IMG/VR virus record: IMGVR_UViG_3300021963_000114
Span: 1-64,000 of that record
Source: a virus
Direction: 5' to 3' (one strand)
Length of the DNA: 64,000 nt
In this document: positions 1 to 64,000 of the stretch, piece after piece
Position numbering within the stretch: position 1 is the first letter of the stretch
How the letters are laid out: each line of letters starts with the position of its first letter
Program-made: the position numbers and the translations under genes
Notes under the pieces: generated by a model
Seen by the model: the letters and a program-made list of their open reading frames with translations, nothing else
What the model was told of the DNA's origin: nothing
The model's database searches: none

Positions 1-1850
1 CGACGCACGTTAATGCGATCGAATGCAGATGGCTTAGCCAATAATGTCTTATCGCCAAACAATACAGTACCATCTCCTGGGAAAGTAACAACTGGGTTTA
101 CGCCATTCTTGTATAGGTTGTCACGATCTGTTTTGTCTAAACTAATTGCTAACTTAACTACGTTCTTAACTTGGCCACGATTCAAACCACCTGGAGACCA
201 CCATGCGTCGTTAGTGTAGTCAGTACGTGCGCACAATCCAGCGATATCGCCGTTTAGTGGAACATAACGATACTTGTCGTTGTAACGATCATATTGATAC
301 TTATAGCCAGAATCTAAAGCTGCATAAGAAGTAGTTGTCAATGCATTGCGATATGCAATGATTTTAGTTACGGCAGTTCCTTGGCTATTTGCGCTAGTGA
401 TGATAGAACCATCAGTATCTTCTGGAGAGAAGAATGCCATACAATCTCTTCTAGTTTCTACAATATCAATGATAGCATTGGCAACCGCAACAGAACATTT
501 ACCTGCTGGAATTAATGAGATGTCATAAGTTGCATCATCAGAGAAAATAGTCCATGCAGTGATACGTTGACCATCAGTTGCAGTGAAATCATCAAGACCA
601 CCTGATAGAGAACGAGATACAGATGCAGAGTTAGCGAATGATGTTCCTGCTACATCATTACCCCAGTTAGTTCCAGTAGCTGGATGATCCATCCACCAGA
701 TATACTGTGAGCGAGAATTGATTACGTCTTTGTAGTAGTTATTAGTTCCGTCAAATTTCTTTGCGTCGCCAGCTTTTGAAACATAAGAATATTTTTCTAG
801 AATAGTTCCTGGAACACCAGTCCACAAACCATCTTCATCGATAACGATTAAATGTAGTTCGTCATTTGAACCACCTACGCTTGCTGCAGCATCAGAAGTT
901 CCTGGAGCTGTATCAAATTCATCTTTGTATGCCCATGTAGCAAAACTTGATGCGTCAGCTAAAGAAACTAATAAAGAGTTACCCAATGTTCCTGGATATT
1001 TTGCAGCGAATTCGCCAACAACACCAGCACCATTTACAAAAGATGTTAGGTAATCGTTTTCGTTATTAATTTTAACGCCACCAGTTGCAACAACTGCAGT
1101 TCCAGAAGCACCAGTGCCACCACCGCCAGTTAATGTAACTGTTGGAGCAGAAGTGTATCCAGATCCGCCATTAGTAACAGTAATGCTAGAAACTGTTGTG
1201 CTAGAGAGAGTAACCGCACCAACAGTTGCACCAGTACCAGTACCAGTGATAACTGCAGTTGGAGCAGTTGTATATCCAGATCCACCGCTAGTAATTGTAA
1301 TACCAGTAACAGCACCAGCAGTAACTTGAACAGTACCTGTTGCAGCAGTTCCACCAGCTGGAGCAGTGAAAGTTACAGTAGGTGTTCCAGTGTAACCAGT
1401 ACCACCAGCAGAAACTGCTGCGGAAGTTACTGAGCTACCAGCCATGTTTGCAACTGCAGTGGCTTGCACACCACCAGCAATTTGTGGAGCACTTAACGTT
1501 ACAACAGGTGCAGTTGTATATCCAGATCCAGCTACTGAAGTTATTGCAGTTACAGTACCAGATGGACTAGAAACAGCATTACGGTGATTGATTGTATCAA
1601 CACGAACGACCAATAAATTGTTTGTATATGATAAGAAGTTTGCTGCTGTGAAAAAAGATGCTGCACTATCGGCAACAGGTTTTCCGAAACGACGAACAAG
1701 TTCGGTTTCAGATGAAATGGTTACAGGTTGAAGAACTGGACCCCACTGGAACACTCCAGCAAAAGCACCAGCAGAAGTCGAAACTGCTGGTACAATAGAG
1801 GTAAAGTCTTTTTCTACAACTGCAACGCCAGGACTAAGTTGAAAAGGCAT
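1..1850 (-). CDS. 18: Tail sheath protein gp18 (N-terminal part, cut by window edge)
   Basis: Reading leftwards from an ATG at 1850 the frame stays open to the window edge, so the C-terminus is missing. The protein starts MPFQLSPGVAVVEKD, the usual start of T4-type tail sheath proteins, and continues with sheath-like sequence (QWGPVLQP, ETELVRRFGKP). Sheath subunits polymerise around the tail tube and contract at infection. Roughly residues 100-230 are an insertion of Gly-rich repeats of the type GGSGYTTAPTVTITG, also found in gp14 and gp8 of this window. The gene lies just downstream of gp17, as in T4, and has an AATAAATA box 63 bases upstream. Identity rests on the N-terminus and synteny. 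Confidence 0.88.
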   Translation of the reverse strand, partial: MPFQLSPGVAVVEKDFTSIVPAVSTSAGAFAGVFQWGPVLQPVTISSETELVRRFGKPVADSAASFFTAANFLSYTNNLLVVRVDTINHRNAVSSPSGTVTAITSVAGSGYTTAPVVTLSAPQIAGGVQATAVANMAGSSVTSAAVSAGGTGYTGTPTVTFTAPAGGTAATGTVQVTAGAVTGITITSGGSGYTTAPTAVITGTGTGATVGAVTLSSTTVSSITVTNGGSGYTSAPTVTLTGGGGTGASGTAVVATGGVKINNENDYLTSFVNGAGVVGEFAAKYPGTLGNSLLVSLADASSFATWAYKDEFDTAPGTSDAAASVGGSNDELHLIVIDEDGLWTGVPGTILEKYSYVSKAGDAKKFDGTNNYYKDVINSRSQYIWWMDHPATGTNWGNDVAGTSFANSASVSRSLSGGLDDFTATDGQRITAWTIFSDDATYDISLIPAGKCSVAVANAIIDIVETRRDCMAFFSPEDTDGSIITSANSQGTAVTKIIAYRNALTTTSYAALDSGYKYQYDRYNDKYRYVPLNGDIAGLCARTDYTNDAWWSPGGLNRGQVKNVVKLAISLDKTDRDNLYKNGVNPVVTFPGDGTVLFGDKTLLAKPSAFDRINVR

Positions 1851-1912
1851 TGTAATTCTCCTTATTACATGTTATTCTGTTTTGCTTCGAGGAGCACTTG
1901 AAAGCACTAATT

Positions 1913-1920
1913 TATTTATT
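1913..1920 (-). promoter_or_regulatory. Candidate late promoter upstream of gp18
   Basis: The minus strand reads AATAAATA, one base off the T4 late -10 consensus TATAAATA, about 63 bases before the gp18 start. It lies in the short gp17-gp18 intergenic gap. Motif match only. Confidence 0.4.
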
Positions 1921-1932
1921 GAAACCGCAATT

Positions 1933-3513
1933 TCAAAAGTTCAGTAGTGGTTTCTCTCTTGTATCCCCATTGTCAAAAAAACCAAATGGGGTAAGTTCTT
2001 CTTCCATCGCTTTAATCTTTTTCTCATACATAATTTGTCTTAGGTTTACATTATTTAGGTCTTTGAAATAACTCGTAGAAGTTAGCCAAGAAAACAGAAC
2101 CAAAGACATAACCATATCATCATGATATCCCTCATCTGCTTCATATGAATTGCGTTTTTCAATAAAAGTTGAAATTTCTGATATAATATCTGCGTCTTGT
2201 ATAATTAACTTATTTTCTTCAACCAACGCTTTGAAATTATGACAACCAGTTCTTTTAACCTTTTTATCAGTATTTACGCCAAGTTGGGTCTGACCACCAC
2301 CGAAACCACCAGTAACAGTTTGGAACCCTGTACTTCTATTCACAAAAACTAGATTTTCATATTCTAATTCATGATGCAAAATGTATGGAACTTGCTCGCT
2401 TGAATTGGTTTCCACCAAAACAAACGCTTGATTAAATTGTGTAGCCACGTGATAAATTACACTAGGATACATCAATGGACTAATATCATTTTTTCGATAT
2501 TTACCGACAAGTCTGTATGGGACTTCTGTAATATCGACAATAGTGAAAGCAGAATAATCTCCACCAACACCTTTCGCTGTATCCGCCACCAACACATAAG
2601 TGTGGTCTTCTTGCGGATTTTCATATAGATCTAAACCATCTTTGCTGAATACTGGAACTGCAACAGACATCTTTGCAATAACATCAGCATTGACTAAAGT
2701 TAAACTAGAACCTAAGAACTTACATAAAACCTCTTGGTTATATTTTAACTCACCGAGCATAGCTTTCTGCTCAGCTGCCCATTTCTCATCACGTCCTGGA
2801 ATTTTCCAATATGGAATGAATAATGGAACAAAACCATTTCTACCATTTTCAGCATCATTCCAGAATTTCCAGAAGTGATTATAACCGAGTGGCGTAGAAC
2901 TTAAAAGAATCTTTGTTGTTTCACCAGCAGAAATAGTTGGGTAAACTGACGTAAAAAATTCTTCAGCAACTGTATTTGGGATAATCGCAGTTTCGTCAAC
3001 ATATAGTAAGTTAACAGATTTACCACGAATACCTGAAGCTGACGTTGCAGCAGTAAATACTTTACTACCATTCTCCAATTCAATGTCACCCTTATTCCAA
3101 GTGGTAACACCTTGTTGCAACCAAAGTGGCAATCCTTCATACATCAACTGATAGCGAGATAAAACTTCTCGAGCTGCAGTTGCTTTATTTGCAAGAATAG
3201 CAACAGTCTTATTATCTTGAAACAGAGTATACCAAAGGATATATGCAGCGGAAGTAGTAGTCTTCCCCTGCTGGCGACCCTCCATAAGAATCACTCTTCG
3301 ATTCTCATGAATAACTTTAACTTTGTCTTTTTGGCAATCGTATAATTTAAAAGGAATCAACCCTTTATCAAGAGAAACAATCTGACAATATGTTTCTATA
3401 AAATAGATTGGATCATCACGACATTTTAAATACTCTTGAACATTCTCTGGTGTGAACTGAACTGTTACACCAGCAGCTTTTAAATTCGCATTAGCATTAT
3501 AAATTTTAACCAT
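1933..3513 (-). CDS. 17: Terminase large subunit gp17
   Basis: This is the ATP-driven packaging motor and headful nuclease of T4-type phages. Visible motifs: Walker A GRQQGKTT at residues 79-86, Walker B LLYVDE with D173/E174, the coupling motif SSTPLG near 205-210, and an RNase H-fold nuclease start VLVADTAKGVGGDYSAF with D311. The length of 526 aa is slightly shorter than T4 gp17. It sits between gp15 and gp18, whereas in T4 gp16 would come directly before it; here the gp16-like gene is about 43 kb away at 47.0 kb on the other strand. It acts at the portal vertex of the prohead during DNA packaging. Confidence 0.96.
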   Translation of the reverse strand: MVKIYNANANLKAAGVTVQFTPENVQEYLKCRDDPIYFIETYCQIVSLDKGLIPFKLYDCQKDKVKVIHENRRVILMEGRQQGKTTTSAAYILWYTLFQDNKTVAILANKATAAREVLSRYQLMYEGLPLWLQQGVTTWNKGDIELENGSKVFTAATSASGIRGKSVNLLYVDETAIIPNTVAEEFFTSVYPTISAGETTKILLSSTPLGYNHFWKFWNDAENGRNGFVPLFIPYWKIPGRDEKWAAEQKAMLGELKYNQEVLCKFLGSSLTLVNADVIAKMSVAVPVFSKDGLDLYENPQEDHTYVLVADTAKGVGGDYSAFTIVDITEVPYRLVGKYRKNDISPLMYPSVIYHVATQFNQAFVLVETNSSEQVPYILHHELEYENLVFVNRSTGFQTVTGGFGGGQTQLGVNTDKKVKRTGCHNFKALVEENKLIIQDADIISEISTFIEKRNSYEADEGYHDDMVMSLVLFSWLTSTSYFKDLNNVNLRQIMYEKKIKAMEEELTPFGFFDNGDTREKPLLNF

Positions 3514-3515
3514 AT

Positions 3516-4262
3516 TTAAAAATTATCTTCCCAATTCTCTTGGGAAATTGTTGCAGTTGCAGGATCACCCTCAGCAACATAAACTCTATTTGGGTTACTA
3601 AAGTTTTCATTCTGACCAACATTGGCATTAACTTGAGTAATAACTCCTTGTCCAGAAACTGGTCCAAACAAGCTAGTTTTCAATGTAAAGTTTAAAGTAT
3701 GTGTAACGAAGCGACGAGTCTGAAAGTCGCCATCGTAATCATCTTGAACAGAAACACTATTTAAGATAATAGGAACATCTAAAACAATATTCATATCCTG
3801 AACAGTTTTAACTGCAAGTGTATATTCAGGTGTAAATGTTGGAAGGATCTGTTCAATTATTTGCAATCCATCTTCCTGAGTTTTAGTTAATACATATAAA
3901 GATATATCGATATTATATGGCACAGGGGTATAAACATAACTCATAGAATCTAATGCTGAACCACATGTAATTTTTTGCATGCGGTTAATTTTTCTTGTGG
4001 CATCGTATGTATAACCAGTAATCTCAAAAGACATACGTGGTAAAGTTGTATATGTATTATTCTTTAACTCTGGGTCTTGTTCAATTCTTACCAGCCACTT
4101 TTCTTTTGGCGCATAAGCCAATGGAACTTGAACACGTTGAACTGTTGTTCCTGTTACAGAATCGCCTTCTTTGCGATCAATATAAATGTCGCTGAATAAA
4201 CGACCAAACGCTACAATGCTTTTGCGAATAATTCCGTGATAGTAAACTTGATTATTTAACAT
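3516..4262 (-). CDS. 15: Tail sheath stabiliser / tail completion protein gp15
   Basis: This 248-aa protein starts MLNNQVYYHGIIRKSIVAFG and contains the segment LRIEQDPEL-like (VRIEQDPEL) and FEITGYTYD typical of T4 gp15. gp15 forms a ring at the head-proximal end of the tail, caps tube and sheath and provides the docking surface for the neck. It lies between gp14 and gp17, as in T4. Its ATG overlaps the gp14 stop region by one base, consistent with translational coupling. The identification is by sequence pattern and gene order. Confidence 0.88.
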   Translation of the reverse strand: MLNNQVYYHGIIRKSIVAFGRLFSDIYIDRKEGDSVTGTTVQRVQVPLAYAPKEKWLVRIEQDPELKNNTYTTLPRMSFEITGYTYDATRKINRMQKITCGSALDSMSYVYTPVPYNIDISLYVLTKTQEDGLQIIEQILPTFTPEYTLAVKTVQDMNIVLDVPIILNSVSVQDDYDGDFQTRRFVTHTLNFTLKTSLFGPVSGQGVITQVNANVGQNENFSNPNRVYVAEGDPATATISQENWEDNF

Positions 4263-5179
4263 TATACACCCACATCACCGAAAGGATTATTTTCTGAAAA
4301 TAAGATATCTGTAGCTTCTTCTTTAAAGGTGTTATTGTCGCCAAAAGAATCGGGTTTGTCAATATCAGCTTCAATTACAGCAGTTGCTGCAGCATTACTT
4401 CCGCCACCTCCAGTAAATGCTATTGCAGGTGGTATTTGATATCCAGTTCCACCATTGGTTACGTCTACACGAATAACTTTATTTGCAGTAGAACCACTAC
4501 CCAGAACAGCAGTTGCTGTTGCACCAGTACCAGTTCCAGAAGTAATTACAACAGTTGGAGCTGTTGTATATCCAGATCCTTGGGTTGTTACTTCTATAGA
4601 TTTAACATATCCAAACGCACTTCTTGTGGTATTCGTACTGAATGTTTTTAATGATTCAAATGTATCTACAGCTGCAAGACCAGTATCAATACGCTCAGAG
4701 CTGTATTGGAACAATTCAACTTGTAGTTTATATACATATAACTTGCCAAGCTGATAAAATGGATCTTGGTGTTGAACGAACTTAACTTCGAACAATCCCT
4801 TTGATAATGGGAAATAAATTAAATCACCCTCGCATGGACGATTGGGAAGAATAGTTGCACCATAGCGACCAATAAATTGTTCCCAACGACGTCTTGCAAC
4901 TACAAGAGTTGCAGACTGTTCCATCATTAAACCAAACTTCTGAATGAACGCACCTTGCCCAGCAAAGTTATCTACGTTTTCAAAATACATTTCAACTGGA
5001 AATGCACTTTTAAATTCTGATAGGCGATCTTCGCCCAGCACATCATCTTTTGAAACTAAAGTTCTTGGAATATAAAAAACCTCTTGACCATAAATGCGCA
5101 GAGACTCAATGATCAGATCTTCTACTAGATGCTGCTCATTCTTAGTTCCATGAGAAAAATAAACATTAGTTGTAGTCAT
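4262..5179 (-). CDS. 14: Neck protein gp14 with Gly-rich repeat insertion
   Basis: The first about 190 residues match T4-type neck protein gp14: MTTTNVYFSHGTKNEQHLVED, the motif YGQEVFYIPR and the block RPCEGDLIYFPLSKGLFE. gp14 joins the head portal to the tail. Residues of about 190-270 are an insertion with two copies of the GGxGY...P-V-I-TGG repeat, followed by a short acidic tail ending ENNPFGDVGV, which is the usual gp14-like C-terminus. The repeats are shared with gp18 and gp8, including a 17-base identical DNA stretch with gp18. The gene lies between gp13 and gp15 with gaps of 1-2 bases or overlaps. Confidence 0.9.
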   Translation of the reverse strand: MTTTNVYFSHGTKNEQHLVEDLIIESLRIYGQEVFYIPRTLVSKDDVLGEDRLSEFKSAFPVEMYFENVDNFAGQGAFIQKFGLMMEQSATLVVARRRWEQFIGRYGATILPNRPCEGDLIYFPLSKGLFEVKFVQHQDPFYQLGKLYVYKLQVELFQYSSERIDTGLAAVDTFESLKTFSTNTTRSAFGYVKSIEVTTQGSGYTTAPTVVITSGTGTGATATAVLGSGSTANKVIRVDVTNGGTGYQIPPAIAFTGGGGSNAAATAVIEADIDKPDSFGDNNTFKEEATDILFSENNPFGDVGV

Positions 5180-5180
5180 G

Positions 5181-5921
5181 TTATCCTAGGAAAAACTCGA
5201 GCGGAGCAGATTTATTTTGCAATTCATCTTCTAACTCTTTAATTTCTCCTACTGCTTCGTCATACAATTTATCGCCATCCAAAGTAACACCACCTGGAAG
5301 CTGAATTCCTGAAAACTTTTTAATGTTTGTTGCCCATTGTTTTTTAAATAGAGCAGTAACATATTTTTTTAACCACGATTCGTTCCATGCTTTAGAGAAC
5401 TCAGTTGGGTCTAAAGCACGATATGCTTCGCAAACAATAATTCCACCCTCAACTACATCAGTACCCCATTTTAAATCTATGTGTAATCTATTTTGAAGAC
5501 GATTAAATCTATACATCTGTGGACCATTTAATTCCATATCCAACAATGCAATGTGCGACATTACAGTTTTGTAATAGATTATAGATGTTGATGTCAGATC
5601 GTAAAGATCGTGTAAACGAAGTTGATATTGAATATCAAAAAGACTTTTAGATGAGGATGTCTGTGATACAGGAACTACACGTGTAATCCCATATACTGCA
5701 TCTGCAATAGGAATATACTTATTTGTAATATCAGCTGCTGTGACAGTATGCTTTAGATATACTCGTTCAATACCATCGTAGTGATATTGCTTCCAATATT
5801 CTAACGCTTCATCGATGCGATCTTCTAACTGATCGTCATCTACGTTGATCTCTAATACTGGAGCACCTAATGCTCTTAAACAGTATTCTCTCAACCCCTG
5901 TCTAGAAGTTACTACTGCCAT
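5181..5921 (-). CDS. 13: Neck protein gp13
   Basis: This 246-aa protein starts with VTSRQGLREYCLRALGAPVLEINVD in meaning (key residues R11, C14, G19), followed by DDQLEDRIDEALEYWKQYHYDG, the hallmark of T4-type gp13. gp13 attaches to the portal after packaging and, with gp14, forms the neck that receives the tail. The gene lies directly upstream of gp14 with one base between them, as in T4. No unusual insertion is seen. Confidence 0.92.
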   Translation of the reverse strand: MAVVTSRQGLREYCLRALGAPVLEINVDDDQLEDRIDEALEYWKQYHYDGIERVYLKHTVTAADITNKYIPIADAVYGITRVVPVSQTSSSKSLFDIQYQLRLHDLYDLTSTSIIYYKTVMSHIALLDMELNGPQMYRFNRLQNRLHIDLKWGTDVVEGGIIVCEAYRALDPTEFSKAWNESWLKKYVTALFKKQWATNIKKFSGIQLPGGVTLDGDKLYDEAVGEIKELEDELQNKSAPLEFFLG

Positions 5922-5922
5922 T

Positions 5923-7698
5923 TTACTCTCCTAGTTTGGCTTTTAGTGCATTAACCTCTGCAGAAAGTTCTTGAACTGCCTTAATTAAAACAGAAACCAT
6001 TTGCGAATAATTAACAGTTTTGTATCCATCGCTTTCGCCAACAAACTCAGGTAGAATTGCTTCCACTTCTTGTGCAATTAAACCAACTTCATGATTATCA
6101 TTTCTGTCATATTGAACAGAACGTAATTGCAAAACTTCAGAAAGACCATATGATGAGTCTTGAATATTAGACTTTAATCTTGCGTCAGAAGAAGTTTGGA
6201 AAGAACCACCAGTAATTTGTCCAGAAGCTGTTAAAGTGCTAGAGAAAGTTGCTGCGCCAGTAACACCTAAAGTGCTTGAGAAACTTCCTGATGTTGCAGA
6301 AAGAGCAGCTATTGTAGATGTTCCAGATACGCTTAATGTTGAACTTAAAGTTGTTGCACCAGTAACACCCAATGTTCCACCGATACTAGAGTTACCAGTA
6401 CCGATAATACCACCAAGACGTAGATTATCATATGTTGCACCAGTGAAGTCATATACGTTTCCTGGAGCAGCTGTAGTGTTGGAGAACAATCTCCACTCAC
6501 CAGAAGATGCTTGTTTAACTAAACCTGTTTTTTTGCTTCCACTAGAAACATAAGCACCAATAACACCGATGTCGATTGAGTTTCCAGCATTATCAGAAGC
6601 AAGATATAATTGTGGAGTTGTAACAGTCAGTGATTGACTGTTTGTAGTTGTTGTAGTACCAGAAACAGATAAGTTACCTGAAACAGTTAAATTTCCACCT
6701 ACGTTAGCTGCGCCAGCTATACCAACACCACCATCAACGACTAAAGCACCTGTTGTTGTAGAACTTGATACTGTTGTAAGTTTAACATTAAGAGAAGTTC
6801 TATTCCATTTACCTGCATATACAGATCCGTTTGTGCCAGCATTTTGCACGTAGAAATCTAAATCTCCGTTAGCTGCACCCGCAGAAGTTTCTGCAAGAAT
6901 ATAGGTGTATGCATTAACTGATTTAACACCACCAAGTGACGACCAAGCACCAGAAGAATATCCCTCGAATGTAGATTGAGTAGAGTTATAACGAATCATA
7001 CCGACTGCTGGAGAAGCAGGTCTCTGAACAGTAGTACCAACTGGAATTGTCCAGTGGCTAGTTCCAGTTGCAGCAATAATGTCAAGACCAGCTAAGGAAG
7101 TAGAAGAACTACCAAGAGAAATAACAGTAGAACCAACTGTAACGTCAGCAGTCGCCCATCCTGGAGCATAACCAGCACCATTCGACTTCAAGAATGTTCC
7201 TGATGCGCCAGCAGTAATGAATGTAGTTAAAGAAGAGTCTTGCTGAATAACTAACTGTCCTGCAGAACCACCAGCCACGTTAGTGGCATATGTAGCATTA
7301 ACAGCAGTACCTGTTTGTAGACCAGTTGAGTTAATCCAAGATGGACCAGCAGAACCACCTGAAATAAGAACTTGTCCAGAAGTTCCTGCAGCAGATAAAT
7401 TAATACCTGTAGCAGTACCATAGGCAACAGCACCAGCGACAGGTGTAATGGCAGTATTAGTTCCGCCATATTGCAATGACACTGGACTACCATTCCAAAC
7501 AGAACCAGTACTGTGCGTTTTATTCAGAACTGTCTGCGTTGCATTTGTAGTTAACGCAATAGAACCACCACCAGCAGTTACGCCATCGTGGATTCTAAGT
7601 GTTTTAACTTCAGTATCATAGGTCAACTCGCCTACTGCGCCAGTGAACGCATTATTCTGAGTGGTAGTACCTCGTCTAAATTGTACTTGTGTTGCCAT
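5923..7698 (-). CDS. Tail fibre-like protein with C-terminal S74 self-cleaving chaperone
   Basis: This 591-aa protein starts MATQVQFRRGTTTQNNAFTG, an Mtd-N-like (major tropism determinant N-terminal) segment seen on many phage fibres. The middle is low-complexity Ser/Thr/Gly-rich repeat such as GGTLGVTGATTLSSTLSVSG. The last about 95 residues are an intramolecular chaperone (endosialidase/peptidase S74 type): SDARLKSNI, GLIAQEVEAILP, YKTVNYSQMVSVLIKAVQEL and a short coiled coil. Such domains fold a trimeric fibre and then cut themselves off just before the Ser of SDARLK. It is one of two S74 proteins in the window. The receptor is unknown. Confidence 0.85.
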   Translation of the reverse strand: MATQVQFRRGTTTQNNAFTGAVGELTYDTEVKTLRIHDGVTAGGGSIALTTNATQTVLNKTHSTGSVWNGSPVSLQYGGTNTAITPVAGAVAYGTATGINLSAAGTSGQVLISGGSAGPSWINSTGLQTGTAVNATYATNVAGGSAGQLVIQQDSSLTTFITAGASGTFLKSNGAGYAPGWATADVTVGSTVISLGSSSTSLAGLDIIAATGTSHWTIPVGTTVQRPASPAVGMIRYNSTQSTFEGYSSGAWSSLGGVKSVNAYTYILAETSAGAANGDLDFYVQNAGTNGSVYAGKWNRTSLNVKLTTVSSSTTTGALVVDGGVGIAGAANVGGNLTVSGNLSVSGTTTTTNSQSLTVTTPQLYLASDNAGNSIDIGVIGAYVSSGSKKTGLVKQASSGEWRLFSNTTAAPGNVYDFTGATYDNLRLGGIIGTGNSSIGGTLGVTGATTLSSTLSVSGTSTIAALSATSGSFSSTLGVTGAATFSSTLTASGQITGGSFQTSSDARLKSNIQDSSYGLSEVLQLRSVQYDRNDNHEVGLIAQEVEAILPEFVGESDGYKTVNYSQMVSVLIKAVQELSAEVNALKAKLGE

Positions 7699-7725
7699 AG
7701 TTTTCCTCTAATTTTTATCTTATAT

Positions 7726-10587
7726 TTAGGCTTGGGCTTCTGTCCAGAATAAGTTTACGTTCACTTTAGCATTACCACTACCTAAGTTTTTAACTACAAC
7801 GGCTAAAACGTCTGGACCATCAGGATAGTTACTATAACCACCAATAGCCGAATTTGATAGTTCTTTTAGTTTTGTTAAGTCAATCTCAGCAAATCCTCCT
7901 GGAGGTCCAAGAGTTGCGAAAATCTGTTCTCCTGGAGTTGCTTCAGTAGTAGTGCTTGTAGAGATCTGAGCAAAAGAAGGTTGTGAACCTAAAGCTGCTT
8001 GGTTTACGTTTTCCCACGAAAGAGTAGATGCATCAATATTACCTGGATTTAACATACCAATTAACTGAACAGATTGGTCTGTTGTAATCTGTAATTTTTC
8101 CAACAATAATTGTGAACGATTAATCAAATCTCTATCTCCGAAGTCAGCAGCAATGGAGTTTGAAACTGATGGAGCCAATCTAATAAAGAATACACTTTTT
8201 GCAGCACCTGCGTTAATTGTATTGGATAAAGAAGCGTAGTTAAAATAGTATCCACGATCAGTATCAAAATTACCGTCCATAATATATGAAGAACCCCAGT
8301 GGTTAATTAATGGTGAGCAAGTTACACTCATTAATCCAACACCCTGTTGTCCATTTCCTTCACTATGAGCAAAAGCTGGTCTTCCTGTAAATGTTCTATT
8401 TAAACCACCAACGAATTGAGTGATGCTTGAACCTCTAGTACATCCAGTTAATGTATTTCCTGTTTTACCAGTGTATTGAATTAACTCTCCTTCTAGGTTA
8501 AGTACTCCACCAGTAGCTGGGTACCTAGATGCGTCTTTAACTGTAATGGTTGTTTGAGTTGCATTTACATTTTCAGTTAACGTAGACGCAGCGATTTCAT
8601 TAATAACTTGATAACGAATAGTTGAGTTACCAGTACGCATGTACGCTTCATCATTAACGTTATTCTGTTTCATTCTATGTACAGGAATCATGTTACCATC
8701 AGATCCACGAATCATCCAATCAATAAAACCAGCACCATACCAAGAGAATTGAATACCGATCATCTGCATTTTACCTAGATTAATCTTATATCCAGATTCT
8801 CCAGTTCCATCTATCTTATCAATATTAAATTGAGATTGAGGGACACGTGTATCTCTAATTACCGTATATTTTACTTTACCTGACGGATTAATACCACGAT
8901 ATGGAGGATTAATAGTTAATGCTGTATCGCTACTAATAGATGCAACTTTATATGTCATACCACGAATAATAATATTACTACCTGCACGTAACTGTTGAGT
9001 GAAACGACTATTCGTGCCAGTAACTGCTTGAGATCCTGGAGTACAAGCAACATATCCTGATAATTGATATGTACCAGAACGCTTACCTACAGCAAGTTCT
9101 TGTCCATCAAATTCCCAGAAAACTCCGTTTTGGTCATCGAATGGACCGCAACGAACTGTAGAACCATGCCAGCCTACAACTGTTACACGTGGCAAGTCAG
9201 TTAAAACTGCTGTGGCAGATTCCAATGTATTAGAAGCTGAGTATGTAAATGTTTGTTCGTTAACAACGGAAGTAATACCGTATGTTCCATTATAACCTCC
9301 AGTAATAACACCTGCAATAGTAACAGTTGCACCAACTTGACATCCATGGTTAGTTTCGCACGTTACTGTAACAACAGATCCTGGAACTGTACCATTAGCT
9401 GATATTTGATCTAAGTTATGTACTGGACAAAATAAAACACCAGAAGTGAACATAACACCCTTACCTGATTGGTAACGGATATATTTTTTAGTTTGACGAA
9501 TAGCAGATGCACCATTTGATGGACTAAATGGTCCAAGAATAATACCTCCATCAAATGGACGATGGATAGAAATAGCGTCTGAACGAACGAAAACTTTTCC
9601 AGTCAATCCTGTATTAGAAACTGATCCGCCAACTCGAGCAGTATATGTAAACGTAGTTGGGTTAACAATAGTTTCTAAGAAAAAGTTTCCTGAAATTAAA
9701 TTATGATTAGTTCCATTGGAAGTATTAATTACAGTAATTGGAGATCCTGGAACCAGACCATGGTTGGCTGATAATGTTACAGTAATCTTCGATGGGTTAA
9801 CACCATCACTGACAATACTCGTCACTGGCATTTGTGCACCAGCATAGAAACCACCACGACGACCATAAGTCGCACTACCGAACATAGTTTGTCCGTTAGT
9901 TCCAACAATACCCTTAGCATAATATGTAAATGTTGTAGAGTTTGGAACACTGGCAACGATAAACGCACCTTCTGCTCGTGCATAGTTTAATACAACAGAA
10001 AGACCATGAAGAATAACTGGATCGCCAACTAAGAGACCATGTGGTGCTGTAGTTGTTACGGTAATAATCGAAGGAGTTGCTCCGTCAGTAGTTACGTTAG
10101 AAATAAACAAGTCAAGTCCAGGTTTTTCAAAGATACCTGGAATATTTCTAATAGAAGAATAGTTCTGCCACTTTGTAGTTTGTAGACCATACTCAAAGTC
10201 AGCGTCAATCATCGCCTGAGGGTTTGCAATACGGATACGTTCAATAGCATCTGTACCGAATGCATATGGTCGAATGATAGTACCTTGATAACTAGGAGCG
10301 TCAGTGTAGATTGCCAAAGAATGTGTAGATAACATCTCTGATGTATCTTTTGTCAAAGTAATGGTAGTTACTCCATCATAAGCAGTATTGAATGTATCAG
10401 CATCATCAGCATTAAATGATATGGTTGCACTGCGTGTAGGATCTCCTAACGCATAGATGTTTTCTTGTGTACTTTTATTTGTAATAACCAATAGTTGATT
10501 TAAGTCAACTTTTCCAGGAATCTTAATTGTTCCTTGGTTAACTCCACCTGGAGTAAAAATATATTTTTCTGCTAATGCACGAGCCAT
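7726..10587 (-). CDS. Large virion appendage or fibre-associated protein
   Basis: A 953-aa protein starting MARALAEKYIFTPGGVNQGTI. It contains several Ig-like or beta-sandwich repeats of the type ITVTTTAPHGLLVGDPVIL, VTLSANHGLVPGSPITV and VTCETNHGCQVGATVTI, each about 80-100 residues apart, and a C-terminal part with YIMDGNFDTDRGYYFNY. The NHGL-V-G repeats are common in structural proteins of aquatic T4-like phages. There is no signal peptide or catalytic motif. It lies between two fibre genes on the late strand, so a virion role is the best reading, but the precise position in the particle is unknown. Confidence 0.65.
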   Translation of the reverse strand: MARALAEKYIFTPGGVNQGTIKIPGKVDLNQLLVITNKSTQENIYALGDPTRSATISFNADDADTFNTAYDGVTTITLTKDTSEMLSTHSLAIYTDAPSYQGTIIRPYAFGTDAIERIRIANPQAMIDADFEYGLQTTKWQNYSSIRNIPGIFEKPGLDLFISNVTTDGATPSIITVTTTAPHGLLVGDPVILHGLSVVLNYARAEGAFIVASVPNSTTFTYYAKGIVGTNGQTMFGSATYGRRGGFYAGAQMPVTSIVSDGVNPSKITVTLSANHGLVPGSPITVINTSNGTNHNLISGNFFLETIVNPTTFTYTARVGGSVSNTGLTGKVFVRSDAISIHRPFDGGIILGPFSPSNGASAIRQTKKYIRYQSGKGVMFTSGVLFCPVHNLDQISANGTVPGSVVTVTCETNHGCQVGATVTIAGVITGGYNGTYGITSVVNEQTFTYSASNTLESATAVLTDLPRVTVVGWHGSTVRCGPFDDQNGVFWEFDGQELAVGKRSGTYQLSGYVACTPGSQAVTGTNSRFTQQLRAGSNIIIRGMTYKVASISSDTALTINPPYRGINPSGKVKYTVIRDTRVPQSQFNIDKIDGTGESGYKINLGKMQMIGIQFSWYGAGFIDWMIRGSDGNMIPVHRMKQNNVNDEAYMRTGNSTIRYQVINEIAASTLTENVNATQTTITVKDASRYPATGGVLNLEGELIQYTGKTGNTLTGCTRGSSITQFVGGLNRTFTGRPAFAHSEGNGQQGVGLMSVTCSPLINHWGSSYIMDGNFDTDRGYYFNYASLSNTINAGAAKSVFFIRLAPSVSNSIAADFGDRDLINRSQLLLEKLQITTDQSVQLIGMLNPGNIDASTLSWENVNQAALGSQPSFAQISTSTTTEATPGEQIFATLGPPGGFAEIDLTKLKELSNSAIGGYSNYPDGPDVLAVVVKNLGSGNAKVNVNLFWTEAQA

Positions 10588-10597
10588 AGTTTATCCT

Positions 10598-13500
10598 TTA
10601 GAATCCAAAAATAATAGAGTAAGCAATATAATCTGATTTAACAGATTGATCCAAGTTATTCAATGACACAATACCATCCAATCGTAGTTGTCCCATATCA
10701 TAAACAAAAAACGCAAGCTGAGTAACAAGTCCAAGATCTTCAGTAATACCGATACTTGAATCGCTAACTTCTCCCAAATCACTCATTGCTTGAGGAGCAA
10801 AAACAGCAGAAGCTACAGCAACGTCATTGTTAGCATTGACCCACTGGGATCCATTAAACTTAAGAACCTGCTGTGCTTGCGGAGAATTAATTACAACGTC
10901 ATCAAGACCATCTAATGTAACTGTTGGAGCAGGTACATTAATAACACCAGTAGATGAATTGTATGTTGCTCCACCACTGACACTAATAGCAGCTCTTGCT
11001 CTAGCGTCTGTAAAGTATTTATTCGTTCCTTCAGAGAGGTCTGAAGTAGATTTTGATCCTAAACGATTATCAAATGCAGTATTAGCTCTAGTGGTAGTGA
11101 AATAAAGGTTAGTAGAACCTTCTGTAACACTATCTGTAGTTGGATTACTATAACTAATTACACCAGTAGTTGAGTTATAAGATAAGTTGCCACTGGCACT
11201 AATAGCACTTCTTGCTCTCGCATTAGTGAAATAAAGATTAGTTCCTTCAGCTAAGTTTGTAGTTGACTTAGTTCCAAGCCAAGTATTTGCTGTAGAAGTA
11301 AAATCTGCAGTATTTAATTTGGTACCAACTAAAGTAGTTAGCGTAGAAGCATAGTTTGGATCGTTGCCAATTGCTGTCGCTAACTCTTGTAAAGTATCTA
11401 ATGTAGCAGGAGTAGAACCTACTAAGTCTGCTACCTTTGTATTAACATAAGTTTGTGTTGCGATAGTGGATGTATCTACAGCAATCGCACCAGTGCCACT
11501 GTTATATGAAATACCAGTTCCAGCTGAATGAGCAGCTCTTGCACGAGCATCTGTATAATAAAGATTGCTTCCCTCAGCAATATCTGAAGTAGTAGCTTGT
11601 GCACCTACTGTAGCACGACCTTTAGTATCAACAGTAATCTTGGTGTAAGTTCCAGCACCGATACCAGTTGCTGCCAGAGTCGCATTAGTTATATCTGCGC
11701 CAGTGGTTCCAGATAATGTTAAATCGCCACCAGTAACAGCAATAGAACTTGAAGGAATGAATACTGCAGTTGTAGAAACACCAGTTACCAAACCTTTAGC
11801 ATTTACAGTGATAGTTGGAATCGCTGTTGAAGAACCAAATGTTCCTACATTTGAGTTTACTGTTGCTAAAGTGACGTTAGTTGTCGAACCTGTTGTGCCA
11901 GTTCCAGAAACATCACCACTTAAAGTAATTGCACCAGAAATTGATGCGGTAGAAGCAACAGTGATTCTACCTTTAGCATCTACAGTCAATACAGGAACTG
12001 CGGTAGAAGAACCATAAGTTCCTGCAGTAACGCCAGATGCTGATAGTGTTAAAGCAGAAGATCCTGCACTTGAAGTTGCATCTCCAGTGAATGCTGGTAA
12101 TCTTCCAGCTGCCAATGTTCCTGAAGAAATATTTGATGCATTTGTTGTATCAGTTGTAGCGGAAGCAGCGAGACCTGCAATCTTAGATGATGCGATTGCT
12201 GCAGTTGCACTAATGTCATCATTAACAATAGTGCCATTGGCAATCATTGCTGATGTAACAGTTCCTGTATCGCCAGTTGTGACGATAGTACCATCTACGT
12301 TTGGTGCTGTTAATACTCGTGTAGTACCAGATGTAATACCTGATACTTGAATTTGCATCTTTTTAGTTGCATCTGTTTCATCAACAAAATATGTTGTGCT
12401 ATCAGATAAGGACTTATTTGATAAAGTCTGTGTTCCAGTTAAAGTAACAACAGTTGAATCAATACCGATAGTTACTGCAGATGATCCATTATAAGATGTT
12501 CCTGTTAATCCAGTTCCAATAGTTAATGCGTTTGTAGCAGTTGCTGTAACAGTGGTAGATCCACCAAGAGATACTGTTTGACCATTAATTGTTACAGAAC
12601 TATTTGATAGTTTTGCGTTGGCGATTGAACCAGCCAACATTGCATTGGTTACAGTTCCTGTGTCACCTGTTGTAACAACAGTACCAGTAGTAGCTGGTAG
12701 AGTGATGGTTGTTGCGCCAGCTGCTGCAGGAACTTGAACAGTAACAGTTCCTGATGTAGAACCATTCAGTAGTAAAGTTTTTCCTGCTGCTAAAGCTAAG
12801 TGTTCAGATGAAGTCCAAGCTGCACTTGCCGATACCCAGTTAAATGTTTTGTCAGTAGTACCTTTAAGAGTAATACCACCACCATCAGCAGTAGCATTAG
12901 AAGGACTTGCAACAGAACCCAATTCAATATTTTTATCGTCTACTGTTAGTGTAGTAGAGTTAACAGTAGTAGTCGTTCCGTTAACAGTTAAATCGCCACT
13001 TACAGTTAAACTTCCAGCAGTTATTGCTCCTGTTGACGTGATAGCAGCAAATACTGGAGAAGAAGTAGTAGAAATATCTTGTGCAGTGGAAATTACACCA
13101 GTAGTATTACTGTATGTAATTCCAGTTCCTGCTGAAACTGAAGCACGTGCACGAGAAGTAGTGAAATATAGATTTGACGAACCTTCAGTTAAATTATCTG
13201 TAGTCTTTGCGCCAAAAGCAGCATCAAATCTATTTTGAGTATAGTAAAGATTTGTTCCTTCTGCCAAATTAGTTGTTGACTTGGCAGCAAAAGCAGAATC
13301 AAATCTAGCTTGAGTGTAATACAGATTGCCACTCTCTGCTATATCTGCAGTAGTAGCATTTGAAGCAGCAGTTACAAGACCCTTACCGTTTACTGTTAGT
13401 TTGGTGAATGTTCCTACATTGGAATTAACTGTAGCAAGAGTTAATGTTGTAGTTGTTCCAGTTGTTCCAGAACCAGAAACATCCCCAGTAAATGTTAAAG

Positions 13501-13921
13501 CACCTGAGATTGCAGCAGTACCTGCTAAAGTTACACGACCATATGTATCGATGGTCAATACAGGAACTGCTGTTGAAGAACCATAAGAACCAGCAGTTAC
13601 GCCAGAAGCTGCCAGAGAAACTGTAGATGCAGATGAACCATTATAAGCAGCACCAGTTAAACCAGTGCCGATAGTTAATGTTGCTAAGTTTGAACCAAGA
13701 GCAACACCAGAAATTGTTGAGTTCGCTAGCTTAGAGTTGGCGATTGCGCCAGAAGCTACGTTACTGAAATTTACTTTAGCTAGTTCATGGCCACCAGGAC
13801 TGGTGCCATCGTGCATATGTAAAGAGTTATTTGTGGTATTGACTGTTACTTCACCAAGGACACCTGTGAATGTACTATGTTGGCTATGTGTACCACGTCT
13901 TAATTGTATTTGGAGTGCCAT
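10598..13921 (-). CDS. Long repeat tail fibre-like protein (Mtd-N type N-terminus)
   Basis: A 1107-aa protein starting MALQIQLRRGTHSQHSTFTG, closely resembling the start of the 591-aa fibre at 5.9-7.7 kb. The body is built of many repeats: (a) EGxNLYYTxARxRxA motifs in at least eight copies; (b) STAVPVLTIDTYGRVT-like units in several copies; (c) TLSGTGTTGTTT-type units. Such repeats form long trimeric beta shafts. The C-terminus ends with SDYIAYSIIFGF and has no S74 chaperone, so trimerisation would need another signal. It is preceded by a TATAAATA late-type box about 45 bases upstream. The receptor is unknown. Confidence 0.75.
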   Translation of the reverse strand: MALQIQLRRGTHSQHSTFTGVLGEVTVNTTNNSLHMHDGTSPGGHELAKVNFSNVASGAIANSKLANSTISGVALGSNLATLTIGTGLTGAAYNGSSASTVSLAASGVTAGSYGSSTAVPVLTIDTYGRVTLAGTAAISGALTFTGDVSGSGTTGTTTTLTLATVNSNVGTFTKLTVNGKGLVTAASNATTADIAESGNLYYTQARFDSAFAAKSTTNLAEGTNLYYTQNRFDAAFGAKTTDNLTEGSSNLYFTTSRARASVSAGTGITYSNTTGVISTAQDISTTSSPVFAAITSTGAITAGSLTVSGDLTVNGTTTTVNSTTLTVDDKNIELGSVASPSNATADGGGITLKGTTDKTFNWVSASAAWTSSEHLALAAGKTLLLNGSTSGTVTVQVPAAAGATTITLPATTGTVVTTGDTGTVTNAMLAGSIANAKLSNSSVTINGQTVSLGGSTTVTATATNALTIGTGLTGTSYNGSSAVTIGIDSTVVTLTGTQTLSNKSLSDSTTYFVDETDATKKMQIQVSGITSGTTRVLTAPNVDGTIVTTGDTGTVTSAMIANGTIVNDDISATAAIASSKIAGLAASATTDTTNASNISSGTLAAGRLPAFTGDATSSAGSSALTLSASGVTAGTYGSSTAVPVLTVDAKGRITVASTASISGAITLSGDVSGTGTTGSTTNVTLATVNSNVGTFGSSTAIPTITVNAKGLVTGVSTTAVFIPSSSIAVTGGDLTLSGTTGADITNATLAATGIGAGTYTKITVDTKGRATVGAQATTSDIAEGSNLYYTDARARAAHSAGTGISYNSGTGAIAVDTSTIATQTYVNTKVADLVGSTPATLDTLQELATAIGNDPNYASTLTTLVGTKLNTADFTSTANTWLGTKSTTNLAEGTNLYFTNARARSAISASGNLSYNSTTGVISYSNPTTDSVTEGSTNLYFTTTRANTAFDNRLGSKSTSDLSEGTNKYFTDARARAAISVSGGATYNSSTGVINVPAPTVTLDGLDDVVINSPQAQQVLKFNGSQWVNANNDVAVASAVFAPQAMSDLGEVSDSSIGITEDLGLVTQLAFFVYDMGQLRLDGIVSLNNLDQSVKSDYIAYSIIFGF

Positions 13922-13931
13922 TCTTTACCTT

Positions 13932-14606
13932 TTACGCTATAGTTCCTGCATCTACCATCGCAGACATATTTATAGACTCTGTAATTAATCCTGCATCAAC
14001 AACTGGAAACCCACCACTACCAGCAACAGCTGCCCAAGATAGTACCGATCCATCGGTTGTTAAATATTTTCCTGCATTCCCAGTTTGAGATGGTAATGTG
14101 GTTCCCTGCGACCCACCTGTTAAAAGGTTTGATCCAACTCCACCGACTGCAGCAGATAAATCAATAAATGCACCACGATTTGATCCACCACTTTCAAAAA
14201 TACGAACTTTATTTTGCCAAACGTCAATTGTGACACTTGTGGAAATTGTTGTATTCGTTGCAGGTTTGTTTAGGGTAATCTCACCACCCTCGTCACCCGA
14301 GGAGAAATTGCTTACTAAGTTTTGCCCAGCTGTAACATTACCTGTAGCGGATAAAGATGTAAATGCGCCAGTTGATGGTGTTGTAGCACCGATCGGTGTA
14401 TTATTAACTGTACTATCAGTTAGTGTTTTGTTTGTTAAGGTATCTGTGGCAGAAGATGCACCAAATAACTGTATTACGTTTGATGAATCTTTGAAATACA
14501 GTTTCCCATCGGCGTAGTTAAGTGCTAACTCGCCATAATCTAAATCTGCAGATTGTGGGATCTTTCCTAGTACGGAAGACTTTTTTAACTTAACCGTATT
14601 GGCCAT
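13932..14606 (-). CDS. Short fibre-like structural protein
   Basis: A 224-aa protein starting MANTVKLKKSSVLGKIPQSADLDYGELALNY, a start shared by small phage fibre or appendage proteins (K-L-K-S-S ... GELALNYADGKLYFKD). A middle part with NKTLTDSTVNNTPIGATTPSTGAFTSL-like sequence is typical of fibre shafts. It resembles the N-terminus of the 869-aa protein immediately upstream (IRIKRSSGSSAP, GELAYSSGSGKLYIG), suggesting the two share an attachment domain. No chaperone domain is visible. Function beyond virion appendage is not known. Confidence 0.65.
   Translation of the reverse strand: MANTVKLKKSSVLGKIPQSADLDYGELALNYADGKLYFKDSSNVIQLFGASSATDTLTNKTLTDSTVNNTPIGATTPSTGAFTSLSATGNVTAGQNLVSNFSSGDEGGEITLNKPATNTTISTSVTIDVWQNKVRIFESGGSNRGAFIDLSAAVGGVGSNLLTGGSQGTTLPSQTGNAGKYLTTDGSVLSWAAVAGSGGFPVVDAGLITESINMSAMVDAGTIA
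13967..13974 (-). promoter_or_regulatory. Candidate late promoter upstream of the 1107-aa fibre gene
   Basis: The minus strand reads TATAAATA, a perfect match to the T4 late -10 box, inside the 3' end of the 224-aa gene and about 46 bases before the ATG at 13921. Confidence 0.5.
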
Positions 14607-14640
14607 TATTTACCTTAAAAAAGGACAACTCAATTTTGAA

Positions 14641-14660
14641 AGAGGGATAAAAATCCCTCT
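14641..14660 (-). terminator. Hairpin between two fibre genes
   Basis: AGAGGGAT, a 4-base AAAA loop, then ATCCCTCT form a perfect 8-bp stem between the 869-aa gene and the 224-aa gene. On the minus strand it is followed by only TTT, so termination is probably partial. Confidence 0.5.
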
Positions 14661-14674
14661 GTTCTTTATGCTAT

Positions 14675-17284
14675 TTAGTATGTTCCGCCATCTACGTCGC
14701 CGTAGACTAAAGTAGTTCCATTTGACTGTAGAACTTTACCTGAAACACCAACACTTAATTTACTTAGAGTAGAAGCACCAGAAGCAACCAACAAATCACC
14801 AACAGAGTAACTTGATACGCCAGTACCACCATACCCTGCACCAATAGTAGTTCCATTCCAAACACCAGTGGTAATAGTACCTAAAGTTGTAATAGAAGAT
14901 TGACCAATATAAGTTGATGCGATGTCAATACTATCAGCATTGACAGTAATTCTGTTTGCAGTTCCAACTACATCAACAACACCACCAGTGAATGTTAAAC
15001 CAGCACCAGCAACAGTAGAAGCAAGAGTTACAGTGTCTGCAACGATTGCGATACCAGTTCCAACTTGTACGTCAAATTGGTTACCATTCTTGATAAGACC
15101 AGCACCAGCAGCAATATTGTTGGTGATTGAGAATAAACCGAATGTTAATGGAGAAGTTCCAACTGTTAGTGTTCCAGTTGAAGTTAATACCCATCCAGTT
15201 GCTGCTTGAGTATTACCTTCTTCAACGAAAGTAAATAAACCAGAAGTAACTTCAGCGTTTGCGTCTGCATCTGATGCACGAGACCAAGATCCGTTCGCAA
15301 CAACGTAAATACCGTTTTGAGAAGCAGTAGTTTGGTCTTTAACAAGAACACGATCGCCAGAAACAACAGCGATTCCATCAATCGTCTGAGTTCCAGAAAG
15401 AGTAATGTTTCCTGTAGTTGTTACACGAACTGACTGTTTAACATCTAGACCAGAACGAGCAGCGTCAACATAGTTCTTAGTTGCAGCGTCTTGTGGGTTT
15501 ACTGGATCAGCAAGACCAGTAATAGTATTACCACTCATCGCTAAGTTAGAACTTAGCGTAGTAGCTCCAGATACAGTTAATGTGCCAGCAATCGCTGTAT
15601 TACCTGATGTTGCAGCTACTGTAAACTTGTTTACGTTAATTGCTAAGTCGCCAGTTAAACCTAATGTACCAGCAATTTGAGCATTACCTGATGTAGCATT
15701 GACAGTAAACTTATTAGTACCAACGTCAAAGTTTCCTAGTGAAGAAACTGTGCTAGAGAAAGTAGCAGCACCAGTTACATCAAGAGTTGTAGAGAAATTA
15801 CCTGCTGTAGCATTTAATGCAGCAAGATTGGATACTCCAGAAACACCAAGAGTTCCAGCAATCGCTGTATTACCTGATGTGGCAGCTACTGTAAACTTAT
15901 TAGTTGCAATAGAGAAGTTGCCATCAACATTGGCAGTACTTGCGAAAGTGGCAGCACCAGTTACACCAAGAGTTGAACCTAATGTAGTCGCTCCAGTAAC
16001 ACCTAAAGTATTACTTAAGTTTGTAGCACCAGTTACGGCTAAAGTTCCTGCAACAGAAGTGTTTCCAGAAGCTGCAGTAACAGTAAACTTGTTTGTATTG
16101 ACAGCGAAGTCGCCAGTAGATGATAGGGTGCTAGAGAAAGAACCAGTTGTAGCACTTAATGCTGCTAGAGTTGTAGCACCTGTTACACCGAATGTTCCAC
16201 CAACAGTTGCGTTACCTGTTACAGAAGCAGAAGCAAGAGTCGATGCGCCAGCTGCTAAAGATCCATTAAGTGTTGTATTGCCAGTGACTACTAGAGTTCC
16301 ACCAACAGAAGCATTGTTGCTAATAGTTGCTGATGAAAGAGTAGAAGCACCTGCAGATAATGTTCCAGTAATAGAAGTATTACCGTTTGCAGTATCAACT
16401 AAGAACTTGGTTACTGGTGTTGCAGCACCATCAGTGATACGGAAGTATTCAGTTGCAGGAGTTGTTGAACCAGATAGAGTTAAACCTTGATTAAACTGTA
16501 CGCTACCGATATTTAAGTCAGTACCAGCGATACTTAAATTTCCACCAATATACACATCTCCAGCAATACCAACACCACCATCAACAACTAATGCACCTGT
16601 AGCGGTGCTAGAAGAAGCAGTAGTCGCATTAATATTAACTGTTGCAATTTTAGATTCAATGTCTAGACTATCTGTGTCTAGAGCCATGGCAAGAGTGCCA
16701 TCTGTATAGAATCTTAGAGTGTCATCAGAAGCACCTGGAGAAGATTCTGCAGTAATGTATGTTAATCCATCAACAGAACGAACACCACCTAGTGATGACC
16801 AGTTGGAACCTGAGTATCCTTCAAAAGAACTTTGATCTGTATTGAAACGAATTGCACCAGCGTAAGCAGGAGTAGTTCTTTGTGCTGTAGTACCAGCAGG
16901 AATCATCATCTGGTTTGTACCAGCGATTCTTACGATTGCTGTAGAAGAGTTAGGAGCGATTGTAATATCGCCACTTACTGCACTAATTGTATTAGGTGCT
17001 ACATCACCAAACGCTAAACCACCAACTAGGAATTTGTCAATCTTACCTGTGTTATCAAGAATAACTGCTTTACCACTTAGCGTTGACCAAGATCCTGCAG
17101 TTCCAGATAATAGGTCGGTGTAGAATTTACCACCGATGATTTGTTGAGGTGCACTGCCCGATACCTCAGTACCGAAACCAATGTATAATTTACCTGAGCC
17201 AGATGAGTAGGCTAACTCACCATCACCCAGTGTGGCTGGAGCGGAACTTCCACTCGAACGCTTAATTCTGATTATTGATGCCAT
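14675..17284 (-). CDS. Large tail fibre-like repeat protein
   Basis: An 869-aa protein starting MASIIRIKRSSGSSAPATLGDGELAY, the same kind of attachment segment as the 224-aa neighbour. The centre (about residues 200-580) consists of tandem units such as NKFTVAATSGNTAIAGTLGV, repeated about eight times, alternating with VTGATTLGSTLGVTGAATF. Then comes an ISNNTITGL-like block, LADPVNPQDAATKNYVDAARSGLDVK, a segment common in phage tail proteins. The C-terminus ends VYGDVDGGTY; the next gene ends NMEGGYY, a similar tail. No enzyme motif and no S74 domain are seen. Likely a trimeric fibre or fibre-bound appendage. Confidence 0.72.
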   Translation of the reverse strand: MASIIRIKRSSGSSAPATLGDGELAYSSGSGKLYIGFGTEVSGSAPQQIIGGKFYTDLLSGTAGSWSTLSGKAVILDNTGKIDKFLVGGLAFGDVAPNTISAVSGDITIAPNSSTAIVRIAGTNQMMIPAGTTAQRTTPAYAGAIRFNTDQSSFEGYSGSNWSSLGGVRSVDGLTYITAESSPGASDDTLRFYTDGTLAMALDTDSLDIESKIATVNINATTASSSTATGALVVDGGVGIAGDVYIGGNLSIAGTDLNIGSVQFNQGLTLSGSTTPATEYFRITDGAATPVTKFLVDTANGNTSITGTLSAGASTLSSATISNNASVGGTLVVTGNTTLNGSLAAGASTLASASVTGNATVGGTFGVTGATTLAALSATTGSFSSTLSSTGDFAVNTNKFTVTAASGNTSVAGTLAVTGATNLSNTLGVTGATTLGSTLGVTGAATFASTANVDGNFSIATNKFTVAATSGNTAIAGTLGVSGVSNLAALNATAGNFSTTLDVTGAATFSSTVSSLGNFDVGTNKFTVNATSGNAQIAGTLGLTGDLAINVNKFTVAATSGNTAIAGTLTVSGATTLSSNLAMSGNTITGLADPVNPQDAATKNYVDAARSGLDVKQSVRVTTTGNITLSGTQTIDGIAVVSGDRVLVKDQTTASQNGIYVVANGSWSRASDADANAEVTSGLFTFVEEGNTQAATGWVLTSTGTLTVGTSPLTFGLFSITNNIAAGAGLIKNGNQFDVQVGTGIAIVADTVTLASTVAGAGLTFTGGVVDVVGTANRITVNADSIDIASTYIGQSSITTLGTITTGVWNGTTIGAGYGGTGVSSYSVGDLLVASGASTLSKLSVGVSGKVLQSNGTTLVYGDVDGGTY

Positions 17285-17298
17285 CTGTTATTCTCCAT

Positions 17299-17550
17299 TT
17301 AATAATAGCCACCTTCCATGTTTTGCGCATCTAAGGTAGTTGAGGCGGTCCATTTTTGAGTTGCTTCTCTGTAAATCAATATTGACCCAGTTGTTTTTCC
17401 ATTCGTTGTAACATCAACGTCTGCAATATTAGACATTGATTCTACTACAGCTGGGTTAGCCAAGTTGGTATTAGAAAGAACTATTGTTCCTTCTGATACT
17501 GCAACTTGTAACGATTCTTCGGGCTGAACTATTGCTACTGTATCTGCCAT
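17299..17550 (-). CDS. Small virion-region protein, unknown
   Basis: An 83-aa acidic protein without Cys or membrane segment (MADTVAIVQPEESLQVAV). Its C-terminal part, GSILIYREATQKWTASTTLD, looks like the end of fibre repeat proteins, and its last residues MEGGYY resemble VDGGTY at the end of the neighbouring 869-aa protein. It lies between two fibre-region genes with 2-14 bases on each side. A structural accessory role is likely from context only. Confidence 0.55.
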   Translation of the reverse strand: MADTVAIVQPEESLQVAVSEGTIVLSNTNLANPAVVESMSNIADVDVTTNGKTTGSILIYREATQKWTASTTLDAQNMEGGYY

Positions 17551-17552
17551 TA

Positions 17553-17885
17553 TTATCTCGTTATTTCTGGGGTTACTGTTACGATTCCTTCTATGACCCT
17601 TGTTTTAGTTCCTGATGGTGATGTTATTTCTACGTCATACAGCCATCTACCAGCTGGGATAGCTGAAGATTGTGCGTTGTTTAACTGAAGACGAACCTTG
17701 CCTTGCGCAGCGTCATAAAGTGATGTTGTAAAATTGTATACAGTGGAAGATGAGTAAGATTTTCTCATCTGAGAAGCCACGCTATACCCAGTCAGATTCA
17801 ATGGTTGTCCGTTAGTAGCAGCCACAGTAATAATTGTACTGTAGTCAGCTCCAGCGTCTACAAAAAGGTTGCTAACAGTTGCCAT
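17553..17885 (-). CDS. Small beta-sandwich-like virion protein
   Basis: A 110-aa protein: MATVSNLFVDAGADYSTIITV, then NLTGYSVASQMRKSYSS and WLYDVEITSPSGTKTRVIEG. The pattern (dxGaDys-, l-D-LtGy-a-aqiR, g-y-YDve-) matches small phage proteins of unknown role that resemble baseplate-upper or receptor-binding N-terminal domains. It is the first gene of the fibre block read from the right, with a GATAAATA box 31 bases upstream. Function not established. Confidence 0.6.
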   Translation of the reverse strand: MATVSNLFVDAGADYSTIITVAATNGQPLNLTGYSVASQMRKSYSSSTVYNFTTSLYDAAQGKVRLQLNNAQSSAIPAGRWLYDVEITSPSGTKTRVIEGIVTVTPEITR

Positions 17886-17915
17886 CCTAGGGATCCTAAA
17901 TTGCTTTTCTTCAAT

Positions 17916-17923
17916 TATTTATC
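17916..17923 (-). promoter_or_regulatory. Candidate late promoter of the fibre block
   Basis: The minus strand reads GATAAATA about 31 bases before the ATG at 17885. It is divergent from the plus-strand TATAAATA box at 17950. Confidence 0.4.
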
Positions 17924-17949
17924 ATATTTGGAAACGCTAAATACAGTTG

Positions 17950-17957
17950 TATAAATA
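17950..17957 (+). promoter_or_regulatory. Candidate late promoter for the 204-aa plus-strand gene
   Basis: A perfect TATAAATA, 45 bases before the ATG at 18002. An SD-like ATGGAGATAAC precedes the start. It is needed because this is a lone plus-strand gene in a minus-strand region. Confidence 0.55.
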
Positions 17958-18001
17958 CTTTTTAGCTGCGAAGCGATTATTTTTTAACTCATGGAGATAA
18001 C

Positions 18002-18616
18002 ATGGAAACAACCCAAAACACCCCCGAAATTCAAGTCAATAAACTGGTAACAGAATCTTTCGCAAAAGAATTATTCTCAACACAATTTCGGAGTTTTGAC
18101 ATAAATCCCACAATGATGGATGATTTGACCTTTAGCGATCAAGATTTTATTGACTTGGTCAATTCATGCTCAACAAATGTAACTACAGATTTAATGTTCA
18201 CAGAAGATAACAAATATGTAGAAAAACTCAAAGAGATTGTCTATACTATTTGCCAAGATCTTCCAGAATTTAACAATGAGATGCAATATACACCTGTTAT
18301 TATTGGATCCAATGCTCTATTCCAACAAAAATTAGAACACATTCCACTACATTGTTACGAACACGTTCCTTTGGTATTTACGTTTGTTCTGCACACTGGC
18401 GAATATACACCACCAACATATTTCGCCGATCCTCGTGGTGGCGTAACTACAACACGTCAATTGGCTGCACAGAATTTGGTTGCAACTTCATTTCAAATCA
18501 AAGGTAGATTTGGAGAAGTTTATGTAACTCCTGGACATTTGATGCGTTATACAGAAACTAATCTAGACACTCAATCTTATGTCACTTTAAATATTAAGGT
18601 TGGTTTCGGACGTTAA
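18002..18616 (+). CDS. Unknown protein, possibly a diverged 2OG-Fe(II) oxygenase fold
   Basis: This 204-aa protein is the only plus-strand gene between 0 and 45 kb and overlaps the 3' end of the PP-loop gene tail-to-tail by 23 bases. Its C-terminal half reads TFVLHTGEYTPPTYFADPRGG, then RFGEVYVTPGHLMRYTETN, then YVTLNIKVGFGR. This order resembles the putative 2OG-Fe(II) oxygenase family (SGVYYV..L.F.DPR ... PG.L.H.V..N..R.SISFN). The usual H-x-D/H iron ligands are not clearly present, so the enzyme assignment is a guess and it could be a non-catalytic relative. It has its own late-type promoter. Confidence 0.5.
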   Translation: METTQNTPEIQVNKLVTESFAKELFSTQFRSFDINPTMMDDLTFSDQDFIDLVNSCSTNVTTDLMFTEDNKYVEKLKEIVYTICQDLPEFNNEMQYTPVIIGSNALFQQKLEHIPLHCYEHVPLVFTFVLHTGEYTPPTYFADPRGGVTTTRQLAAQNLVATSFQIKGRFGEVYVTPGHLMRYTETNLDTQSYVTLNIKVGFGR

Positions 18617-19673
18617 TTCTAGTTTGGTTTACAAAAGATGTGGGTGGTAACTTAATCACACTATAATCTTCCAATAGAAGTAGCCATGTCGGATCGGGGT
18701 TTCCTAAATTGGAAACCCCTTTTGGTTTTTGCCAAGCATAATGGCTATCGCCACTCCACTCCTCGATTAACTCCCTCATAACCCAACGATGAGTCAATGG
18801 GTTTCCAACTTCTTTAGTGAATGGTTCTTTAGTTGTAATCACATAACGCTGAAAGTCGTCTGTATTAAAGAAGTGAAATTGATTGTCTTGCTGACTTGTA
18901 CTAACTCTTGTTGCAAACTCAGCAGTATACCAATCCAAGTTAAAAATAAACCACCAACGTAAATCTCTTAAGGTTTCAATTTTCTTTGGACTAGCATTAA
19001 TGCATGGTAACATAAACTCATGCAATTCTGGATCGATGTACTTCGTATAGTCGTCCAATGGATCTGGTCCATTGAATTGATGATGAAAAAAGGATATGTT
19101 TGTTTTTACTGCAGGATTAACTGAGAAATTATCAGTTGGTCCAAATAGCTGATTACCAAAGAACCCAGTAACAAATATCTCATTTTCTGAACAATCATCA
19201 AAATCTCTATTCGAAGAAACTTTAATTTTTAAATCTACACCTTTAGGGATAATTCTTTTCTCTAAAAAATCCCCAGACTCTAGTATGGAAGTATATGTTC
19301 CATAAACAGCAATTTGTTTTGGATCGTTGGCAAAATGCAGTAACGCACAGAGAACTAAAGTGCTATCAATACCTCCACTCCAAACGACATTTATACGTTT
19401 ACCCAATGATAAAAGTTGTTTACATCGTTCTTCTACACATTGAGCAAATGACTTGTTAAAACCCTCTACACTCGGTATTTGCAATAGTCCAGGTTTAATG
19501 TTTAGGTAATGTGGAATAGATCCTGTTCTATCATAAACATTATTAAGATTCATTTTATGTTTGTCATAAAAATAAAATAAATCTCTGTCTAAAAGATAAC
19601 CATCTAAAATCTCAGGTTGCTGGTCAACAACTTGTTTAACGAATCCAACATTGTAAAATAAAATTTGCTTCAT
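18594..19673 (-). CDS. AsnB-like PP-loop ATPase without glutaminase domain
   Basis: A 359-aa protein with an ATP-pyrophosphatase P-loop VVWSGGIDSTLVL (SGGIDS at 99-104) and, about 75 residues later, FVTGFFGNQLFG, which fits the G-G-DELFGGY-like second motif of asparagine synthase synthetase domains. The N-terminal Cys-type glutaminase domain of AsnB is absent; instead there are about 95 residues of unknown type. Such stand-alone domains adenylate a carboxylate; relatives include lasso-peptide cyclases and beta-lactam synthetases. Here it lies in the cassette with a radical SAM enzyme and a Cys-rich protein. The substrate is unknown. A terminator-like hairpin separates it from the upstream DctP-like gene. 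Confidence 0.75.
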   Translation of the reverse strand: MKQILFYNVGFVKQVVDQQPEILDGYLLDRDLFYFYDKHKMNLNNVYDRTGSIPHYLNIKPGLLQIPSVEGFNKSFAQCVEERCKQLLSLGKRINVVWSGGIDSTLVLCALLHFANDPKQIAVYGTYTSILESGDFLEKRIIPKGVDLKIKVSSNRDFDDCSENEIFVTGFFGNQLFGPTDNFSVNPAVKTNISFFHHQFNGPDPLDDYTKYIDPELHEFMLPCINASPKKIETLRDLRWWFIFNLDWYTAEFATRVSTSQQDNQFHFFNTDDFQRYVITTKEPFTKEVGNPLTHRWVMRELIEEWSGDSHYAWQKPKGVSNLGNPDPTWLLLLEDYSVIKLPPTSFVNQTRINVRNQP

Positions 19674-19687
19674 ATAATCCCCAAATG

Positions 19688-19714
19688 AAAAAGGGGATGC
19701 CTAAACATCCCCTT
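19688..19714 (-). terminator. Intrinsic terminator/attenuator after the DctP-like gene
   Basis: AAGGGGATG, a six-base loop and CATCCCCTT form a 9-bp stem; on the minus strand it is followed by five T. It lies in the 62-base gap between the DctP-like and PP-loop genes. No promoter is seen after it, so the PP-loop gene would depend on read-through. Confidence 0.75.
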
Positions 19715-19722
19715 ACATAATG

Positions 19723-19729
19723 TATTTAG
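19723..19729 (-). promoter_or_regulatory. Possible late-type box before the PP-loop gene
   Basis: The minus strand reads CTAAATA, a weak version of TATAAATA, just downstream of the DctP-like stop codon and upstream of the hairpin. Transcripts from here would cross the terminator. Weak evidence. Confidence 0.25.
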
Positions 19730-19735
19730 ACAGTA

Positions 19736-20683
19736 TTACTGTAGCTTGATTTTTTCTACTAGACCTGGAGTAAAGTAGTCAGCGTACATGTCATATACTT
19801 TAGCAGTAACTTGTTTAAATTTCTGTTCTTCTTTCTCAGACATCTTAACAACCTTAACACCTTTTGCTTCGCACTCTGCAAGGATGTTTGGAATGTCAGC
19901 AACAGACTCACGACGCTCTTTACGTGCTGCATTAAATGCTGCAGTAGAGATAATCTCTTTAGTTTCTGCGTCGAACTGAGCCATCCAGTCTTTATTAACG
20001 ATAATAGAAGTTAAGAACAAGCTATGAGCAGTGTCGTTAACATACTTAAATGCTTCGTTTTGCTGTAATGGGAAAATACGAACGTAAGTTGATTCACCTG
20101 CGTTAATAACACCCTCTTTAGCAGCTGAATTCATTTGCTCAAGTTCGATACCTGGATAAGTGTTTGCACCAAGTAACTTGAAAGTATCGATTGCAACTGG
20201 AGAACGGCTAGTACGAACTTTCTTAAACTTCCATGCGTCTACGCTGTCAGCTTTAAAGTTTGCTGGAACAACACGATAACCACCAGAGTAAGTGAAAGAC
20301 ATAGCGTGAATGTTAGAATTCTTGCTTACATCAGCCAATAGTTGAGTTCCAATTTCACCTTCTAAAACTGCGTCAGCGTGATCGTGGTCACGGAACAAGA
20401 ATGGTAGATCTAATGCGTTTAGATCTTTGTTGTAGTCTGCCAACCAAGTAGTGTAAATGTGGCTCATTTCGATAGTGCCATCATTAATCATCTGCATTAA
20501 ATCGTTCTTGCTAATTTTCTTGCCAGCGTTATATTTCTCAGCATAAGCAGTTAGAGAAAGAACTTCGATATCAAATTGACCATTAGTTTTCTCATTAACT
20601 TCTTTAGCGAACGACTCAGCTACCTTAAGAAATAGCCCGATTGGCTCGTGGGCGATAACCCATTTTACGTGCTTTTTACTCAT
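19736..20683 (-). CDS. DctP/TRAP-type solute-binding protein lacking a signal peptide
   Basis: A 315-aa protein of the TRAP transporter periplasmic binding family: FAKEVNEKTNGQFDIEVLS, MINDGTIEMSHIYT, LDLPFLFRDHDHADAVL, SGGYRVVPANF, KKVRTSRSPVAID (R157, the position of the carboxylate-binding Arg), AAKEGVINAGE. Family members normally bind organic acids in the periplasm. This one begins MSKKHVKWVIAHEP with the mature fold starting at about residue 5, so there is no secretion signal, and no DctQ/DctM membrane genes are nearby. It must act in the cytoplasm, in the virion, or by another export route. A perfect TATAAATA box lies about 80 bases upstream and a strong hairpin follows, suggesting separate, strong late expression. 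Confidence 0.88.
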   Translation of the reverse strand: MSKKHVKWVIAHEPIGLFLKVAESFAKEVNEKTNGQFDIEVLSLTAYAEKYNAGKKISKNDLMQMINDGTIEMSHIYTTWLADYNKDLNALDLPFLFRDHDHADAVLEGEIGTQLLADVSKNSNIHAMSFTYSGGYRVVPANFKADSVDAWKFKKVRTSRSPVAIDTFKLLGANTYPGIELEQMNSAAKEGVINAGESTYVRIFPLQQNEAFKYVNDTAHSLFLTSIIVNKDWMAQFDAETKEIISTAAFNAARKERRESVADIPNILAECEAKGVKVVKMSEKEEQKFKQVTAKVYDMYADYFTPGLVEKIKLQ

Positions 20684-20696
20684 TTTTTGGTTCTCC

Positions 20697-21011
20697 TTAC
20701 CTTTTAAGGTATTGTAAAAATTTTGCTTTGAATAGGTCTACCGACCAAGTCTCTATACCATTATTTATAGAATTCAGTATTACTGGAATCTTGTTATCAA
20801 TAATCTGCTCTTTGTATTTATAAACAAATTGCAGTTGTTCTGGTGTTGCAATTAGTTCAAATTCAGGAATTTGAATATTTACATTATTATTCTGGTATTC
20901 CTTGGTGTCTGAACAGTAATGGAAGATATTGGCTATTGTGTAGCCATTTCTATATCTTCCATATCTTGGGAATTTATTCAGTTCCCAAATCATACAATCA
21001 AGAAACGCCAT
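20697..21011 (-). CDS. 104-aa protein between radical SAM and DctP-like genes, unknown
   Basis: The protein (MAFLDCMIWELNKFPRYGRY) has no recognisable domain, two Cys and no membrane segment. Its ATG overlaps the stop codon of the radical SAM gene by one base, so the two are translationally coupled. By position it could be a partner, such as a peptide-recognition protein, but its sequence does not show the winged-helix pattern of RiPP recognition elements clearly. Function unknown. Confidence 0.6.
   Translation of the reverse strand: MAFLDCMIWELNKFPRYGRYRNGYTIANIFHYCSDTKEYQNNNVNIQIPEFELIATPEQLQFVYKYKEQIIDNKIPVILNSINNGIETWSVDLFKAKFLQYLKR
20762..20769 (-). promoter_or_regulatory. Candidate late promoter of the DctP-like gene
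   Basis: A perfect TATAAATA on the minus strand, inside the 104-aa gene and about 79 bases before the DctP-like ATG at 20683. Confidence 0.5.
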
Positions 21012-22483
21012 TATACTACTGGCATTGCTGGAACAGTAACCACAGGAATGTTCAGAGGTTTACGAACTTTCCATGATTTTTGAGTTCCGCTAGATTTGAC
21101 GAAATTAATATCAATAACGTCAAGTGTTTTAACATCATTAAATCTAATCTTATCGCCTTCAATTCTCGTCAAAACTAATCCATCAGTCATAATGAATAGA
21201 GCACCTGCAAGAATAGCAAGATTATAATAGAATAAATTCTCACACGCTTGAGTCCAGTACTGATCTTCTAAGAATAAACAAGCACCCTGACACAGTTGAA
21301 CTACTGGACAACTAGGACACTCTGCTCTGGTCGACCAGTGATAAGAATTGGTCAAACGAATATTATCAAAATCTTCAATATTACCAAGATTATGTTTAGT
21401 TAATGAAGAGGTGTTTTGGCAAGTAGTAACATTACCTTTCATATCGATGGCAATATTATCTTCTTTGTCCATACCGCACTTTTGACCAACTACTTCTGCT
21501 GGTCTCTGATAAACTAACGATTCAAAAAATCCAGTAATCTTTGTATTGACTGTCCAACTAAACTGGTTTTGTCCTTGAATAGTTTCCCAGAATAAATTAT
21601 GTAGAATTTCTTTCTTCTCGTCTGGAGTTTGCAAAGAATGCGCCATTCCAGAATCATCATACGGTAACATTAATTCTTCAGTTGTAACTTGCAGTTCCAT
21701 CTGAGAAATTTCAGTATATTCATATCCAAAATCTTTTCTGTTTAACTTGTCGCAAATAAAATCTCGAACAGCTGGTATTGATACATTCTCACGTGTCAAT
21801 ACACAGTTAAATGTAAATCTTCCCTGTCCCATAGTTTTTAATGCATATACTACAGCATCTTTTGCTCTTGGTTCATCAAGTGGATCTGGTCCACGATTTT
21901 GAGCATGTAATGGTCCATCATGCGACATACCGATTGAAAATCCCATTCGATTAAACCAATCAATCTTTTCTCTATCCAATAAAGAACCATTGGTTACCAT
22001 CATAAACTGTGCATTGGGATAAACTTTTCTAACCTTTTCAGCTAAAGGTTTTAGGGTCTTCCAATATACCATTGGTTCGCCACCCCAAAATTCAAGACGG
22101 AATCTATCATAAGTTCCGAACTGAAAATTTTCTTTCATTTTTCGAACTAGATCTTCTGCGTCATCTGGTCCGCCTACTGGATCATGAGGTTGATGTGCTT
22201 GATTGCAATAAGAGCAAGCATAATTACACTTAAGACCCATAGTAATCTTAAGTGTTGTTGGTTTTCTGGATTTTCTTCCGTGGAGTTCTGGATCGTGAGG
22301 GTTTGTTACTTTGGCAGGAGTCCAAACTTTTGCATTAATTTGATACTCCAAACCATTAGAAATGTGGCTCAGCGATGGTTTTTCTTTTGTTTCTTCCCAA
22401 AACATCTCAGATGTCATTGGGTCATAAACTAAAACCTGCTCAACATCATTGGCTCCTTTAAGAACCAGCTTATATAAACTCAT
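21011..22483 (-). CDS. Radical SAM/SPASM protein, probable peptide-modifying enzyme
   Basis: A 490-aa protein with a complete radical SAM core: CNYACSYC (C86, C90, C93) binding the SAM 4Fe-4S cluster, FWGGEP at 132-137, VTNGSLL at 163-169 and SHDGP at 187-191. The C-terminal SPASM domain is canonical: C336-x13-G-x4-C355, then C389-x2-C392-x5-C398-x3-C402, and C414, giving two auxiliary clusters. SPASM enzymes such as anaerobic sulfatase-maturating enzymes and sactipeptide synthases modify peptides or proteins, often at Cys. About 75 N-terminal residues precede the core and could bind a leader. The nearest Cys-rich candidate substrate is the 122-aa protein two genes upstream. A CATAAATA late-type box lies 33 bases upstream. 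Confidence 0.93.
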   Translation of the reverse strand: MSLYKLVLKGANDVEQVLVYDPMTSEMFWEETKEKPSLSHISNGLEYQINAKVWTPAKVTNPHDPELHGRKSRKPTTLKITMGLKCNYACSYCNQAHQPHDPVGGPDDAEDLVRKMKENFQFGTYDRFRLEFWGGEPMVYWKTLKPLAEKVRKVYPNAQFMMVTNGSLLDREKIDWFNRMGFSIGMSHDGPLHAQNRGPDPLDEPRAKDAVVYALKTMGQGRFTFNCVLTRENVSIPAVRDFICDKLNRKDFGYEYTEISQMELQVTTEELMLPYDDSGMAHSLQTPDEKKEILHNLFWETIQGQNQFSWTVNTKITGFFESLVYQRPAEVVGQKCGMDKEDNIAIDMKGNVTTCQNTSSLTKHNLGNIEDFDNIRLTNSYHWSTRAECPSCPVVQLCQGACLFLEDQYWTQACENLFYYNLAILAGALFIMTDGLVLTRIEGDKIRFNDVKTLDVIDINFVKSSGTQKSWKVRKPLNIPVVTVPAMPVV

Positions 22484-22515
22484 TGTAAATCCTTATAATC
22501 TATTAATAACAAATG

Positions 22516-22523
22516 TATTTATG
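22516..22523 (-). promoter_or_regulatory. Candidate late promoter of the radical SAM gene
   Basis: The minus strand reads CATAAATA, 33 bases before the ATG at 22483, in the 44-base gap after the 369-aa gene. Confidence 0.5.
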
Positions 22524-22527
22524 GTAA

Positions 22528-23637
22528 TTAAATTAGTTCAATCCAAAGTTCTGAGTAAGAATAAAACTCTCCAGCATTTAGTTTCAATTTAATGTAATCA
22601 CCAGCAACCAAACCATTAGTAGAAATTCTTAAAGAATCAACTCCACACAATGTTTTATTTGATCCAGCAAAATCATGCTGTTGACCATAGCTTACAATAT
22701 TTTGATTAGCTAATTGTCCTGGAACTGGGTTTTGTTTATCAAATCCACCAGAAACTAAGCGAGATTTATTTGGGATACCATTGATACATACTACATCAAA
22801 AGATATAGGTAAAGTTTTATCTGCATAAAATGTTCCAAATGCAGCTCTTACAGTATAATAATCTGCTACTGGTAAACTAACTTTAAAACGATTACCACCA
22901 TTATTTGGTTGTAATGGGTTAGCTGGGTCGTATGCTCCTGGAGCTACTGCCATTGGATATGTTGTAGCAGCTTTGGCTTCTTCTTTTGTATATGGTAAAT
23001 TGGTAGAAATAATCTTTCCATCATTATCCAAAAGTTCATAGTGAACAGCTGTATGTAAATTATAATAAGTCCAAGATGTTGCGCCAGCTTGATCTGTTGT
23101 TTCAGCTGAAGTTAAATCTCCAGTAAGAATAGTATCGTTAATTTGTAAACCCTGTTCATCAACATAAACAGTCATAACTGATGCATCAAAATCTGCTGCT
23201 GACTTATAAAAATTATCGATGGTAAATAATGGGATTAAATTATTATTGTAACGACGTTTAATAATTTTAGGAATTTCTCTATGAGTGAAACTTCCAGTAA
23301 CATTATTTTTTGTATATTCTAAAGCATTAAATGGACCAACAATTTCATTTTTAGTAACGTCGTAATCTACTACCCAACGAACAGCATCTTTTGTTTTAGG
23401 GAAATCTGCTGTAGTAAAAGTTCTCTCTAATAAAGTCTCAAAATTAGCTTCTGTATGATTAATTCTAAGATCAATAGATTCAGTTGTTGGGACTTCTGGT
23501 AATACAATTTTCTCAACCAATACAGTAATTTCTTTATTCGCTGCGTTATAACCCATAGTAGTTCTAACAGAAGTATTGATACCAATATCTTCAGAACCAT
23601 CGATCCCAGTTACAGGAATTTTAAATAATTTATACAT
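22528..23637 (-). CDS. 369-aa protein of the Cys-rich cassette, unknown (likely virion)
   Basis: The protein starts MYKLFKIPVTGIDGSEDIGIN and is mostly predicted beta, with no transmembrane segment and few Cys (three, scattered: VVCING, TLCGVD). No known domain was recognised. C-terminal sequence YIKLKLNAGEFYSYSELWIELI looks like a packed beta domain. It sits directly downstream (11 bases) of the Cys-rich protein and upstream of the radical SAM gene. A structural partner or carrier of the Cys-rich protein is a reasonable guess from position only. Confidence 0.6.
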   Translation of the reverse strand: MYKLFKIPVTGIDGSEDIGINTSVRTTMGYNAANKEITVLVEKIVLPEVPTTESIDLRINHTEANFETLLERTFTTADFPKTKDAVRWVVDYDVTKNEIVGPFNALEYTKNNVTGSFTHREIPKIIKRRYNNNLIPLFTIDNFYKSAADFDASVMTVYVDEQGLQINDTILTGDLTSAETTDQAGATSWTYYNLHTAVHYELLDNDGKIISTNLPYTKEEAKAATTYPMAVAPGAYDPANPLQPNNGGNRFKVSLPVADYYTVRAAFGTFYADKTLPISFDVVCINGIPNKSRLVSGGFDKQNPVPGQLANQNIVSYGQQHDFAGSNKTLCGVDSLRISTNGLVAGDYIKLKLNAGEFYSYSELWIELI

Positions 23638-23648
23638 GTTTTTAATCC

Positions 23649-24017
23649 TTAGCAGTTACAGTTACAAGCACAGTTACAGTTACATGCGCAGTTACAGTTA
23701 CAGTTTACACGCAAATATTTGAAATGACCCATTGACTGTTCTTGTGAGTCGTGACGAAGACCATCGTTGTATGAAGTGTTACGGAAGACGTTTAGTCTCC
23801 AGTCAGTAACGTGTACGTTAAACGCTAAATCGGCAGCGTCGCAGTTACCGCAGTTACAGTTACATGCTGAGTTACATGCGTTACATGCACATGCCCAACC
23901 GCAGTTACCGTTACTATCGTTTACACCACGATTTCCTGTATCGCCCTGCCATGTCCAAAACAAACCATTAAGGTCTGTTCCATTTGAAATTTTAAATCCT
24001 GTTGCACTTACTGGCAT
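23649..24017 (-). CDS. Cys-rich (Asn/Ala)-Cys repeat protein, candidate modified peptide
   Basis: A 122-aa protein with 17 Cys in two clusters. Cluster 1 (residues 38-59) has eight Cys in the pattern C-GWA-C-A-C-NA-C-NSA-C-N-C-N-C-GN-C. Cluster 2 is the last 18 residues (105-122), a strict alternation of Asn/Ala with nine Cys, ending in Cys. About 45 Cys-free residues separate the clusters. The first 20 residues (TGFKISNGTDLNGLF) resemble the start of short phage tail or fibre proteins. It lies between an S74 fibre gene and a radical SAM/SPASM gene. It could be a RiPP-like precursor with thioether links, a disulfide-bonded virion tip or a metal-binding protein. The sequence alone does not decide. 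Confidence 0.8.
   Translation of the reverse strand: MPVSATGFKISNGTDLNGLFWTWQGDTGNRGVNDSNGNCGWACACNACNSACNCNCGNCDAADLAFNVHVTDWRLNVFRNTSYNDGLRHDSQEQSMGHFKYLRVNCNCNCACNCNCACNCNC
23652..23706 (-). repeat. Tandem TGTAAC codon-pair repeat encoding the Cys tail
   Basis: On the minus strand Cys-Asn codon pairs (TGTAAC) recur almost perfectly with TGTGCA-type Cys-Ala interruptions. The near-identical hexamers could expand or contract by slippage, changing the number of Cys. Confidence 0.7.
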
Positions 24018-24018
24018 A

Positions 24019-25191
24019 TTATTTCTCCAAGTTCTCTAGACGAGTAGTTAATTCTTTAATTGTTTTTTGTTGTTCTTTGATAGCCTCAACCAATAGACCA
24101 ACCATATTACCGTAGGCGATGGTTTTATAACCAGACATATCCTCACCAACAACTTGAGGGATAACCTGTTCAACTTCTTGAGCAATTAACCCCAGTTCCG
24201 CTTTACCACCCTTAATATAGGCTACTCCACGCAAACTATTAACAATATCTACAGCATTATTTAGGGTTTTAATATCTTCTTTTAGTCTTTGGTCTGAAGT
24301 TGTATTAACTTCAGTTGCATAAATGGCTTGGAAAGTATTACTTCCTGCAAATACGTTATTTGCTGATAATTTTGCGATACCTGCACCAACTGAGATTGTT
24401 GGGTTTCCAGCTACACCATCGCCATCTGCAACAACTATTTCTCCAGCTACACCAGCAATACTTCTAGCAGCAGCTGATCCGTTTGCAGTTCTAGCATATA
24501 ATCCGTTAGTTGTAATACCAGCGATAGCAGATAAGTCGGGATCGAATGGCTGAACGTCAGTACCAATAACTACACCAAGATTAGTTCTTGCAGCAAAGAC
24601 GTCTGTCGAGCCAACTAAAGTTCTTCCAAATGCAGTAAAAGGTGTAAGTGCTGCTGCAGCTGCACCAGTATAATATGGTAATCTATCTGCAATTGGGGTA
24701 GCTGTAGACAATGCTTGTAAATTGGAACTATACGCTTGAACGTCTGACCCGATCGCAACACCTAAGTTAGTTCTTGCATTCTGAGCAGTTGTAGCACCAG
24801 TACCACCAGCAGAAACTGGAATTGATCCACCAGCGATAGTGATAGAACCTACAGATACTGGACCACTAAATGTAGCTCCAGCTCCAGTAAGAGCACCTGC
24901 AACTGTTAGCGCATTTACGCCAATATTACCAGATGTATCACGAGAAACGATAGAACTTTTATCCAGAGTTGTTGGAAGGGTTGAACTTGTGTTCATTCCA
25001 TCCAGAGCATCTGCATCCAAGCCAGATCCTGCTCCATCCACAGTCTTGATTTTTGTTAAAATATCAGCTGGGGTATAAGTAGCAGAAGGTAGTTTAGTTG
25101 CCAACTCATCATTTAAGTTGGTAAAGTTTCCATCAACTTCTGAGTTGGTAAGGGGTTGTCCCTTTGTTTGTCTTAAAACGAGTGTCGCCAT
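24019..25191 (-). CDS. Tail fibre-like protein with S74 chaperone (390 aa)
   Basis: The protein starts MATLVLRQTKGQPLTNSEVDGNFTNL, the common N-terminus of small fibre proteins that carry a coiled-coil attachment. It has a repeat GGTGATTAQNARTNLGVAIG twice in similar form (standard fibre shaft motif). The C-terminal S74 self-cleaving chaperone is complete: SDQRLKEDI, AELGLIAQEVEQVIPQV, GYKTIAYGNMVGLLVEAIKEQ and a final coiled coil. Cleavage is expected before the Ser of SDQRLK. The gene ends one base before the Cys-rich gene begins, so the two are probably co-translated. Confidence 0.85.
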   Translation of the reverse strand: MATLVLRQTKGQPLTNSEVDGNFTNLNDELATKLPSATYTPADILTKIKTVDGAGSGLDADALDGMNTSSTLPTTLDKSSIVSRDTSGNIGVNALTVAGALTGAGATFSGPVSVGSITIAGGSIPVSAGGTGATTAQNARTNLGVAIGSDVQAYSSNLQALSTATPIADRLPYYTGAAAAALTPFTAFGRTLVGSTDVFAARTNLGVVIGTDVQPFDPDLSAIAGITTNGLYARTANGSAAARSIAGVAGEIVVADGDGVAGNPTISVGAGIAKLSANNVFAGSNTFQAIYATEVNTTSDQRLKEDIKTLNNAVDIVNSLRGVAYIKGGKAELGLIAQEVEQVIPQVVGEDMSGYKTIAYGNMVGLLVEAIKEQQKTIKELTTRLENLEK

Positions 25192-25207
25192 TATTTTCCC
25201 TTATTTT

Positions 25208-25441
25208 TCAGCGATCTTTAATAAGCAATTCATGTAGCATTTGCTTAATCTCAGATATATCTGACTTTAGATTATTTATTTCTTCAGTCTGTTTTGCAAT
25301 AAGTTCTTGTTCTTGTTCTTTTGCTCTACGACGTGCCATATATTCTTCATATTCGACCATACTAGTATTTATGACTGCCTTGGAAGACATATCTCGTACT
25401 AGGTTTTCGTGACCAGATACCTTTAGGTAATTTTGTTCCAT
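25208..25441 (-). CDS. Short coiled-coil protein after the DUF4815 gene
   Basis: About 77 aa from the ATG at 25441 (MEQNYLKVSGHENL); an upstream GTG-type start would overlap the giant gene. Residues 30-75 are charged and heptad-like (EEYMARRRAKEQEQELIAKQ ...EEINNLKSDISEI), a typical coiled coil. The ATG lies one base before the stop of the 2049-aa gene, so translation is probably coupled. No family recognised; a small structural or assembly protein is likely. Confidence 0.6.
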   Translation of the reverse strand: MEQNYLKVSGHENLVRDMSSKAVINTSMVEYEEYMARRRAKEQEQELIAKQTEEINNLKSDISEIKQMLHELLIKDR

Positions 25442-25442
25442 A

Positions 25443-28400
25443 TTAGGCACACGCAATAATTCTTAGGTCTTTAATTCTTGGAATAGCAGATGTATTAACG
25501 GATTTCATAACCAGTTTAACCTGAACAGAATCAAATTGACTTAAATTAGCCAAAGAGTAATCTATGTCATAGAATGTTTCGTTCCCGTTTTCAACTTTAA
25601 TAGGAGTAGAAACTGGAGTCGCTAAAGTATATTTAGTCTTATCCAGATTACCAGAAGACCCTAAAGAAGTCTTATAATAAACAGCAACATCAGACTGATT
25701 AGGTATATTAGCTGCAAATCTAATCTTCATGAAAGTAGATGGAAGAGCCAGCTTAATAGCCTTGGAAACATACTTAGAAACTGCGGAAGAACCTACTGGA
25801 GCGATCTCGTCAGTGAATAAATTGACTGTTGAAATTGCAGTTCCAGAAACAGCATTCTCAGAAGTAAAGGTTACTCCAGAAACTGTAATGGTGCAGTTAG
25901 TTCCGTTGTCTGTTACATCAGTCACCAAGAACTGTCCACTATTTGCAGTAGTTGTAGAACCTTCTACTTTAATATACTGTCCAACACCAATAGTCTGCAT
26001 TAAACTTCTGATTGTTGAAACTGTAGAAGTTAATGTAGAGCCAGAGAAACTAAACGCTCCAGTAGCTCCAGTGAATAACTGAGTGTAATCAGTTGGGGTT
26101 ACATTAACATTAGTATGAGTCGGTGAGTTAATTCTATTTGAAATAGCCACTAAACTTATACGCTGTGTATCCAAAACTGGTGATAAAGAATCATTAGTTG
26201 AAGATAAGTTTACAGCGAAAGTTACTGATTTATTACCTCCAGTAAATGTGTTTTCATTTATCTCAGAAGCAACAAGACGAGGGCTGTAGAAATAATTATT
26301 TTCATTGACCAAACAATCACCAAATGAAATGTCTTGAACATATGGAGTTTCAGATCCATCAACAGATCTACCCGATGTAGTTTTCATTGAGTATGTTGTT
26401 GAAGTTTCTGAGAAGTTCTGAACTTGAGCGATTGGCATAACAGCATCATACTGTGTCTGTCCTGTGGCTCTTACAGTTAATCCACCAAAATAACCAGTCT
26501 TAGTTGCAGAAGTTCCTGTAGTAATTGTGTAAGAATCTAGATCGATGTTGCTTACAAACCAAGAACCATTTAACTCAGCAGCTGGGATTCCATTTAATGT
26601 TCCAGTTACACCAGAGATAGTCACTTTAGCGCCATCTGTTAGACCATGATTGTTCTGCCATACACGAATAACATTCGAGCCAGCAGTCATTTGGAATGGA
26701 TCGTTTTCTAAAGTTGTATATGGAAGAACATCATTTACAAACTGAACAGTTCCAACACCTGATGTATCAAACTTAGCTTTGTAAATTGTAAACATCAAGT
26801 CTTGTGTTTGATCGGTTGTCCAAGTAGATGCGTTCTGTGACTTAAACAACGATCCAAGATATGGTTGCTCAGAAATAGTTCTACTTGTTCCTGGAACAGT
26901 ATCACCAAGTTGAGAAATCCAAACTTTATATTTGTTAGAATCAGAAATTAACACGATACAATACTCAGATCCGTCTTGTACGAATACAGGAGATGGGAAT
27001 CTGAATGATGTTGGTGTATCGAACGATGGAGTTGCAACGCCATCCAAATCAACCATGTTAGTTGATAGATTAACTTGTTCTGGACGTAGAGTTACACGTG
27101 AGAATGGAAGAACACGCTTACCTGGATATCCATTCACAACTTCACGAATCTCCAATGTAACAGGGATAGCTGTATCCTTTGTTGCAAAAAATATGTCTAC
27201 CTTAGTTAAGAATGCGCCACCCTTGTTGTCAATCAAGAATGTTTGAGCAAGTGGGTCATACCAACCAGTGTCAGATAAGACACGGGATGATGTTTCGATA
27301 ATAGTTCTACTATCTTGTACAACGTTCTGGACCAACTCAGCATTACGAACTGCATTAACAGTTGCTTGTTTAGTTTCAACAATACCTTCTGCTCTATATT
27401 GCGCACGACCACGGGAAGTGAATTCTCCATTAGCAGTATTGCTGTCAACAAGTTTAAACTCACGTGATCCAGTGCGGAAACGAATTGAGTCTGTATTTGG
27501 AATTTTGAACAATAAGTTTACGTCGCCACTCTTATTAGTTCTAATACTTCCACCAGTTGTATTTAAAGTGATAGAGTTAATAACGCCAACTGCGTTAGAA
27601 ACAGAACCAGTAATTTGTTCATTAGTCTGGAATGTTCCTTTAATGTTAACTACCCATAATGACTTGGTGTTAGTGTCATAGTCTAACTCTGTTCCAACTA
27701 CAACAGCAGTAGCATCGCTTGTAACACCTCTAATGTAGTCACCACGATTTAAACAAACTTGCGAATCACCATTGATACGACGTGCTTCTTCAGCAGCAAT
27801 ACCACCTACGTTTGTTGATGCATCAAAAGTTCCGCTGGTAATAGTGTAAGTGATTTTAGAAGCTGGTGTGCAATATGAAGCGATGTCAACATCATCAAAA
27901 TATGGATAGAAACGAGTCAATGGTTTTAGACCACGAACTTGAACAAGAATATTTCTTGAACGAATGTATGGAATAACAGCAGTTGATAGCACACGATCTG
28001 CGACAACTTGTTTGTCAATCTTAGCAACGATATCTGTTTTGATTCCAGATCTTGTTTGTCCTACCTGAGTAGCTGTAAGTTCAGCAGTAACCCAGCGTCT
28101 TGCGCCACCACCAGAACTACCAAAGTTTGCACTAACTGTTCCAAACGCACCACCAAAATTAACAGATCCAGAGTTTGCGTTAGCAAAACCGAATGTTCCA
28201 CTAACTTGTTGTCCAGTCCATTGAGTTTGCCATGCATTCCAAACTGTGCCTAAAGCTCCAGCTTTTTCAGCAAGAGCATTGATAGTTGAGAAATTACCTT
28301 CTACGTTGTTAATAATATCTGGGCGACGATCAGTTTCAAACCAGTCGTCAGTTTGAGGATTTAATTTAACATCACCGATAAATGTGAATACTGCGAATGG

Positions 28401-31400
28401 ATTAATGTTTTCCAAACGAGAAGCGAACTGTTGTTTAACCAATTCAACATCTTCGATAATTGGTAGAGTAATCACATCCCCATATTGAGCATATTTTGCT
28501 GCAGCACGAGCAGAGTTGGTAGATGCTTTCTCAATAAGGTTTACGTTCTTCATTGTAAAGAATGGACGTAACTCTCCTTTGTTCATGTCAACTGAACAAC
28601 GATAATCTACAGATTCCGCTGCACCAATTCCATGACCAGTAAAATTGTCAACAATAAATCCGTTCTTCATTCTATCCATACCAGTAGAATCTTGAATCTT
28701 CAATGATTCAGTTTGTTGTTCTAGTAGAGATAAAGAAGTGTAATATTCTAGATTATCGATACGCTTTTCTAATTTACCGATGTCACGCATTGTATAGCGT
28801 TTATTGTCGATAGAGTCAATAATTACATTATTGTTTGTTGTATCAAATGTATATGGGGCAAGTGTTAACTTATAAAGAACCATACCTGTTGATGAATCTT
28901 CAGCATCACCTGGATTAATTGAAGATGTACCAGAGATATTAAAGAAATTGCCATTTACATCAACAGCAATCTTTTCTTTTCTTGCCAAATAATAAGTAAA
29001 GTCTGTGGTAATGTTGGAACCACGTCTTGGTAATTGAGTTATTGAACTAAATGATACACCATCATCATCAATTCTTGGACGGAAATCTAAACCATCACGT
29101 AAATCTGATGGAATCTGTGAGTAAGAGATAGTTGCGGGATATGAATTAACACTGCAATAGTCACCAACAGAATGTGTAAAGTATTCAAAGGTTACTTGAA
29201 TAGGTGCTGATGGTGGAGCATATGTATCTTTTAGTACAATTCTTCCAAGACCATAATGAGTTGCTCGTTGACCATTATCAAAATCATAACGATCTGAAAT
29301 GTCAATTGTATAAGAACCTGATGGTGAAGAGAAGGATCCAGAATCCATCTTAACACTATTGATCTTCCAGCAATCTGCCTTACCTAAAGATAAAATAGTT
29401 GGTGTTGCAGTTGCTTGAGTAGTAAATGATACAGTTGCACCAGTTACGTGAGTTTTAGTTTTCTCAGTAGAACTAGAACCAGTTTTATTTACAGTTGCAA
29501 CGATAGTACATTGTTTTCCATCGTTTGCATTTCCTACGTTAATAACAGCAGAACTTCCTGTTACAGTTACGCTATTGATTGGAAGAACATCGCCATTATC
29601 ATTTCTGGTTACAATAAAGTTTCCAGTAACAGCGCCAGATGCAAATGTTCCAGAAGCAGCATTAATATTAATGTTACCTGACGCAACAGTTTCTGTGTAT
29701 ACTGCTGAAACTGTATACGCAGTATCATTTGTTGCTAAAGCACTTCTTAAAGAACGAACTGTACTGTAAGGTAGAGAGAATACAGTTTTCTCTAAGTTAG
29801 TCGCTAATATATTTGTCTTCACTAAACTAAATGCGGCATTTGTCGCAGTTAAAGAAGCTGAGATTGTTAATGATGTTTGAGAAGCGACTGCTGTAACTCT
29901 ATAAGAAGCACCATTAACATAAATGTAATCACCGACAACTAATTGTGTCAAGAAAGAAGTACCATTACCTGTCACTGTTGTTCCAGCAGCAGTTACAGAA
30001 CCGATTAATGGAGTAGTTATTGGGTTAATGTCAGCAGTGAATCCCCAAGAATTTAGCCCAATAGATTTAACGTTACGAGAGAACTCTTTACCTGCGTTCA
30101 AATTAACATCATATAAAAACAACTTATATGTTGCAGTATTAGAACCGATAGAACCATTGTCCCATTCAATTGCACGAACACGTGCAGTACCGATAATAGT
30201 TCCTGCTTCAGTACCACGTGTGGTTGTTAATTGATCTCTTAGGTTTACAACAGAGTTGTAAATGATTGGAGGAATCTTACATAGATTAGTTACTGTTACA
30301 TAACTTCCCAATTCAGCAGAAATAAACGCATTATCTGCTTGGGCATATTCACGTGACTTGTTGACAGAAACATATTCTGTGGCGATCTTTTCAATCTCAT
30401 ATCCACGAACATATGCTTTTCCTGGTTCTAAACCGATTGCAAGTTTAGACTCATCTCCGTTTTTGTAAATACCACGATTATATTGAGGGGTTAATGTATA
30501 TTCCCACTGAATACCAGTAGAACCTGGACCATCATATGCGATACCTGTAGTATGCACTGGCGCAGTAGTAACTGATGTTCCGCTATTCTTAGCTACATAC
30601 GTTTTACCTGCGTTAGTTACAATATCGCCGATTAAGAATGCAGTGTTTTGTGTCCATGCGCCACGATCATTGTTACGGTGCTCACGAATATCGATGTTAA
30701 AGTTTCTTACTGTATAATCGCCAGACTCGTCATATGTACGACGAGCCAGTGTTTGTTCTAAAACAGAGTATTCTGTCTTAGTAGTAATCTTTTTATTGAC
30801 ACCATCTTCAACTCTTAGTAACTCAATAAAACTTGCGTCTGAAGCTGACTCTAAAGAGATCTTCTTTAGAGTTAAGTCGATATAATAACGATGCGATCCT
30901 GGAGCAGCATAGTTGTAGCTGTTTTGAGCATTATCCAACAACGTAGCATCTTCTTCAGGAGTTACAATTTTTTCTTCTACATTCAAGCCAACACGATATG
31001 ATGGCGTGTTGCTATATTTGTCAAGAATTATAGAATGGGCTTCTACAAGAACGAAGAATCCATTAACATAATAAACACCACGCTCGATAGAAACGATAGA
31101 ACCAATACCAGTTGGGTTTTCTGCTACAGCCTGAAAAGAATATAAATTATCTTCTGTTGAGATTACCTCGCCAGCAGCAAATACTTTTGTAGTTCCATTG
31201 TTACCAGAGTCTTTATAACGAATATAAATGGTTGATGGTTCATTTTGCTCAGCACTCTGAACCTTAATTACTTCTGCTTTAAGGTTTGAATTGGCACCAA
31301 CAATAACCTTATTGTTAAGGCTATCTAAAAATGTCTCTACAGCAATACCATTGTACAATGGCTGCAATTTAACATATTGCGCATTCGTATCAATTGATAT

Positions 31401-31592
31401 TTGTCCAGGTAGAACCATAGCACCCTGTTTGAAGATATTATCTCCATGGCGCTGGATCTGTTTCTGCAGAATACTCTGCATTTGCGTGAGTTCACGAGCC
31501 TGTAAAGCGAAACTTGGGCGGAACAGAATTCTGTAGAATTTACTGTTCTCGTTATAGTCATCATTATATGGTTCGGTATTGAAATCGATCAT
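25443..31592 (-). CDS. Giant DUF4815-type virion structural protein (2049 aa)
   Basis: The N-terminus, MIDFNTEPYNDDYNENSKFY followed by RILFRPSFALQARELTQMQ, is the hallmark of the DUF4815 family found in aquatic T4-like phages, continuing with FKQGAMVLPGQISID. Further family-like blocks are YVRGYEIEKIATEYV (about residue 395), DGLDFRPRID, and GWYDPLAQTFLI (about 1435), followed by a beta-rich C-terminal third with TGTLNGIPAAELNGSW-type repeats. It is encoded just downstream of gp8 and upstream of the fibre genes, so it is probably a baseplate-attached protein carrying the fibres. No catalytic motif is seen. An AATAAATA box lies about 27 bases upstream of the start. Confidence 0.88.
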   Translation of the reverse strand: MIDFNTEPYNDDYNENSKFYRILFRPSFALQARELTQMQSILQKQIQRHGDNIFKQGAMVLPGQISIDTNAQYVKLQPLYNGIAVETFLDSLNNKVIVGANSNLKAEVIKVQSAEQNEPSTIYIRYKDSGNNGTTKVFAAGEVISTEDNLYSFQAVAENPTGIGSIVSIERGVYYVNGFFVLVEAHSIILDKYSNTPSYRVGLNVEEKIVTPEEDATLLDNAQNSYNYAAPGSHRYYIDLTLKKISLESASDASFIELLRVEDGVNKKITTKTEYSVLEQTLARRTYDESGDYTVRNFNIDIREHRNNDRGAWTQNTAFLIGDIVTNAGKTYVAKNSGTSVTTAPVHTTGIAYDGPGSTGIQWEYTLTPQYNRGIYKNGDESKLAIGLEPGKAYVRGYEIEKIATEYVSVNKSREYAQADNAFISAELGSYVTVTNLCKIPPIIYNSVVNLRDQLTTTRGTEAGTIIGTARVRAIEWDNGSIGSNTATYKLFLYDVNLNAGKEFSRNVKSIGLNSWGFTADINPITTPLIGSVTAAGTTVTGNGTSFLTQLVVGDYIYVNGASYRVTAVASQTSLTISASLTATNAAFSLVKTNILATNLEKTVFSLPYSTVRSLRSALATNDTAYTVSAVYTETVASGNININAASGTFASGAVTGNFIVTRNDNGDVLPINSVTVTGSSAVINVGNANDGKQCTIVATVNKTGSSSTEKTKTHVTGATVSFTTQATATPTILSLGKADCWKINSVKMDSGSFSSPSGSYTIDISDRYDFDNGQRATHYGLGRIVLKDTYAPPSAPIQVTFEYFTHSVGDYCSVNSYPATISYSQIPSDLRDGLDFRPRIDDDGVSFSSITQLPRRGSNITTDFTYYLARKEKIAVDVNGNFFNISGTSSINPGDAEDSSTGMVLYKLTLAPYTFDTTNNNVIIDSIDNKRYTMRDIGKLEKRIDNLEYYTSLSLLEQQTESLKIQDSTGMDRMKNGFIVDNFTGHGIGAAESVDYRCSVDMNKGELRPFFTMKNVNLIEKASTNSARAAAKYAQYGDVITLPIIEDVELVKQQFASRLENINPFAVFTFIGDVKLNPQTDDWFETDRRPDIINNVEGNFSTINALAEKAGALGTVWNAWQTQWTGQQVSGTFGFANANSGSVNFGGAFGTVSANFGSSGGGARRWVTAELTATQVGQTRSGIKTDIVAKIDKQVVADRVLSTAVIPYIRSRNILVQVRGLKPLTRFYPYFDDVDIASYCTPASKITYTITSGTFDASTNVGGIAAEEARRINGDSQVCLNRGDYIRGVTSDATAVVVGTELDYDTNTKSLWVVNIKGTFQTNEQITGSVSNAVGVINSITLNTTGGSIRTNKSGDVNLLFKIPNTDSIRFRTGSREFKLVDSNTANGEFTSRGRAQYRAEGIVETKQATVNAVRNAELVQNVVQDSRTIIETSSRVLSDTGWYDPLAQTFLIDNKGGAFLTKVDIFFATKDTAIPVTLEIREVVNGYPGKRVLPFSRVTLRPEQVNLSTNMVDLDGVATPSFDTPTSFRFPSPVFVQDGSEYCIVLISDSNKYKVWISQLGDTVPGTSRTISEQPYLGSLFKSQNASTWTTDQTQDLMFTIYKAKFDTSGVGTVQFVNDVLPYTTLENDPFQMTAGSNVIRVWQNNHGLTDGAKVTISGVTGTLNGIPAAELNGSWFVSNIDLDSYTITTGTSATKTGYFGGLTVRATGQTQYDAVMPIAQVQNFSETSTTYSMKTTSGRSVDGSETPYVQDISFGDCLVNENNYFYSPRLVASEINENTFTGGNKSVTFAVNLSSTNDSLSPVLDTQRISLVAISNRINSPTHTNVNVTPTDYTQLFTGATGAFSFSGSTLTSTVSTIRSLMQTIGVGQYIKVEGSTTTANSGQFLVTDVTDNGTNCTITVSGVTFTSENAVSGTAISTVNLFTDEIAPVGSSAVSKYVSKAIKLALPSTFMKIRFAANIPNQSDVAVYYKTSLGSSGNLDKTKYTLATPVSTPIKVENGNETFYDIDYSLANLSQFDSVQVKLVMKSVNTSAIPRIKDLRIIACA

Positions 31593-31618
31593 CTTTTACT
31601 CTTTTAGTTAATTACTAT

Positions 31619-31626
31619 TATTTATT
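31619..31626 (-). promoter_or_regulatory. Candidate late promoter of the DUF4815 gene
   Basis: The minus strand reads AATAAATA about 27 bases before the ATG at 31592, in the 32-base gap after gp8. Confidence 0.4.
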
Positions 31627-34189
31627 AGAATTTTATAACAGTTCTAAGAGTTACTGTTTGGTCTGCTGTTGGCGTAAATGCTTGCTTATTATCAATGAAA
31701 AGAATATCACCAGAATATTTATCTACTGTTGGCAGAGTTAAACCAGAAACTGTAAAACTTTGTGATGCGTCATTTGTTAAAACAGAACCTACTGTTGGTA
31801 TAGCATTGTCTAAAGATTGTAATAATGCTGAGTTCGAGTTTAGGTTAACAATTCTAAATTTTGATCCAGTATTAGCCAAATATACAGTTTGATCTTTGGC
31901 AAAATTGTTAGTATTGATTGTTCCAGTAACAACGAAACACGCAGATGCTAACGTAGAATCTAAAGAATATGTTGATGCATACTTTCTTGGGTTTTTGATA
32001 ATGCCGATTTGACGGAAATCGTTATTTACATCAAATCCTTGGTTTTTATCTCTGGAGATACTTGAATAGAACATTAACGATCTTGTATAAAGACCATTAA
32101 TTGAGTCTTTTCCATGTCCGCCAAAGTCAGTCATAATTGCTCTTGCTGTGGCACCGAAACCAGAACCTGTAATTGTAACTCTTGCCCAGCGATATCCTTG
32201 ACCATAATTAGTCATACGGATTTTTTTAATCTTACCGTTTTCTGTAATAGCTTCTGCAGCTGCGCCAGTACCATCACCTTCAATAGTTATTGTTGCTCCA
32301 GCATAACCAAAGCCACCAGATATAACTTTAATAGACATAATACGTCCATCAATAGTCAACAATTCGGTGTTGGCTTGTAAAGTTGAAACGTCGCCTGGAG
32401 AAAGGTCTGCAGAAATTTCTGCGTTATCACCATCACCATCTACAGTTAAGTTGGCGTATGTATAACCGATACCACCATCATCAATCTGAATACCAACTAA
32501 TTCACCATTACTTAACAATGGTAGTAATTTAGCTTCTGATTTAACACCAGAAAGATATCCTGTTGCGCCAGTTCCAGTAGTTGAGTTAATAGTTAGGTTC
32601 GGTAGAACTGAATAACCAGTTCCATATCTAAGAATAACTGTTCCTGATGCTGGGCGACCAACGTACTGTAATGTTGCAGTTCCACTTGACGCAGATCCTG
32701 ATGTATGAGTAGGAGCTACACTACCTGTAGTTCCTGCGGTAGTAACAGTATAAAGTCTGTTAGCCACATAAACTTGTTGCTGTAATGTTAATGATGTTGC
32801 TGCTGTCCATGCAGTACCAAAACTAATAGTTGGTGTAGATGTATAATCATCACCAGAGTTTGTAATAACTGTGGTTTGAACAGATGTTCCCATCATAATA
32901 ACAGAGCCAGTAGCACCACTTCCGCCACCACCACTAAATGAAACTGATGGAGCAGAAGTATAACCTAATCCGCCATCTGTCATTACAACTTCTCTGACAG
33001 CGCCAATAAGATTAATTGCTGTCACTGTACCAGACGTAACAGTTGCTGTAGCTCTTACTGTTGTTCCAATATATTTTAAAGCAGCTGTTCCGTTGGAGAT
33101 AATACCAGATCCATGAGTTGGTGCAGGTGACGCTAAAGTCCCTGGAAGTGTAACTTCATAGATGTTGTTGTTATGTCTAAATCTTTGTCCAAGTAACACA
33201 TTAATATTTGCTGCCCAAGTTGTAGCAGCAAAAGGTGGATCTATTTCTACTGTTGCATTTATGTATCCAGATCCATTGGATGATAAGTTAGTTCCAATAA
33301 TAAACAATGGGTCCAATTCTCTAGATCCGTCACCTTGTACAGAAATGTTCGCATAAGTATAATTTTGCCCACGTTTTTCAATTTTAACTGTTTGTATTGC
33401 TCCACTAGAATAAAACTGTGGTCTTAATGCTGTAACAACTGGCATATATGTATCAGTCAAAAACTTATTACGTAGCGCAATAGGAATACTATACATATAT
33501 TTCCACATATATCCGTCTGGCATAATTACTGGATCAACAGTAGTACCAACAGGTTTATATGTAGATTGTGCATTATTATTGTTATCTAAACATTTGTATA
33601 CGTTATATTCATCAGTAACCACATAGAAGTTACATTCTTCCATAGCCTGTTTACCAGAATATGATATTGGAAGGACTGCTGTTGCAGCAACACCTTCTCC
33701 ACCGCCACCTGTAATAGTCACTGTTGGTGTACTAGTGTATCCACGACCTGGATTTGTTAATTCTATCTCAATTACAATACCGTTTGCAATATAAGCAGTT
33801 GCAGTAGCACCTGAGCCACCACCTCCAGTGATTGTTACTGTTGGTGGATCAGCGAAGCCATATCCACCAGAAATTAAATTAATGCCATCTAATTCATCAG
33901 AATAATGATCGTCATACATATCATATATTCTACCACTCTCCCAATTTCTTCTTTCAACAATAAACGCTACGTCAGTTGAACGAATCTCTTTCATAGTGAT
34001 TATTTCATTGCGTGTTTTTAAATCATAATCAAGAGAATTAACTGGGAATGGAGGTTCCAACTCTTGAGCCCACTGAAGAGTTTTCCCTAAAAAATAATAA
34101 TATTTGGCTGTGCGATTCTGAATCTCATTATAGAGACCTTTCGCAATTGAGTTGTGCAACCCAGATTTTAATAGTGCTGAAGATGCCAT
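31625..34189 (-). CDS. 8: Baseplate wedge protein gp8 with large repeat insertions
   Basis: An 854-aa protein, longer than typical gp8 (about 330 aa in T4, 600 in cyanophages). The gp8 frame is visible as KYYYFLGKTLQWAQE near the start, MKEIRSTDVAFIVERRNW at about 67-84, then NFYVVTDEYNVYKCLDNN and PDGYMWKYMYSIP at about 185-235. Before and after this lie many copies of the repeat GGxGYtsxPTVtITGGGGsGA (residues about 105-175 and 255-700). gp8 forms part of the wedge and contacts gp7/gp10 in T4. The insertions are shared in type with gp18 and gp14. Confidence 0.85.
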   Translation of the reverse strand: MASSALLKSGLHNSIAKGLYNEIQNRTAKYYYFLGKTLQWAQELEPPFPVNSLDYDLKTRNEIITMKEIRSTDVAFIVERRNWESGRIYDMYDDHYSDELDGINLISGGYGFADPPTVTITGGGGSGATATAYIANGIVIEIELTNPGRGYTSTPTVTITGGGGEGVAATAVLPISYSGKQAMEECNFYVVTDEYNVYKCLDNNNNAQSTYKPVGTTVDPVIMPDGYMWKYMYSIPIALRNKFLTDTYMPVVTALRPQFYSSGAIQTVKIEKRGQNYTYANISVQGDGSRELDPLFIIGTNLSSNGSGYINATVEIDPPFAATTWAANINVLLGQRFRHNNNIYEVTLPGTLASPAPTHGSGIISNGTAALKYIGTTVRATATVTSGTVTAINLIGAVREVVMTDGGLGYTSAPSVSFSGGGGSGATGSVIMMGTSVQTTVITNSGDDYTSTPTISFGTAWTAATSLTLQQQVYVANRLYTVTTAGTTGSVAPTHTSGSASSGTATLQYVGRPASGTVILRYGTGYSVLPNLTINSTTGTGATGYLSGVKSEAKLLPLLSNGELVGIQIDDGGIGYTYANLTVDGDGDNAEISADLSPGDVSTLQANTELLTIDGRIMSIKVISGGFGYAGATITIEGDGTGAAAEAITENGKIKKIRMTNYGQGYRWARVTITGSGFGATARAIMTDFGGHGKDSINGLYTRSLMFYSSISRDKNQGFDVNNDFRQIGIIKNPRKYASTYSLDSTLASACFVVTGTINTNNFAKDQTVYLANTGSKFRIVNLNSNSALLQSLDNAIPTVGSVLTNDASQSFTVSGLTLPTVDKYSGDILFIDNKQAFTPTADQTVTLRTVIKF

Positions 34190-34202
34190 TTAATTTTTTC
34201 TT

Positions 34203-34646
34203 TTAGCTTACGGTAATAACCCAAGTGATAGCGATGCTGTCACCTGCTGCTTTATTAACTACAGGGAATGTTGTTCTACAGAGCATAGTTCCTGCTGAGT
34301 TTGCATTTAAAATACCTGCTTCAGTAATTGCTCCAGTACCAGTACCAGCTGGGAAAGTTGCAGTGGCAGTTACAGTTGCGCCACTAGAAGAGAAAGAAGC
34401 CAAGGTAACACGACCAGCTTCAGTTCCTAAAACAGAATCTGCCACTGCAGGGGTTGCAGTTCCAGTTCCGATTGCCATATGTGACATTACATTAGTTCCA
34501 GAACCTACCATGCGAGCAGCAATATATTGTTTACCTGCTGTTACAACTAAGTTTGGAACATTAATTACGTCTTTAATTTTACCGTCAGCATTTTTGTGAA
34601 TGATGGTTAATTCACCCTTCATTTTTAGATTTTCATTTAAGTCCAT
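34203..34646 (-). CDS. Small baseplate-region structural protein
   Basis: A 147-aa protein: MDLNENLKMKGELTIIHKNADGKI, then NLVVTAGKQYIAARMVG and MSHMAIGTGTATPAVADS. The sequence V-N-L-V-T-x-G-x-x-x-A-x-R ... H-M-A-x-G-T-G is a recurring pattern in small tail or baseplate proteins of phages. It lies between gp8 and the 535-aa wedge-like gene on the late strand. Likely a virion component; exact role unknown. Confidence 0.6.
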   Translation of the reverse strand: MDLNENLKMKGELTIIHKNADGKIKDVINVPNLVVTAGKQYIAARMVGSGTNVMSHMAIGTGTATPAVADSVLGTEAGRVTLASFSSSGATVTATATFPAGTGTGAITEAGILNANSAGTMLCRTTFPVVNKAAGDSIAITWVITVS

Positions 34647-34655
34647 TTATATCTC

Positions 34656-36263
34656 CTAAGTGTTAAAGTTGGTCGGGTCATTAACATATGATCCATCGTC
34701 GTTTAAGAACCAACCAGCGTCTGCATATGGGTTCAGTAACACGAAACCTGTGTCGACTGGAGTCGCTAAATCGTCTCCAATTCCCGTTCTATCAATATAT
34801 TTATCCATCGAAAATACATTACTATCGGGTGTAGTAATATAATCTTCAAGTCCTTTGGTTACACCTTTAGCCGTAATGTAATCAATATTGACTGTAACTT
34901 CGTCTTGAGCTGTTACAGAAAGATTTTTAATCATCGCCTCAAGACTTAATGCAACATCAAATTCATTCTTAATTTCATATTCACCAAATACAGCCATACC
35001 AGCTGGGTGTAATAATGTTTTAACAATAGATTTGTAAGAATCTAAACTCTCATCAATTTTTAAAACATAAGAAAACGCTTGATAGTATCTACTGTCTTGA
35101 ATAAAGATAGCATCGTTTAAGAAGCTATCATTTGTAACATAATATCCTGGATACTTGGCGAGTGCTCCAAGATTAATCTTAATAACTGCTGGATCATATG
35201 GGCTAGAGAGTTCATTGACTCCACCAGAAGATCCGAATTCACGAATAATTTCACCAGCATAGCTGCCATCCATAGCATCAGTTACGGCATAGTCGGATTT
35301 GTTAATTGTACCTGTTTCTACAAAACCATCAGTTGCTTCAGCAACGCTAATATTTCCACCAATAATCTGTAGTGAACTTCCGCCAGTTCCAGTTGCCGAT
35401 TGTCCCAAGTCTGCATAAATCGTTGATGCAAAATCCGTAGAATAACCAGTACCAAACTTAATAAACTCTGCGTCTAAGATACCACCTTCTGTATTGGTTC
35501 TTGTAATCTTCATAATAGAACCAGTACCCTTACCATTTCTAATGGCGTAAAGCTGTCCAACTTTAAACCCAGTTCCTGGAGTCAATACTTTTAGCGTTGA
35601 TGTTGTAGCTAGAATGTCTGCTGTGAAATAGATGTCCGCAGTTTTATAGCGAAGTCTATCACCAACACCGATATTACCGAAAAATCTGCGATCTACATAA
35701 AATTCATAGATGTCTTCTGCAATCTCAACAACACGTTCAACTTCAATTTCAATATACTGTCTTCTATCAATCTGAACACGAATAATTTTAGTTGGAGTAA
35801 TAACATCAACAAGTTTACCAACAATTTGGTCTGGATGGCCAGATGTAACTTTTGCAATAATAGAAACGTCTTGGTTCCACTTACCATCGGATACACGAAA
35901 AACTTGTTTAGATGGATAATCAATAGAAACTTCTTTATTGAATAAAAGTCTAAACAATAATTTATATGACGACTCAGATCCTTTTGCCAAATATTGGTCT
36001 TTGATTCTCTGTAAAAGAAATCTAGGATCTGCATTAATTTGAGTTGGCAAATTAATACCAACTTCATTCCTAAAGTGTTGTATAAAAGAATCTAAAGTTG
36101 TATCTAGATCTCTTAAATCTCTAAGATCTGGAGAAGTAGTTTCCAAATATTCATAATACGCTTTTAAGAAAGCAACGAAAGTTTGATGATCTTCACGGAC
36201 AAACTCAGGGAGTTGCCCTTCTACTAATGAAGATATCTTGCTTCTTCTTAATGGAGCTGTCAT
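34656..36263 (-). CDS. Baseplate wedge-like protein (gp7 position)
   Basis: A 535-aa protein starting MTAPLRRSKISSLVEGQLPEFV, with VREDHQTFVAFLKAYYEYLE and the segment KGSESSYKLLFRLLFNKEV, features of a conserved T4-like phage structural family encoded between gp6 and gp8. In T4 this place is taken by gp7 (1032 aa), but the sequence seen here is much shorter and not clearly related, so the gp7 role is inferred from synteny. Probably a wedge component. No unusual insertion is seen. Confidence 0.7.
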   Translation of the reverse strand: MTAPLRRSKISSLVEGQLPEFVREDHQTFVAFLKAYYEYLETTSPDLRDLRDLDTTLDSFIQHFRNEVGINLPTQINADPRFLLQRIKDQYLAKGSESSYKLLFRLLFNKEVSIDYPSKQVFRVSDGKWNQDVSIIAKVTSGHPDQIVGKLVDVITPTKIIRVQIDRRQYIEIEVERVVEIAEDIYEFYVDRRFFGNIGVGDRLRYKTADIYFTADILATTSTLKVLTPGTGFKVGQLYAIRNGKGTGSIMKITRTNTEGGILDAEFIKFGTGYSTDFASTIYADLGQSATGTGGSSLQIIGGNISVAEATDGFVETGTINKSDYAVTDAMDGSYAGEIIREFGSSGGVNELSSPYDPAVIKINLGALAKYPGYYVTNDSFLNDAIFIQDSRYYQAFSYVLKIDESLDSYKSIVKTLLHPAGMAVFGEYEIKNEFDVALSLEAMIKNLSVTAQDEVTVNIDYITAKGVTKGLEDYITTPDSNVFSMDKYIDRTGIGDDLATPVDTGFVLLNPYADAGWFLNDDGSYVNDPTNFNT

Positions 36264-36265
36264 TT

Positions 36266-38116
36266 TTAGCCTACTCTATCGCCTGTTACTGTTGCGTTGG
36301 AAGCACTGAATGTATAATTGTATCCAGCACGTAAGTCACCAACTGCAGTTTGATCTGGGATAGCAGTAACATATAAATGGTCTCTTGCTATTTTGGCGAT
36401 TTGAGTTAGCGCAGAAACTACGTCATTGGATTTTGGTTTTATTGTAATTTCCCAATCGATATCTGCCAATGCAGTAATGTGTAAATTGCGAATATCTATA
36501 ATACCTCTAGCATGATCGATTGTTCCAATCTGTTCGTCAATAATAAATTTCTGAGCATTGGAACCATATTTAAATAAGCGAACATTGGTACCATTATCAT
36601 CAAGGTAATGAATCTCATCACTACCATCAATATAAAATCCTGTAGTTCCTATTGATCCACCTGCAAATTCTGAATAGTAAATTGGGTTGATAATGTTTAA
36701 AAGATATTGCGCAGAAACATTATAACGTGGAGCAATATTTCTTCTTAACAATACAGTCATAGTATTGTTGCTAATAGATTTTTCTGAAGCATCGATGGCA
36801 GCAGACAATTTCGAGAAACGGAACACGCCATCAAAAGTTTGCAATTCATTATCATCATAATCAAAAATAGTATTTGTTACAATCGTTTCAATTTCTGGAC
36901 CAGTTCTTGTTGTTTCTCTTGGGTTATAGTTAACACTAACATTGAGAGAAATATTCAAATATTCTGGATCAACAACTTCAGGAATAACAGAAACTACGTT
37001 TTTACTTTGTAAAATTGTATTAACGAGTTCTGACTTCTGCAGTTGCGTTAGTTTAGAAGAATCAATTGGTTTAACACAAACGAAAATTTTACCATAAACA
37101 GGTGGGTTGTTATCTTCACCACCCCAAACAGAAACTGCTTTCGCTGTTGGGAATGCTGAATAAATTAATGCTTTATAGTCATCTGGTGTTACGCAACGAT
37201 TTTGCGCTGCATATGTTCTTGGTGCATTAAAACGAATTCTTTCAATATCTTCTGCGACTGATCCGCCAGAAGCTGGTGCTAAACATGTAACTAAATTAGA
37301 AGCATTACTAATTAGGGTTTGGCCAGTATATTGAAATAATCGTGCGCCATTCGGTGCGTCCAATGATGATGCCATATATTCAACGTGGATAATATTACCA
37401 GGAGATAACTCTCTACCAATAACACCATCGCCGAAATATAATTCATACAAACCATCATCAACTTCTTTTATAAAATATACTCTACTAGTTGCGTCGGCTG
37501 TAGTTATAGTTGATGCGTTTGTAAATGCTTCATATAAATCAGAATTCGCTGATTCTTGAACTTTTACCTTTAGTGTTGATATATCAATATTTGCATTTGG
37601 AATAGTATACTTACTTCCTTCAGAATATTCCCATCTAAAAGTTAGTGGGGTTCCTTCAACAATTTTAATATTATCGAAAGTATATGATGTTCCTGAACCA
37701 GTAATTGTATAAGATGCCGTATTATAAAACGAATATTGAATACCGTCAACAGTAGTTACAAATGTGCTATATGCAGGGAGAGTTAAAGAACTTGGACCAG
37801 TAATTCCACTATCAACTGTTAAACGAACAGTAGCAGTAGAACATGTGCAAGAACGAGGAACATATCCTAACATCTTCGCCAAAGAAACAACACTATTTCT
37901 TTTACTGGCTGAATCTAAAAACATTTCGTTAATAGTCAAGTTGTTATACAGTGCATTATAATGAGTATTATATGCCAAAACGTCTAAAAGAATAGAAAGA
38001 CCAGCACCTTCAAAATCATAGTCTTGGAATTGTTGCTGTCCTTTTAGGAAGTTCTTTAGATTTAGCTTAATTGCATCAAAATCCAAATCTGTTACGTTTA
38101 TCTTTTTATTTGCCAT
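36266..38116 (-). CDS. 6: Baseplate wedge protein gp6
   Basis: The 616-aa protein begins MANKKINVTDLDFDAIKLNL and continues QDYDFEGAGLSILLDVLAYN, MFLDSASKRNSVVSLAKMLGY, the standard gp6 N-terminus. A baseplate J-like core is visible (DDGLYELYFGDGVIGRELSPG; SGGSVAEDIERIRFNAPR, then RCVTPDDYKALI). gp6 dimers form the inner ring of the T4 baseplate wedge that expands on contraction. The gene precedes the gp7-position gene and follows gp25, as in T4 relatives, with overlapping or near-adjacent ends. Confidence 0.93.
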   Translation of the reverse strand: MANKKINVTDLDFDAIKLNLKNFLKGQQQFQDYDFEGAGLSILLDVLAYNTHYNALYNNLTINEMFLDSASKRNSVVSLAKMLGYVPRSCTCSTATVRLTVDSGITGPSSLTLPAYSTFVTTVDGIQYSFYNTASYTITGSGTSYTFDNIKIVEGTPLTFRWEYSEGSKYTIPNANIDISTLKVKVQESANSDLYEAFTNASTITTADATSRVYFIKEVDDGLYELYFGDGVIGRELSPGNIIHVEYMASSLDAPNGARLFQYTGQTLISNASNLVTCLAPASGGSVAEDIERIRFNAPRTYAAQNRCVTPDDYKALIYSAFPTAKAVSVWGGEDNNPPVYGKIFVCVKPIDSSKLTQLQKSELVNTILQSKNVVSVIPEVVDPEYLNISLNVSVNYNPRETTRTGPEIETIVTNTIFDYDDNELQTFDGVFRFSKLSAAIDASEKSISNNTMTVLLRRNIAPRYNVSAQYLLNIINPIYYSEFAGGSIGTTGFYIDGSDEIHYLDDNGTNVRLFKYGSNAQKFIIDEQIGTIDHARGIIDIRNLHITALADIDWEITIKPKSNDVVSALTQIAKIARDHLYVTAIPDQTAVGDLRAGYNYTFSASNATVTGDRVG

Positions 38117-38508
38117 TATCGGGTTCTCTCTAATACAAGATCTAAACTTAAAGGTCTTTCTGTATTTCTTATTTTAAATTCTATGGTAACTCTGATAGCA
38201 TTGCTATCTATCGCTACATTAACGTCCACGTTTAATAACTCAACACGAGGTTCAAAGTTATTTACAGTATCTACGATTGCACGTTTCATAACAACAGCCA
38301 ACATTGGTGTGGCTGGCTCGAACAACAAACGCTTGATTGGAGAACCTATTTCGCTATGAAAAGGTCTTTCGAAGTTTGATGTTAAAATTAGGTTTTTTAG
38401 ACTGGTTTTTACCGCATTTTCATCGTATCTAAGAACGATGTCTTTCGTCACTGGATGAGCAGTGAAATTTAAGTCTAAATCCGAAAAGTTTCTTGTATTG
38501 CGTGCCAT
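38116..38508 (-). CDS. 25: Baseplate wedge protein gp25 (lysozyme-like fold)
   Basis: A 130-aa protein typical of gp25/GPW family: FSDLDLNFTAHPVTKDIVL, KTSLKNLILTSNFERPFHSE followed by GSPIKRLLFEP, and a final beta half VRVTIEFKIRN-like (IRVTIEFKIRNTERP). gp25 joins the wedges to the sheath initiation ring and has structural, not enzymatic, function. The length is close to T4 gp25 (132 aa). The stop overlaps the start of gp6 by one base. Confidence 0.94.
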   Translation of the reverse strand: MARNTRNFSDLDLNFTAHPVTKDIVLRYDENAVKTSLKNLILTSNFERPFHSEIGSPIKRLLFEPATPMLAVVMKRAIVDTVNNFEPRVELLNVDVNVAIDSNAIRVTIEFKIRNTERPLSLDLVLERTR

Positions 38509-38522
38509 CTAATTATTTAGTC

Positions 38523-38825
38523 CTATTCTATGAAAGAATTTGAAGATCCTTGACCAATTGTATCACCACAAGCTATTGGGTCAGAGACTCTTGCTGCTTT
38601 ATACCCTTCAATATATGTTTTGTTGGCTCCAGAAGTTGGGTATCTTTGATCTGAATTGTGAGTCTGATTACCACATGTATGAGCTGCCCATTTACAATTT
38701 GCACTAACAACACCAGCAAATTTTCCGTTAAAATAAGTTTTCGCCACTGGTGTGGTTATCATAACAGTTGGAGGAAAACACCCATGCCCTGTCGTTTTAT
38801 CGTCAAGTCTAGTTACTGCTGGCAT
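38523..38825 (-). CDS. PAAR-type spike tip protein
   Basis: A 100-aa protein: MPAVTRLDDKTTGHGCFPPTV, followed by VISANCKW-like beta turns and ACGDTIGQGSSNSF at the end. The PAVTRLGD.TTGHGC..P start is the classic PAAR pattern; the family caps the spike of contractile injection systems with a metal-bound cone (gp5.4 in T4). Metal candidates are H14, C16 and C-terminal Cys/His. It lies two genes from gp5, next to gp25. Its start overlaps the 171-aa gene by 17 bases. Confidence 0.9.
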   Translation of the reverse strand: MPAVTRLDDKTTGHGCFPPTVMITTPVAKTYFNGKFAGVVSANCKWAAHTCGNQTHNSDQRYPTSGANKTYIEGYKAARVSDPIACGDTIGQGSSNSFIE

Positions 38826-39324
38826 ATGACACCAATTCCTTTAAAGCCAACATACCTGGAGTCCAGTTCCTATCCTGACAAAGAACAGTATATGTTTGGC
38901 TAGCAATTACTGTATTTGGCATCAGTGGATTATACGCTTGAGCCAAATAACTAAAAGTTCTACTACGAGTCATATCTGGATCAAATCCTATAACTTCGTG
39001 AACATTGGATCGATTAACTGCATCCCAAACACTTGCATTTGAACCTAATGTTGTAATTGTTGTTATATTTCCTTTACTGTCTCGAGTTGTCAAACCATCA
39101 TTAAATATACCTCTATAAAAACCAGACAAAGTTGCTCCAGAAACAATAACACTACTTGGATTAGTTTCTTGTGGAATAATTCTCACTGAGTAATAAGTCC
39201 TACCACCAGAAGTTGGAGGTGTTGCAGTTGGATCTCCCTCTTCCTCTGTATAATATTCTATTGTGTGGCTAAACGAAGCCATCTCGGCATAAGTGCCCAA
39301 TAAAGTATTAACAGGTTCCCACAT
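38809..39324 (-). CDS. 171-aa protein between gp5 and the PAAR tip, unknown
   Basis: The protein starts MWEPVNTLLGTYAEMASFSHT and has Thr/Ser-rich beta character, with no clear domain and one Cys. Its first codon overlaps the gp5 stop by one base and its 3' end overlaps the PAAR gene by 17 bases, so it belongs to the spike operon. A hub or spike accessory role is likely from this context only. Confidence 0.6.
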   Translation of the reverse strand: MWEPVNTLLGTYAEMASFSHTIEYYTEEEGDPTATPPTSGGRTYYSVRIIPQETNPSSVIVSGATLSGFYRGIFNDGLTTRDSKGNITTITTLGSNASVWDAVNRSNVHEVIGFDPDMTRSRTFSYLAQAYNPLMPNTVIASQTYTVLCQDRNWTPGMLALKELVSYASSN

Positions 39325-42233
39325 TATGCTGTTCCAAACAAGAACAATCCTCGACTTCCAGCCTGCACTTGTCCTTGCGCATTTACAGAAACATCATCAA
39401 TCATAGTAAACGCTTGTCTTCTTGATGCTGCTGTATCATAAGATATATGAATCCAATTCATCCAACCAGTACCTTGATTATGTTTAGATCCAGGTCTTCT
39501 ATATTCAAGAATTAATTGGTCATATGGTAACAGTTTTTCTAACTGAAGTGAGAAGTCCCACATGGCTTTAAAGTCTCTTTTGGGGTTATATCTAATGTCA
39601 ATAGCTTGACCACGTTCATGTTGCGATCTTCCAGCTCCATTTCTTAGACCAGAGTTAATGCACCAAGCACCCTTCGGAGATTGTGGAGCAAATTTTCCGC
39701 TAGTTGGTCCAAGCAACTCATATAGTGGTTCACAAATATTCGTTGCAAGTGCTGCTAGGTTTGCAACAATGTCTTGTTTGGTTAACACCTTACCGCCAAT
39801 AGCAACATCTCGTATTTCAACATCAGATTGAACCAGTTGAGCGATAGTAAAATGTTTTGACAACTTGAACGAAGCACCATACTGCGTCGTGTTGTAAATT
39901 GGTGCAGTATCAACAGGTTTCTTGGCAGGTGCTGGCGATGGAGTAATTGTAGGTGGCACTTCTTGAGCCTCAGGTATTTTAATGTTTTCTGGTTCTTTAA
40001 ACTCGGGTGTGTTGTATACTTTTTCTTTTTCTTGAGCACCAGCTGGAGTTTCCCATTCGTCTGGTGTTTCAAACTTAGCTATATCATCAAAAGATCTTTC
40101 TGGTGGTGATAAATTCTCAAACTCAGAAACTGTTGAGTTGAGTAGTTCTGGTGCTGTTAATTCTATTGCATCAACTTCGTCAACTTCTGCTGATGCTGCA
40201 CCATTACCGAACTGACCCTCAGAATAATCAGCGTGTAATGTTCCGCCAGCTTTGATGTTCATTTCATCAGTAGAAGTGATATAAACTTCTTGAGCGAGAT
40301 TATGAATTGCCATATCAGATTTAACCTCAACATTGGAAGATGCATATGTCTGATGCTTTTCTTGTGCATAATTTGTAATGTTAGTTGCCATGACATTATA
40401 ATCTCCCTCAACTTTTAAGTTGAAGTCTTTTCCAACAGTCATATCTAAATCGCCAGCTACGCCAACTTCAGCGTCGCCCTTTAACATAATATTACTTCTA
40501 CCTTCTACTTCAATATTAGCATTACCTTGAACTAAAACACGCATATTTCCAGCAACAGTTACGTTACCAGAACCTTTAATGTAAAGATTATTGTTGCGTA
40601 ATATAATTTGATAGTTATCACCAACAACGAAGTTTAGTTGTGAACCATTAGGATCCATCTCAAGATAAGTTCCCTTTCGATGATATAAATGAATACGTTC
40701 TCCAGCAGGAGAATCGTCAAACTCCATTAAATGCCCAGATTCAGATTCAAATACCTTATTGAATGGATAAACAGTGTTGTATGCAGAAACAGGTTGTGAC
40801 CATTTAAATCCATTTGCAGTTGGAACAGATTTCTCACGCATCAAATCTTTAAATTGAAAACACGTTCCTTGGATAATACCACGAGCAAGTCTGTTTGTAT
40901 CAGACTCATTCATATGGTCACGCAATGGATATTTACCAGATGGATCTGTGAATCCATATTGTGTAGCATTACCAGATCGATCTTCTTTATACGCTTCTTT
41001 CTTCTCTGGCGGAGCTGCGTCAATAGTTTTCTGATCTACGTTTGGTTCAATTGCAGTTGCATCTTTATTGGTTGGTTCAATGCTAGTTGTTCCACCTAAA
41101 AAGTATTCATAAAATTGTTTTTTAACTAAAGCGATGTCTGGGCTATTTCTACCCACAGAAGTTTTCGCTGCTTCAAAGAAACCTTCTTGATATTGAAGTT
41201 TTAATGAATCTTTAACTTTAACCTTTAAATATAAAGCTGCAACTAAAGCAGAAACTTCTAAGTCATCATTCAGAGAATCTGGATTATTGACGATATCAAC
41301 ATTTAACCCTTCTTTTAATGCTAATTTCTGAAAACGCTCGTAGTTCTCTCGACCAGTTAATTGGATTAGACCACGACCATAATATTTTCCTGCATCATCG
41401 GCAGTTTTATTTCCTAAGAAATTTTTACCACGGAAGGTTGGACCATAGAAGAATGAGAAAAATTCTTCACGTCGCATTCCCTTCTTAACTGCATAAGAAT
41501 ATTGTTCAACAATTTCTGGTGTTGCGCCAGAGAATATTTGTTTAAGTCTTGTTGGGTTATAATTATAATCTTCTCTTTGTGGAACCCACTTCGACTCACC
41601 ACCACAAATACCAAGTAAAGCAGCCTTTGCGTATTTTGTAGTTAACCCAACTTTATCACAAGCTGCAATAAGTGCTTTGATACCATCAGTTGCTTTATTA
41701 CCTGCTCCAGATTTTGGTGGTGGTGTTGTAGGAATACTCGAATTAACATCAGTTGATGCTGGAGCTGCAGCTGGTTTGGGTGCTGGCGCAGGTGCAGGAA
41801 CTGGAGCAGAATTATTTGCTGCGGGAGTTCCTGTTTTAATTTGATTGCCTGAACCATCTACTACTGGATTACCTGAACCATCAACCAATCCACCACCCTC
41901 TGTTGGCAGAATAGAATCGTTAGAATCGTCAGCTGCTCGTGAGCCAGATTTAGTTTGTGGTATTCCACCAACAGTACCCAGCATAATCGGTTGTTGCTGA
42001 TCCTCATCACGGAACAAAATAACAACCCAAGTTCCAGGAACTGGACCAGTTGGCGAGTATCCCAAACCACTAATCGCAGCAGAAGTGACTGGTTGCATTG
42101 GATATGCCCATGGCAAATCTTCAGTTGGTAATAAAGTTTTATCGTCTGTATGAATACCTACTACACGAACTTGACAACGACCAAGTTTTAGTGGATCTAA
42201 TCTGTTCTCAACTACACCAGTATATAACTGCAT
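39324..42233 (-). CDS. 5: Baseplate spike gp5 with two peptidoglycan hydrolase domains
   Basis: A 969-aa multidomain spike. Residues 1-95 form an OB-fold (LYTGVVENRLDPLKLGRCQV ...), as in T4 gp5. A Pro/Ala linker (140-175) leads to a GH19 chitinase-like domain at about 185-380 (E213 in CGGESKW, E221 in QREDYNY, GRGLIQLTGRENY), replacing T4 lysozyme. Then comes a gp5-like beta-helix needle (about 540-660, GNVTVAGNMRVLVQG). After an acidic linker, residues 785-935 are an M15-type D,D-peptidase with H872/D879 (HERGQAID) and H929 (WIHI). Glycan and peptide bonds could both be cut on cell entry. The GH19 part resembles the free endolysin at 57.3 kb. Confidence 0.93.
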   Translation of the reverse strand: MQLYTGVVENRLDPLKLGRCQVRVVGIHTDDKTLLPTEDLPWAYPMQPVTSAAISGLGYSPTGPVPGTWVVILFRDEDQQQPIMLGTVGGIPQTKSGSRAADDSNDSILPTEGGGLVDGSGNPVVDGSGNQIKTGTPAANNSAPVPAPAPAPKPAAAPASTDVNSSIPTTPPPKSGAGNKATDGIKALIAACDKVGLTTKYAKAALLGICGGESKWVPQREDYNYNPTRLKQIFSGATPEIVEQYSYAVKKGMRREEFFSFFYGPTFRGKNFLGNKTADDAGKYYGRGLIQLTGRENYERFQKLALKEGLNVDIVNNPDSLNDDLEVSALVAALYLKVKVKDSLKLQYQEGFFEAAKTSVGRNSPDIALVKKQFYEYFLGGTTSIEPTNKDATAIEPNVDQKTIDAAPPEKKEAYKEDRSGNATQYGFTDPSGKYPLRDHMNESDTNRLARGIIQGTCFQFKDLMREKSVPTANGFKWSQPVSAYNTVYPFNKVFESESGHLMEFDDSPAGERIHLYHRKGTYLEMDPNGSQLNFVVGDNYQIILRNNNLYIKGSGNVTVAGNMRVLVQGNANIEVEGRSNIMLKGDAEVGVAGDLDMTVGKDFNLKVEGDYNVMATNITNYAQEKHQTYASSNVEVKSDMAIHNLAQEVYITSTDEMNIKAGGTLHADYSEGQFGNGAASAEVDEVDAIELTAPELLNSTVSEFENLSPPERSFDDIAKFETPDEWETPAGAQEKEKVYNTPEFKEPENIKIPEAQEVPPTITPSPAPAKKPVDTAPIYNTTQYGASFKLSKHFTIAQLVQSDVEIRDVAIGGKVLTKQDIVANLAALATNICEPLYELLGPTSGKFAPQSPKGAWCINSGLRNGAGRSQHERGQAIDIRYNPKRDFKAMWDFSLQLEKLLPYDQLILEYRRPGSKHNQGTGWMNWIHISYDTAASRRQAFTMIDDVSVNAQGQVQAGSRGLFLFGTA

Positions 42234-43510
42234 TATTTCGCCCCATCAAGATTAATTAATAAAGAGTCTTTTATCAACTCTAAAGTGCTTTCATGTTTTT
42301 CTTTTGTAATAAAATGATTTATTGCTGATATAATATAATTTCCAGAAAACATATTATCAGTTGTGTTTTTATCATTCTTATTAAGAGGTTCTACTTTATT
42401 AAGTTTAACATAAACTTTTTTACCAACTGTATAATCACAACGACCTGGAACTACGATTTGTATTTTAGTAGACTCTGCTTGTTTTAGTAGAGATATTCTT
42501 TCTTGAACAATTTTTGTATTTGTGACATCGCCAAAGTTTGAAAAGTTGTTGTAATATTTGGGTTTGAACATAACAGTCGAACTATAACGATAGATCACTT
42601 TCTTAGAAGCAGGAGGAAATGGATTTAAACGATTCTGCTTTTTAGCGTTCTTTAACATATCGAAGTTATTACTTGATATTTTCTTAGATGCGATATCATG
42701 TGTATACATCCTAGAACCATAGACACCAGAAGTAATCCTATCAATATAATCTATTCCTGTAGGAATTTTAATACCAATAATTCTCTTATAATCTTCTTCT
42801 AAATTTTTAACGCTACCACTAAGTGGACGATCGTCACGAACGTAATTATCAAATTTAAATTCTGCAATAATAGGTTGTTTATAAAGAAATTCTAAAGATA
42901 CAAAATTATATCCGTCTCTATTTTCAAAAAACACATAACTTGGAGAATAGTTTTTATTGCTTGCATGCTCCGTCAAATATATTAAGTTTTTAATAGGCGA
43001 CCAAAAATTTGAAGTATACTTTGTTTCATTAGAAGTTTCTTCAACAACATTTTTTCTTTTTGATTGTATACCATTAATTTTATCTGTTAATAGTGTGTTT
43101 GCAATATCTGATATTTTTCCAGTAAAAGTTTTACTAATACTTTTATTCAAATCAATTAATGCATCTTGGGAGGTGAAATGCAACTGATAAACCATCTGTT
43201 TATCTTTAAGCATCTCTCGGTCTGTCATCTTATAGATGTAAAACTTTCCAGAGATATTTCCTGTTTTTAATGTTGGTGTTTTAATATCAAGTTCAACATA
43301 TTCTTCACCAACAAACGGAAATAGGTTGATTAGATCTAGAGAATCTTTGACGATTAATGTACCCGTAATAAACGGAGATAACAGATCTTCAAAAATTTGA
43401 ATACCTGCAACTTGATTGGCGATATCCTGATAAAATCCGCTTTGAGATATTACCCTGATTCTACCTACTGATACATCACCAGCAAATTTTAATGTTTGTT
43501 TCGCTTGCAT
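42233..43510 (-). CDS. 27: Baseplate hub protein (gp27-type)
   Basis: A 425-aa protein: MQAKQTLKFAGDVSVGRIRV, with IANQVAGIQIFEDLLSPFIT and TGTLIVKDSLDLINLFPFVGEEYVEL-like sequence (key motif FPFVGEE) fitting the hub family with the gp27 fold. In the particle gp27 trimers hold gp5 and form the adaptor between the spike and tube. It is encoded directly before gp5 with a one-base overlap. Sequence similarity to T4 gp27 itself is low, so the assignment relies on position and family pattern. Confidence 0.8.
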   Translation of the reverse strand: MQAKQTLKFAGDVSVGRIRVISQSGFYQDIANQVAGIQIFEDLLSPFITGTLIVKDSLDLINLFPFVGEEYVELDIKTPTLKTGNISGKFYIYKMTDREMLKDKQMVYQLHFTSQDALIDLNKSISKTFTGKISDIANTLLTDKINGIQSKRKNVVEETSNETKYTSNFWSPIKNLIYLTEHASNKNYSPSYVFFENRDGYNFVSLEFLYKQPIIAEFKFDNYVRDDRPLSGSVKNLEEDYKRIIGIKIPTGIDYIDRITSGVYGSRMYTHDIASKKISSNNFDMLKNAKKQNRLNPFPPASKKVIYRYSSTVMFKPKYYNNFSNFGDVTNTKIVQERISLLKQAESTKIQIVVPGRCDYTVGKKVYVKLNKVEPLNKNDKNTTDNMFSGNYIISAINHFITKEKHESTLELIKDSLLINLDGAK

Positions 43511-44001
43511 TATAATAATTCATCGTAATTAAGTAATATTGTATTTAATATTTGAGGAGAAACTATTTTAATTCTTCTCTTTTTCTCATTTACATCTTCT
43601 TCGTATTGACGATTAGAAACAGAAGCAGCACCTGGATATGAAGAATGAACAATGTTACCTTTATCATCTTCATAGTGATGCGGTTCATCTGCTTCACTGC
43701 CATATTTGTCCTCGATGTAAGATGACAATCTTGGATAATCCATTACCCAATCAGATCTATAATCAAATCTTTCGTTGGCCAGCATAACTACCCAATGATA
43801 TTGAGCATCGCCGTAAATTTTCTCTGCTACGATTTCTGGAGTTTCACCATCTATAACATCATATTCATCATATACAGTTATGTTTGCTAGAACATCTCTA
43901 CGGAAACGAATATTTCTTGTTATATCAGTAACAACAAATGCTCTGCGTTTACCTTTTATTTCGAAGTCGTATAAAAATTTTGGAAAATCTTCGAAGTACA
44001 T
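43510..44001 (-). CDS. 53: Baseplate wedge protein gp53
   Basis: A 163-aa protein beginning MYFEDFPKFLYDFEIKGKRR, with FVVTDITRNIRFRRDVLANI, TPEIVAEKIYGDAQYHWVVM and LANERFDYRSDWVMDYPRL. This is the standard gp53 (LysM-like wedge protein) pattern. gp53 clamps gp6, gp7 and gp25 in the inner baseplate. It lies between gp48 and the hub gene, with one-base overlaps on both sides. Confidence 0.93.
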   Translation of the reverse strand: MYFEDFPKFLYDFEIKGKRRAFVVTDITRNIRFRRDVLANITVYDEYDVIDGETPEIVAEKIYGDAQYHWVVMLANERFDYRSDWVMDYPRLSSYIEDKYGSEADEPHHYEDDKGNIVHSSYPGAASVSNRQYEEDVNEKKRRIKIVSPQILNTILLNYDELL

Positions 44002-45200
44002 TATAGTCCATCCTTAATCTTATCTTTAGTAAGAAGTGAAAGTTCACGGAAACTTAATGTTATATTAATTTGTGTCGGCATACCATCATCAAAACTATTA
44101 AACTGTCCATTCGGTGTATAGTTTACGTTCATTTCTGTTAGTACGCAAGAAGTGTGACGATGTAAATTTGGATTTTCTTGTCCATTTTGATAATATGCTA
44201 TATCAAATTCAGATGGATAAACATACAAAAATTCATTATCATCTTTAAACTCTGGGTGCATATGATACTTAAATTCATAGATAATATTCATTACATTTTT
44301 GGCTTCATCACTATTTCTAGGAAAGAATTGATAGTCAAACTGGAATGTTCTAAAATCAACATTCTTAAATACTTGTTCTTTCTTTGGGTTTGCTGCAAGA
44401 CCAAAAGCTGCGCTGGCAGCTGCACCTTGTTTATCACTCTTTAAACCCATGGCTCCAACAATTGCTGCAGCATCATTACCAAGGTTTTTGGCTCCACCAC
44501 CTTCTAGTGCTTTAAGAATTGCTTCTGCTCCAGCAGCTGCAGCTGCATAAGAAAATGTATCTTCTTCACCCCAAGAAACGCCATAACGAATATTTAATTG
44601 ATTTGGAATATGTAAAGCGATTGCTGTTTTTAATCTTTTCTGTGCACGAGTTACAGATGCTGCTTGAGTTGCTGCAGCACCAATTCCAATCGCAGCTGGC
44701 GCAGCATTTAGTGCAGAACCAACTAATGCACCACCCTTTCCAGCAAGTAGCCCACCAGCCATAGCACCTTCAATAGCCTGACCAGCAGCATTTATCCCAG
44801 TGAAAGCCATTTTTGCTTTTCCACTTCTAGGATCATCATATAATTTTTCGTTCATCGCGATAGTAGGACCTCTATCTCTGGCTGGTACATCAGCTACAGT
44901 TTGAACAGTTTTATCATTAAACAATTTAGAATCTTCAGCTACGTTAATATAAAAAATTACATAATTTCCGCCATATTGGAAACTCATAATATCTTCAGGA
45001 TATGAATGTTGTTCTATATTATATGTTTTGTCACTGAACGTAGTTCTTTCTCTGGAAGTATATAGAGGACCAGATAATTTTTTTGGTGGAACAGCTGGTT
45101 GTGATTTTGACGTTTTTGACGTTTCTTTAGATGGAGCTGTGCCATTCATTTCCGTGGCAACTTCGCCATAGTTAACACCCATCTCGTCTGTGTATGACAT
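44001..45200 (-). CDS. 48: Baseplate tail-tube cap gp48
   Basis: A 399-aa protein starting MSYTDEMGVNYGEVATEMNG. The conserved part includes YPEDIMSFQYGGNYVIFYINV, an Ala/Gly-rich hydrophobic stretch (about 130-175), the IPNQLNIRYGVSWGEEDTF segment and FRTFQFDYQFFPRNSDEA, then GQFNSFDDGMPTQINITLSF, a tube-like beta signature seen in gp48/gp54 proteins. It initiates tail tube assembly on the baseplate. The Ala/Gly-rich stretch is unusual for T4 gp48 but frequent in aquatic T4-like phages. It is the first gene of the minus-strand baseplate run. Confidence 0.82.
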   Translation of the reverse strand: MSYTDEMGVNYGEVATEMNGTAPSKETSKTSKSQPAVPPKKLSGPLYTSRERTTFSDKTYNIEQHSYPEDIMSFQYGGNYVIFYINVAEDSKLFNDKTVQTVADVPARDRGPTIAMNEKLYDDPRSGKAKMAFTGINAAGQAIEGAMAGGLLAGKGGALVGSALNAAPAAIGIGAAATQAASVTRAQKRLKTAIALHIPNQLNIRYGVSWGEEDTFSYAAAAAGAEAILKALEGGGAKNLGNDAAAIVGAMGLKSDKQGAAASAAFGLAANPKKEQVFKNVDFRTFQFDYQFFPRNSDEAKNVMNIIYEFKYHMHPEFKDDNEFLYVYPSEFDIAYYQNGQENPNLHRHTSCVLTEMNVNYTPNGQFNSFDDGMPTQINITLSFRELSLLTKDKIKDGL

Positions 45201-45214
45201 ATTTGTATCCTGGA

Positions 45215-45222
45215 GCTAAATA
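45215..45222 (+). promoter_or_regulatory. Possible late-type box in the divergent gp48-gp4 region
   Basis: Plus strand GCTAAATA 35 bases before the gp4 ATG; on the minus strand CCTAAATA overlaps 45238-45249, upstream of gp48. Both differ from TATAAATA at one or two bases. Weak. Confidence 0.3.
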
Positions 45223-45249
45223 GTTGATCGATTATCATATTATTTAGGC

Positions 45250-45684
45250 ATGTTTCACAAAAGATTATTCAAACCAGTATTTCCAGAAAAATATGCTGGG
45301 GATCCAACAAACATAATTATGAGAAGTTCATGGGAGACCAGATTTGCGTCTTGGTGCGATAAAAATCCCTCAGTTATTAAATGGAGATCAGAGGAAACTA
45401 TAGTTCCCTATAGATGTCCCACAGATAACAAAATACATCGGTATTTCGTTGATTTTCAGATACAGGTTAAACAAAAAGATGGTATATTAAAAACGTATCT
45501 TATTGAAGTTAAGCCATTTAAGCAAACCCAACCACCCGAGTACCCAGGACGCCAGACTCAAAGGTATTTAACTGAATCTATGACGTTTATCAAAAATCAG
45601 GCTAAATGGAAAGCAGCTACTGAATACGCCAAAGATCGTGGATGGGAATTTAAAATCATTACAGAAAACGAACTTGGCTTATAA
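45250..45684 (+). CDS. 4: Head completion protein gp4
   Basis: A 144-aa protein: MFHKRLFKPVFPEKYAGDPT, then SSWETRFASWCDKNPSVIKWRSEE, and RYFVDFQIQVKQKDG with LKTYLIEVKPFKQTQPPE. The motif E-R-F..WCD ... Y.VDF ... LIEVKP is that of the T4 gp4 family, a PD-(D/E)xK-type head completion nuclease fold (D and E-x-K visible). gp4 acts at the packaged head before neck joining. It is the first of the plus-strand genes after a divergent gap of 49 bases. Confidence 0.93.
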   Translation: MFHKRLFKPVFPEKYAGDPTNIIMRSSWETRFASWCDKNPSVIKWRSEETIVPYRCPTDNKIHRYFVDFQIQVKQKDGILKTYLIEVKPFKQTQPPEYPGRQTQRYLTESMTFIKNQAKWKAATEYAKDRGWEFKIITENELGL

Positions 45685-45699
45685 TGCCTAAATAATAAT

Positions 45700-46299
45700 A
45701 TGGCCAAAAATCCATCAACATTACTAGACGTGTTTGAGAAAAACCAATACGATCTAAAGACTGCAGCTAAAAAGTCTCGTGGTTGGTTTGAACAACAGGT
45801 TTTACTGTTAAATAAACAGAGAATAACACCACCTAAAGTGTTACAGGGTGATACATCGCAATTAAAAACGAGTATCACTCCAGGTAAACTTTACATGTAT
45901 TTTTATGACCCAAAACTAAAAGACACCCTACCATACTATGACAGATTTCCTTTGGTATTTCCCTTCAGAAAGGTAGAAGGTGGGTTCTTAGGTTTAAATA
46001 TGCATTATTTACCATATCAGCTTCGTGTTCGTTTGTTGGATCGTTTAATGATTTTTAAGAGTAACGATAAAATGAACGAAACTACAAGAATCAAATATTC
46101 TTGGGCACTTATAGATGGAGTCTCTCGTTATAATGGAGCGATTCCTTGCGTTAAACATTATCTGCTAAATCATGTAAGATCTCCATTTAGAGAAATTCCT
46201 GCAAATGATTGGGCTACTGCAATGTTGCTCCCAGTTGAGAGATTTATGGGATCGTCTAAAGATGCAGTCTGGGCAGATTCACTTAGAAAAATGGGCTAA
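45700..46299 (+). CDS. Conserved T4-like structural protein, possibly gp2 (DNA end protector)
   Basis: A 199-aa protein with YMYFYDPKLKDTLPYYDRFPLVFPFRKV, FLGLNMHYLPYQLRVRLLDRL and a C-terminal HVRSPFREIPANDWATAMLLPVERF-like block (each shown only in part). The pattern is conserved in aquatic T4-like phages next to gp4, where it is often named gp2 (DNA end protector). In T4, gp2 also lies next to gp4. I did not see direct resemblance to T4 gp2, so the name is tentative. ATG 15 bases after gp4. Confidence 0.6.
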   Translation: MAKNPSTLLDVFEKNQYDLKTAAKKSRGWFEQQVLLLNKQRITPPKVLQGDTSQLKTSITPGKLYMYFYDPKLKDTLPYYDRFPLVFPFRKVEGGFLGLNMHYLPYQLRVRLLDRLMIFKSNDKMNETTRIKYSWALIDGVSRYNGAIPCVKHYLLNHVRSPFREIPANDWATAMLLPVERFMGSSKDAVWADSLRKMG

Positions 46300-46301
46300 A
46301 C

Positions 46302-47003
46302 ATGGCTGAACCAAAGAACGGTAACTTAAAGAATTTCGTCGCATTAGTTAAAACCGAAGGGTTGATGAGGACTTCGAGATATAATGTATCTTTAAGAATT
46401 CCAAAGAGTATGTCATATTCTCCAAACATGAGAAAAATTCTTTTGTTTTGTTCAGATATAACCATTCCTGGAGTAACTATTGCAACCAACCAGATTAGAA
46501 TACATGGTGAAGTTCGTGAAGCACCAAATGAAAAGATGTTTGACAATGCGAGTATGTCATTCTATGTAGACAATAACATGGAAGTTAAAAAGTTCTTCGA
46601 TCAATGGATAGAGTCAATTCAAAACCCATTCACAAGAAATTTTAATTATTATGATGATTATATTAGCGAAATTAAAATTGAAGTAGAAGATACTAAAGAT
46701 AGAAAACGCTATGAAATAACTATGGAAGAGTGTTATCCGAAAAATGTTGGGCAGATCCAAGTTGGATACGATCAGAAAGAAGTTATGAAATTGCAAGTTA
46801 GTATGAATTACAAATATTGGAATTCTAGATCATTCTCAGCTCCAAAAGAAACTAAAGAATCTCCTTGGGATCGTTTCTTAAAGATGCCAACAATTAATAA
46901 CAGAGAATTAACTAGCCTACCAAGTGTTCCAGAACAGTACAGTTCTAATTTTAGCGGATTTCAGCAAGATTATAACACTATGACTTTTGATGGTAGATCA
47001 TAA
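46302..47003 (+). CDS. 54: Tail-tube fold protein, probably tube initiator gp54
   Basis: A 233-aa protein of the gp19/gp54 tube family: RTSRYNVSLRIPKSM, FCSDITIPGVTIATNQIRIHG, SMSFYVDNNMEVKKFFDQW, and PKNVGQIQVGYDQKEVMKLQVSMNYKYW (shown in part). gp19 proper would lie next to gp18 beyond the left edge, so this second tube-like protein among hub genes fits gp54, which starts tube polymerisation on the baseplate. The C-terminal 50 residues are an extra tail, SLPSVPEQYSSNFSGFQQDY, absent in simple tube proteins. Confidence 0.78.
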   Translation: MAEPKNGNLKNFVALVKTEGLMRTSRYNVSLRIPKSMSYSPNMRKILLFCSDITIPGVTIATNQIRIHGEVREAPNEKMFDNASMSFYVDNNMEVKKFFDQWIESIQNPFTRNFNYYDDYISEIKIEVEDTKDRKRYEITMEECYPKNVGQIQVGYDQKEVMKLQVSMNYKYWNSRSFSAPKETKESPWDRFLKMPTINNRELTSLPSVPEQYSSNFSGFQQDYNTMTFDGRS

Positions 47004-47016
47004 ATAAAGGATTATT

Positions 47017-47442
47017 ATGAAAATTGATGATAAGTTGTCAGAAGTTTTTGACACAGTTAAGATTGAAAAGAAAACTGAAGTTGAAGTATTAGATTCATCT
47101 GGCAATACTATAACTCCAGTAAACGAAAAGATTGAGGATGACTATACAGTTGCCAGAAACAATCTTCGTGTGTTATTGCAGCAAGGACAGGTAGCTTTAA
47201 CAGATGCTCTGGAAGTTGCTAAACAATCTGAACATCCACGTGCGTTTGAAGTTGTGGGTAATTTAATGAAACAATTAGCTGACGTAAATCAACAATTAAT
47301 GGATTTACATCAACAGAAACAAAAACTTGATGCACCTAGTAAAGCTGAAGCAGCTAAACAGGTGACTAATAATAACGCTATCTTTGTTGGTAGCACCGCT
47401 GAGTTGAATAAACTTATTAAGAATATGACTAAAGGAGAGTGA
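47017..47442 (+). CDS. 16: Terminase small subunit gp16
   Basis: A 141-aa helical protein with the gp16 core DYTVARNNLRVLLQQGQVAL, EVAKQSEHPRAFEVVGNLMK and QLADVNQQLMDLHQQKQKLD. gp16 recognises DNA and regulates gp17 in packaging. The C-terminal part is polar and ends with FVGSTAELNKLIKNM, where partner contact is expected. In T4 this gene sits directly before gp17; here it is among the hub genes, some 43 kb from gp17. It ends at 47442, overlapping the GTG upstream of gp26. Confidence 0.88.
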   Translation: MKIDDKLSEVFDTVKIEKKTEVEVLDSSGNTITPVNEKIEDDYTVARNNLRVLLQQGQVALTDALEVAKQSEHPRAFEVVGNLMKQLADVNQQLMDLHQQKQKLDAPSKAEAAKQVTNNNAIFVGSTAELNKLIKNMTKGE

Positions 47443-47444
47443 CC

Positions 47445-48158
47445 ATGGCATTGCCGATGAGTAGTACGCCAACGTATACGTTGTCGATCCCATCTACTGG
47501 GAAAGAAGTAAAATATAGACCATTTCTGGTTCGTGAAGAAAAAGCATTAATGATGGCACAACAAAGCGAAGACCCACTGGTTATGGTCAATACGCTTAAA
47601 GATGTTATTAAAACTTGTGTCGTTGGAGATTTTAATGTCGATGACATTGCAACATTTGATATGGAATATATTTTCACTCAATTACGTGCAAAGTCTGTTG
47701 GTGAAACTGTAGATTTAATTTTCCCATGCGATGTATGTGAGGATGAGAAAGCCAGAGTTCAAATCTCTTTTGATATTACAAAGCTGCAGGTAGAGAAATC
47801 GCCAGAACATAACAATAAAATTCACTTATTTGGCGATGTTGGTGTTGTGATGAAATACCCTACGATGCAAGTGCTAAAGAAATTACAGAATCTTGATGTA
47901 AACAACCTTGATGATTTATTTAAAATTGTTGCTGAGTGTATTGATTACATTTATCAAGGTAACGAACTATTTTATGGAAAAGAACAAAGTCAAGAAGAAC
48001 TATTAGACTTTATTAATAATTTAACGTCTGAGCAGTTTGCTAAAGTTCAAAAATTCTTTGAGACTATGCCGAGATTAAAACAAGAAGTTAATTATAATTG
48101 TCCTGTTTGTAATCGTGCGCATCATAAAGTTTTGGAGGGACTCCAAAGTTTTTTTTAA
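47445..48158 (+). CDS. 26: gp26-type protein (tail chaperone-like), frameshift donor
   Basis: A 237-aa protein of the T4 baseplate gp26 family: LSIPSTGKEVKYRPFLVREE, LKDVIKTCVVGDFNVDDIATFDMEYIF (in part), and two CxxC pairs, CDVC and CPVC, likely binding zinc. ATG at 47445 is preferred over GTG at 47439 because AGGAG lies 7 bases before the ATG. It ends FF-stop in a run of eight T (48149-48156). A -1 slip would continue into the gp51 frame. The gene lies directly upstream of gp51 and the tape measure, like lambda gpG. Confidence 0.9.
   Translation: MALPMSSTPTYTLSIPSTGKEVKYRPFLVREEKALMMAQQSEDPLVMVNTLKDVIKTCVVGDFNVDDIATFDMEYIFTQLRAKSVGETVDLIFPCDVCEDEKARVQISFDITKLQVEKSPEHNNKIHLFGDVGVVMKYPTMQVLKKLQNLDVNNLDDLFKIVAECIDYIYQGNELFYGKEQSQEELLDFINNLTSEQFAKVQKFFETMPRLKQEVNYNCPVCNRAHHKVLEGLQSFF
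48131..48158 (+). promoter_or_regulatory. Candidate -1 frameshift signal between gp26 and gp51
   Basis: The in-frame heptamer T TTT TTT (48149-48155) is followed directly by the zero-frame stop TAA (48156-48158). GGAGG at 48134-48138 lies 10 bases before the first T, a spacing known to stimulate -1 frameshifting (as in dnaX). TTTGGAG / CTCCAAA (48131-48137, 48141-48147) also form a 7-bp hairpin. Confidence 0.6.
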
Positions 48159-48343
48159 TAAACCTTTGTCATGATAGTTTGTTCAATTATTATAAAATGA
48201 ATTTCGCTTTGATGCAGTACCACAAATACTCGCTAACGGAACTTGAGAATATGATTCCGTTTGAAAGAGAAGTGTATGTTGCCATGTTAATTAAGCATTT
48301 GGAAGAAGAAAAACAAAGATTAGAAGCACAGAAAAAAAGGTAA
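48155..48343 (+). CDS. 51: gp51-type open frame, probably reached by -1 frameshift from gp26
   Basis: From the slippery run a continuous frame of 62 residues runs to a stop at 48341-48343. It encodes LINLCHDSLFNYYKM and continues as NFALMQYHKYSLTELENMIP with FEREVYVAMLIKHLEEE. The latter part resembles baseplate hub assembly protein gp51 of T4-like phages. A free-standing product could start at ATG 48197 (48 aa), but no Shine-Dalgarno lies before it and the 14 codons before that ATG also look protein-like (Cys, His, Tyr). Therefore a fused gp26-gp51 product is likely. It sits 3 bases before the tape measure start. Confidence 0.65.
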   Translation, partial: LINLCHDSLFNYYKMNFALMQYHKYSLTELENMIPFEREVYVAMLIKHLEEEKQRLEAQKKR

Positions 48344-48346
48344 AGT

Positions 48347-50140
48347 ATGGCTAAACCACCGATGATGGTCCACGTTCAATCGAGCGACTTTAAGAAACTG
48401 TTGGAAGTTCAACAGTTATCGCTGGAGCACGTTCAAACAATTAGAACACTCGTTGAAACTGGGTCTCCAGCTAAACGTGAAGAAGACATGCTTAAAGTTC
48501 AAAAGAAACAACTTGAACAACAACAAGAACTTGTTGAAGTAAGTAAAGTTTCTGCAGAAGAATTGAAACGCATCAAAGGCGAAGAGTCAGAAGCGATTGC
48601 AAATATTGCACAGACTGTTAAAACATTCGACTCAATTAAAGATAAATTTGCGAACTTCGGAAAGGGATTAGCTGATAAATTCGGATCAGTTAGAGCAACA
48701 GGAACAACCGCACTTAAAGCAATTAATGTTGGTGGTATCTTCGATAAGAAAATTGCTTCAAGAGAATTCGCTGATCAACAAAAGAAACTTGGAAGTGAAA
48801 AGTCTTATAAAGAACTTGGACAAGATTTCGAAGAACGAAACAAAACAGCAAAGAGTATTAAGTCCAATGAAGCTGAGTTAGAGAAGTTTAAAAAAGATAC
48901 TGGATTAAATGATAAACAGATAGCTGGTACTAAAGAAGGACAGCGTTTATTGTCTAAACGTGAATCCTTATCTGATGCATTTGCTAAAACGGATTTACGT
49001 GCTAATCTTATAGCAAAACCACAACCAGCTGGAACTGAGAAGAGCAATAAAGAACAGAATGATGCGGTAAATGTTTCTGAAGAAGAAATGGAATCTTCTC
49101 GCAGAGAAGAAGCCCAAACTAAACTACTGCAAGAAATATCAAAGAACACATCTGCTCTTGGCGGAGATAAATCAAAAGCAGCTGCTCCTAGTGATGGTGG
49201 AGGAATGGGTGCTGGTTTGTTAGGTGGTCTTGGAGCAGGATTTAAAGCATTAGGTGCAGGTCTTTCTTCATTAGGTAAAGGTATTGGTGGCGCAATCAAG
49301 GGGATACTAATTGGTATTGCACAAGGTGTTTCTGCTTTGGCGAATCCAAAGGTAATGTTAGGTCTTGCTGCTGCAGTTTTAGCGTTTATGGGTATTGGTA
49401 AAGCACTTGAGTATGCTGCACCATTTATGGAAGCATTCGCACCAGTTCTAATCAAGGTAGCAGATGTAGTTCAAAACGTATTCGTAGCTGCTATTCAACA
49501 AATTCCAAGTGTAATTACAGCAGTCGGTGATGTAGTTATGGGTGTTATTGGTACGATTTCTGAAGCAATCATTGGAACTATTGATGCGATCACAAGTTCA
49601 ATCGAAAGACTAGCTGCTATTGATGGTATGAATCTTATGCAGGTCGGTGCTGGTCTTCTATCAGTATCGTTTGGTATGGCTGCTTTTGCTGCAGCCAACG
49701 TTGCTAGTGGTTTAAGTAACTTGGTTACTGGTTTCCTATCATGGGCAGGTGGGCAAAAAACTCCTGTCGATCAAATTATTGCTCTTGGTGAACAAGGACA
49801 AAATATTGAGAAAGCAGGTATTGGTGTTGAGAAACTCGGTGCTGGTCTAAGAGTATTCTCTGACATTAAACCAGAAAACATTAAAGCAATTGCTGCTTTA
49901 CCTGTTGAAAAAATTGCTGCTATGGGTGCAGCGATGGGACAAGCGAACTTTGTTTCTAATCAATCAGCTGCCAATGACGGAGCTAGAACTGCAGCGATGG
50001 GTGCCAGCGCAAGTGGTGGTGGAAATACAGTTGTAGCACCAGTTACAAATAATCAAACCACTCAAAATTCAATAGTTCAATTACCTGTTCGTAATCAAGA
50101 ACAGACAATGAATCGTTATATAAGAACACGATTTGCATAA
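48347..50140 (+). CDS. 29: Tape measure / hub protein gp29-type
   Basis: A 597-aa protein with an N-terminal coiled coil (about 20-125, QLSLEHVQTIRTLVETGSPA...), a charged helical part rich in Lys/Glu, and a Gly/Ala-rich hydrophobic half (about 280-460: GGLGAGFKALGAGLSSLGKG, VMLGLAAAVLAFMGIG), then a short tail ending PVRNQEQTMNRYIRTRFA. This helical plus hydrophobic plan is that of tape measures; T4 gp29 is 590 aa. The place directly after gp26/gp51 matches the chaperone-tape measure order of phages. The hydrophobic part may be ejected into the membrane. Confidence 0.85.
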   Translation: MAKPPMMVHVQSSDFKKLLEVQQLSLEHVQTIRTLVETGSPAKREEDMLKVQKKQLEQQQELVEVSKVSAEELKRIKGEESEAIANIAQTVKTFDSIKDKFANFGKGLADKFGSVRATGTTALKAINVGGIFDKKIASREFADQQKKLGSEKSYKELGQDFEERNKTAKSIKSNEAELEKFKKDTGLNDKQIAGTKEGQRLLSKRESLSDAFAKTDLRANLIAKPQPAGTEKSNKEQNDAVNVSEEEMESSRREEAQTKLLQEISKNTSALGGDKSKAAAPSDGGGMGAGLLGGLGAGFKALGAGLSSLGKGIGGAIKGILIGIAQGVSALANPKVMLGLAAAVLAFMGIGKALEYAAPFMEAFAPVLIKVADVVQNVFVAAIQQIPSVITAVGDVVMGVIGTISEAIIGTIDAITSSIERLAAIDGMNLMQVGAGLLSVSFGMAAFAAANVASGLSNLVTGFLSWAGGQKTPVDQIIALGEQGQNIEKAGIGVEKLGAGLRVFSDIKPENIKAIAALPVEKIAAMGAAMGQANFVSNQSAANDGARTAAMGASASGGGNTVVAPVTNNQTTQNSIVQLPVRNQEQTMNRYIRTRFA

Positions 50141-50143
50141 CAA

Positions 50144-50167
50144 AAAAGGGAGCCGAAGCTCCCTTTT
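50144..50167. terminator. Bidirectional intrinsic terminator
   Basis: AAAAGGGAGC, the loop CGAA and GCTCCCTTTT form a 10-bp stem with A and T runs on the two sides. It lies between the convergent gp29-type and gp32 genes and can stop transcription in both directions. Confidence 0.92.
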
Positions 50168-50184
50168 CTTTTCTACTCTAAAGA

Positions 50185-51090
50185 TTAATCTTCTTTAGCA
50201 ATCTTCTCAAAATAAGACATTACATCTTCATCATCGTCACTTGCTGACGCAATAGATGGTGCAGGTTTACTTGCGATCTTTGGTGCAGCAGCAACTGGAC
50301 GTTCTTCTTCAGAAAGTTCTGCAGCAGATTTGCTAGCAAAAGAATCACCAGAAAGAACTTCCTCAAGTTTCTTCTTCAACTCATCATAAGACTTGAAGTT
50401 CTTACGATCGAGGAACTCTGCCAATTTGTGTTGCTGGTTTGCAATCTTGAGGATAGCTTCATCATCATTTGAAATTGCGGTAGGATCAGCAAACGCAGAT
50501 TCGTCATAGTTAGTGTAACCATCTTTCTTACGCATACGCAGTTTGAAGTTGGCACCTTCCCAGAAGTCAAACACGTTTACTGGCTTCTCATCTTCAAAGG
50601 TTGGACGTGCTTTGTCCATAATCTTATCAAAGATTTTCTTACCAAATTTAAATAGGAATACTTTACCTTCGTTCTCTGGATGCTTAGGATCAGAAACAAC
50701 CAACACGTTAGCGATAAAACTTAGTTTACGCTTTTGTGCTTGAGCAATTTTCTTGTTCGCATCAGAACCAGAGTTCCACAGTTGAGTGTTCAATTCACCA
50801 ACAGGGTCGTTCTCACCAAGAGTAGTGAGGGAATTTTCGATATACCATTTCCCAGTTGGACCTTGGAATCCATGAGAAAAGATACGTACCCAAGGTAGCT
50901 CATCACCTTCTACACGTGGTAGGAAGCGAAGTGTGGCTGTGCCATTACCTGCTTTATCACCTTCTAGTTTCCAGAAGCGATCGTCAGCGTATGACTTAGT
51001 TTGGGTTTGGGGATTTGCGATTTTCTCGAACTCTCCAGCGATTTTGCCGAAGTCAGAATTGCGCATCTTGCGAAGTGTTTGAATGTCCAT
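50185..51090 (-). CDS. 32: Single-stranded DNA-binding protein gp32
   Basis: A 301-aa gp32: FWKLEGDKAGNGTATLRFLP, ISHGFQGPTGKWYIENSLTTLG-like core (HGFQGPTGKWY), FNVFDFWEGANFKLRMRKKD, and a long acidic C-tail (SASDDDEDVMSYFEKIAKED) for partner contacts. The N-terminal basic part MDIQTLRKMRNSDFGKI would give cooperativity. There is no Cys in the protein, so the His/Cys zinc site of T4 gp32 is absent. It binds ssDNA in replication, recombination and repair. It is followed upstream by gp59 and gp33 as in T4. Confidence 0.95.
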   Translation of the reverse strand: MDIQTLRKMRNSDFGKIAGEFEKIANPQTQTKSYADDRFWKLEGDKAGNGTATLRFLPRVEGDELPWVRIFSHGFQGPTGKWYIENSLTTLGENDPVGELNTQLWNSGSDANKKIAQAQKRKLSFIANVLVVSDPKHPENEGKVFLFKFGKKIFDKIMDKARPTFEDEKPVNVFDFWEGANFKLRMRKKDGYTNYDESAFADPTAISNDDEAILKIANQQHKLAEFLDRKNFKSYDELKKKLEEVLSGDSFASKSAAELSEEERPVAAAPKIASKPAPSIASASDDDEDVMSYFEKIAKED

Positions 51091-51107
51091 TTTATTACCT
51101 TTCGTAT

Positions 51108-51332
51108 TTACGGAGTATCGTCGTTTGTATTAGTATTATGTTGTATAAAAACCTCATCATGAATTTCAAGTTCATCCTCGAAAGGATCATCATAATCTTC
51201 TTCAACATAACTATTTAGCGTTTTCATACCTCCACTCTTTTTGTTGTTAGAATGTTTGGCATGTTTACCAGATCGCTTACTGGTTTGCTCATCATCGAAT
51301 TTCTTCGAATGATTATTCCAAGTCTTACCCAT
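51108..51332 (-). CDS. Small basic/acidic protein between gp59 and gp32, unknown
   Basis: 74 aa with a basic, Lys/Ser/His-rich first half (SKKFDDEQTSKRSGKHAKHS) and an acidic second half (EEDYDDPFEDELEIHDE). It is predicted disordered, with no known domain. It is located one base after gp59 and 17 before gp32, so it belongs to the replication operon. Function unknown. Confidence 0.55.
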   Translation of the reverse strand: MGKTWNNHSKKFDDEQTSKRSGKHAKHSNNKKSGGMKTLNSYVEEDYDDPFEDELEIHDEVFIQHNTNTNDDTP

Positions 51333-51333
51333 T

Positions 51334-51948
51334 TTATAACTCTTTTACTTCTTCCAAGAAATTATCAAAAACCTTTTTAATTTTAACATTTTCGTATTTC
51401 ACGAAACCTTTAGATTTTTCTATTCTACGTATTTCATTTTCCCAAAGTAATATCATTGATGAGTTAGTTTTCCAAGAATCAATCATAGGATGAAAGTCGT
51501 CAATAATTCTGACAGTTTCAAGTGTTATCTGATTACCAAGGAATAATTTAAGTATACTACAATAACCTTTATTTGTCAAGTTAAAAATAGAATCTTCTTT
51601 AAATTTGTTCTTGCAAGCATCCAATAAAATTCTATTGCAATCATCAGAAAAGATTTTAGTAATACTCTGCTTTCTTCGATTCCACTCAATTAAATTACTA
51701 TCTGCTTCTTCCATTGAATAAACTGCAGTATCGCTACCGTAAGCAAAGTTTGCAACATAGTATTGTATTAGTTCTTTGTCTACTGGATATTTTCTTGCAA
51801 GTTTCTCAAACATAAGACGATCATTCCTAGCATTAAATGCATCACGTGTTCCCTTTAGGTTACCACGATTTTTAAATACATCGAAATTGTCTTTAGTGAA
51901 ATGGAGTCTGACAGCTATGTAATACTTATACGCTTTGAATCCGTCCAT
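51334..51948 (-). CDS. 59: Helicase loader gp59
   Basis: A 204-aa mostly helical protein: FKAYKYYIAVRLHFTKDNFD, VFKNRGNLKGTRDAFNARND, QYYVANFAYGSDTAVYSMEE, matching T4 gp59. gp59 loads the gp41 helicase on gp32-coated forks. The order gp33-gp59-gp32 is the T4 order. Its start overlaps the gp33 stop by one base. Cys and His are few and not arranged as a metal site. Confidence 0.9.
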   Translation of the reverse strand: MDGFKAYKYYIAVRLHFTKDNFDVFKNRGNLKGTRDAFNARNDRLMFEKLARKYPVDKELIQYYVANFAYGSDTAVYSMEEADSNLIEWNRRKQSITKIFSDDCNRILLDACKNKFKEDSIFNLTNKGYCSILKLFLGNQITLETVRIIDDFHPMIDSWKTNSSMILLWENEIRRIEKSKGFVKYENVKIKKVFDNFLEEVKEL

Positions 51949-52163
51949 TAGACATCCAGTTGTGCTTTCTTAGGGAGATAATTAAGTTCTTGCATATTGA
52001 GTGCTACCTTTTCCTTCAAAGACTTGTTGACTAACTTAGCAATGTCTTGTGGTTCAAGATAGTTTTCTTTACAGTATTCAAGAATAGCGTCCATATGAGT
52101 GATACGCTTTTCATTGACAACCTGTTCAATGTAAAGAGAAAATTCGTTTGATGTTTTAAACAT
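51948..52163 (-). CDS. 33: Late transcription co-activator gp33
   Basis: 71 aa from the ATG at 52163: MFKTSNEFSLYIEQVVNEKR, THMDAILEYCKENYLEPQDI, LVNKSLKEKVALNMQELNYL and the C-terminus PKKAQLDV. The end resembles the clamp-binding tail of gp33, which links the sliding clamp to RNA polymerase for late transcription. A longer frame to 52328 exists but overlaps the preceding gene by 170 bases; ATG 52163 overlaps it by only 8. This presence fits the TATAAATA-type late boxes seen in the window. Confidence 0.8.
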   Translation of the reverse strand: MFKTSNEFSLYIEQVVNEKRITHMDAILEYCKENYLEPQDIAKLVNKSLKEKVALNMQELNYLPKKAQLDV

Positions 52164-52428
52164 TCGTAGTGTGTTTATTGAGGTAGTAATTGGCTGTTCT
52201 AATAGCATGATTAAGTTCAGAATATTCTTTCGATTTAATATTATAAAGTTTCCAGATGTTAGTATCTGTTTTTTCGGGATCCATTTTGTTACCGAATTTA
52301 TCAAGATACAAACTGAAAAATTTGTCAAGTTTCATCTTGTCATTCAATAGGCTAATGTAAAGATCTTGCACTTCCTTTACGTCGCCCATATGACTTGCAG
52401 ATACAATTTTATTCAATTTAGCGTTCAT
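52156..52428 (-). CDS. 90-aa conserved T4-like protein, unknown
   Basis: The protein starts MNAKLNKIVSASHMGDVKEV and has helix-rich sequence with FFSLYLDKFGNKMDP and IWKLYNIKSKEYSELNHAIR. Similar small proteins next to gp33 occur in aquatic T4-like phages, to my recollection, without known function. Ends overlapping gp33 by 8 bases and begins overlapping the next gene by one. Confidence 0.6.
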   Translation of the reverse strand: MNAKLNKIVSASHMGDVKEVQDLYISLLNDKMKLDKFFSLYLDKFGNKMDPEKTDTNIWKLYNIKSKEYSELNHAIRTANYYLNKHTTNV

Positions 52429-52664
52429 TATTTAGTCTTTCGTTGTATATAATCAATAACTTCTATTGCGTCTTTATATCCAGACAACTCTACTGCTTGT
52501 TCCAGATAATCTTGGGACTGCTCAATGTATTTGACACGTTGCATTTTTGCAAGTTCAACAATGTTCAGTTCATAAAACTCTTGATCCGTAGAACCATCGT
52601 TATAAACATGTTCCCAAGTGCCATCTTGCTTTAAGCGAATCTTCATCAGGATTTTCTTTTCCAT
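52428..52664 (-). CDS. 78-aa protein, unknown
   Basis: Start ATG at 52664 chosen because AGGAGAGG precedes it and it forms a TGATG overlap with the stop of the gene upstream. The protein (MEKKILMKIRLKQDGTWEHV) contains one short beta part and a helical C-terminus (LEQAVELSGYKDAIEVIDYI). No family recognised. Confidence 0.55.
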   Translation of the reverse strand: MEKKILMKIRLKQDGTWEHVYNDGSTDQEFYELNIVELAKMQRVKYIEQSQDYLEQAVELSGYKDAIEVIDYIQRKTK

Positions 52665-53014
52665 CAACCTCTCCTCATTCTAGCAATGTCAACTGCTTGT
52701 TCATCAGAAAAAATAGGAACAGCATTTGACTTATGCATGGTGCCAATACCTTTGATCGCAGTACCAGTATACACTTTATCAGGTGCTTTAGTGCATGGAC
52801 CACCAGTAAAGGGGAGACTCGGAATCTTAGGTGTCTCACGACAAGCAGGTGTACCGAGTGAGTATACGTCACTGAGTGATTGTTCTTTTCTAGGAGCAAC
52901 CTTCTTTGTGGCATACTTCTTCAACATGGCTTCCCATGATGCTTGCAACTCACGTTGCTTTGCATTTTGTTTACGTTTCTTGGATCGACCAAGACTGGTG
53001 TGAATAAGAATCAT
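52664..53014 (-). CDS. Conserved small phage protein with basic N-terminus, unknown
   Basis: 116 aa from ATG 53014 (MILIHTSLGRSKKRKQNAKQ). Its first 40 residues are basic (KQRELQASWEAMLKKYATKK), followed by TPACRETPKIPSLPFTGGPC and a C-terminal IKGIGTMHKSNAVPIFSDEQ. The C-terminal pattern GIGTMHKSN is shared by small proteins in T4-like and other phages, function unknown. The predicted transcription start coincides with its ATG (see the promoter at 53021-53049). Confidence 0.6.
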   Translation of the reverse strand: MILIHTSLGRSKKRKQNAKQRELQASWEAMLKKYATKKVAPRKEQSLSDVYSLGTPACRETPKIPSLPFTGGPCTKAPDKVYTGTAIKGIGTMHKSNAVPIFSDEQAVDIARMRRG

Positions 53015-53020
53015 AATATA

Positions 53021-53049
53021 ATTATACCTCAATATTGAATTAAAGTAAA
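53021..53049 (-). promoter_or_regulatory. Promoter copy 1 of 3 (TTTACT-17-TATAAT), start at ATG
   Basis: Minus strand: -35 TTTACT (53049-53044), 17 bases, -10 TATAAT (53026-53021), then six bases TATATT and ATGA. The -35 region TTTACTTTA also resembles a T4 MotA box (TTTGCTTTA). The expected +1 is the A of the ATG. Confidence 0.7.
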
Positions 53050-53053
53050 GCAG

Positions 53054-53608
53054 TTATTTGCAAAGTTCTTTAAAGGTTTTGACCTCGAACTCACCCCATC
53101 TTTTATAGGATCTGGGTGCCAAATCTCCAGTCTTAGATGAGAATGCAAAGTCAACTCCACCTTTCATCATTCTGGTTTTCCAATCATGAAGTGGAATAAG
53201 AAACATTCTATAATTTGTTTTATTACGTCGGTCGTCTAAGTGTGTTATGAATATACGTAAATGACCATGTTTATTTTTTAATGCTGCTGGGGATAATACT
53301 GCAGCGTTGTTTGTATACTGATGCTTATCTTTATATTTGTTATGTTTTCTGGCACGAGCAGTCATATATTTTGCATCAGAACCATCTGTATAATCTTCGC
53401 CATCTTTATTAGATTTTTTCAATTTTTTATTGTTGTCGAGAATAGCTTGTTCTAGAAGATTACTTACAGAAACACCACCCCATATCGCCAGTGTTTTTGC
53501 TTGTTCAAGACTGATACCAGCAGTACTAGATTTACTTAATTTTTTCCACAAAAATTCTATTGCTGCTTGATCTGAAATGGTTGTATTTTCACTATGGTTA
53601 GTTGACAT
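53054..53608 (-). CDS. 184-aa protein, unknown
   Basis: The protein starts MSTNHSENTTISDQAAIEFL and has a long charged part (KKSNKDGEDYTDGSDAKYMT) followed by a beta-rich second half: HGHLRIFITHLDDRRNKTNY and RMFLIPLHDWKTRMMKGGVD. No motif of a known enzyme was recognised. It lies between the 70-aa gene and promoter copy 1. A nuclease-like fold cannot be excluded but nothing in the sequence shows it. Confidence 0.55.
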   Translation of the reverse strand: MSTNHSENTTISDQAAIEFLWKKLSKSSTAGISLEQAKTLAIWGGVSVSNLLEQAILDNNKKLKKSNKDGEDYTDGSDAKYMTARARKHNKYKDKHQYTNNAAVLSPAALKNKHGHLRIFITHLDDRRNKTNYRMFLIPLHDWKTRMMKGGVDFAFSSKTGDLAPRSYKRWGEFEVKTFKELCK

Positions 53609-53617
53609 AATATATCC

Positions 53618-53830
53618 TTAAACGATTTTACTAATCGAAACATCATACGTCACTCTTTCCATTTTGTGATCATAAACGTGCATTCTGGAAGAAATGCCAA
53701 CAGCATTAAACATATTTTCGAACAGTTGACGCACAACTGTATTGACAGCAACAAAATCGCCAACGCCACGTTTGATAGCAGCACCTGTAGTATAAAAAGA
53801 TACGCCATTCACAATAACACGATATTTCAT
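53618..53830 (-). CDS. 70-aa protein, unknown
   Basis: The protein (MKYRVIVNGVSFYTTGAAIK) is mostly beta, with GVGDFVAVNTVVRQLFENMF. No family recognised. SD AAAGGAAC stands before the ATG and a clear promoter lies 30 bases upstream, so the gene is real. It probably starts a small operon with the 184-aa gene. Confidence 0.55.
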   Translation of the reverse strand: MKYRVIVNGVSFYTTGAAIKRGVGDFVAVNTVVRQLFENMFNAVGISSRMHVYDHKMERVTYDVSISKIV

Positions 53831-53859
53831 AACAGTTCCTTTTCAATCATCATAAGACT

Positions 53860-53888
53860 ATTATACACTGGATCTGAATTATTGTAAA
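53860..53888 (-). promoter_or_regulatory. Sigma70-type promoter for the 70-aa gene
   Basis: TTTACA (53888-53883), 17-base spacer, TATAAT (53865-53860) on the minus strand, a near-consensus promoter. Unlike the three -10/ATG copies, it leaves a leader of about 23 bases with an SD. Confidence 0.7.
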
Positions 53889-53943
53889 CCCCCAAAAAAC
53901 CCCTATAAAATCAACGACTTAGATACCCCTACGATCTGTAGGG

Positions 53944-54198
53944 TTATTTTTTAGTAGGGGTATTTCCTTGTCCATGAGCCACTGCGTAGGCTACGCACAT
54001 AACATCACCACTGGAATATGCACATTTTACTGCCACTGGGTCAATACCTTTAACGATTGCTGATTCAATATTTGACTTGATAGCATTGGTTTGATGATAA
54101 CTATAAAACGTAAAACATACTAATGCTGTCATAACGATTAATGTTATACCAATGATAAACCCAAGTTTATCTTTACTGTTGTTAGTTAATTCTGGCAT
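53944..54198 (-). CDS. Small single-span membrane protein
   Basis: 84 aa from ATG 54198 (MPELTNNSKDKLGFIIGITL), chosen because GGAGAAC precedes it. One transmembrane helix at about residues 13-34 (GFIIGITLIVMTALVCFTFY), then an extracytoplasmic part with two Cys (KCAYSSGDVMC). Located in the group with ClpP-like, SleB-type and other lysis-region genes. Spanin or holin role not supported by a clear pattern. Function unknown. Confidence 0.6.
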   Translation of the reverse strand: MPELTNNSKDKLGFIIGITLIVMTALVCFTFYSYHQTNAIKSNIESAIVKGIDPVAVKCAYSSGDVMCVAYAVAHGQGNTPTKK

Positions 54199-54209
54199 TT
54201 TAGTTCTCC

Positions 54210-54401
54210 TTACCATGTTCCATCATCTATAATACCTCGAATCCAAACTGGACCGAGACTAATAAAAATCCCACGCATTGCAGGATTTAAATCATCTGGA
54301 TGTAAAAAATCAAAACGCAGTTCCCAATGACATGGGTTAACAACTACACCAAACCACAATCCTGAATATCTTGCGTATTTAATTAATGTCTTTAACTGCA
54401 T
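54210..54401 (-). CDS. 63-aa protein, unknown
   Basis: Start ATG at 54401 (MQLKTLIKYARYSGLWFGVV), overlapping the ClpP-like gene by 23 bases. The sequence WELRFDFLHPDDLNPAMRGI with a Trp-rich pattern is like small phage proteins without known function. A longer start exists upstream inside ClpP. Confidence is limited. Confidence 0.5.
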   Translation of the reverse strand: MQLKTLIKYARYSGLWFGVVVNPCHWELRFDFLHPDDLNPAMRGIFISLGPVWIRGIIDDGTW

Positions 54402-54936
54402 CACATAACCCCAAATCTTTTGCTTCGGTTGCTGATAACCACATATCTTGTGGAGGTAAAAGCACTTCACGAATTTTCTTCTCAGATAATCCTGTGCATT
54501 TTTTATAATGACTAATCATACGTTTGGTCGTCAAGTCAAACTCTTTGACTGTTGCGAACAACTCATGTTCTTTGCCGAACGCACCCCATGAATACTGGTG
54601 TGACAGAATAGAAGTATTCGGTGTAAGAATACGATTTCCCTTTTCGCCAGCAATAAAAATCATAAGACCAGCTGAAGCGATTTGACCAAGACCAATTGTT
54701 CTAATTGGAATGGCTGAACCACGCATAGTATCAACTAATGCAAATGCTGCATTTAAATCTCCGCCTGGAGAAGTGATTACCATGTTAAGTAAGTCAGCAC
54801 GATCTTCTTGGAAATTGTTTTCAAAGATCCATTCTACTGCTTGTTTACAAGTTGCTAATGTAACTTCTTCCATTAACAAGAAGAACGAATGACGTGAGTG
54901 TTCTTCTTTTACCTGTAAATTCAATTTTTGCATCAT
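54379..54936 (-). CDS. ClpP-like serine protease
   Basis: About 185 aa from ATG 54936 (AAAGG upstream; a GTG at 54945 lies inside the SD). The ClpP fold and triad are visible: MVITSPGGDLNAAFALVDTM, GQIASAGLMI with Ser at about 88, SILSHQYSWG with His at about 113, and PPQDMWLSA with Asp at about 164. Length is close to bacterial ClpP (about 190-200 aa), but with no processed propeptide. It lies about 1.2 kb downstream of a phage tmRNA whose tag ends in ALAA, a ClpXP/ClpAP signal. Whether it joins host ATPases is unknown. Confidence 0.85.
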   Translation of the reverse strand: MMQKLNLQVKEEHSRHSFFLLMEEVTLATCKQAVEWIFENNFQEDRADLLNMVITSPGGDLNAAFALVDTMRGSAIPIRTIGLGQIASAGLMIFIAGEKGNRILTPNTSILSHQYSWGAFGKEHELFATVKEFDLTTKRMISHYKKCTGLSEKKIREVLLPPQDMWLSATEAKDLGLCDAVKDIN

Positions 54937-54947
54937 ATTTTGCACCT

Positions 54948-55475
54948 TTAATCCTTGTAAAAAATGTGTCTACCAATTACTGTAGTCTTCTGTAAATTCT
55001 TCCAATTTGGTCGTACATAATCCGCATGATAAAACTTTGCGCCATATGTATTATCTTCTAGTACCTCATAATTAGCATAAACATATAACGCAACTTCTAA
55101 ATTTTTGTTATATACTTCTTGATTTATAGATTTTCTTGGCTCACAAAACCAAGAAAATTGACAAGCAATTCTTGTGTCGCCGATTGATTCTACCTTAGTT
55201 TTTTGTTTAACTACGCTACAAATATCTTTCGGAAACCTTGGATCTAATACTCTATTCATCGTTACCATAGCAACAGCGACTTGACCATCTCGGGGTTCAT
55301 GCCCTGCTTCATAATAAATGTTTTCAGCCAAACAATCAACTTGTTGTCTAGCGTCAGTGGTTAACTGTCCATACTTAATGTTAAGTATAGTGTATCCTTT
55401 ACTATAAAATGTAGCAGCAGCTGTTAGTGCTACCATTACTGCTATCGAAATAAATGTAACTCGGATTAAATTCAT
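54948..55475 (-). CDS. SleB-type cell wall hydrolase with N-terminal anchor
   Basis: A 175-aa protein. N-terminal hydrophobic segment (about residues 5-22, VTFISIAVMVALTAAATFY) acts as signal anchor. It is followed by the Hydrolase_2/SleB pattern CLAENIYYEAGHEPRDGQVA, VAMVTMNRVLDPRFP, CSVVKQKT, CQFSWFC, and YGAKFYHADYVRPNW. The catalytic Glu is the E in YYEA. The domain cuts peptidoglycan glycan strands; a membrane-anchored form could behave like a SAR endolysin, released by loss of membrane potential. It lies in a minus-strand run before the ClpP-like gene, with a GH19 endolysin 2 kb away. Confidence 0.85.
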   Translation of the reverse strand: MNLIRVTFISIAVMVALTAAATFYSKGYTILNIKYGQLTTDARQQVDCLAENIYYEAGHEPRDGQVAVAMVTMNRVLDPRFPKDICSVVKQKTKVESIGDTRIACQFSWFCEPRKSINQEVYNKNLEVALYVYANYEVLEDNTYGAKFYHADYVRPNWKNLQKTTVIGRHIFYKD

Positions 55476-55491
55476 AAATCTCCTTAGTAAG

Positions 55492-55520
55492 TTAAAGAGT
55501 GTGCATGTGACTGCACACTC
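55492..55520 (-). terminator. Hairpin between the 89-aa and SleB-type genes
   Basis: GAGTGTGCA, the loop TGTGAC and TGCACACTC form a 9-bp stem (55497-55505 with 55512-55520). On the minus strand only TTTAA follows, so the terminator is moderate. Confidence 0.6.
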
Positions 55521-55529
55521 CGATCCCTA

Positions 55530-55799
55530 TCAGGTGGACTTCTTAGTCTTTGTATCTAGTGGGATGTTGGAAACGAAACCATTCAGGGCAGTAGCCTTAG
55601 CAATAATTTCAGTTTCTGTTGGGATAGCAGGAAAACCTGGATGATCAGGAATCGTGCCACCATTGAGTTTAGCAGATTCGACTTTCATATGCCAGTCGTT
55701 GCTAATTTGTTCACGCTTACCGTAATATTCATCGTTAAGCATGTCTTTCGCCATTTTTAATAGTTCAAGGCGAATCTCGAACGGAGTCATGTTACTCAT
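55530..55799 (-). CDS. 89-aa conserved phage protein, unknown
   Basis: The protein MSNMTPFEIRLELLKMAKDM followed by LNDEYYGKREQISNDWHMKV is a pattern recurring in T4-like aquatic phages without known role. Helical first half, proline-rich centre (PDHPGFPAIPTETEI). Followed by a terminator-like hairpin. Confidence 0.6.
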   Translation of the reverse strand: MSNMTPFEIRLELLKMAKDMLNDEYYGKREQISNDWHMKVESAKLNGGTIPDHPGFPAIPTETEIIAKATALNGFVSNIPLDTKTKKST

Positions 55800-55877
55800 A
55801 TTTTACTACCTTTCTGTGTTGTGTGTAAAAAGGTGGTTTTATTGGGTTCCACCAACCCACTGTCTATTATTTAGGTA

Positions 55878-56078
55878 TTACTTTTTCGCTGCGTCAGCTT
55901 TTGGCTCTACTTTCTTAGGAGTAGGTTTCTCAGACTTAGGTGCAGGAGGACATTTACCTTGTTTGTCCTTAGTTACGCAGTTTGTTTCTTCTTTCTTTGC
56001 TTCTGGCTTCTTTGCAGGTTCTGCTGCGAAAGAAACAGTTGCGAATGACAACATTACTAATGCGATAATCGATTTCAT
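55878..56078 (-). CDS. Small secreted Lys/Pro-rich protein
   Basis: A 66-aa protein with a typical signal peptide: MKSIIALVMLSFATVSFA cut before AEP (about residue 18/19). The mature part of about 47 residues is Lys/Pro/Glu-rich with two Cys (NCVTKDKQGKC), highly polar and probably disordered. AAGGAAC before the ATG is the SD. It is exported to the periplasm of an infected cell. It lies in the lysis region, so a role in envelope change is possible, but nothing in the sequence shows it. Confidence 0.7.
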   Translation of the reverse strand: MKSIIALVMLSFATVSFAAEPAKKPEAKKEETNCVTKDKQGKCPPAPKSEKPTPKKVEPKADAAKK

Positions 56079-56124
56079 GATAGTTCCTTGTAAAAGTTAA
56101 TATGATCCACTGCATAATTAATGT

Positions 56125-56490
56125 CGCCACTTTAGTTAGTACAAGAGCCAATTGGGCATCGGTTGCTAACATCGAGCAAAGACTTCACTAATTCGTGGTA
56201 GGTTATTCTGTTACGAGGAAACCTACCGAAACCCTAAGCAGTGTTTAGGCTGCTAATGCGAACTGTGCGTCGTTTGCGTTTACGTTGTTTACTTTTTACG
56301 ACTCTCTGTGTCGTGCTGTCCACTCTGTTACTCATTGCCCTGTCGAAACCATGGCACCCCCAACTGAACATACTCAGCGTTTCGCTTTGCTACCGATAAC
56401 TCGGTTCGGAATATGTTCAGGTGGAGGTGGTGGGAGTCGAACCCACGTCCAGAACACCTTTCTCATTGCTTCATACAGCAATTCTTACAT
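56125..56490 (-). ncRNA. ssrA: Circularly permuted two-piece tmRNA
   Basis: Minus strand order: acceptor piece first, then coding piece. The acceptor piece (3' end at about 56420) contains GGACGTGGGTTCGACTCCCA and ends CACCTCCACC. The coding piece starts at 56361 with GGGGGTGCCATGGTTTCGAC. GGGGGTG pairs with CACCTCC as the 7-bp acceptor stem (one GU). The tag frame at 56277-56245 reads ANDAQFALAA-stop. The linker 56362-56419 has an 8-bp inverted repeat TGAACATA/TATGTTCA that closes the permuted loop. A stem GGTAGGTT...AACCTACC follows the tag, as a pseudoknot candidate. The outer ends are approximate. CCA is not fully encoded. Confidence 0.9.
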
Positions 56491-56637
56491 TACGCCATCT
56501 TTTGTTGACTTGATTAGCGTAACTTGTCCGTTCGCACCAATAACAACTTTAAACATATCTCCCTCTTTCCATCCTTCAGGAAGTTCTTTCTGTTCAAATA
56601 TAATTATATTTGGTGCAATCTCAGCATTTAATACCAT
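56485..56637 (-). CDS. 50-aa small protein with WKEGD motif, AbrB-like
   Basis: A short frame from ATG 56637 to TAA at 56485: MVLNAEIAPNIIIFEQKELP, EGWKEGDMFKVVIGANGQVT, LIKSTKDGVM. The core G-W-K-E-G-D-x-h-x-h matches the 61-aa protein at 61.5 kb (AGWKEGDVLEW) and is like a SpoVT-AbrB swapped-hairpin half. The 3' end abuts the tmRNA acceptor piece. No SD is strong. A real gene is likely from the similarity, but function is unknown. Confidence 0.6.
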   Translation of the reverse strand: MVLNAEIAPNIIIFEQKELPEGWKEGDMFKVVIGANGQVTLIKSTKDGVM

Positions 56638-56660
56638 TATACCCTGCTTTCTCATTAATG

Positions 56661-57314
56661 TCAAATATTCTTTATTCGTTTATAATCTTGTCGCAACTTT
56701 TTAAATTCTCCGATCCAGTCATCTCTCTTCTCTTCAAAGATTAATGGTTCGTTGTCATCAACACCCATAATAATAACTAACTTACCAACAGGAATTCCTG
56801 TTCGTTCTTCGAAAGCAACTGCATAAGCAGATGTTTGCATAAAGTATCCGTAAATATTATCACGAGTCTTAACTCTTGCAGAAGTTTTAAAGTCAATAAC
56901 TGCAAGTTTCCCATCATACTCTGCAATACAATCAACTGTTCCTGCAACTTCCAGATGATCTGAATAAAGCGGATCTTCTAACGCATGTATGTTATTTATC
57001 TTGTCTAGATGTGGAATTAACGACCTGTAAACTTCTTGATCGAATATATCTGGTTCAGCAGACTCTCCACGCAAATAGGATTCGCAGAGGGTGTGAATTC
57101 TTGTTCCACGTGTTGCTGCTCGATTTGAGATTCGGTTGGCTTCTGCTTCTCCGACTTTTTTTCGCCAAGCGATGATTGCTGCTTTTGAGTGCAATCCTGT
57201 AACTGTGGTGATGCTTGGATAGGCTCGACCCGATGGCGTTTTATATACCCTCGTACCATCGGGTTTTGTGTCACGTTCAAGTTTGGGTAAATCATGATGT
57301 ATAAAATTTTTCAT
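56661..57314 (-). CDS. RecB-like PD-(D/E)xK nuclease
   Basis: A 217-aa nuclease of the Cas4/RecB type: GRAYPSITTVTGL near the start, RIHTLCESYLRGE, VAGTVDCIAEYDGKLAVIDF with Lys following (D..., V-I-D-F-K motif at about 137-141), and YFMQTSAYAVAFEERTG. No cysteine cluster is present, so it is not a Cas4-type Fe-S nuclease. Probably a 5'-3' exonuclease or recombination nuclease. Stop-start overlap with the GH19 gene (57314). Confidence 0.85.
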   Translation of the reverse strand: MKNFIHHDLPKLERDTKPDGTRVYKTPSGRAYPSITTVTGLHSKAAIIAWRKKVGEAEANRISNRAATRGTRIHTLCESYLRGESAEPDIFDQEVYRSLIPHLDKINNIHALEDPLYSDHLEVAGTVDCIAEYDGKLAVIDFKTSARVKTRDNIYGYFMQTSAYAVAFEERTGIPVGKLVIIMGVDDNEPLIFEEKRDDWIGEFKKLRQDYKRIKNI

Positions 57315-57934
57315 TATGTAAGTAAATGTATAGCCTCATTGTAGTGTTTAATGCGATCGTCAAGACCAATGTATCCACCATTGATTTTACGTGTCATTGT
57401 CTTAATATCGCCTGCGTCTGCTTCTCTGTTTAATCCATTTTTATTCCAGAACCAAATAGCTGACATCAATGCGAAGTCTCTATCAGCAGTAACCCAATCT
57501 GGGTTATCAAATAAGTTCTGCCAGTCGTCAAACATATCTTTGGCAAACTGCATGTAATTGTTTTTACCAGTTAATTGAATCGGACCACGTCCACGATATT
57601 TCCATCCATCGCCTGATTCTTCTGGACCATTACCCATACGATTAGCATAAACTTTGTTAGCAATCATTTCAGGTTTGCGTGCATAAGGTGTCGCTGATTC
57701 AAGAGTAGGGAAATACTTCTTGAAAATACTACATAAACCTTGTGCGGAGTAATTTAAGTTTTCTTCAAATACTGTCCAACCACCAGACTCGTGACCACAC
57801 TGTGCGAGGAAAGCTGCAACACGATGTGGTGTATTAATCTCATATGTTGGAAACACATTATTCATTGATGTAGCCCAAGATGCTGGATCTTGTGCTCTTG
57901 GGAATAAATGTTTGAATTGTTCTGCTGTTATCAT
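57314..57934 (-). CDS. GH19 chitinase-type endolysin
   Basis: A 206-aa glycosidase: VAAFLAQCGHESGGWTVFEE (E49 and E57/E58 catalytic region), ENLNYSAQGLCSIFKKYFPT, then WKYRGRGPIQLTGKNNYMQF, and ALMSAIWFWNKNGLN. There is no signal peptide or anchor, so release needs a holin or the anchor-type SleB protein. It cuts peptidoglycan in lysis. The spike protein gp5 carries a related GH19 domain (GRGLIQLTGRENY). Its start overlaps PhoH by 4 bases. Confidence 0.92.
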   Translation of the reverse strand: MITAEQFKHLFPRAQDPASWATSMNNVFPTYEINTPHRVAAFLAQCGHESGGWTVFEENLNYSAQGLCSIFKKYFPTLESATPYARKPEMIANKVYANRMGNGPEESGDGWKYRGRGPIQLTGKNNYMQFAKDMFDDWQNLFDNPDWVTADRDFALMSAIWFWNKNGLNREADAGDIKTMTRKINGGYIGLDDRIKHYNEAIHLLT

Positions 57935-58701
57935 TTCTTGTTATCCTCGTAATCTTCGTACTTTAACTTAGCCAAGATATAATCTTTAACTAACGATGAA
58001 CGAACGATATCATCTACAGTAAACTCGATGCGAGTAAACGCTTTCATGTGTTGAGCAATATCAAAGAATTTCAAAATACCTGTAACATCGTTCTTTCTTT
58101 TATTTAGATCGGTTTGACGATAATCGCCACACCAAATAATTTTAGACATATGCCCGACACGTGTCATAACTGTATCGATCTCTTCATATGTCAAGTTTTG
58201 CATTTCGTCAACGATAATAATTGCATTATCGAAAGACATACCACGAATAAAAGAAGTTGAAATAAAGGTTACATAACCCTGTTCTTCTAAACGATCCCAT
58301 GCGTCTTTACGATCAAATAACTGATGACAGATCTGACGATATGGTTGTTCATAGATTTCCATCTTTTCACCAACGTCGCCAGGAAGATGACCAATCTCTC
58401 TAGATTGAACAGCAGAGCGAACTACAATGATTTTATTGAATGGGTTTGATTTATCGAGAACTTCTTCTATTGCTTTATAGAGTGCAATAAAAGTTTTACC
58501 AGTACCTGCTACTCCATGTAATGCTATAAAATAATCACCTGTTTTATATGCGTCAAAAAATAATTTCTGATTATCGGTGAGTGGCTGAAATGTTTTTAAA
58601 TTATCTAAACGTAATTTTAACTGATTACTGGTAACAGGTTTTGTTTCACGCTCGTCATTATGAATGTCTACTACTTTCTTTGCAGCTGATGTGCGAGCCA
58701 T
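57931..58701 (-). CDS. phoH: PhoH-like ATPase
   Basis: 256 aa: Walker A LHGVAGTGKTFIALY at about 62-70, RSAVQSREIGHLPGD, ATPase Walker B IIIVDEMQNLTYEEI, then WCGDYRQTDL. This is the PhoH family widespread in aquatic phages, of unknown role in vivo (phosphate stress linked in bacteria; RNA or DNA remodelling proposed). The N-terminal 30 residues are basic. Overlaps with the GH19 gene 4 bases. Confidence 0.93.
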   Translation of the reverse strand: MARTSAAKKVVDIHNDERETKPVTSNQLKLRLDNLKTFQPLTDNQKLFFDAYKTGDYFIALHGVAGTGKTFIALYKAIEEVLDKSNPFNKIIVVRSAVQSREIGHLPGDVGEKMEIYEQPYRQICHQLFDRKDAWDRLEEQGYVTFISTSFIRGMSFDNAIIIVDEMQNLTYEEIDTVMTRVGHMSKIIWCGDYRQTDLNKRKNDVTGILKFFDIAQHMKAFTRIEFTVDDIVRSSLVKDYILAKLKYEDYEDNKK

Positions 58702-58715
58702 TAAAAATCCTTGAG

Positions 58716-58955
58716 TTATAATTGTGAGGAAGTTTTACTTAAATCGTTATGTGGATTTCTTTCGTTAATTTTTTGCAGCACCTCCTTGAATCCTGTATCC
58801 TTTTTAACAGAAACGTGATCGCCTGTAATTGCTGGCGCAGTTATAACAGATTGAATATGAGGGTTGTCGTTGAGAAATTGCTCACGATCCGCAATTTTCA
58901 GAAATTTGTCAAACTTCTCGCCAGTGTTTGTATCGATAAAAGTGTATGTAGGCAT
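58716..58955 (-). CDS. 79-aa MPTYTF-type phage protein, unknown
   Basis: From ATG 58955: MPTYTFIDTNTGEKFDKFLK, IADREQFLNDNPHIQSVITA and PAITGDHVSVKKDTGFKEVL. The start matches the FmdB-like zinc-ribbon pattern (MPTY-F...) but has no Cys, so no zinc ribbon. A conserved protein of T4-like phages with unknown function. The ATG lies 9 bases after the upstream gene stop. Confidence 0.65.
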   Translation of the reverse strand: MPTYTFIDTNTGEKFDKFLKIADREQFLNDNPHIQSVITAPAITGDHVSVKKDTGFKEVLQKINERNPHNDLSKTSSQL

Positions 58956-58963
58956 AATTGTAT

Positions 58964-59500
58964 TTAGCAAATCCAAGACGGAGTTGGACGATTTTTCCAA
59001 GAAAACATTCTCGTCTTATCGCCGAGATAATAATTTTTGTATGATGTGATAGAATCTCCTGCTACTTTATAATGGTCTGGCATGGCAGGAGTCGGTTCAG
59101 TAAATGGTTTATCTTTGGGGATATTGTTGGGTGGATACTGCAACTCACCAAGCAACATAGAACACTTATGCACTTTACCGTAGCGATAATTATATTCCTT
59201 AATCAAATCACGGAACATATTGTATAGCCATTGATAATTTTCAAGAGACTGTCTCACCCAAATAGCCGAAGGATGATTAATATGGGTAGCACTGTAAAGG
59301 ACATCGTTGCGATGATCGCTAATAGTCCAAGTTTTTTTCTTACGCCCAGAAACCGAAGTAGTAATGGACTCGTGACCATCAAGGACACGATGAGCAGTAG
59401 ATAATAGTTGAGCATATTCCAGAATCATCTTTACGCAATGTTTGTCAACGTGCATTTCTGCACAAATTTTTGTATCGTGGTGTAGATAAAATATATTCAT
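58964..59500 (-). CDS. 178-aa conserved phage protein (CDKH motif), unknown
   Basis: From ATG 59500: MNIFYLHHDTKICAEMHVDK, HCVKMILEYAQLLSTAHRVL, and HPSAIWVRQSLENYQWLYNM. The pattern h-D-K-H-x-V-K-M-h-L-E-x-A-Q-x-L-S-T-A-H-R is shared by many phages and is of unknown function. Trp/His-rich content suggests an enzyme or nucleic-acid binder, not shown here. Promoter copy 2 places the predicted +1 at this ATG. Confidence 0.75.
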   Translation of the reverse strand: MNIFYLHHDTKICAEMHVDKHCVKMILEYAQLLSTAHRVLDGHESITTSVSGRKKKTWTISDHRNDVLYSATHINHPSAIWVRQSLENYQWLYNMFRDLIKEYNYRYGKVHKCSMLLGELQYPPNNIPKDKPFTEPTPAMPDHYKVAGDSITSYKNYYLGDKTRMFSWKNRPTPSWIC

Positions 59501-59506
59501 AATATA

Positions 59507-59535
59507 ATTATACTCCAATATTGAATTAAAGTAAA
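59507..59535 (-). promoter_or_regulatory. Promoter copy 2 of 3 (TTTACT-17-TATAAT), start at ATG
   Basis: Minus strand: TTTACT (59535-59530), 17 bases, TATAAT (59512-59507), TATATT and ATGA. The sequence is almost the same as copy 1, including the spacer (TTAATTCAATATTG...). Confidence 0.7.
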
Positions 59536-59536
59536 G

Positions 59537-59707
59537 CTACCAATGTCGTACAACACCTGCAATAATAAACAAGTTTGTAATAATGTAAACAGCTAAAATG
59601 AAAGTTCGAACGTATGCAATCTGATCTGACTCTTGGTCTGTTCTACCGCTCTTCTCACCAATCGCTTTAGCCCAAATTCTCCAAAGATTTTTGATGTTTG
59701 TATTCAC
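59537..59707 (-). CDS. 56-aa membrane protein, LWRIWAKA type
   Basis: From GTG 59707: MNTNIKNLWRIWAKAIGEKS, GRTDQESDQIAYVRTFILAV, YIITNLFIIAGVVRHW. One transmembrane helix at about residues 34-52. The N-terminal LWRIWAKAIGEKSG is a recurrent pattern in small phage proteins of aquatic T4-like phages. It overlaps the 55-aa gene by 41 bases in another frame; no SD was seen, so start choice is uncertain. Confidence 0.6.
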   Translation of the reverse strand: MNTNIKNLWRIWAKAIGEKSGRTDQESDQIAYVRTFILAVYIITNLFIIAGVVRHW

Positions 59708-59834
59708 GTTTCAACCAATACTTATATTTACTAAAATATTCTTGCGCAGATGCTTCTGGGATAGCCATTCCTAACTCCATATATTCATCTTTATGTTGCA
59801 TCCACATTTCTTGAATCCAAAATCTAAATGTCAT
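59667..59834 (-). CDS. 55-aa conserved small phage protein
   Basis: From ATG 59834: MTFRFWIQEMWMQHKDEYME, LGMAIPEASAQEYFSKYKYW and LKREYKHQKS. The pattern FWxQEMW-x-x-H-K-D and YF-KYKWWLKREYK resembles small proteins of aquatic T4-like phages. Start overlaps the stop of the membrane protein upstream. Function unknown. Confidence 0.65.
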   Translation of the reverse strand: MTFRFWIQEMWMQHKDEYMELGMAIPEASAQEYFSKYKYWLKREYKHQKSLENLG

Positions 59835-60118
59835 GTTAGCATCCTTATTAAGCCAATAAAGTCAATCGTCACCAAGAGCATGTAGTTAGCCAGCATCCCA
59901 AATGATTTCCTAGTATAAGCAGCCCAAGCATACATAGCACAACCACTAATCCAAATAGGATAAAGAATAAGTAATGGCGGAGTGGGAACAGTAAGAGCCA
60001 TAGTGATACTGCACCCAATACTAATAGCCCAAGCAAGTAATTCAATGATGAAACGAACTGGGTGAGAGTACCAATCATCCTTTATCCATTTAAATGTTGT
60101 TGTGAGTAAATCATTCAT
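59831..60118 (-). CDS. Small membrane protein (2-3 spans)
   Basis: 95 aa: MNDLLTTTFKWIKDDWYSHP, then hydrophobic segments at about 24-44 (IIELLAWAISIGCSITMAL), 48-66 (LLILYPIWISGCAMYAWAA) and 73-92 (MLANYMLLVTIDFIGLIRM). This type of small membrane protein recurs in T4-like phages with no known function; holin is possible from topology. It overlaps both neighbours by 4 bases. Confidence 0.65.
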   Translation of the reverse strand: MNDLLTTTFKWIKDDWYSHPVRFIIELLAWAISIGCSITMALTVPTPPLLILYPIWISGCAMYAWAAYTRKSFGMLANYMLLVTIDFIGLIRMLT

Positions 60119-60636
60119 CCTAGCCTTAATCCGTCAATTGCACGAAGTTGTGTAATAGTTGTGTCAAGCAGAGGGATTGTTGCTGCTGCACTGGTGTGCA
60201 AAATTCCACGACCACCTGCTCTATTGAATGGGTCAATACATCCTGCTGAATCGTCCACTAAAATGTTTGGGAACATGCTTCCGTATGGATGTAATGCATA
60301 TTTTGATTTCTCTGACTTAGAACGAACAAAATTTGGTTTGTAATTAATGTTCTTTTCTTTGAGCCAGTTTTTCTTTTGCTTTTTAACTTCATCGCCAACA
60401 AATGGATCGAATGTTCCAACTGATGTTAGAATTTCAATATCAATATCATCAATTGTTTTTACATGCGTCAACAGTTGTTCTGCGTCTGGCATAAAATTTA
60501 AATCTCTAAAAATTTTATATTCCATTACAGCTTTTCTAAATTTTCTTCCATTGTCGATTGTGCCACCAATTTCTTGGTATGCTGTGTTAAAATCTGACAA
60601 TACGCCATCCATATCTAAATAAAGTTTAATTCTCAT
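60115..60636 (-). CDS. HAD-type 5'(3')-deoxyribonucleotidase-like phosphatase
   Basis: 173 aa with the HAD motifs: LYLDMDGVLSDFNTAY (DxDGV, residues about 7-13), ILTSVGTFDP (Thr/Ser motif II) and NILVDDSAGCIDPFNRAGG (motif IV DD). The type resembles 5'(3') deoxyribonucleotidases, dephosphorylating nucleotides or polynucleotide ends. Adjacent to the MazG-like gene, so nucleotide metabolism is likely. Confidence 0.8.
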   Translation of the reverse strand: MRIKLYLDMDGVLSDFNTAYQEIGGTIDNGRKFRKAVMEYKIFRDLNFMPDAEQLLTHVKTIDDIDIEILTSVGTFDPFVGDEVKKQKKNWLKEKNINYKPNFVRSKSEKSKYALHPYGSMFPNILVDDSAGCIDPFNRAGGRGILHTSAAATIPLLDTTITQLRAIDGLRLG

Positions 60637-60648
60637 GGTAATACCTTT

Positions 60649-61023
60649 TTATTTTTTTACTTTTACAAATTTGTGGAAATTTGGTGGTTTCCATCCTTCT
60701 GGTTTTAAGATCTTACCATCTTCTCTGCGAATAACTTTTCCAGTCACCTTATCAATTTTGGCAAGATTGGATTCTGCACCCTCGTCCCAGATTTTTTCAC
60801 AATCCCAGCCACGTGAATGCATGTAGCCTACGATAACCCAAATCATATCAAAACATGCATCAATTGTTTCTGCGTCATCTTTAGCACGAAGTGCATCAAT
60901 ATATTCACGATACTCTTCGTCAATTAAACTAGAGTAAAGATCTGCTTGGTCATAATTATCTTCTCCAACTTTTTGTCCAGCTGAACGCATGAAAACATGA
61001 ACATCGGTAAATACTTTACTCAT
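60649..61023 (-). CDS. MazG-like nucleotide pyrophosphohydrolase
   Basis: 124 aa with the all-alpha NTP-PPase pattern: FMRSAGQKVGEDNYDQADLY, then LIDEEYREYIDALRAKDDAE (EExxE-like) and IDACFDMIWVIVGYMHSRGW (ExxD-like: D-A-C-F-D). The acidic residues bind magnesium. Removes pyrophosphate from (d)NTPs or related alarmones. The C-terminal ILKPEGWKPPNFHKFVK is an additional tail common in phages. Overlaps the next gene by 4 bases. Confidence 0.82.
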   Translation of the reverse strand: MSKVFTDVHVFMRSAGQKVGEDNYDQADLYSSLIDEEYREYIDALRAKDDAETIDACFDMIWVIVGYMHSRGWDCEKIWDEGAESNLAKIDKVTGKVIRREDGKILKPEGWKPPNFHKFVKVKK

Positions 61024-61310
61024 TTGTTTCTCTCCGTATCAAAATAAAATCCTGAATGGTTTATTTCATCGGGGTTGTATTTAGTTTCAGTAGGTGTTTG
61101 GAATTCTTCATTGTACCATTCTTGGTCTGAAGGTTCATCTACGATGTAATCTAAAACTCCTTGCGGATAATATCCACAACCACGAATAAACAAATCAAAA
61201 TGTTCTAGAACATTGTCTAGACTATCAACGTAAAATTCATAATTTACTTTGGTGCCATCTGGCTTACCATAAAGATCTGTATGTTCTGCAATTAGTGTAA
61301 ACTTAGGCAT
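61020..61310 (-). CDS. 96-aa protein, unknown
   Basis: MPKFTLIAEHTDLYGKPDGT, then beta-rich YEFYVDSLDNVLEHFDLFIR and a Glu/Asp-rich end (DEPSDQEWYNEEFQTPTETK). No family recognised. It belongs to the four-gene run with MazG-like and HAD genes by 4-8 base overlaps. Confidence 0.55.
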   Translation of the reverse strand: MPKFTLIAEHTDLYGKPDGTKVNYEFYVDSLDNVLEHFDLFIRGCGYYPQGVLDYIVDEPSDQEWYNEEFQTPTETKYNPDEINHSGFYFDTERNK

Positions 61311-61473
61311 AGTCCTGCTCCATAAATTTAATTTTATCTTTAAGTTCTTGGTTTTCGTCTGTAAGTCTCAAAACTTGAGCATAAAGATATGCTACAGCTT
61401 CCTCGATCTCATTGGGACAAATTTTGTTATTGATATCTTCAATATGATTCTCAATCTGTTTTTGTGTTTTCAT
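61303..61473 (-). CDS. 56-aa coiled-coil protein
   Basis: From ATG 61473: MKTQKQIENHIEDINNKICP, NEIEEAVAYLYAQVLRLTDE, NQELKDKIKFMEQDYA. Heptad-like pattern from residue 22 on. The gene overlaps the 96-aa gene by 8 bases and follows the AbrB-like gene by overlap of 23 bases. Unknown function; it may bind the nearby AbrB-like protein. Confidence 0.55.
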   Translation of the reverse strand: MKTQKQIENHIEDINNKICPNEIEEAVAYLYAQVLRLTDENQELKDKIKFMEQDYA

Positions 61474-61636
61474 CTTTCTTCCTCAAAGTCCAACTTCCAT
61501 CTTTATTGTCAATCCATTCGAGGACATCTCCCTCTTTCCATCCTGCAGATTCCATCAGGTCGTCAGGGAATTCCAAAATTTGCTCGCCAGTTGCAGGGTC
61601 TTCCTGTACTTCTATGGTCCATCGTGTCTTACTCAT
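61451..61636 (-). CDS. 61-aa AbrB-like small protein
   Basis: From ATG 61636 (SD GGAGA): MSKTRWTIEVQEDPATGEQI, LEFPDDLMESAGWKEGDVLE, WIDNKDGSWTLRKKDE. The pattern l-P-x-x-l-h-x-x-x-G-h-x-x-G-D-x-h is that of the SpoVT-AbrB/MazE swapped-hairpin DNA-binding fold. It is related to the 50-aa protein at 56.5 kb (GWKEGD). Likely a transcription regulator or antitoxin-like protein; no toxin neighbour is seen. Confidence 0.65.
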   Translation of the reverse strand: MSKTRWTIEVQEDPATGEQILEFPDDLMESAGWKEGDVLEWIDNKDGSWTLRKKDENTKTD

Positions 61637-61964
61637 AATGTATCTCCAACCAATTAGTTTCTTCTGGTAGAATCTCCATGGAGACTCCATTCTTTTCAGC
61701 TCGATCAATCATACCATTGAGTACAGAACCACCATACGCATTCGTTCCATAACAACCTTTATGACAATCATAGATTGAACCAGAACTACCCTCAAAGGAA
61801 TACATGTTCCCCTCAAGAGTAGCTCTAGTAATACCACTGTTTAGTTTCCAAGAGTCAGACCCAGCATATCCACCATACCAACAAGCAAAAACTTTATGAA
61901 TAGGTGGAACATCCTTGCCAGTAATCTTAACGACTACCCATTTGTCTGGTGTATAATCACTCAT
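61629..61964 (-). CDS. 111-aa protein, unknown
   Basis: MSDYTPDKWVVVKITGKDVP, then HKVFACWYGGYAGSDSWKLN, YSFEGSSGSIYDCHKGCYGT. Beta-rich with the pair of Cys in YDCHKGCYG, reminiscent of small phage proteins of no known role. Overlaps both neighbours (4 and 8 bases). Confidence 0.6.
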   Translation of the reverse strand: MSDYTPDKWVVVKITGKDVPPIHKVFACWYGGYAGSDSWKLNSGITRATLEGNMYSFEGSSGSIYDCHKGCYGTNAYGGSVLNGMIDRAEKNGVSMEILPEETNWLEIHYE

Positions 61965-62893
61965 ACTTCAACCACTTTCAATTCAAAACGATCTGCACGA
62001 TCTTCGTAGTTGATATAACCACGAGGATTGCACACAACACGAGTGGAACCAATCATGTAGTCAAAGTCTTCATGAGTATGACCATGAGTCCACAACTTAA
62101 TTCCTGGACGCTGCAAAATAAATTCGTTTAGATTGCTGCTATATCCACCATTCATCAGTGTCTCATCTTTGTAACGAGGATGGGTAGAAGATTTACTTGG
62201 AGCATGGTGACCAACCACAACAATTTTCATTGATAGTGGCGTATCCACATACACATGCTCAACAAACTTAATCATCTTCTTGTGGTCTTCAACTGCATCT
62301 TCAGGACACCATGTCGCAGGTTCTTCTTTGAATTTGAATCCATCTTGAACAGTGCGATTGATGTCTCCAACTTTCTCAGTGACGTAGTTACCATTCTCAT
62401 CTTTCTTGTAAACGGGAACTTTACGTGTAAGTATACGATTACTGTTTGCACAAATACGAAAGTCATTCATCATGCCACGGATATGTGCAAGAGTTACAGG
62501 ATCTTCGTTATTCATATCAGTCCACAAAGTGCCACCGATGAAACGAACACCATCAATGTCAACAGTTTCTTTATCAAGAAAATGGACATTACTTAGCATG
62601 TTTGATGCCAGCATCGAGCGAATTTTGTTGGCACTCTCAGCAACGTCGCCATGATAATGCTCATGGTTACCCATTACATAAACCACATGGGGAAACTGAA
62701 AACTGCAACGCTTAAAGAAGTCAACGATGCGACTGCTCCGTGAACCTTCCATAAAATTGTTAGGATCTGGGCGACCGATGTCTCTGGCAACACAAATGTC
62801 ACCACTTAAAATTAATACGTCAGCATTCTGATCGTTCTTCAGATTGATATCTCCGAACTCAAGATGCAGATCGCTACAGATTGCTACTTTCAT
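61961..62893 (-). CDS. Metallophosphoesterase
   Basis: 310 aa with the calcineurin-like motifs in order: ICSDLHLEFG (D-x-H, about 8-10), LSGDIC (GD, about 30), VMGNHEHYHG (GNHE, about 75), VVVGHHAPSK (GHH, about 223) and WTHGHTHEDF (GHTH, about 269). A two-metal phosphoesterase; the substrate may be nucleotides, nucleic acids or phosphoproteins. Middle region (about 150-200) is longer than usual. Part of the nucleotide-metabolism run. Confidence 0.85.
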   Translation of the reverse strand: MKVAICSDLHLEFGDINLKNDQNADVLILSGDICVARDIGRPDPNNFMEGSRSSRIVDFFKRCSFQFPHVVYVMGNHEHYHGDVAESANKIRSMLASNMLSNVHFLDKETVDIDGVRFIGGTLWTDMNNEDPVTLAHIRGMMNDFRICANSNRILTRKVPVYKKDENGNYVTEKVGDINRTVQDGFKFKEEPATWCPEDAVEDHKKMIKFVEHVYVDTPLSMKIVVVGHHAPSKSSTHPRYKDETLMNGGYSSNLNEFILQRPGIKLWTHGHTHEDFDYMIGSTRVVCNPRGYINYEDRADRFELKVVEV

Positions 62894-63060
62894 TTCACTT
62901 CCTCATAAAATTTATCCAGAGTTCCCTCGTGGATCATATGTGCTTTCTTACGACCAATTTTCATGGAGTTCCAGTGACCATTACCATTCTTTTTAGAGAT
63001 TAACTTGATAACGATTCCTGATGTCTTGGCTTTCAACATCATTCCTGGCTTGTATGTCAT
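62890..63060 (-). CDS. 56-aa conserved phage protein, SH3-like
   Basis: From ATG 63060: MTYKPGMMLKAKTSGIVIKL, ISKKNGNGHWNSMKIGRKKA, HMIHEGTLDKFYEEVK. The pattern (YKPG-x-h-x-A-K-x-S-G ... W-x-x-x-x-I-G-R-K-x-x-H-M-I) fits small KOW/SH3-like phage proteins. Ends overlapping the metallophosphoesterase start by 4 bases. Confidence 0.6.
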   Translation of the reverse strand: MTYKPGMMLKAKTSGIVIKLISKKNGNGHWNSMKIGRKKAHMIHEGTLDKFYEEVK

Positions 63061-63266
63061 TTACAATTACCACCAAAATATTCAATTAAAACTTCCAATG
63101 AAGGAAGCAACTTAAACTGTGAGTTATACGCATCATCTTTATGAAGATACTTACCTTCCTCAACGTGAGCACGCAGTTCTTCTTTTAGATAAGCATACTG
63201 ATCTTGCAATGTTGCAAGAGTAATGCCATCGGCGACTTCGAAGGGAATAGTTAAACCTTTGTTCAT
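63057..63266 (-). CDS. 69-aa conserved T4-like protein, unknown
   Basis: From ATG 63266: MNKGLTIPFEVADGITLATL, QDQYAYLKEELRAHVEEGKY, LHKDDAYNSQFKLLPSLEVL. A helical small protein recurrent in aquatic T4-like phages with no known role. Promoter copy 3 puts the predicted +1 at its ATG. Confidence 0.65.
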   Translation of the reverse strand: MNKGLTIPFEVADGITLATLQDQYAYLKEELRAHVEEGKYLHKDDAYNSQFKLLPSLEVLIEYFGGNCK

Positions 63267-63272
63267 AATATA

Positions 63273-63301
63273 ATTATACCTTAATTACCAATAAATGTAA
63301 A
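63273..63301 (-). promoter_or_regulatory. Promoter copy 3 of 3 (TTTACA-17-TATAAT), start at ATG
   Basis: Minus strand: TTTACA (63301-63296), 17 bases, TATAAT (63278-63273), TATATT and ATGA. Spacer partly different from copies 1 and 2, but the 15 bases from -10 to ATG are identical. Confidence 0.7.
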
Positions 63302-63989
63302 GAACTTTATTTTTCCTTACGCCATGTCCTTGCAAAGTTATTCTTTGGTCTTTTGCAAAGGTAGAAGCACCTACACGATGTAGGTAACGATCTTTTGCAA
63401 TAATTAAATCGCCCTTTTTGTATGACAATGTAACTGGGTCTTTGAGATCGCAGTCGCAGTCATCGCCAAGAAGTCCATGATGTTTTTTGCAATAAAACTC
63501 AGGTTCTTCTTTATACTTGGAATATGTCTGAGGATAATATTCATAGGTAAAATTCCCCTCAGTGAGCATTAGCGTATACGTAAACACTTCATCAAAGTAG
63601 TCAAATCTCATGTAATCGGGAAACGCATGCTCATATGGGTAACGCAACTTCTCATCATCATAGTGCCAGATGCGTGGAGTTTCCTGTGTGACGATTTGAT
63701 ATCCAGGTCTACTAAAACCCTTCATGTATCGAACAGCATATACACCATAAAGATCCTGTAGTTTTGTATGTAAGATTGATTGCCCAAAACTATCCGTGTC
63801 AAATGTTTCTGAATAGTTTTTCCATGCAGCGTCACGATCGAAGTTCGTTGAGATTAAATGACGATAGAAACTATTACCAAGTACGTGAATGTCCTTGTAG
63901 AATTTCCAACTATTCTCACGTTCTTTGACTTCTGCTACAATCAAGTCGCAGTCAGCGTCAGAAATGAAAGACTCTTTAATCTCAACCAT
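63285..63989 (-). CDS. 2OG-Fe(II) oxygenase-type protein
   Basis: 234 aa: starts MVEIKESFISDADCDLIVAE (typical oxygenase N-terminus), then VRYMKGFSRPGYQIVTQETP, RIWHYDDEK with H-x-D iron ligands (H and D in WHYDDE, about 109-111), SYKKGDLIIAKDRYLHRVGA with the distal His (about 207), and QRITLQGHG with the 2OG-binding Arg. A Cys cluster CKKHHGLLGDDCDCDLKD lies between the ligands, an unusual insertion. Non-haem iron oxygenases are frequent in aquatic phages; the substrate here is not known. Confidence 0.8.
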   Translation of the reverse strand: MVEIKESFISDADCDLIVAEVKERENSWKFYKDIHVLGNSFYRHLISTNFDRDAAWKNYSETFDTDSFGQSILHTKLQDLYGVYAVRYMKGFSRPGYQIVTQETPRIWHYDDEKLRYPYEHAFPDYMRFDYFDEVFTYTLMLTEGNFTYEYYPQTYSKYKEEPEFYCKKHHGLLGDDCDCDLKDPVTLSYKKGDLIIAKDRYLHRVGASTFAKDQRITLQGHGVRKNKVLYIYW

Positions 63990-64000
63990 AATCAGTGCAC

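Follow-up and report, generated by a model that had tools for sequence, protein, structure and literature searches.

Does a phage finish one of its own tail proteins by radical chemistry? The question was raised by a locus in a stretch of viral DNA of 64,000 nucleotides (hereafter, the window). One tail-fibre cassette in it holds a 122-aa Cys-rich protein, a complete radical SAM (rSAM)/SPASM enzyme, and an AsnB-like PP-loop protein. A preliminary description had placed these three in one cassette, and all three were confirmed there, with the coordinates and strand also found correct. The genes of the region were assigned as follows.

18002..18616, plus strand: 2OG-Fe(II)-oxygenase-like protein, 204 aa (phrog_81, 6.9e-6), convergent to the cassette; oxygenase activity inferred
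18594..19673, minus strand: PP-loop synthetase, 359 aa, with an AsnB/beta-lactam-synthetase-type synthetase domain (fold comparison)
19736..20683, minus strand: DctP/TRAP solute-binding-like protein, 315 aa (PF03480, 1.2e-43)
20697..21011, minus strand: 104-aa protein of unknown function; the gene touches the rSAM gene
21011..22483, minus strand: radical SAM/SPASM enzyme, 490 aa, proposed tract maturase (PF04055, phrog_1802, TIGR04085)
22528..23637, minus strand: fast-evolving accessory protein, 369 aa (hhalign, dN/dS)
23649..24017, minus strand: Cys-rich protein, 122 aa, 17 Cys, proposed rSAM substrate (alignment, dN/dS)
24019..25191, minus strand: tail fibre with a C-terminal Peptidase_S74 chaperone (PF13884, 4.9e-13; phrog_5668 tail fiber, 1.3e-29)

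The Peptidase_S74 tail fibre gene lies directly upstream of the Cys protein gene. Two further genes, the DctP-like one within the cassette and the fast-evolving one for the 369-aa protein, were absent from the preliminary description. Late-type promoters had also been proposed but are not supported: TATAAATA was counted four times across the window, fewer than the 6.84 expected, and a count of four was reached in 89 of 100 shuffles. This check was limited to TATAAATA, and other promoter types were not covered by the scan.

The length of 122 aa and the 17 Cys, as first described, were found again on copies 100% identical to the window protein. The Cys-rich parts are an internal segment (approximately residues 39-59) and the C-terminal tract NCNCNCACNCNCACNCNC (residues 105-122), whose nine Cys were all invariant in an alignment of 19 rows. 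Because dN/dS was 0.05-0.15 against seven homologues and the tract codons showed synonymous AAC/AAT and TGT/TGC changes, the gene is, on comparative sequence evidence, a real coding sequence. The ratios are rough, with synonymous sites far diverged (pS 0.44-0.72). No match was found in Pfam, PHROG or NCBIfam, and the AlphaFold model was uninformative (mean pLDDT 42.3). Since the protein stands alone at 122 aa without a family match, virion incorporation is not shown for the window lineage.

The 490-aa enzyme matched PF04055 (2.9e-10), phrog_1802 (9.1e-64, residues 53-420, over the rSAM and SPASM region) and TIGR04085 SPASM (36.6 bits, above the cut-off of 27). The rSAM Cys C86/C90/C93 (CX3CX2C) and the seven SPASM Cys read earlier from the single sequence were borne out in a 16-row alignment, i.e., the former and C355, C389, C392, C398, and C402 were invariant, and C336 and C414 nearly so. 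Like the Cys protein, the enzyme is under purifying selection. Its nearest curated models were peptide maturases, PapB first (5.2e-18). No curated maturase cut-off was reached, the PapB family (NF047865) giving 65.3 bits against 340, and the chemistry is therefore not readable from the enzyme family. Profile matches to solved structures included CteB (5wgg, 5.2e-18), among the closest, and anSME 4k36. CteB is the SCIFF maturase. In L078, an rSAM much closer to PapB (2.6e-35; 122.2 bits, still under the cut-off of 340) lies beside a NCNCNCNC tract. Annotation labels met for the enzyme were sulfatase maturase or plain radical SAM protein; in one record, that of phage JWF is named "anaerobic sulfatase-maturating enzyme".

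In relatives of the window rSAM (phrog_1802), the product of an upstream gene ends in an (Asn/Ala/Asp)-Cys tract. The preliminary description would have been refuted by Cys-rich homologues found regularly without the rSAM gene and the reverse; this was examined both ways, and the pairing held. Forward, 83 dereplicated loci were fetched by rSAM similarity alone, each with 4 kb upstream. A tract ORF lay on the same strand within 6.5 kb upstream of the rSAM gene in 71 of them, i.e., in 38/38 viral and phage records and 33/45 bacterial contigs. A mixed set of 103 loci, partly found through the tract itself, gave such an ORF on the same strand in 89 and on the opposite strand in none. In reverse, 68 viral ORFs from 66 loci were collected in which NCNCNCxC falls no more than 25 residues from the C-terminus, and an rSAM-profile match was found downstream of 54 (52 loci), at 16-2878 bp. 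The remaining 14 had at most 2430 bp of DNA downstream. Grouping at 85% identity reduced the 68 ORFs to 42 groups, with rSAM in at least one member of 37.

Of the 12 tract-less bacterial loci, five belonged to a Bacteriovorax-type clade, three (L302, L305, L320) to a second clade, and four (L253, L278, L298, L308) were left without explanation. One short tract-like ORF, a perfect hexanucleotide repeat (L326/L355), had no rSAM, and 594 bacterial genomes of two families yielded only one further tract-rSAM locus (L357). One cellular rSAM relative (L289) lies beside a 62-aa peptide ending SAGACACACGGPCY. As far as sequence comparison can tell, it is strongly supported that the rSAM-tract pairing reaches far beyond the window.

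The tract proteins are diverse. Their genes fell into 21 BLASTP clusters (about 20; one is a cellular peptide), and only the tract Cys were conserved in an alignment of 38 proteins. In relatives, it is often a longer protein that ends in the tract; median length in the largest cluster (52/90) is 364 aa, and short proteins of 67-96 aa also exist. Tail-fibre family phrog_21412 alone was matched by 7 of the 38, other tail-fibre families by at most four each. The T7 tail-fibre N-terminal domain was found in one (5.4e-20), collagen repeats in three, and carbohydrate-binding module CBM_5_12 in four. Two of four tract proteins examined in the PHROG search had no match. The central tail fibre gene of phage JWF is followed, two genes on, by the tract gene, and the annotated loci examined lie in tail-gene regions. 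In some tract proteins, the tract is followed by a Hint-like domain. As at least 7/38 match a tail-fibre family, virion display becomes likelier.

The other cassette genes vary in reach. An accessory protein gene is often placed between the tract and rSAM genes across phages, and the 369-aa protein is homologous to the accessory gene upstream of rSAM in many of them (hhalign probability 96, E 3.8e-9). Its dN/dS was 0.21-0.65, and it may be an adhesin or chaperone, by inference. For the PP-loop protein, the AlphaFold model (mean pLDDT 77.7) was superposed on beta-lactam synthetase 1mc1 (VIA Z 14.2, rmsd 3.3, 193 aligned, 14% identity), and SGGxDS was invariant in 13 rows; as modelled, it has the AsnB/beta-lactam-synthetase synthetase fold. 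The N-terminal glutaminase-like domain of AsnB-type enzymes is approximately 200 residues. The synthetase match started at residue 62-65 in the best rows and 22-25 in two others, and a glutaminase domain was rejected by length, the N-terminus being too short. Its cluster occurs in 13/121 representative loci, so that the protein is outside the core and the lasso-cyclase analogy drawn earlier is peripheral. No lasso B-protein protease or lasso precursor family was found among the cassette proteins scanned. The PP-loop enzyme is a lineage-specific accessory enzyme. The DctP-like protein, also lineage-specific, had no signal peptide visible by eye, and no TRAP membrane partners DctQ/DctM were found among the proteins scanned, which were not the whole genome. 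The 104-aa protein (cluster 18, 10/121 loci) is lineage-specific, without a family match in Pfam, PHROG or NCBIfam. The 204-aa oxygenase-like protein had no Pfam match.

It is highly probable that the rSAM enzyme acts on the tract, and likely that the product sits on the virion tip; thioether chemistry is an even call. The whole reading, i.e., that the enzyme modifies a virion-tip tract, probably via Cys thioether cross-links, and that the cassette serves as a module for tail-tip maturation, is held with reasonable confidence. A modified, possibly virion-displayed Cys peptide had been suggested at the outset, and the two-way pairing and the tail-fibre matches support it. The modification itself, its chemistry and the virion location are inferred, without mass spectrometry or virion proteomics. 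The enzyme would recognise the Cys tract once the protein has been synthesised, and its radical SAM cluster would abstract hydrogen from tract residues. With the SPASM clusters, Cys sulphurs would be joined to Asn/Asp/Ala carbons in ranthionine- or sactionine-type thioethers, 2 Da being lost per link. The cross-linked tract may form a compact cap, resistant to protease and redox, located distally on the fibre or tail tip, with a role in host attachment or tip stability. In phages with a Hint domain after the tract, self-cleavage would leave a mature protein that ends in the tract. As lineage-specific extras, the PP-loop, DctP-like, and 2OG-oxygenase proteins may further decorate the tract or tip.

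Known systems are only partly alike. QhpD is a SPASM rSAM that can cross-link a protein subunit (the QHNDH gamma subunit), not a secreted peptide. QhpD and CteB are cellular enzymes with other substrates and spacing, and the window enzyme falls far below their NCBIfam cut-offs. Ranthipeptide and sactipeptide systems share the rSAM CX3CX2C and SPASM Cys and a nearby Cys-rich candidate substrate. Their short, leader-bearing precursor, released as a free peptide, is not matched here in length, the window protein being 122 aa and the largest cluster having a median of 364 aa. The nearest curated family, PapB (ranthipeptide maturation, PapA/freyrasin), is likewise a SPASM rSAM whose Cys-rich substrate has many repeated sites. 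Unlike PapB, the window enzyme is phage-borne, and its proposed substrate is the Asn-rich, CxC-spaced C-terminus of a phage protein. According to the part of the source available, PapB makes Cys-to-Asp/Glu thioethers, each at -2 Da, in CXnD with n = 0-6 (PMC9413430). The dominance of Asn in the tract, against the Asp/Glu used by PapB in that same partial account (PMC9413430), counts against the favoured reading. Radical SAM gene cassettes have been described in pelagimyophage host-recognition clusters, where rSAM genes of aquatic myophages neighbour those for tail fibres; the accessible portion of that report proposes no substrate, Cys tract or function, and does not show the same family (PMC7029224). 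No phage system of this form was found in published papers, preprints being outside coverage.

Other explanations remain. The T4 gp37 fibre tip has no known modifying enzyme, and its HxH site is in the internal needle, not at the extreme C-terminus. It resembles the tract in its alternating metal-ligand residues, although these are His, not Cys, and HxH iron sites are described for gp37 and alterophage fibres in the available part of one study (PMC11705849). In a trimeric fibre, the CxC tracts could similarly bind Fe, Zn or Cu, with the rSAM making another minor change or loading the tip. The alternation would place all Cys on one strand face, and an HTH stretch just precedes the tract in one family (L078, L158). 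However, a dedicated rSAM would be superfluous for a metal site alone, whereas tract and enzyme go together whichever of the two the search starts from; this explanation is improbable.

Slimmer still is the case for an epimerase acting on every second residue of NCNCNC, so that the tip would form a beta-helix of alternating D and L residues like that of polytheonamide-type peptides. The strict alternation suits such a helix, and the epimerase YydG (8ai3, 1.8e-8) was among the matched solved structures. That match fell far short of the SPASM maturase matches in strength and was confined to the rSAM core, and an epimerase alone leaves unexplained that Cys are the most conserved letters. An equally thin chance is given to a free RiPP, produced by the infected cell as an antibacterial or to exclude superinfection, instead of a virion part. 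The window lineage has its Cys protein standing alone, and among cellular relatives some are found in RiPP-like loci containing YcaO (L317) or close to short Cys peptides. This is opposed by the tail-fibre and T7-domain matches of the tract proteins, and apart from the fibre Peptidase_S74 chaperone, the window cassette proteins match no exporter or protease family.

It is very unlikely that tail and rSAM genes are merely linked by descent as late genes without an enzyme-substrate relation. The tail-gene setting of the annotated loci would fit, but the 21 tract-protein clusters share little besides the tract and keep the rSAM neighbour, and where the DNA pattern lay outside any ORF of at least 40 aa, i.e., was not read, rSAM was so placed in 0/36 loci. 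A host-metabolism auxiliary gene unrelated to the tail (e.g., heme synthase AhbD or a sulfatase maturase), for which the JWF label and 261 ahbD genes of a Baltic virus study could be cited, is scarcely credible against the coupling in both directions, and the study itself, in its available part, terms the ahbD inference speculative (PMC9301287).

Beyond the window, the maturation of tail-tip tracts by rSAM enzymes is modestly favoured as a widespread, undescribed virus-encoded protein modification. Diverse tailed phages and prophages from Pseudomonadota, as well as contigs from bins of other phyla, would have recruited rSAM/SPASM enzymes, probably on more than one occasion, for the cross-linking of an (Asn/Ala/Asp)-Cys tract at the very end of their tail-tip proteins, the C-terminus. 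RiPP-type chemistry would thereby occur in virions and set how the tip meets the host, in some cases alongside self-cleavage by Hint domains, an AsnB-like synthetase, and 2OG oxygenases. Many natural enzyme-substrate pairs would then be offered, with a minimal tract of approximately eight residues (e.g., NCNCNCRC), which would be useful for peptide cross-linking chemistry. Covalent modification of the fibre tip, and its need for adsorption, are directly addressable in cultured phages and prophages. If true, phages finish the host-contacting part of the virion by radical chemistry, which would add a new layer to tail-fibre biology, one that annotation easily misses.

The window cassette runs on one strand from a tail fibre gene to a PP-loop protein gene. 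The preliminary description had placed a Cys-rich protein, a radical SAM/SPASM enzyme (rSAM) and an AsnB-like PP-loop protein together on that strand, and gene order and family matches bore this out. The late-type promoters that it had added showed no enrichment in the window. The genes were arranged as follows, the Cys protein ending in a run of alternating (Asn/Ala/Asp)-Cys, i.e., the tract.

24019-25191, minus strand, tail fibre with Peptidase_S74, upstream end of the cassette
23649-24017, minus strand, Cys protein, following the tail fibre
22528-23637, minus strand, 369-aa protein, following the Cys protein
21011-22483, minus strand, rSAM, following the 369-aa protein
20697-21011, minus strand, 104-aa protein, following the rSAM
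19736-20683, minus strand, DctP-like protein, following the 104-aa protein
18594-19673, minus strand, PP-loop protein, downstream end of the cassette
18002-18616, plus strand, 2OG-oxygenase-like gene, facing the cassette

The three core and seven SPASM Cys of the rSAM, also described before, were invariant or nearly so in 16 aligned rows reaching down to 24% identity. All nine C-terminal tract Cys of the Cys protein were kept in an alignment of 19 rows with 55-96% identity. Its dN/dS was 0.05-0.15, synonymous sites were far diverged, and synonymous codon changes were found inside the tract; this synonymous variation and dN/dS rule out a DNA-repeat artefact as the source of the tract. The AlphaFold model of the Cys protein was uninformative (mean pLDDT 42.3). 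When five cassette genes were compared, the one for the 369-aa protein evolved fastest, with a dN/dS of 0.21-0.65, which by inference fits a host-facing protein.

The window phage appears to be T4-like, at low identity: its protein of 854 aa matched baseplate proteins of cyanophages and one pelagiphage, with approximately 30-32% identity among the matches listed. It also carries a tmRNA gene.

56173-56531, minus strand, tmRNA of betaproteobacterial type (RF01850, 128.8 bits, full model length)

ARAGORN called the tmRNA at 56154-56511, with the tag ANDAQFALAA. Because the phage carries a tmRNA of this type, a betaproteobacterial host is inferred to be likely.

The pairing of tract and rSAM was first followed from the rSAM side. 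In viral contigs, the window rSAM as query gave 21 loci and an alignment of rSAMs gave 78, kept of at least 571 relatives; bacterial genome contigs gave 80 loci, kept of 148 relatives. Collection-wide counts from the viral rSAM-alignment, DNA-pattern and bacterial scans are lower bounds. The forward set comprised loci found by rSAM similarity only, one per 85% identity group, i.e., 93 representatives. The best-scoring rSAM per locus was used, second rSAM genes were set aside, and rSAM ORFs below 330 aa were left out. Loci with less than 4 kb of DNA before the rSAM were set aside, 10 of the 93 (leaving 83) and 18 of 121 in the larger representative set. To count as a tract, a run had to consist of at least three consecutive xCys in which N, A or D filled x three times or more. 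It had to lie in a same-strand ORF, either no farther than 40 residues from the C-terminus or in front of a Hint-type start, and the ORF had to end no more than 6.5 kb upstream of the rSAM. Such an ORF was found in 71 of the 83 representatives among the matches listed, i.e., 38/38 viral or phage records and 33/45 bacterial-contig loci. In a larger mixed set, partly found via the tract, it lay on the same strand in 89/103 loci and on the opposite strand in 0/103. The former is an all-ORF count and replaces a gene-caller count of 77/103, the greedy caller having missed ORFs known to hold the tract.

In the reverse direction, viral contigs were scanned for DNA that could encode NCNCNCxC, without regard to rSAM, which gave at least 120 stretches. 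Among the matches listed, the pattern lay within 25 residues of the C-terminus in 68 ORFs of at least 40 aa (66 loci), and 54 of these (52 loci) had a downstream same-strand match to the rSAM profile at a distance of 16-2878 bp. For each of the remaining 14, the stretch ran no further than 2430 bp downstream. Grouped at 85% identity, the 68 ORFs made 42 groups, with rSAM in at least one member of 37; the five groups without it (L067, L085, L101, L113 and L154) were all among those with little downstream DNA. The best downstream rSAM scored below 200 bits in ten of the 54 positives; some of these were contig-end truncations, and L063, L071, L078, L148 and L158 seem to carry divergent rSAMs. Counted apart were three Hint-type patterns (rSAM in two) and 15 patterns internal to an ORF, several from an unrelated small KCKNCNCNCHC protein; at one ORF-internal pattern (L077), rSAM was directly upstream.

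The controls relied on were the opposite-strand count and 36 loci with the pattern unread in an ORF of at least 40 aa, where 0/36 stretches had rSAM so placed and one had it elsewhere. A weaker control, 0/30 contigs with a tract ORF, was hand-picked from these 36, leaving out L056, L087, L090, L119, L139 and L150 (rSAM present, less than 4 kb, or pattern in an ORF below 40 aa). It carries no weight because its selection leaves hardly any room for such an ORF. Cys homologues without rSAM, and the converse, if regularly found, had been named beforehand as what would refute a modified Cys-rich peptide; this condition did not arise, and the pairing held both ways.

In bacterial genomes, the tract DNA pattern matched 14/299 of one family and 1/295 of another, seeds included, and a reversed control pattern also had a few matches. 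Among the loci listed, the rSAM was present in the seed loci L321, L322, L324 and L325 (L323 is the L279 prophage) and in L356, which is probably the same place as L284, the two contigs being equally long. L357 was a new locus with tract, Hint-like start and rSAM. The other listed loci held hexanucleotide repeats out of frame or within ORFs, or in no ORF; chance matches do arise from such repeats, and at L326/L355 one forms a short tract-like ORF without rSAM. Apart from one positive and one exception due to a repeat, this survey contributes little.

The 90 tract genes of the representatives fell into 21 BLASTP clusters, one being a cellular peptide; the clusters could still be remotely related to each other. 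Only the tract Cys were invariant or nearly so in an alignment of 38 tract proteins, our own pick from the 90 (at least one per cluster, 16 from the largest). Judged from these sequences, the tract is short and modular. The alternating residue was Asn in 66%, Ala in 17% and Asp in 10%. The tract ended 0-7 residues before the stop in 77/90 and 15-35 residues before it in 3/90, and an extension of 156-214 residues followed it in 10/90; because the filter admitted only tracts followed by a Hint-like start or by no more than 40 residues, these figures do not include longer internal tracts. The Hint-domain match of the extension was above the curated cut-off in Achromobacter phage JWF and below it in three loci; the L181 extension matched no Hint model at 0.05. 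These Hint-type domains lay right after the tract.

L001 (phage JWF), 5760-7211, Hint-type domain, the only one passing the Pfam cut-off
L206, 7404-8345, Hint-type domain
L280, 7709-9187, Hint-type domain
L257, 7434-8636, Hint-type domain

Self-cleavage by Hint would leave the tract exposed.

Among the 38 tract proteins, seven matched phrog_21412 (tail fibre), and other tail-fibre families each matched at most four of the proteins, their union not being given. The T7 tail-fibre N-terminal domain was found in one, collagen repeats in three and CBM_5_12 in four. Of four tract proteins searched against PHROG, L247 and JWF matched tail fibres, and L261 and L291 had no PHROG match; the window-type Cys protein matched no tail-fibre family. 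The gene order in JWF was central tail fibre J, gp027, tract-Hint protein, gp029 and rSAM.

L143 (6540-7114, minus strand) encodes two short tract proteins side by side, of 92 and 95 aa, each with its own terminal NCNCNC tract. Separately, a small viral protein carrying CKNCNCNCHC close to its N-terminus recurred in L056, L064, L075, L090, L138, L150, L157 and L165; it has no relation to the tail tract and probably binds metal.

An accessory gene, the 369-aa protein in the window, often stood between the tract gene and rSAM, i.e., cluster 1 in 66/121 and window-type cluster 24 in 8/121 representatives. The two clusters are homologous (hhalign probability 96, E 3.8e-9). One member had Invasin_D3/Big_1 matches below cut-off. 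The sole PDB match of the accessory profile, the designed protein 6f0t, was taken as chance, and no resemblance is claimed for JWF gp029, which belongs to another sequence cluster. Genes resembling 2OG-Fe(II) oxygenase (cluster 3) were nearby in 42/121 loci, with PF13759 in the member tested. The PP-loop cluster was found in 13/121 representative loci and the DctP cluster in 11/121. In L037, the Cys protein, accessory protein and rSAM were kept, and the PP-loop, DctP and 104-aa proteins were not recognisable; therefore these three are not core. In fold, the PP-loop protein resembles the synthetase domains found in beta-lactam synthetase and AsnB; a lasso-type, AsnB-centred reading was rejected because the protein is rare and was not recognised beside the L037 rSAM. 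The DctP/TRAP solute-binding-like protein, which lies within the tail-fibre cassette apparently without a signal peptide, might bind a ligand, either in the virion or in the cytosol.

The closest curated models of the window rSAM were peptide maturases, with PapB at the top (5.2e-18), although its 65.3 bits did not reach the cut-off of 340. The top PDB profile matches were 8vpo, 4k36 and 5wgg; 8vpo is among the reference structures of an RRE study (PMC12710340). The rSAM of L078 was much closer to PapB (2.6e-35), scored only 50 bits with the phage profile, and stood beside a NCNCNCNC tract. Tracts and SPASM maturases may therefore have come together on more than one occasion, with no tree behind this suggestion. 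In L180, L183, L184, L190, L192, L196, L198, L209, L216, L220, L233, L023 and others, a second, usually shorter rSAM-like gene immediately preceded the main rSAM.

Tract-lacking rows fell in several groups of the rSAM tree (5 changes, quick method). In a Bacteriovorax-type clade without tract, peptides of 50-62 aa ending in SAGACY, GAGACY or SAGACACACGGPCY were found in three loci, with a conserved leader-like part, GSLKPLTA.

L289, 11777-11965, plus strand, short peptide, approximately 430 bp from rSAM
L288, 14941-15102, minus strand, short peptide, several kb off on the other strand
L299, 16441-16593, minus strand, short peptide, several kb off on the other strand

In L317 (Variovorax), the genes preceding the rSAM encoded an ATP-grasp-like protein (match below the cut-off), a YcaO/nitroreductase fusion and a 69-aa candidate precursor. 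This region, 6274-11185, is a candidate cellular RiPP cluster holding a relative of the phage rSAM; L302, L305 and L320 hold further tract-lacking relatives.

The pairing, order, strand, tract position, selection and enzyme class were observed. That the rSAM modifies the tract is inferred with high confidence, and that the product sits at the virion tip is a probable inference. The nature of the modification is inferred less firmly, with even chances for a Cys thioether linkage. PapB takes CXnD with n = 0-6 and 2 Da is lost per link (PMC9413430); this makes dense cross-linking of a CxCxC tract chemically plausible, with the caveat that the phage tract is mainly Asn, which differs from the Asp of that motif. 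Metal coordination by the tract and epimerisation by the rSAM are the main rivals to thioether linkage.

No phage rSAM/tail or virion RiPP system was found in PMC literature by title and abstract start, preprints and most subscription journals being outside this scope. Cassettes with rSAM near pelagimyophage tail fibres have been seen, with no function given in the portion of the article at hand (PMC7029224). It is a conjecture that viral ahbD calls from the Baltic Sea (PMC9301287) may partly be such rSAM enzymes. The enzyme class and its expected chemistry are already known; as a modification of the virion, the system appears to be new.
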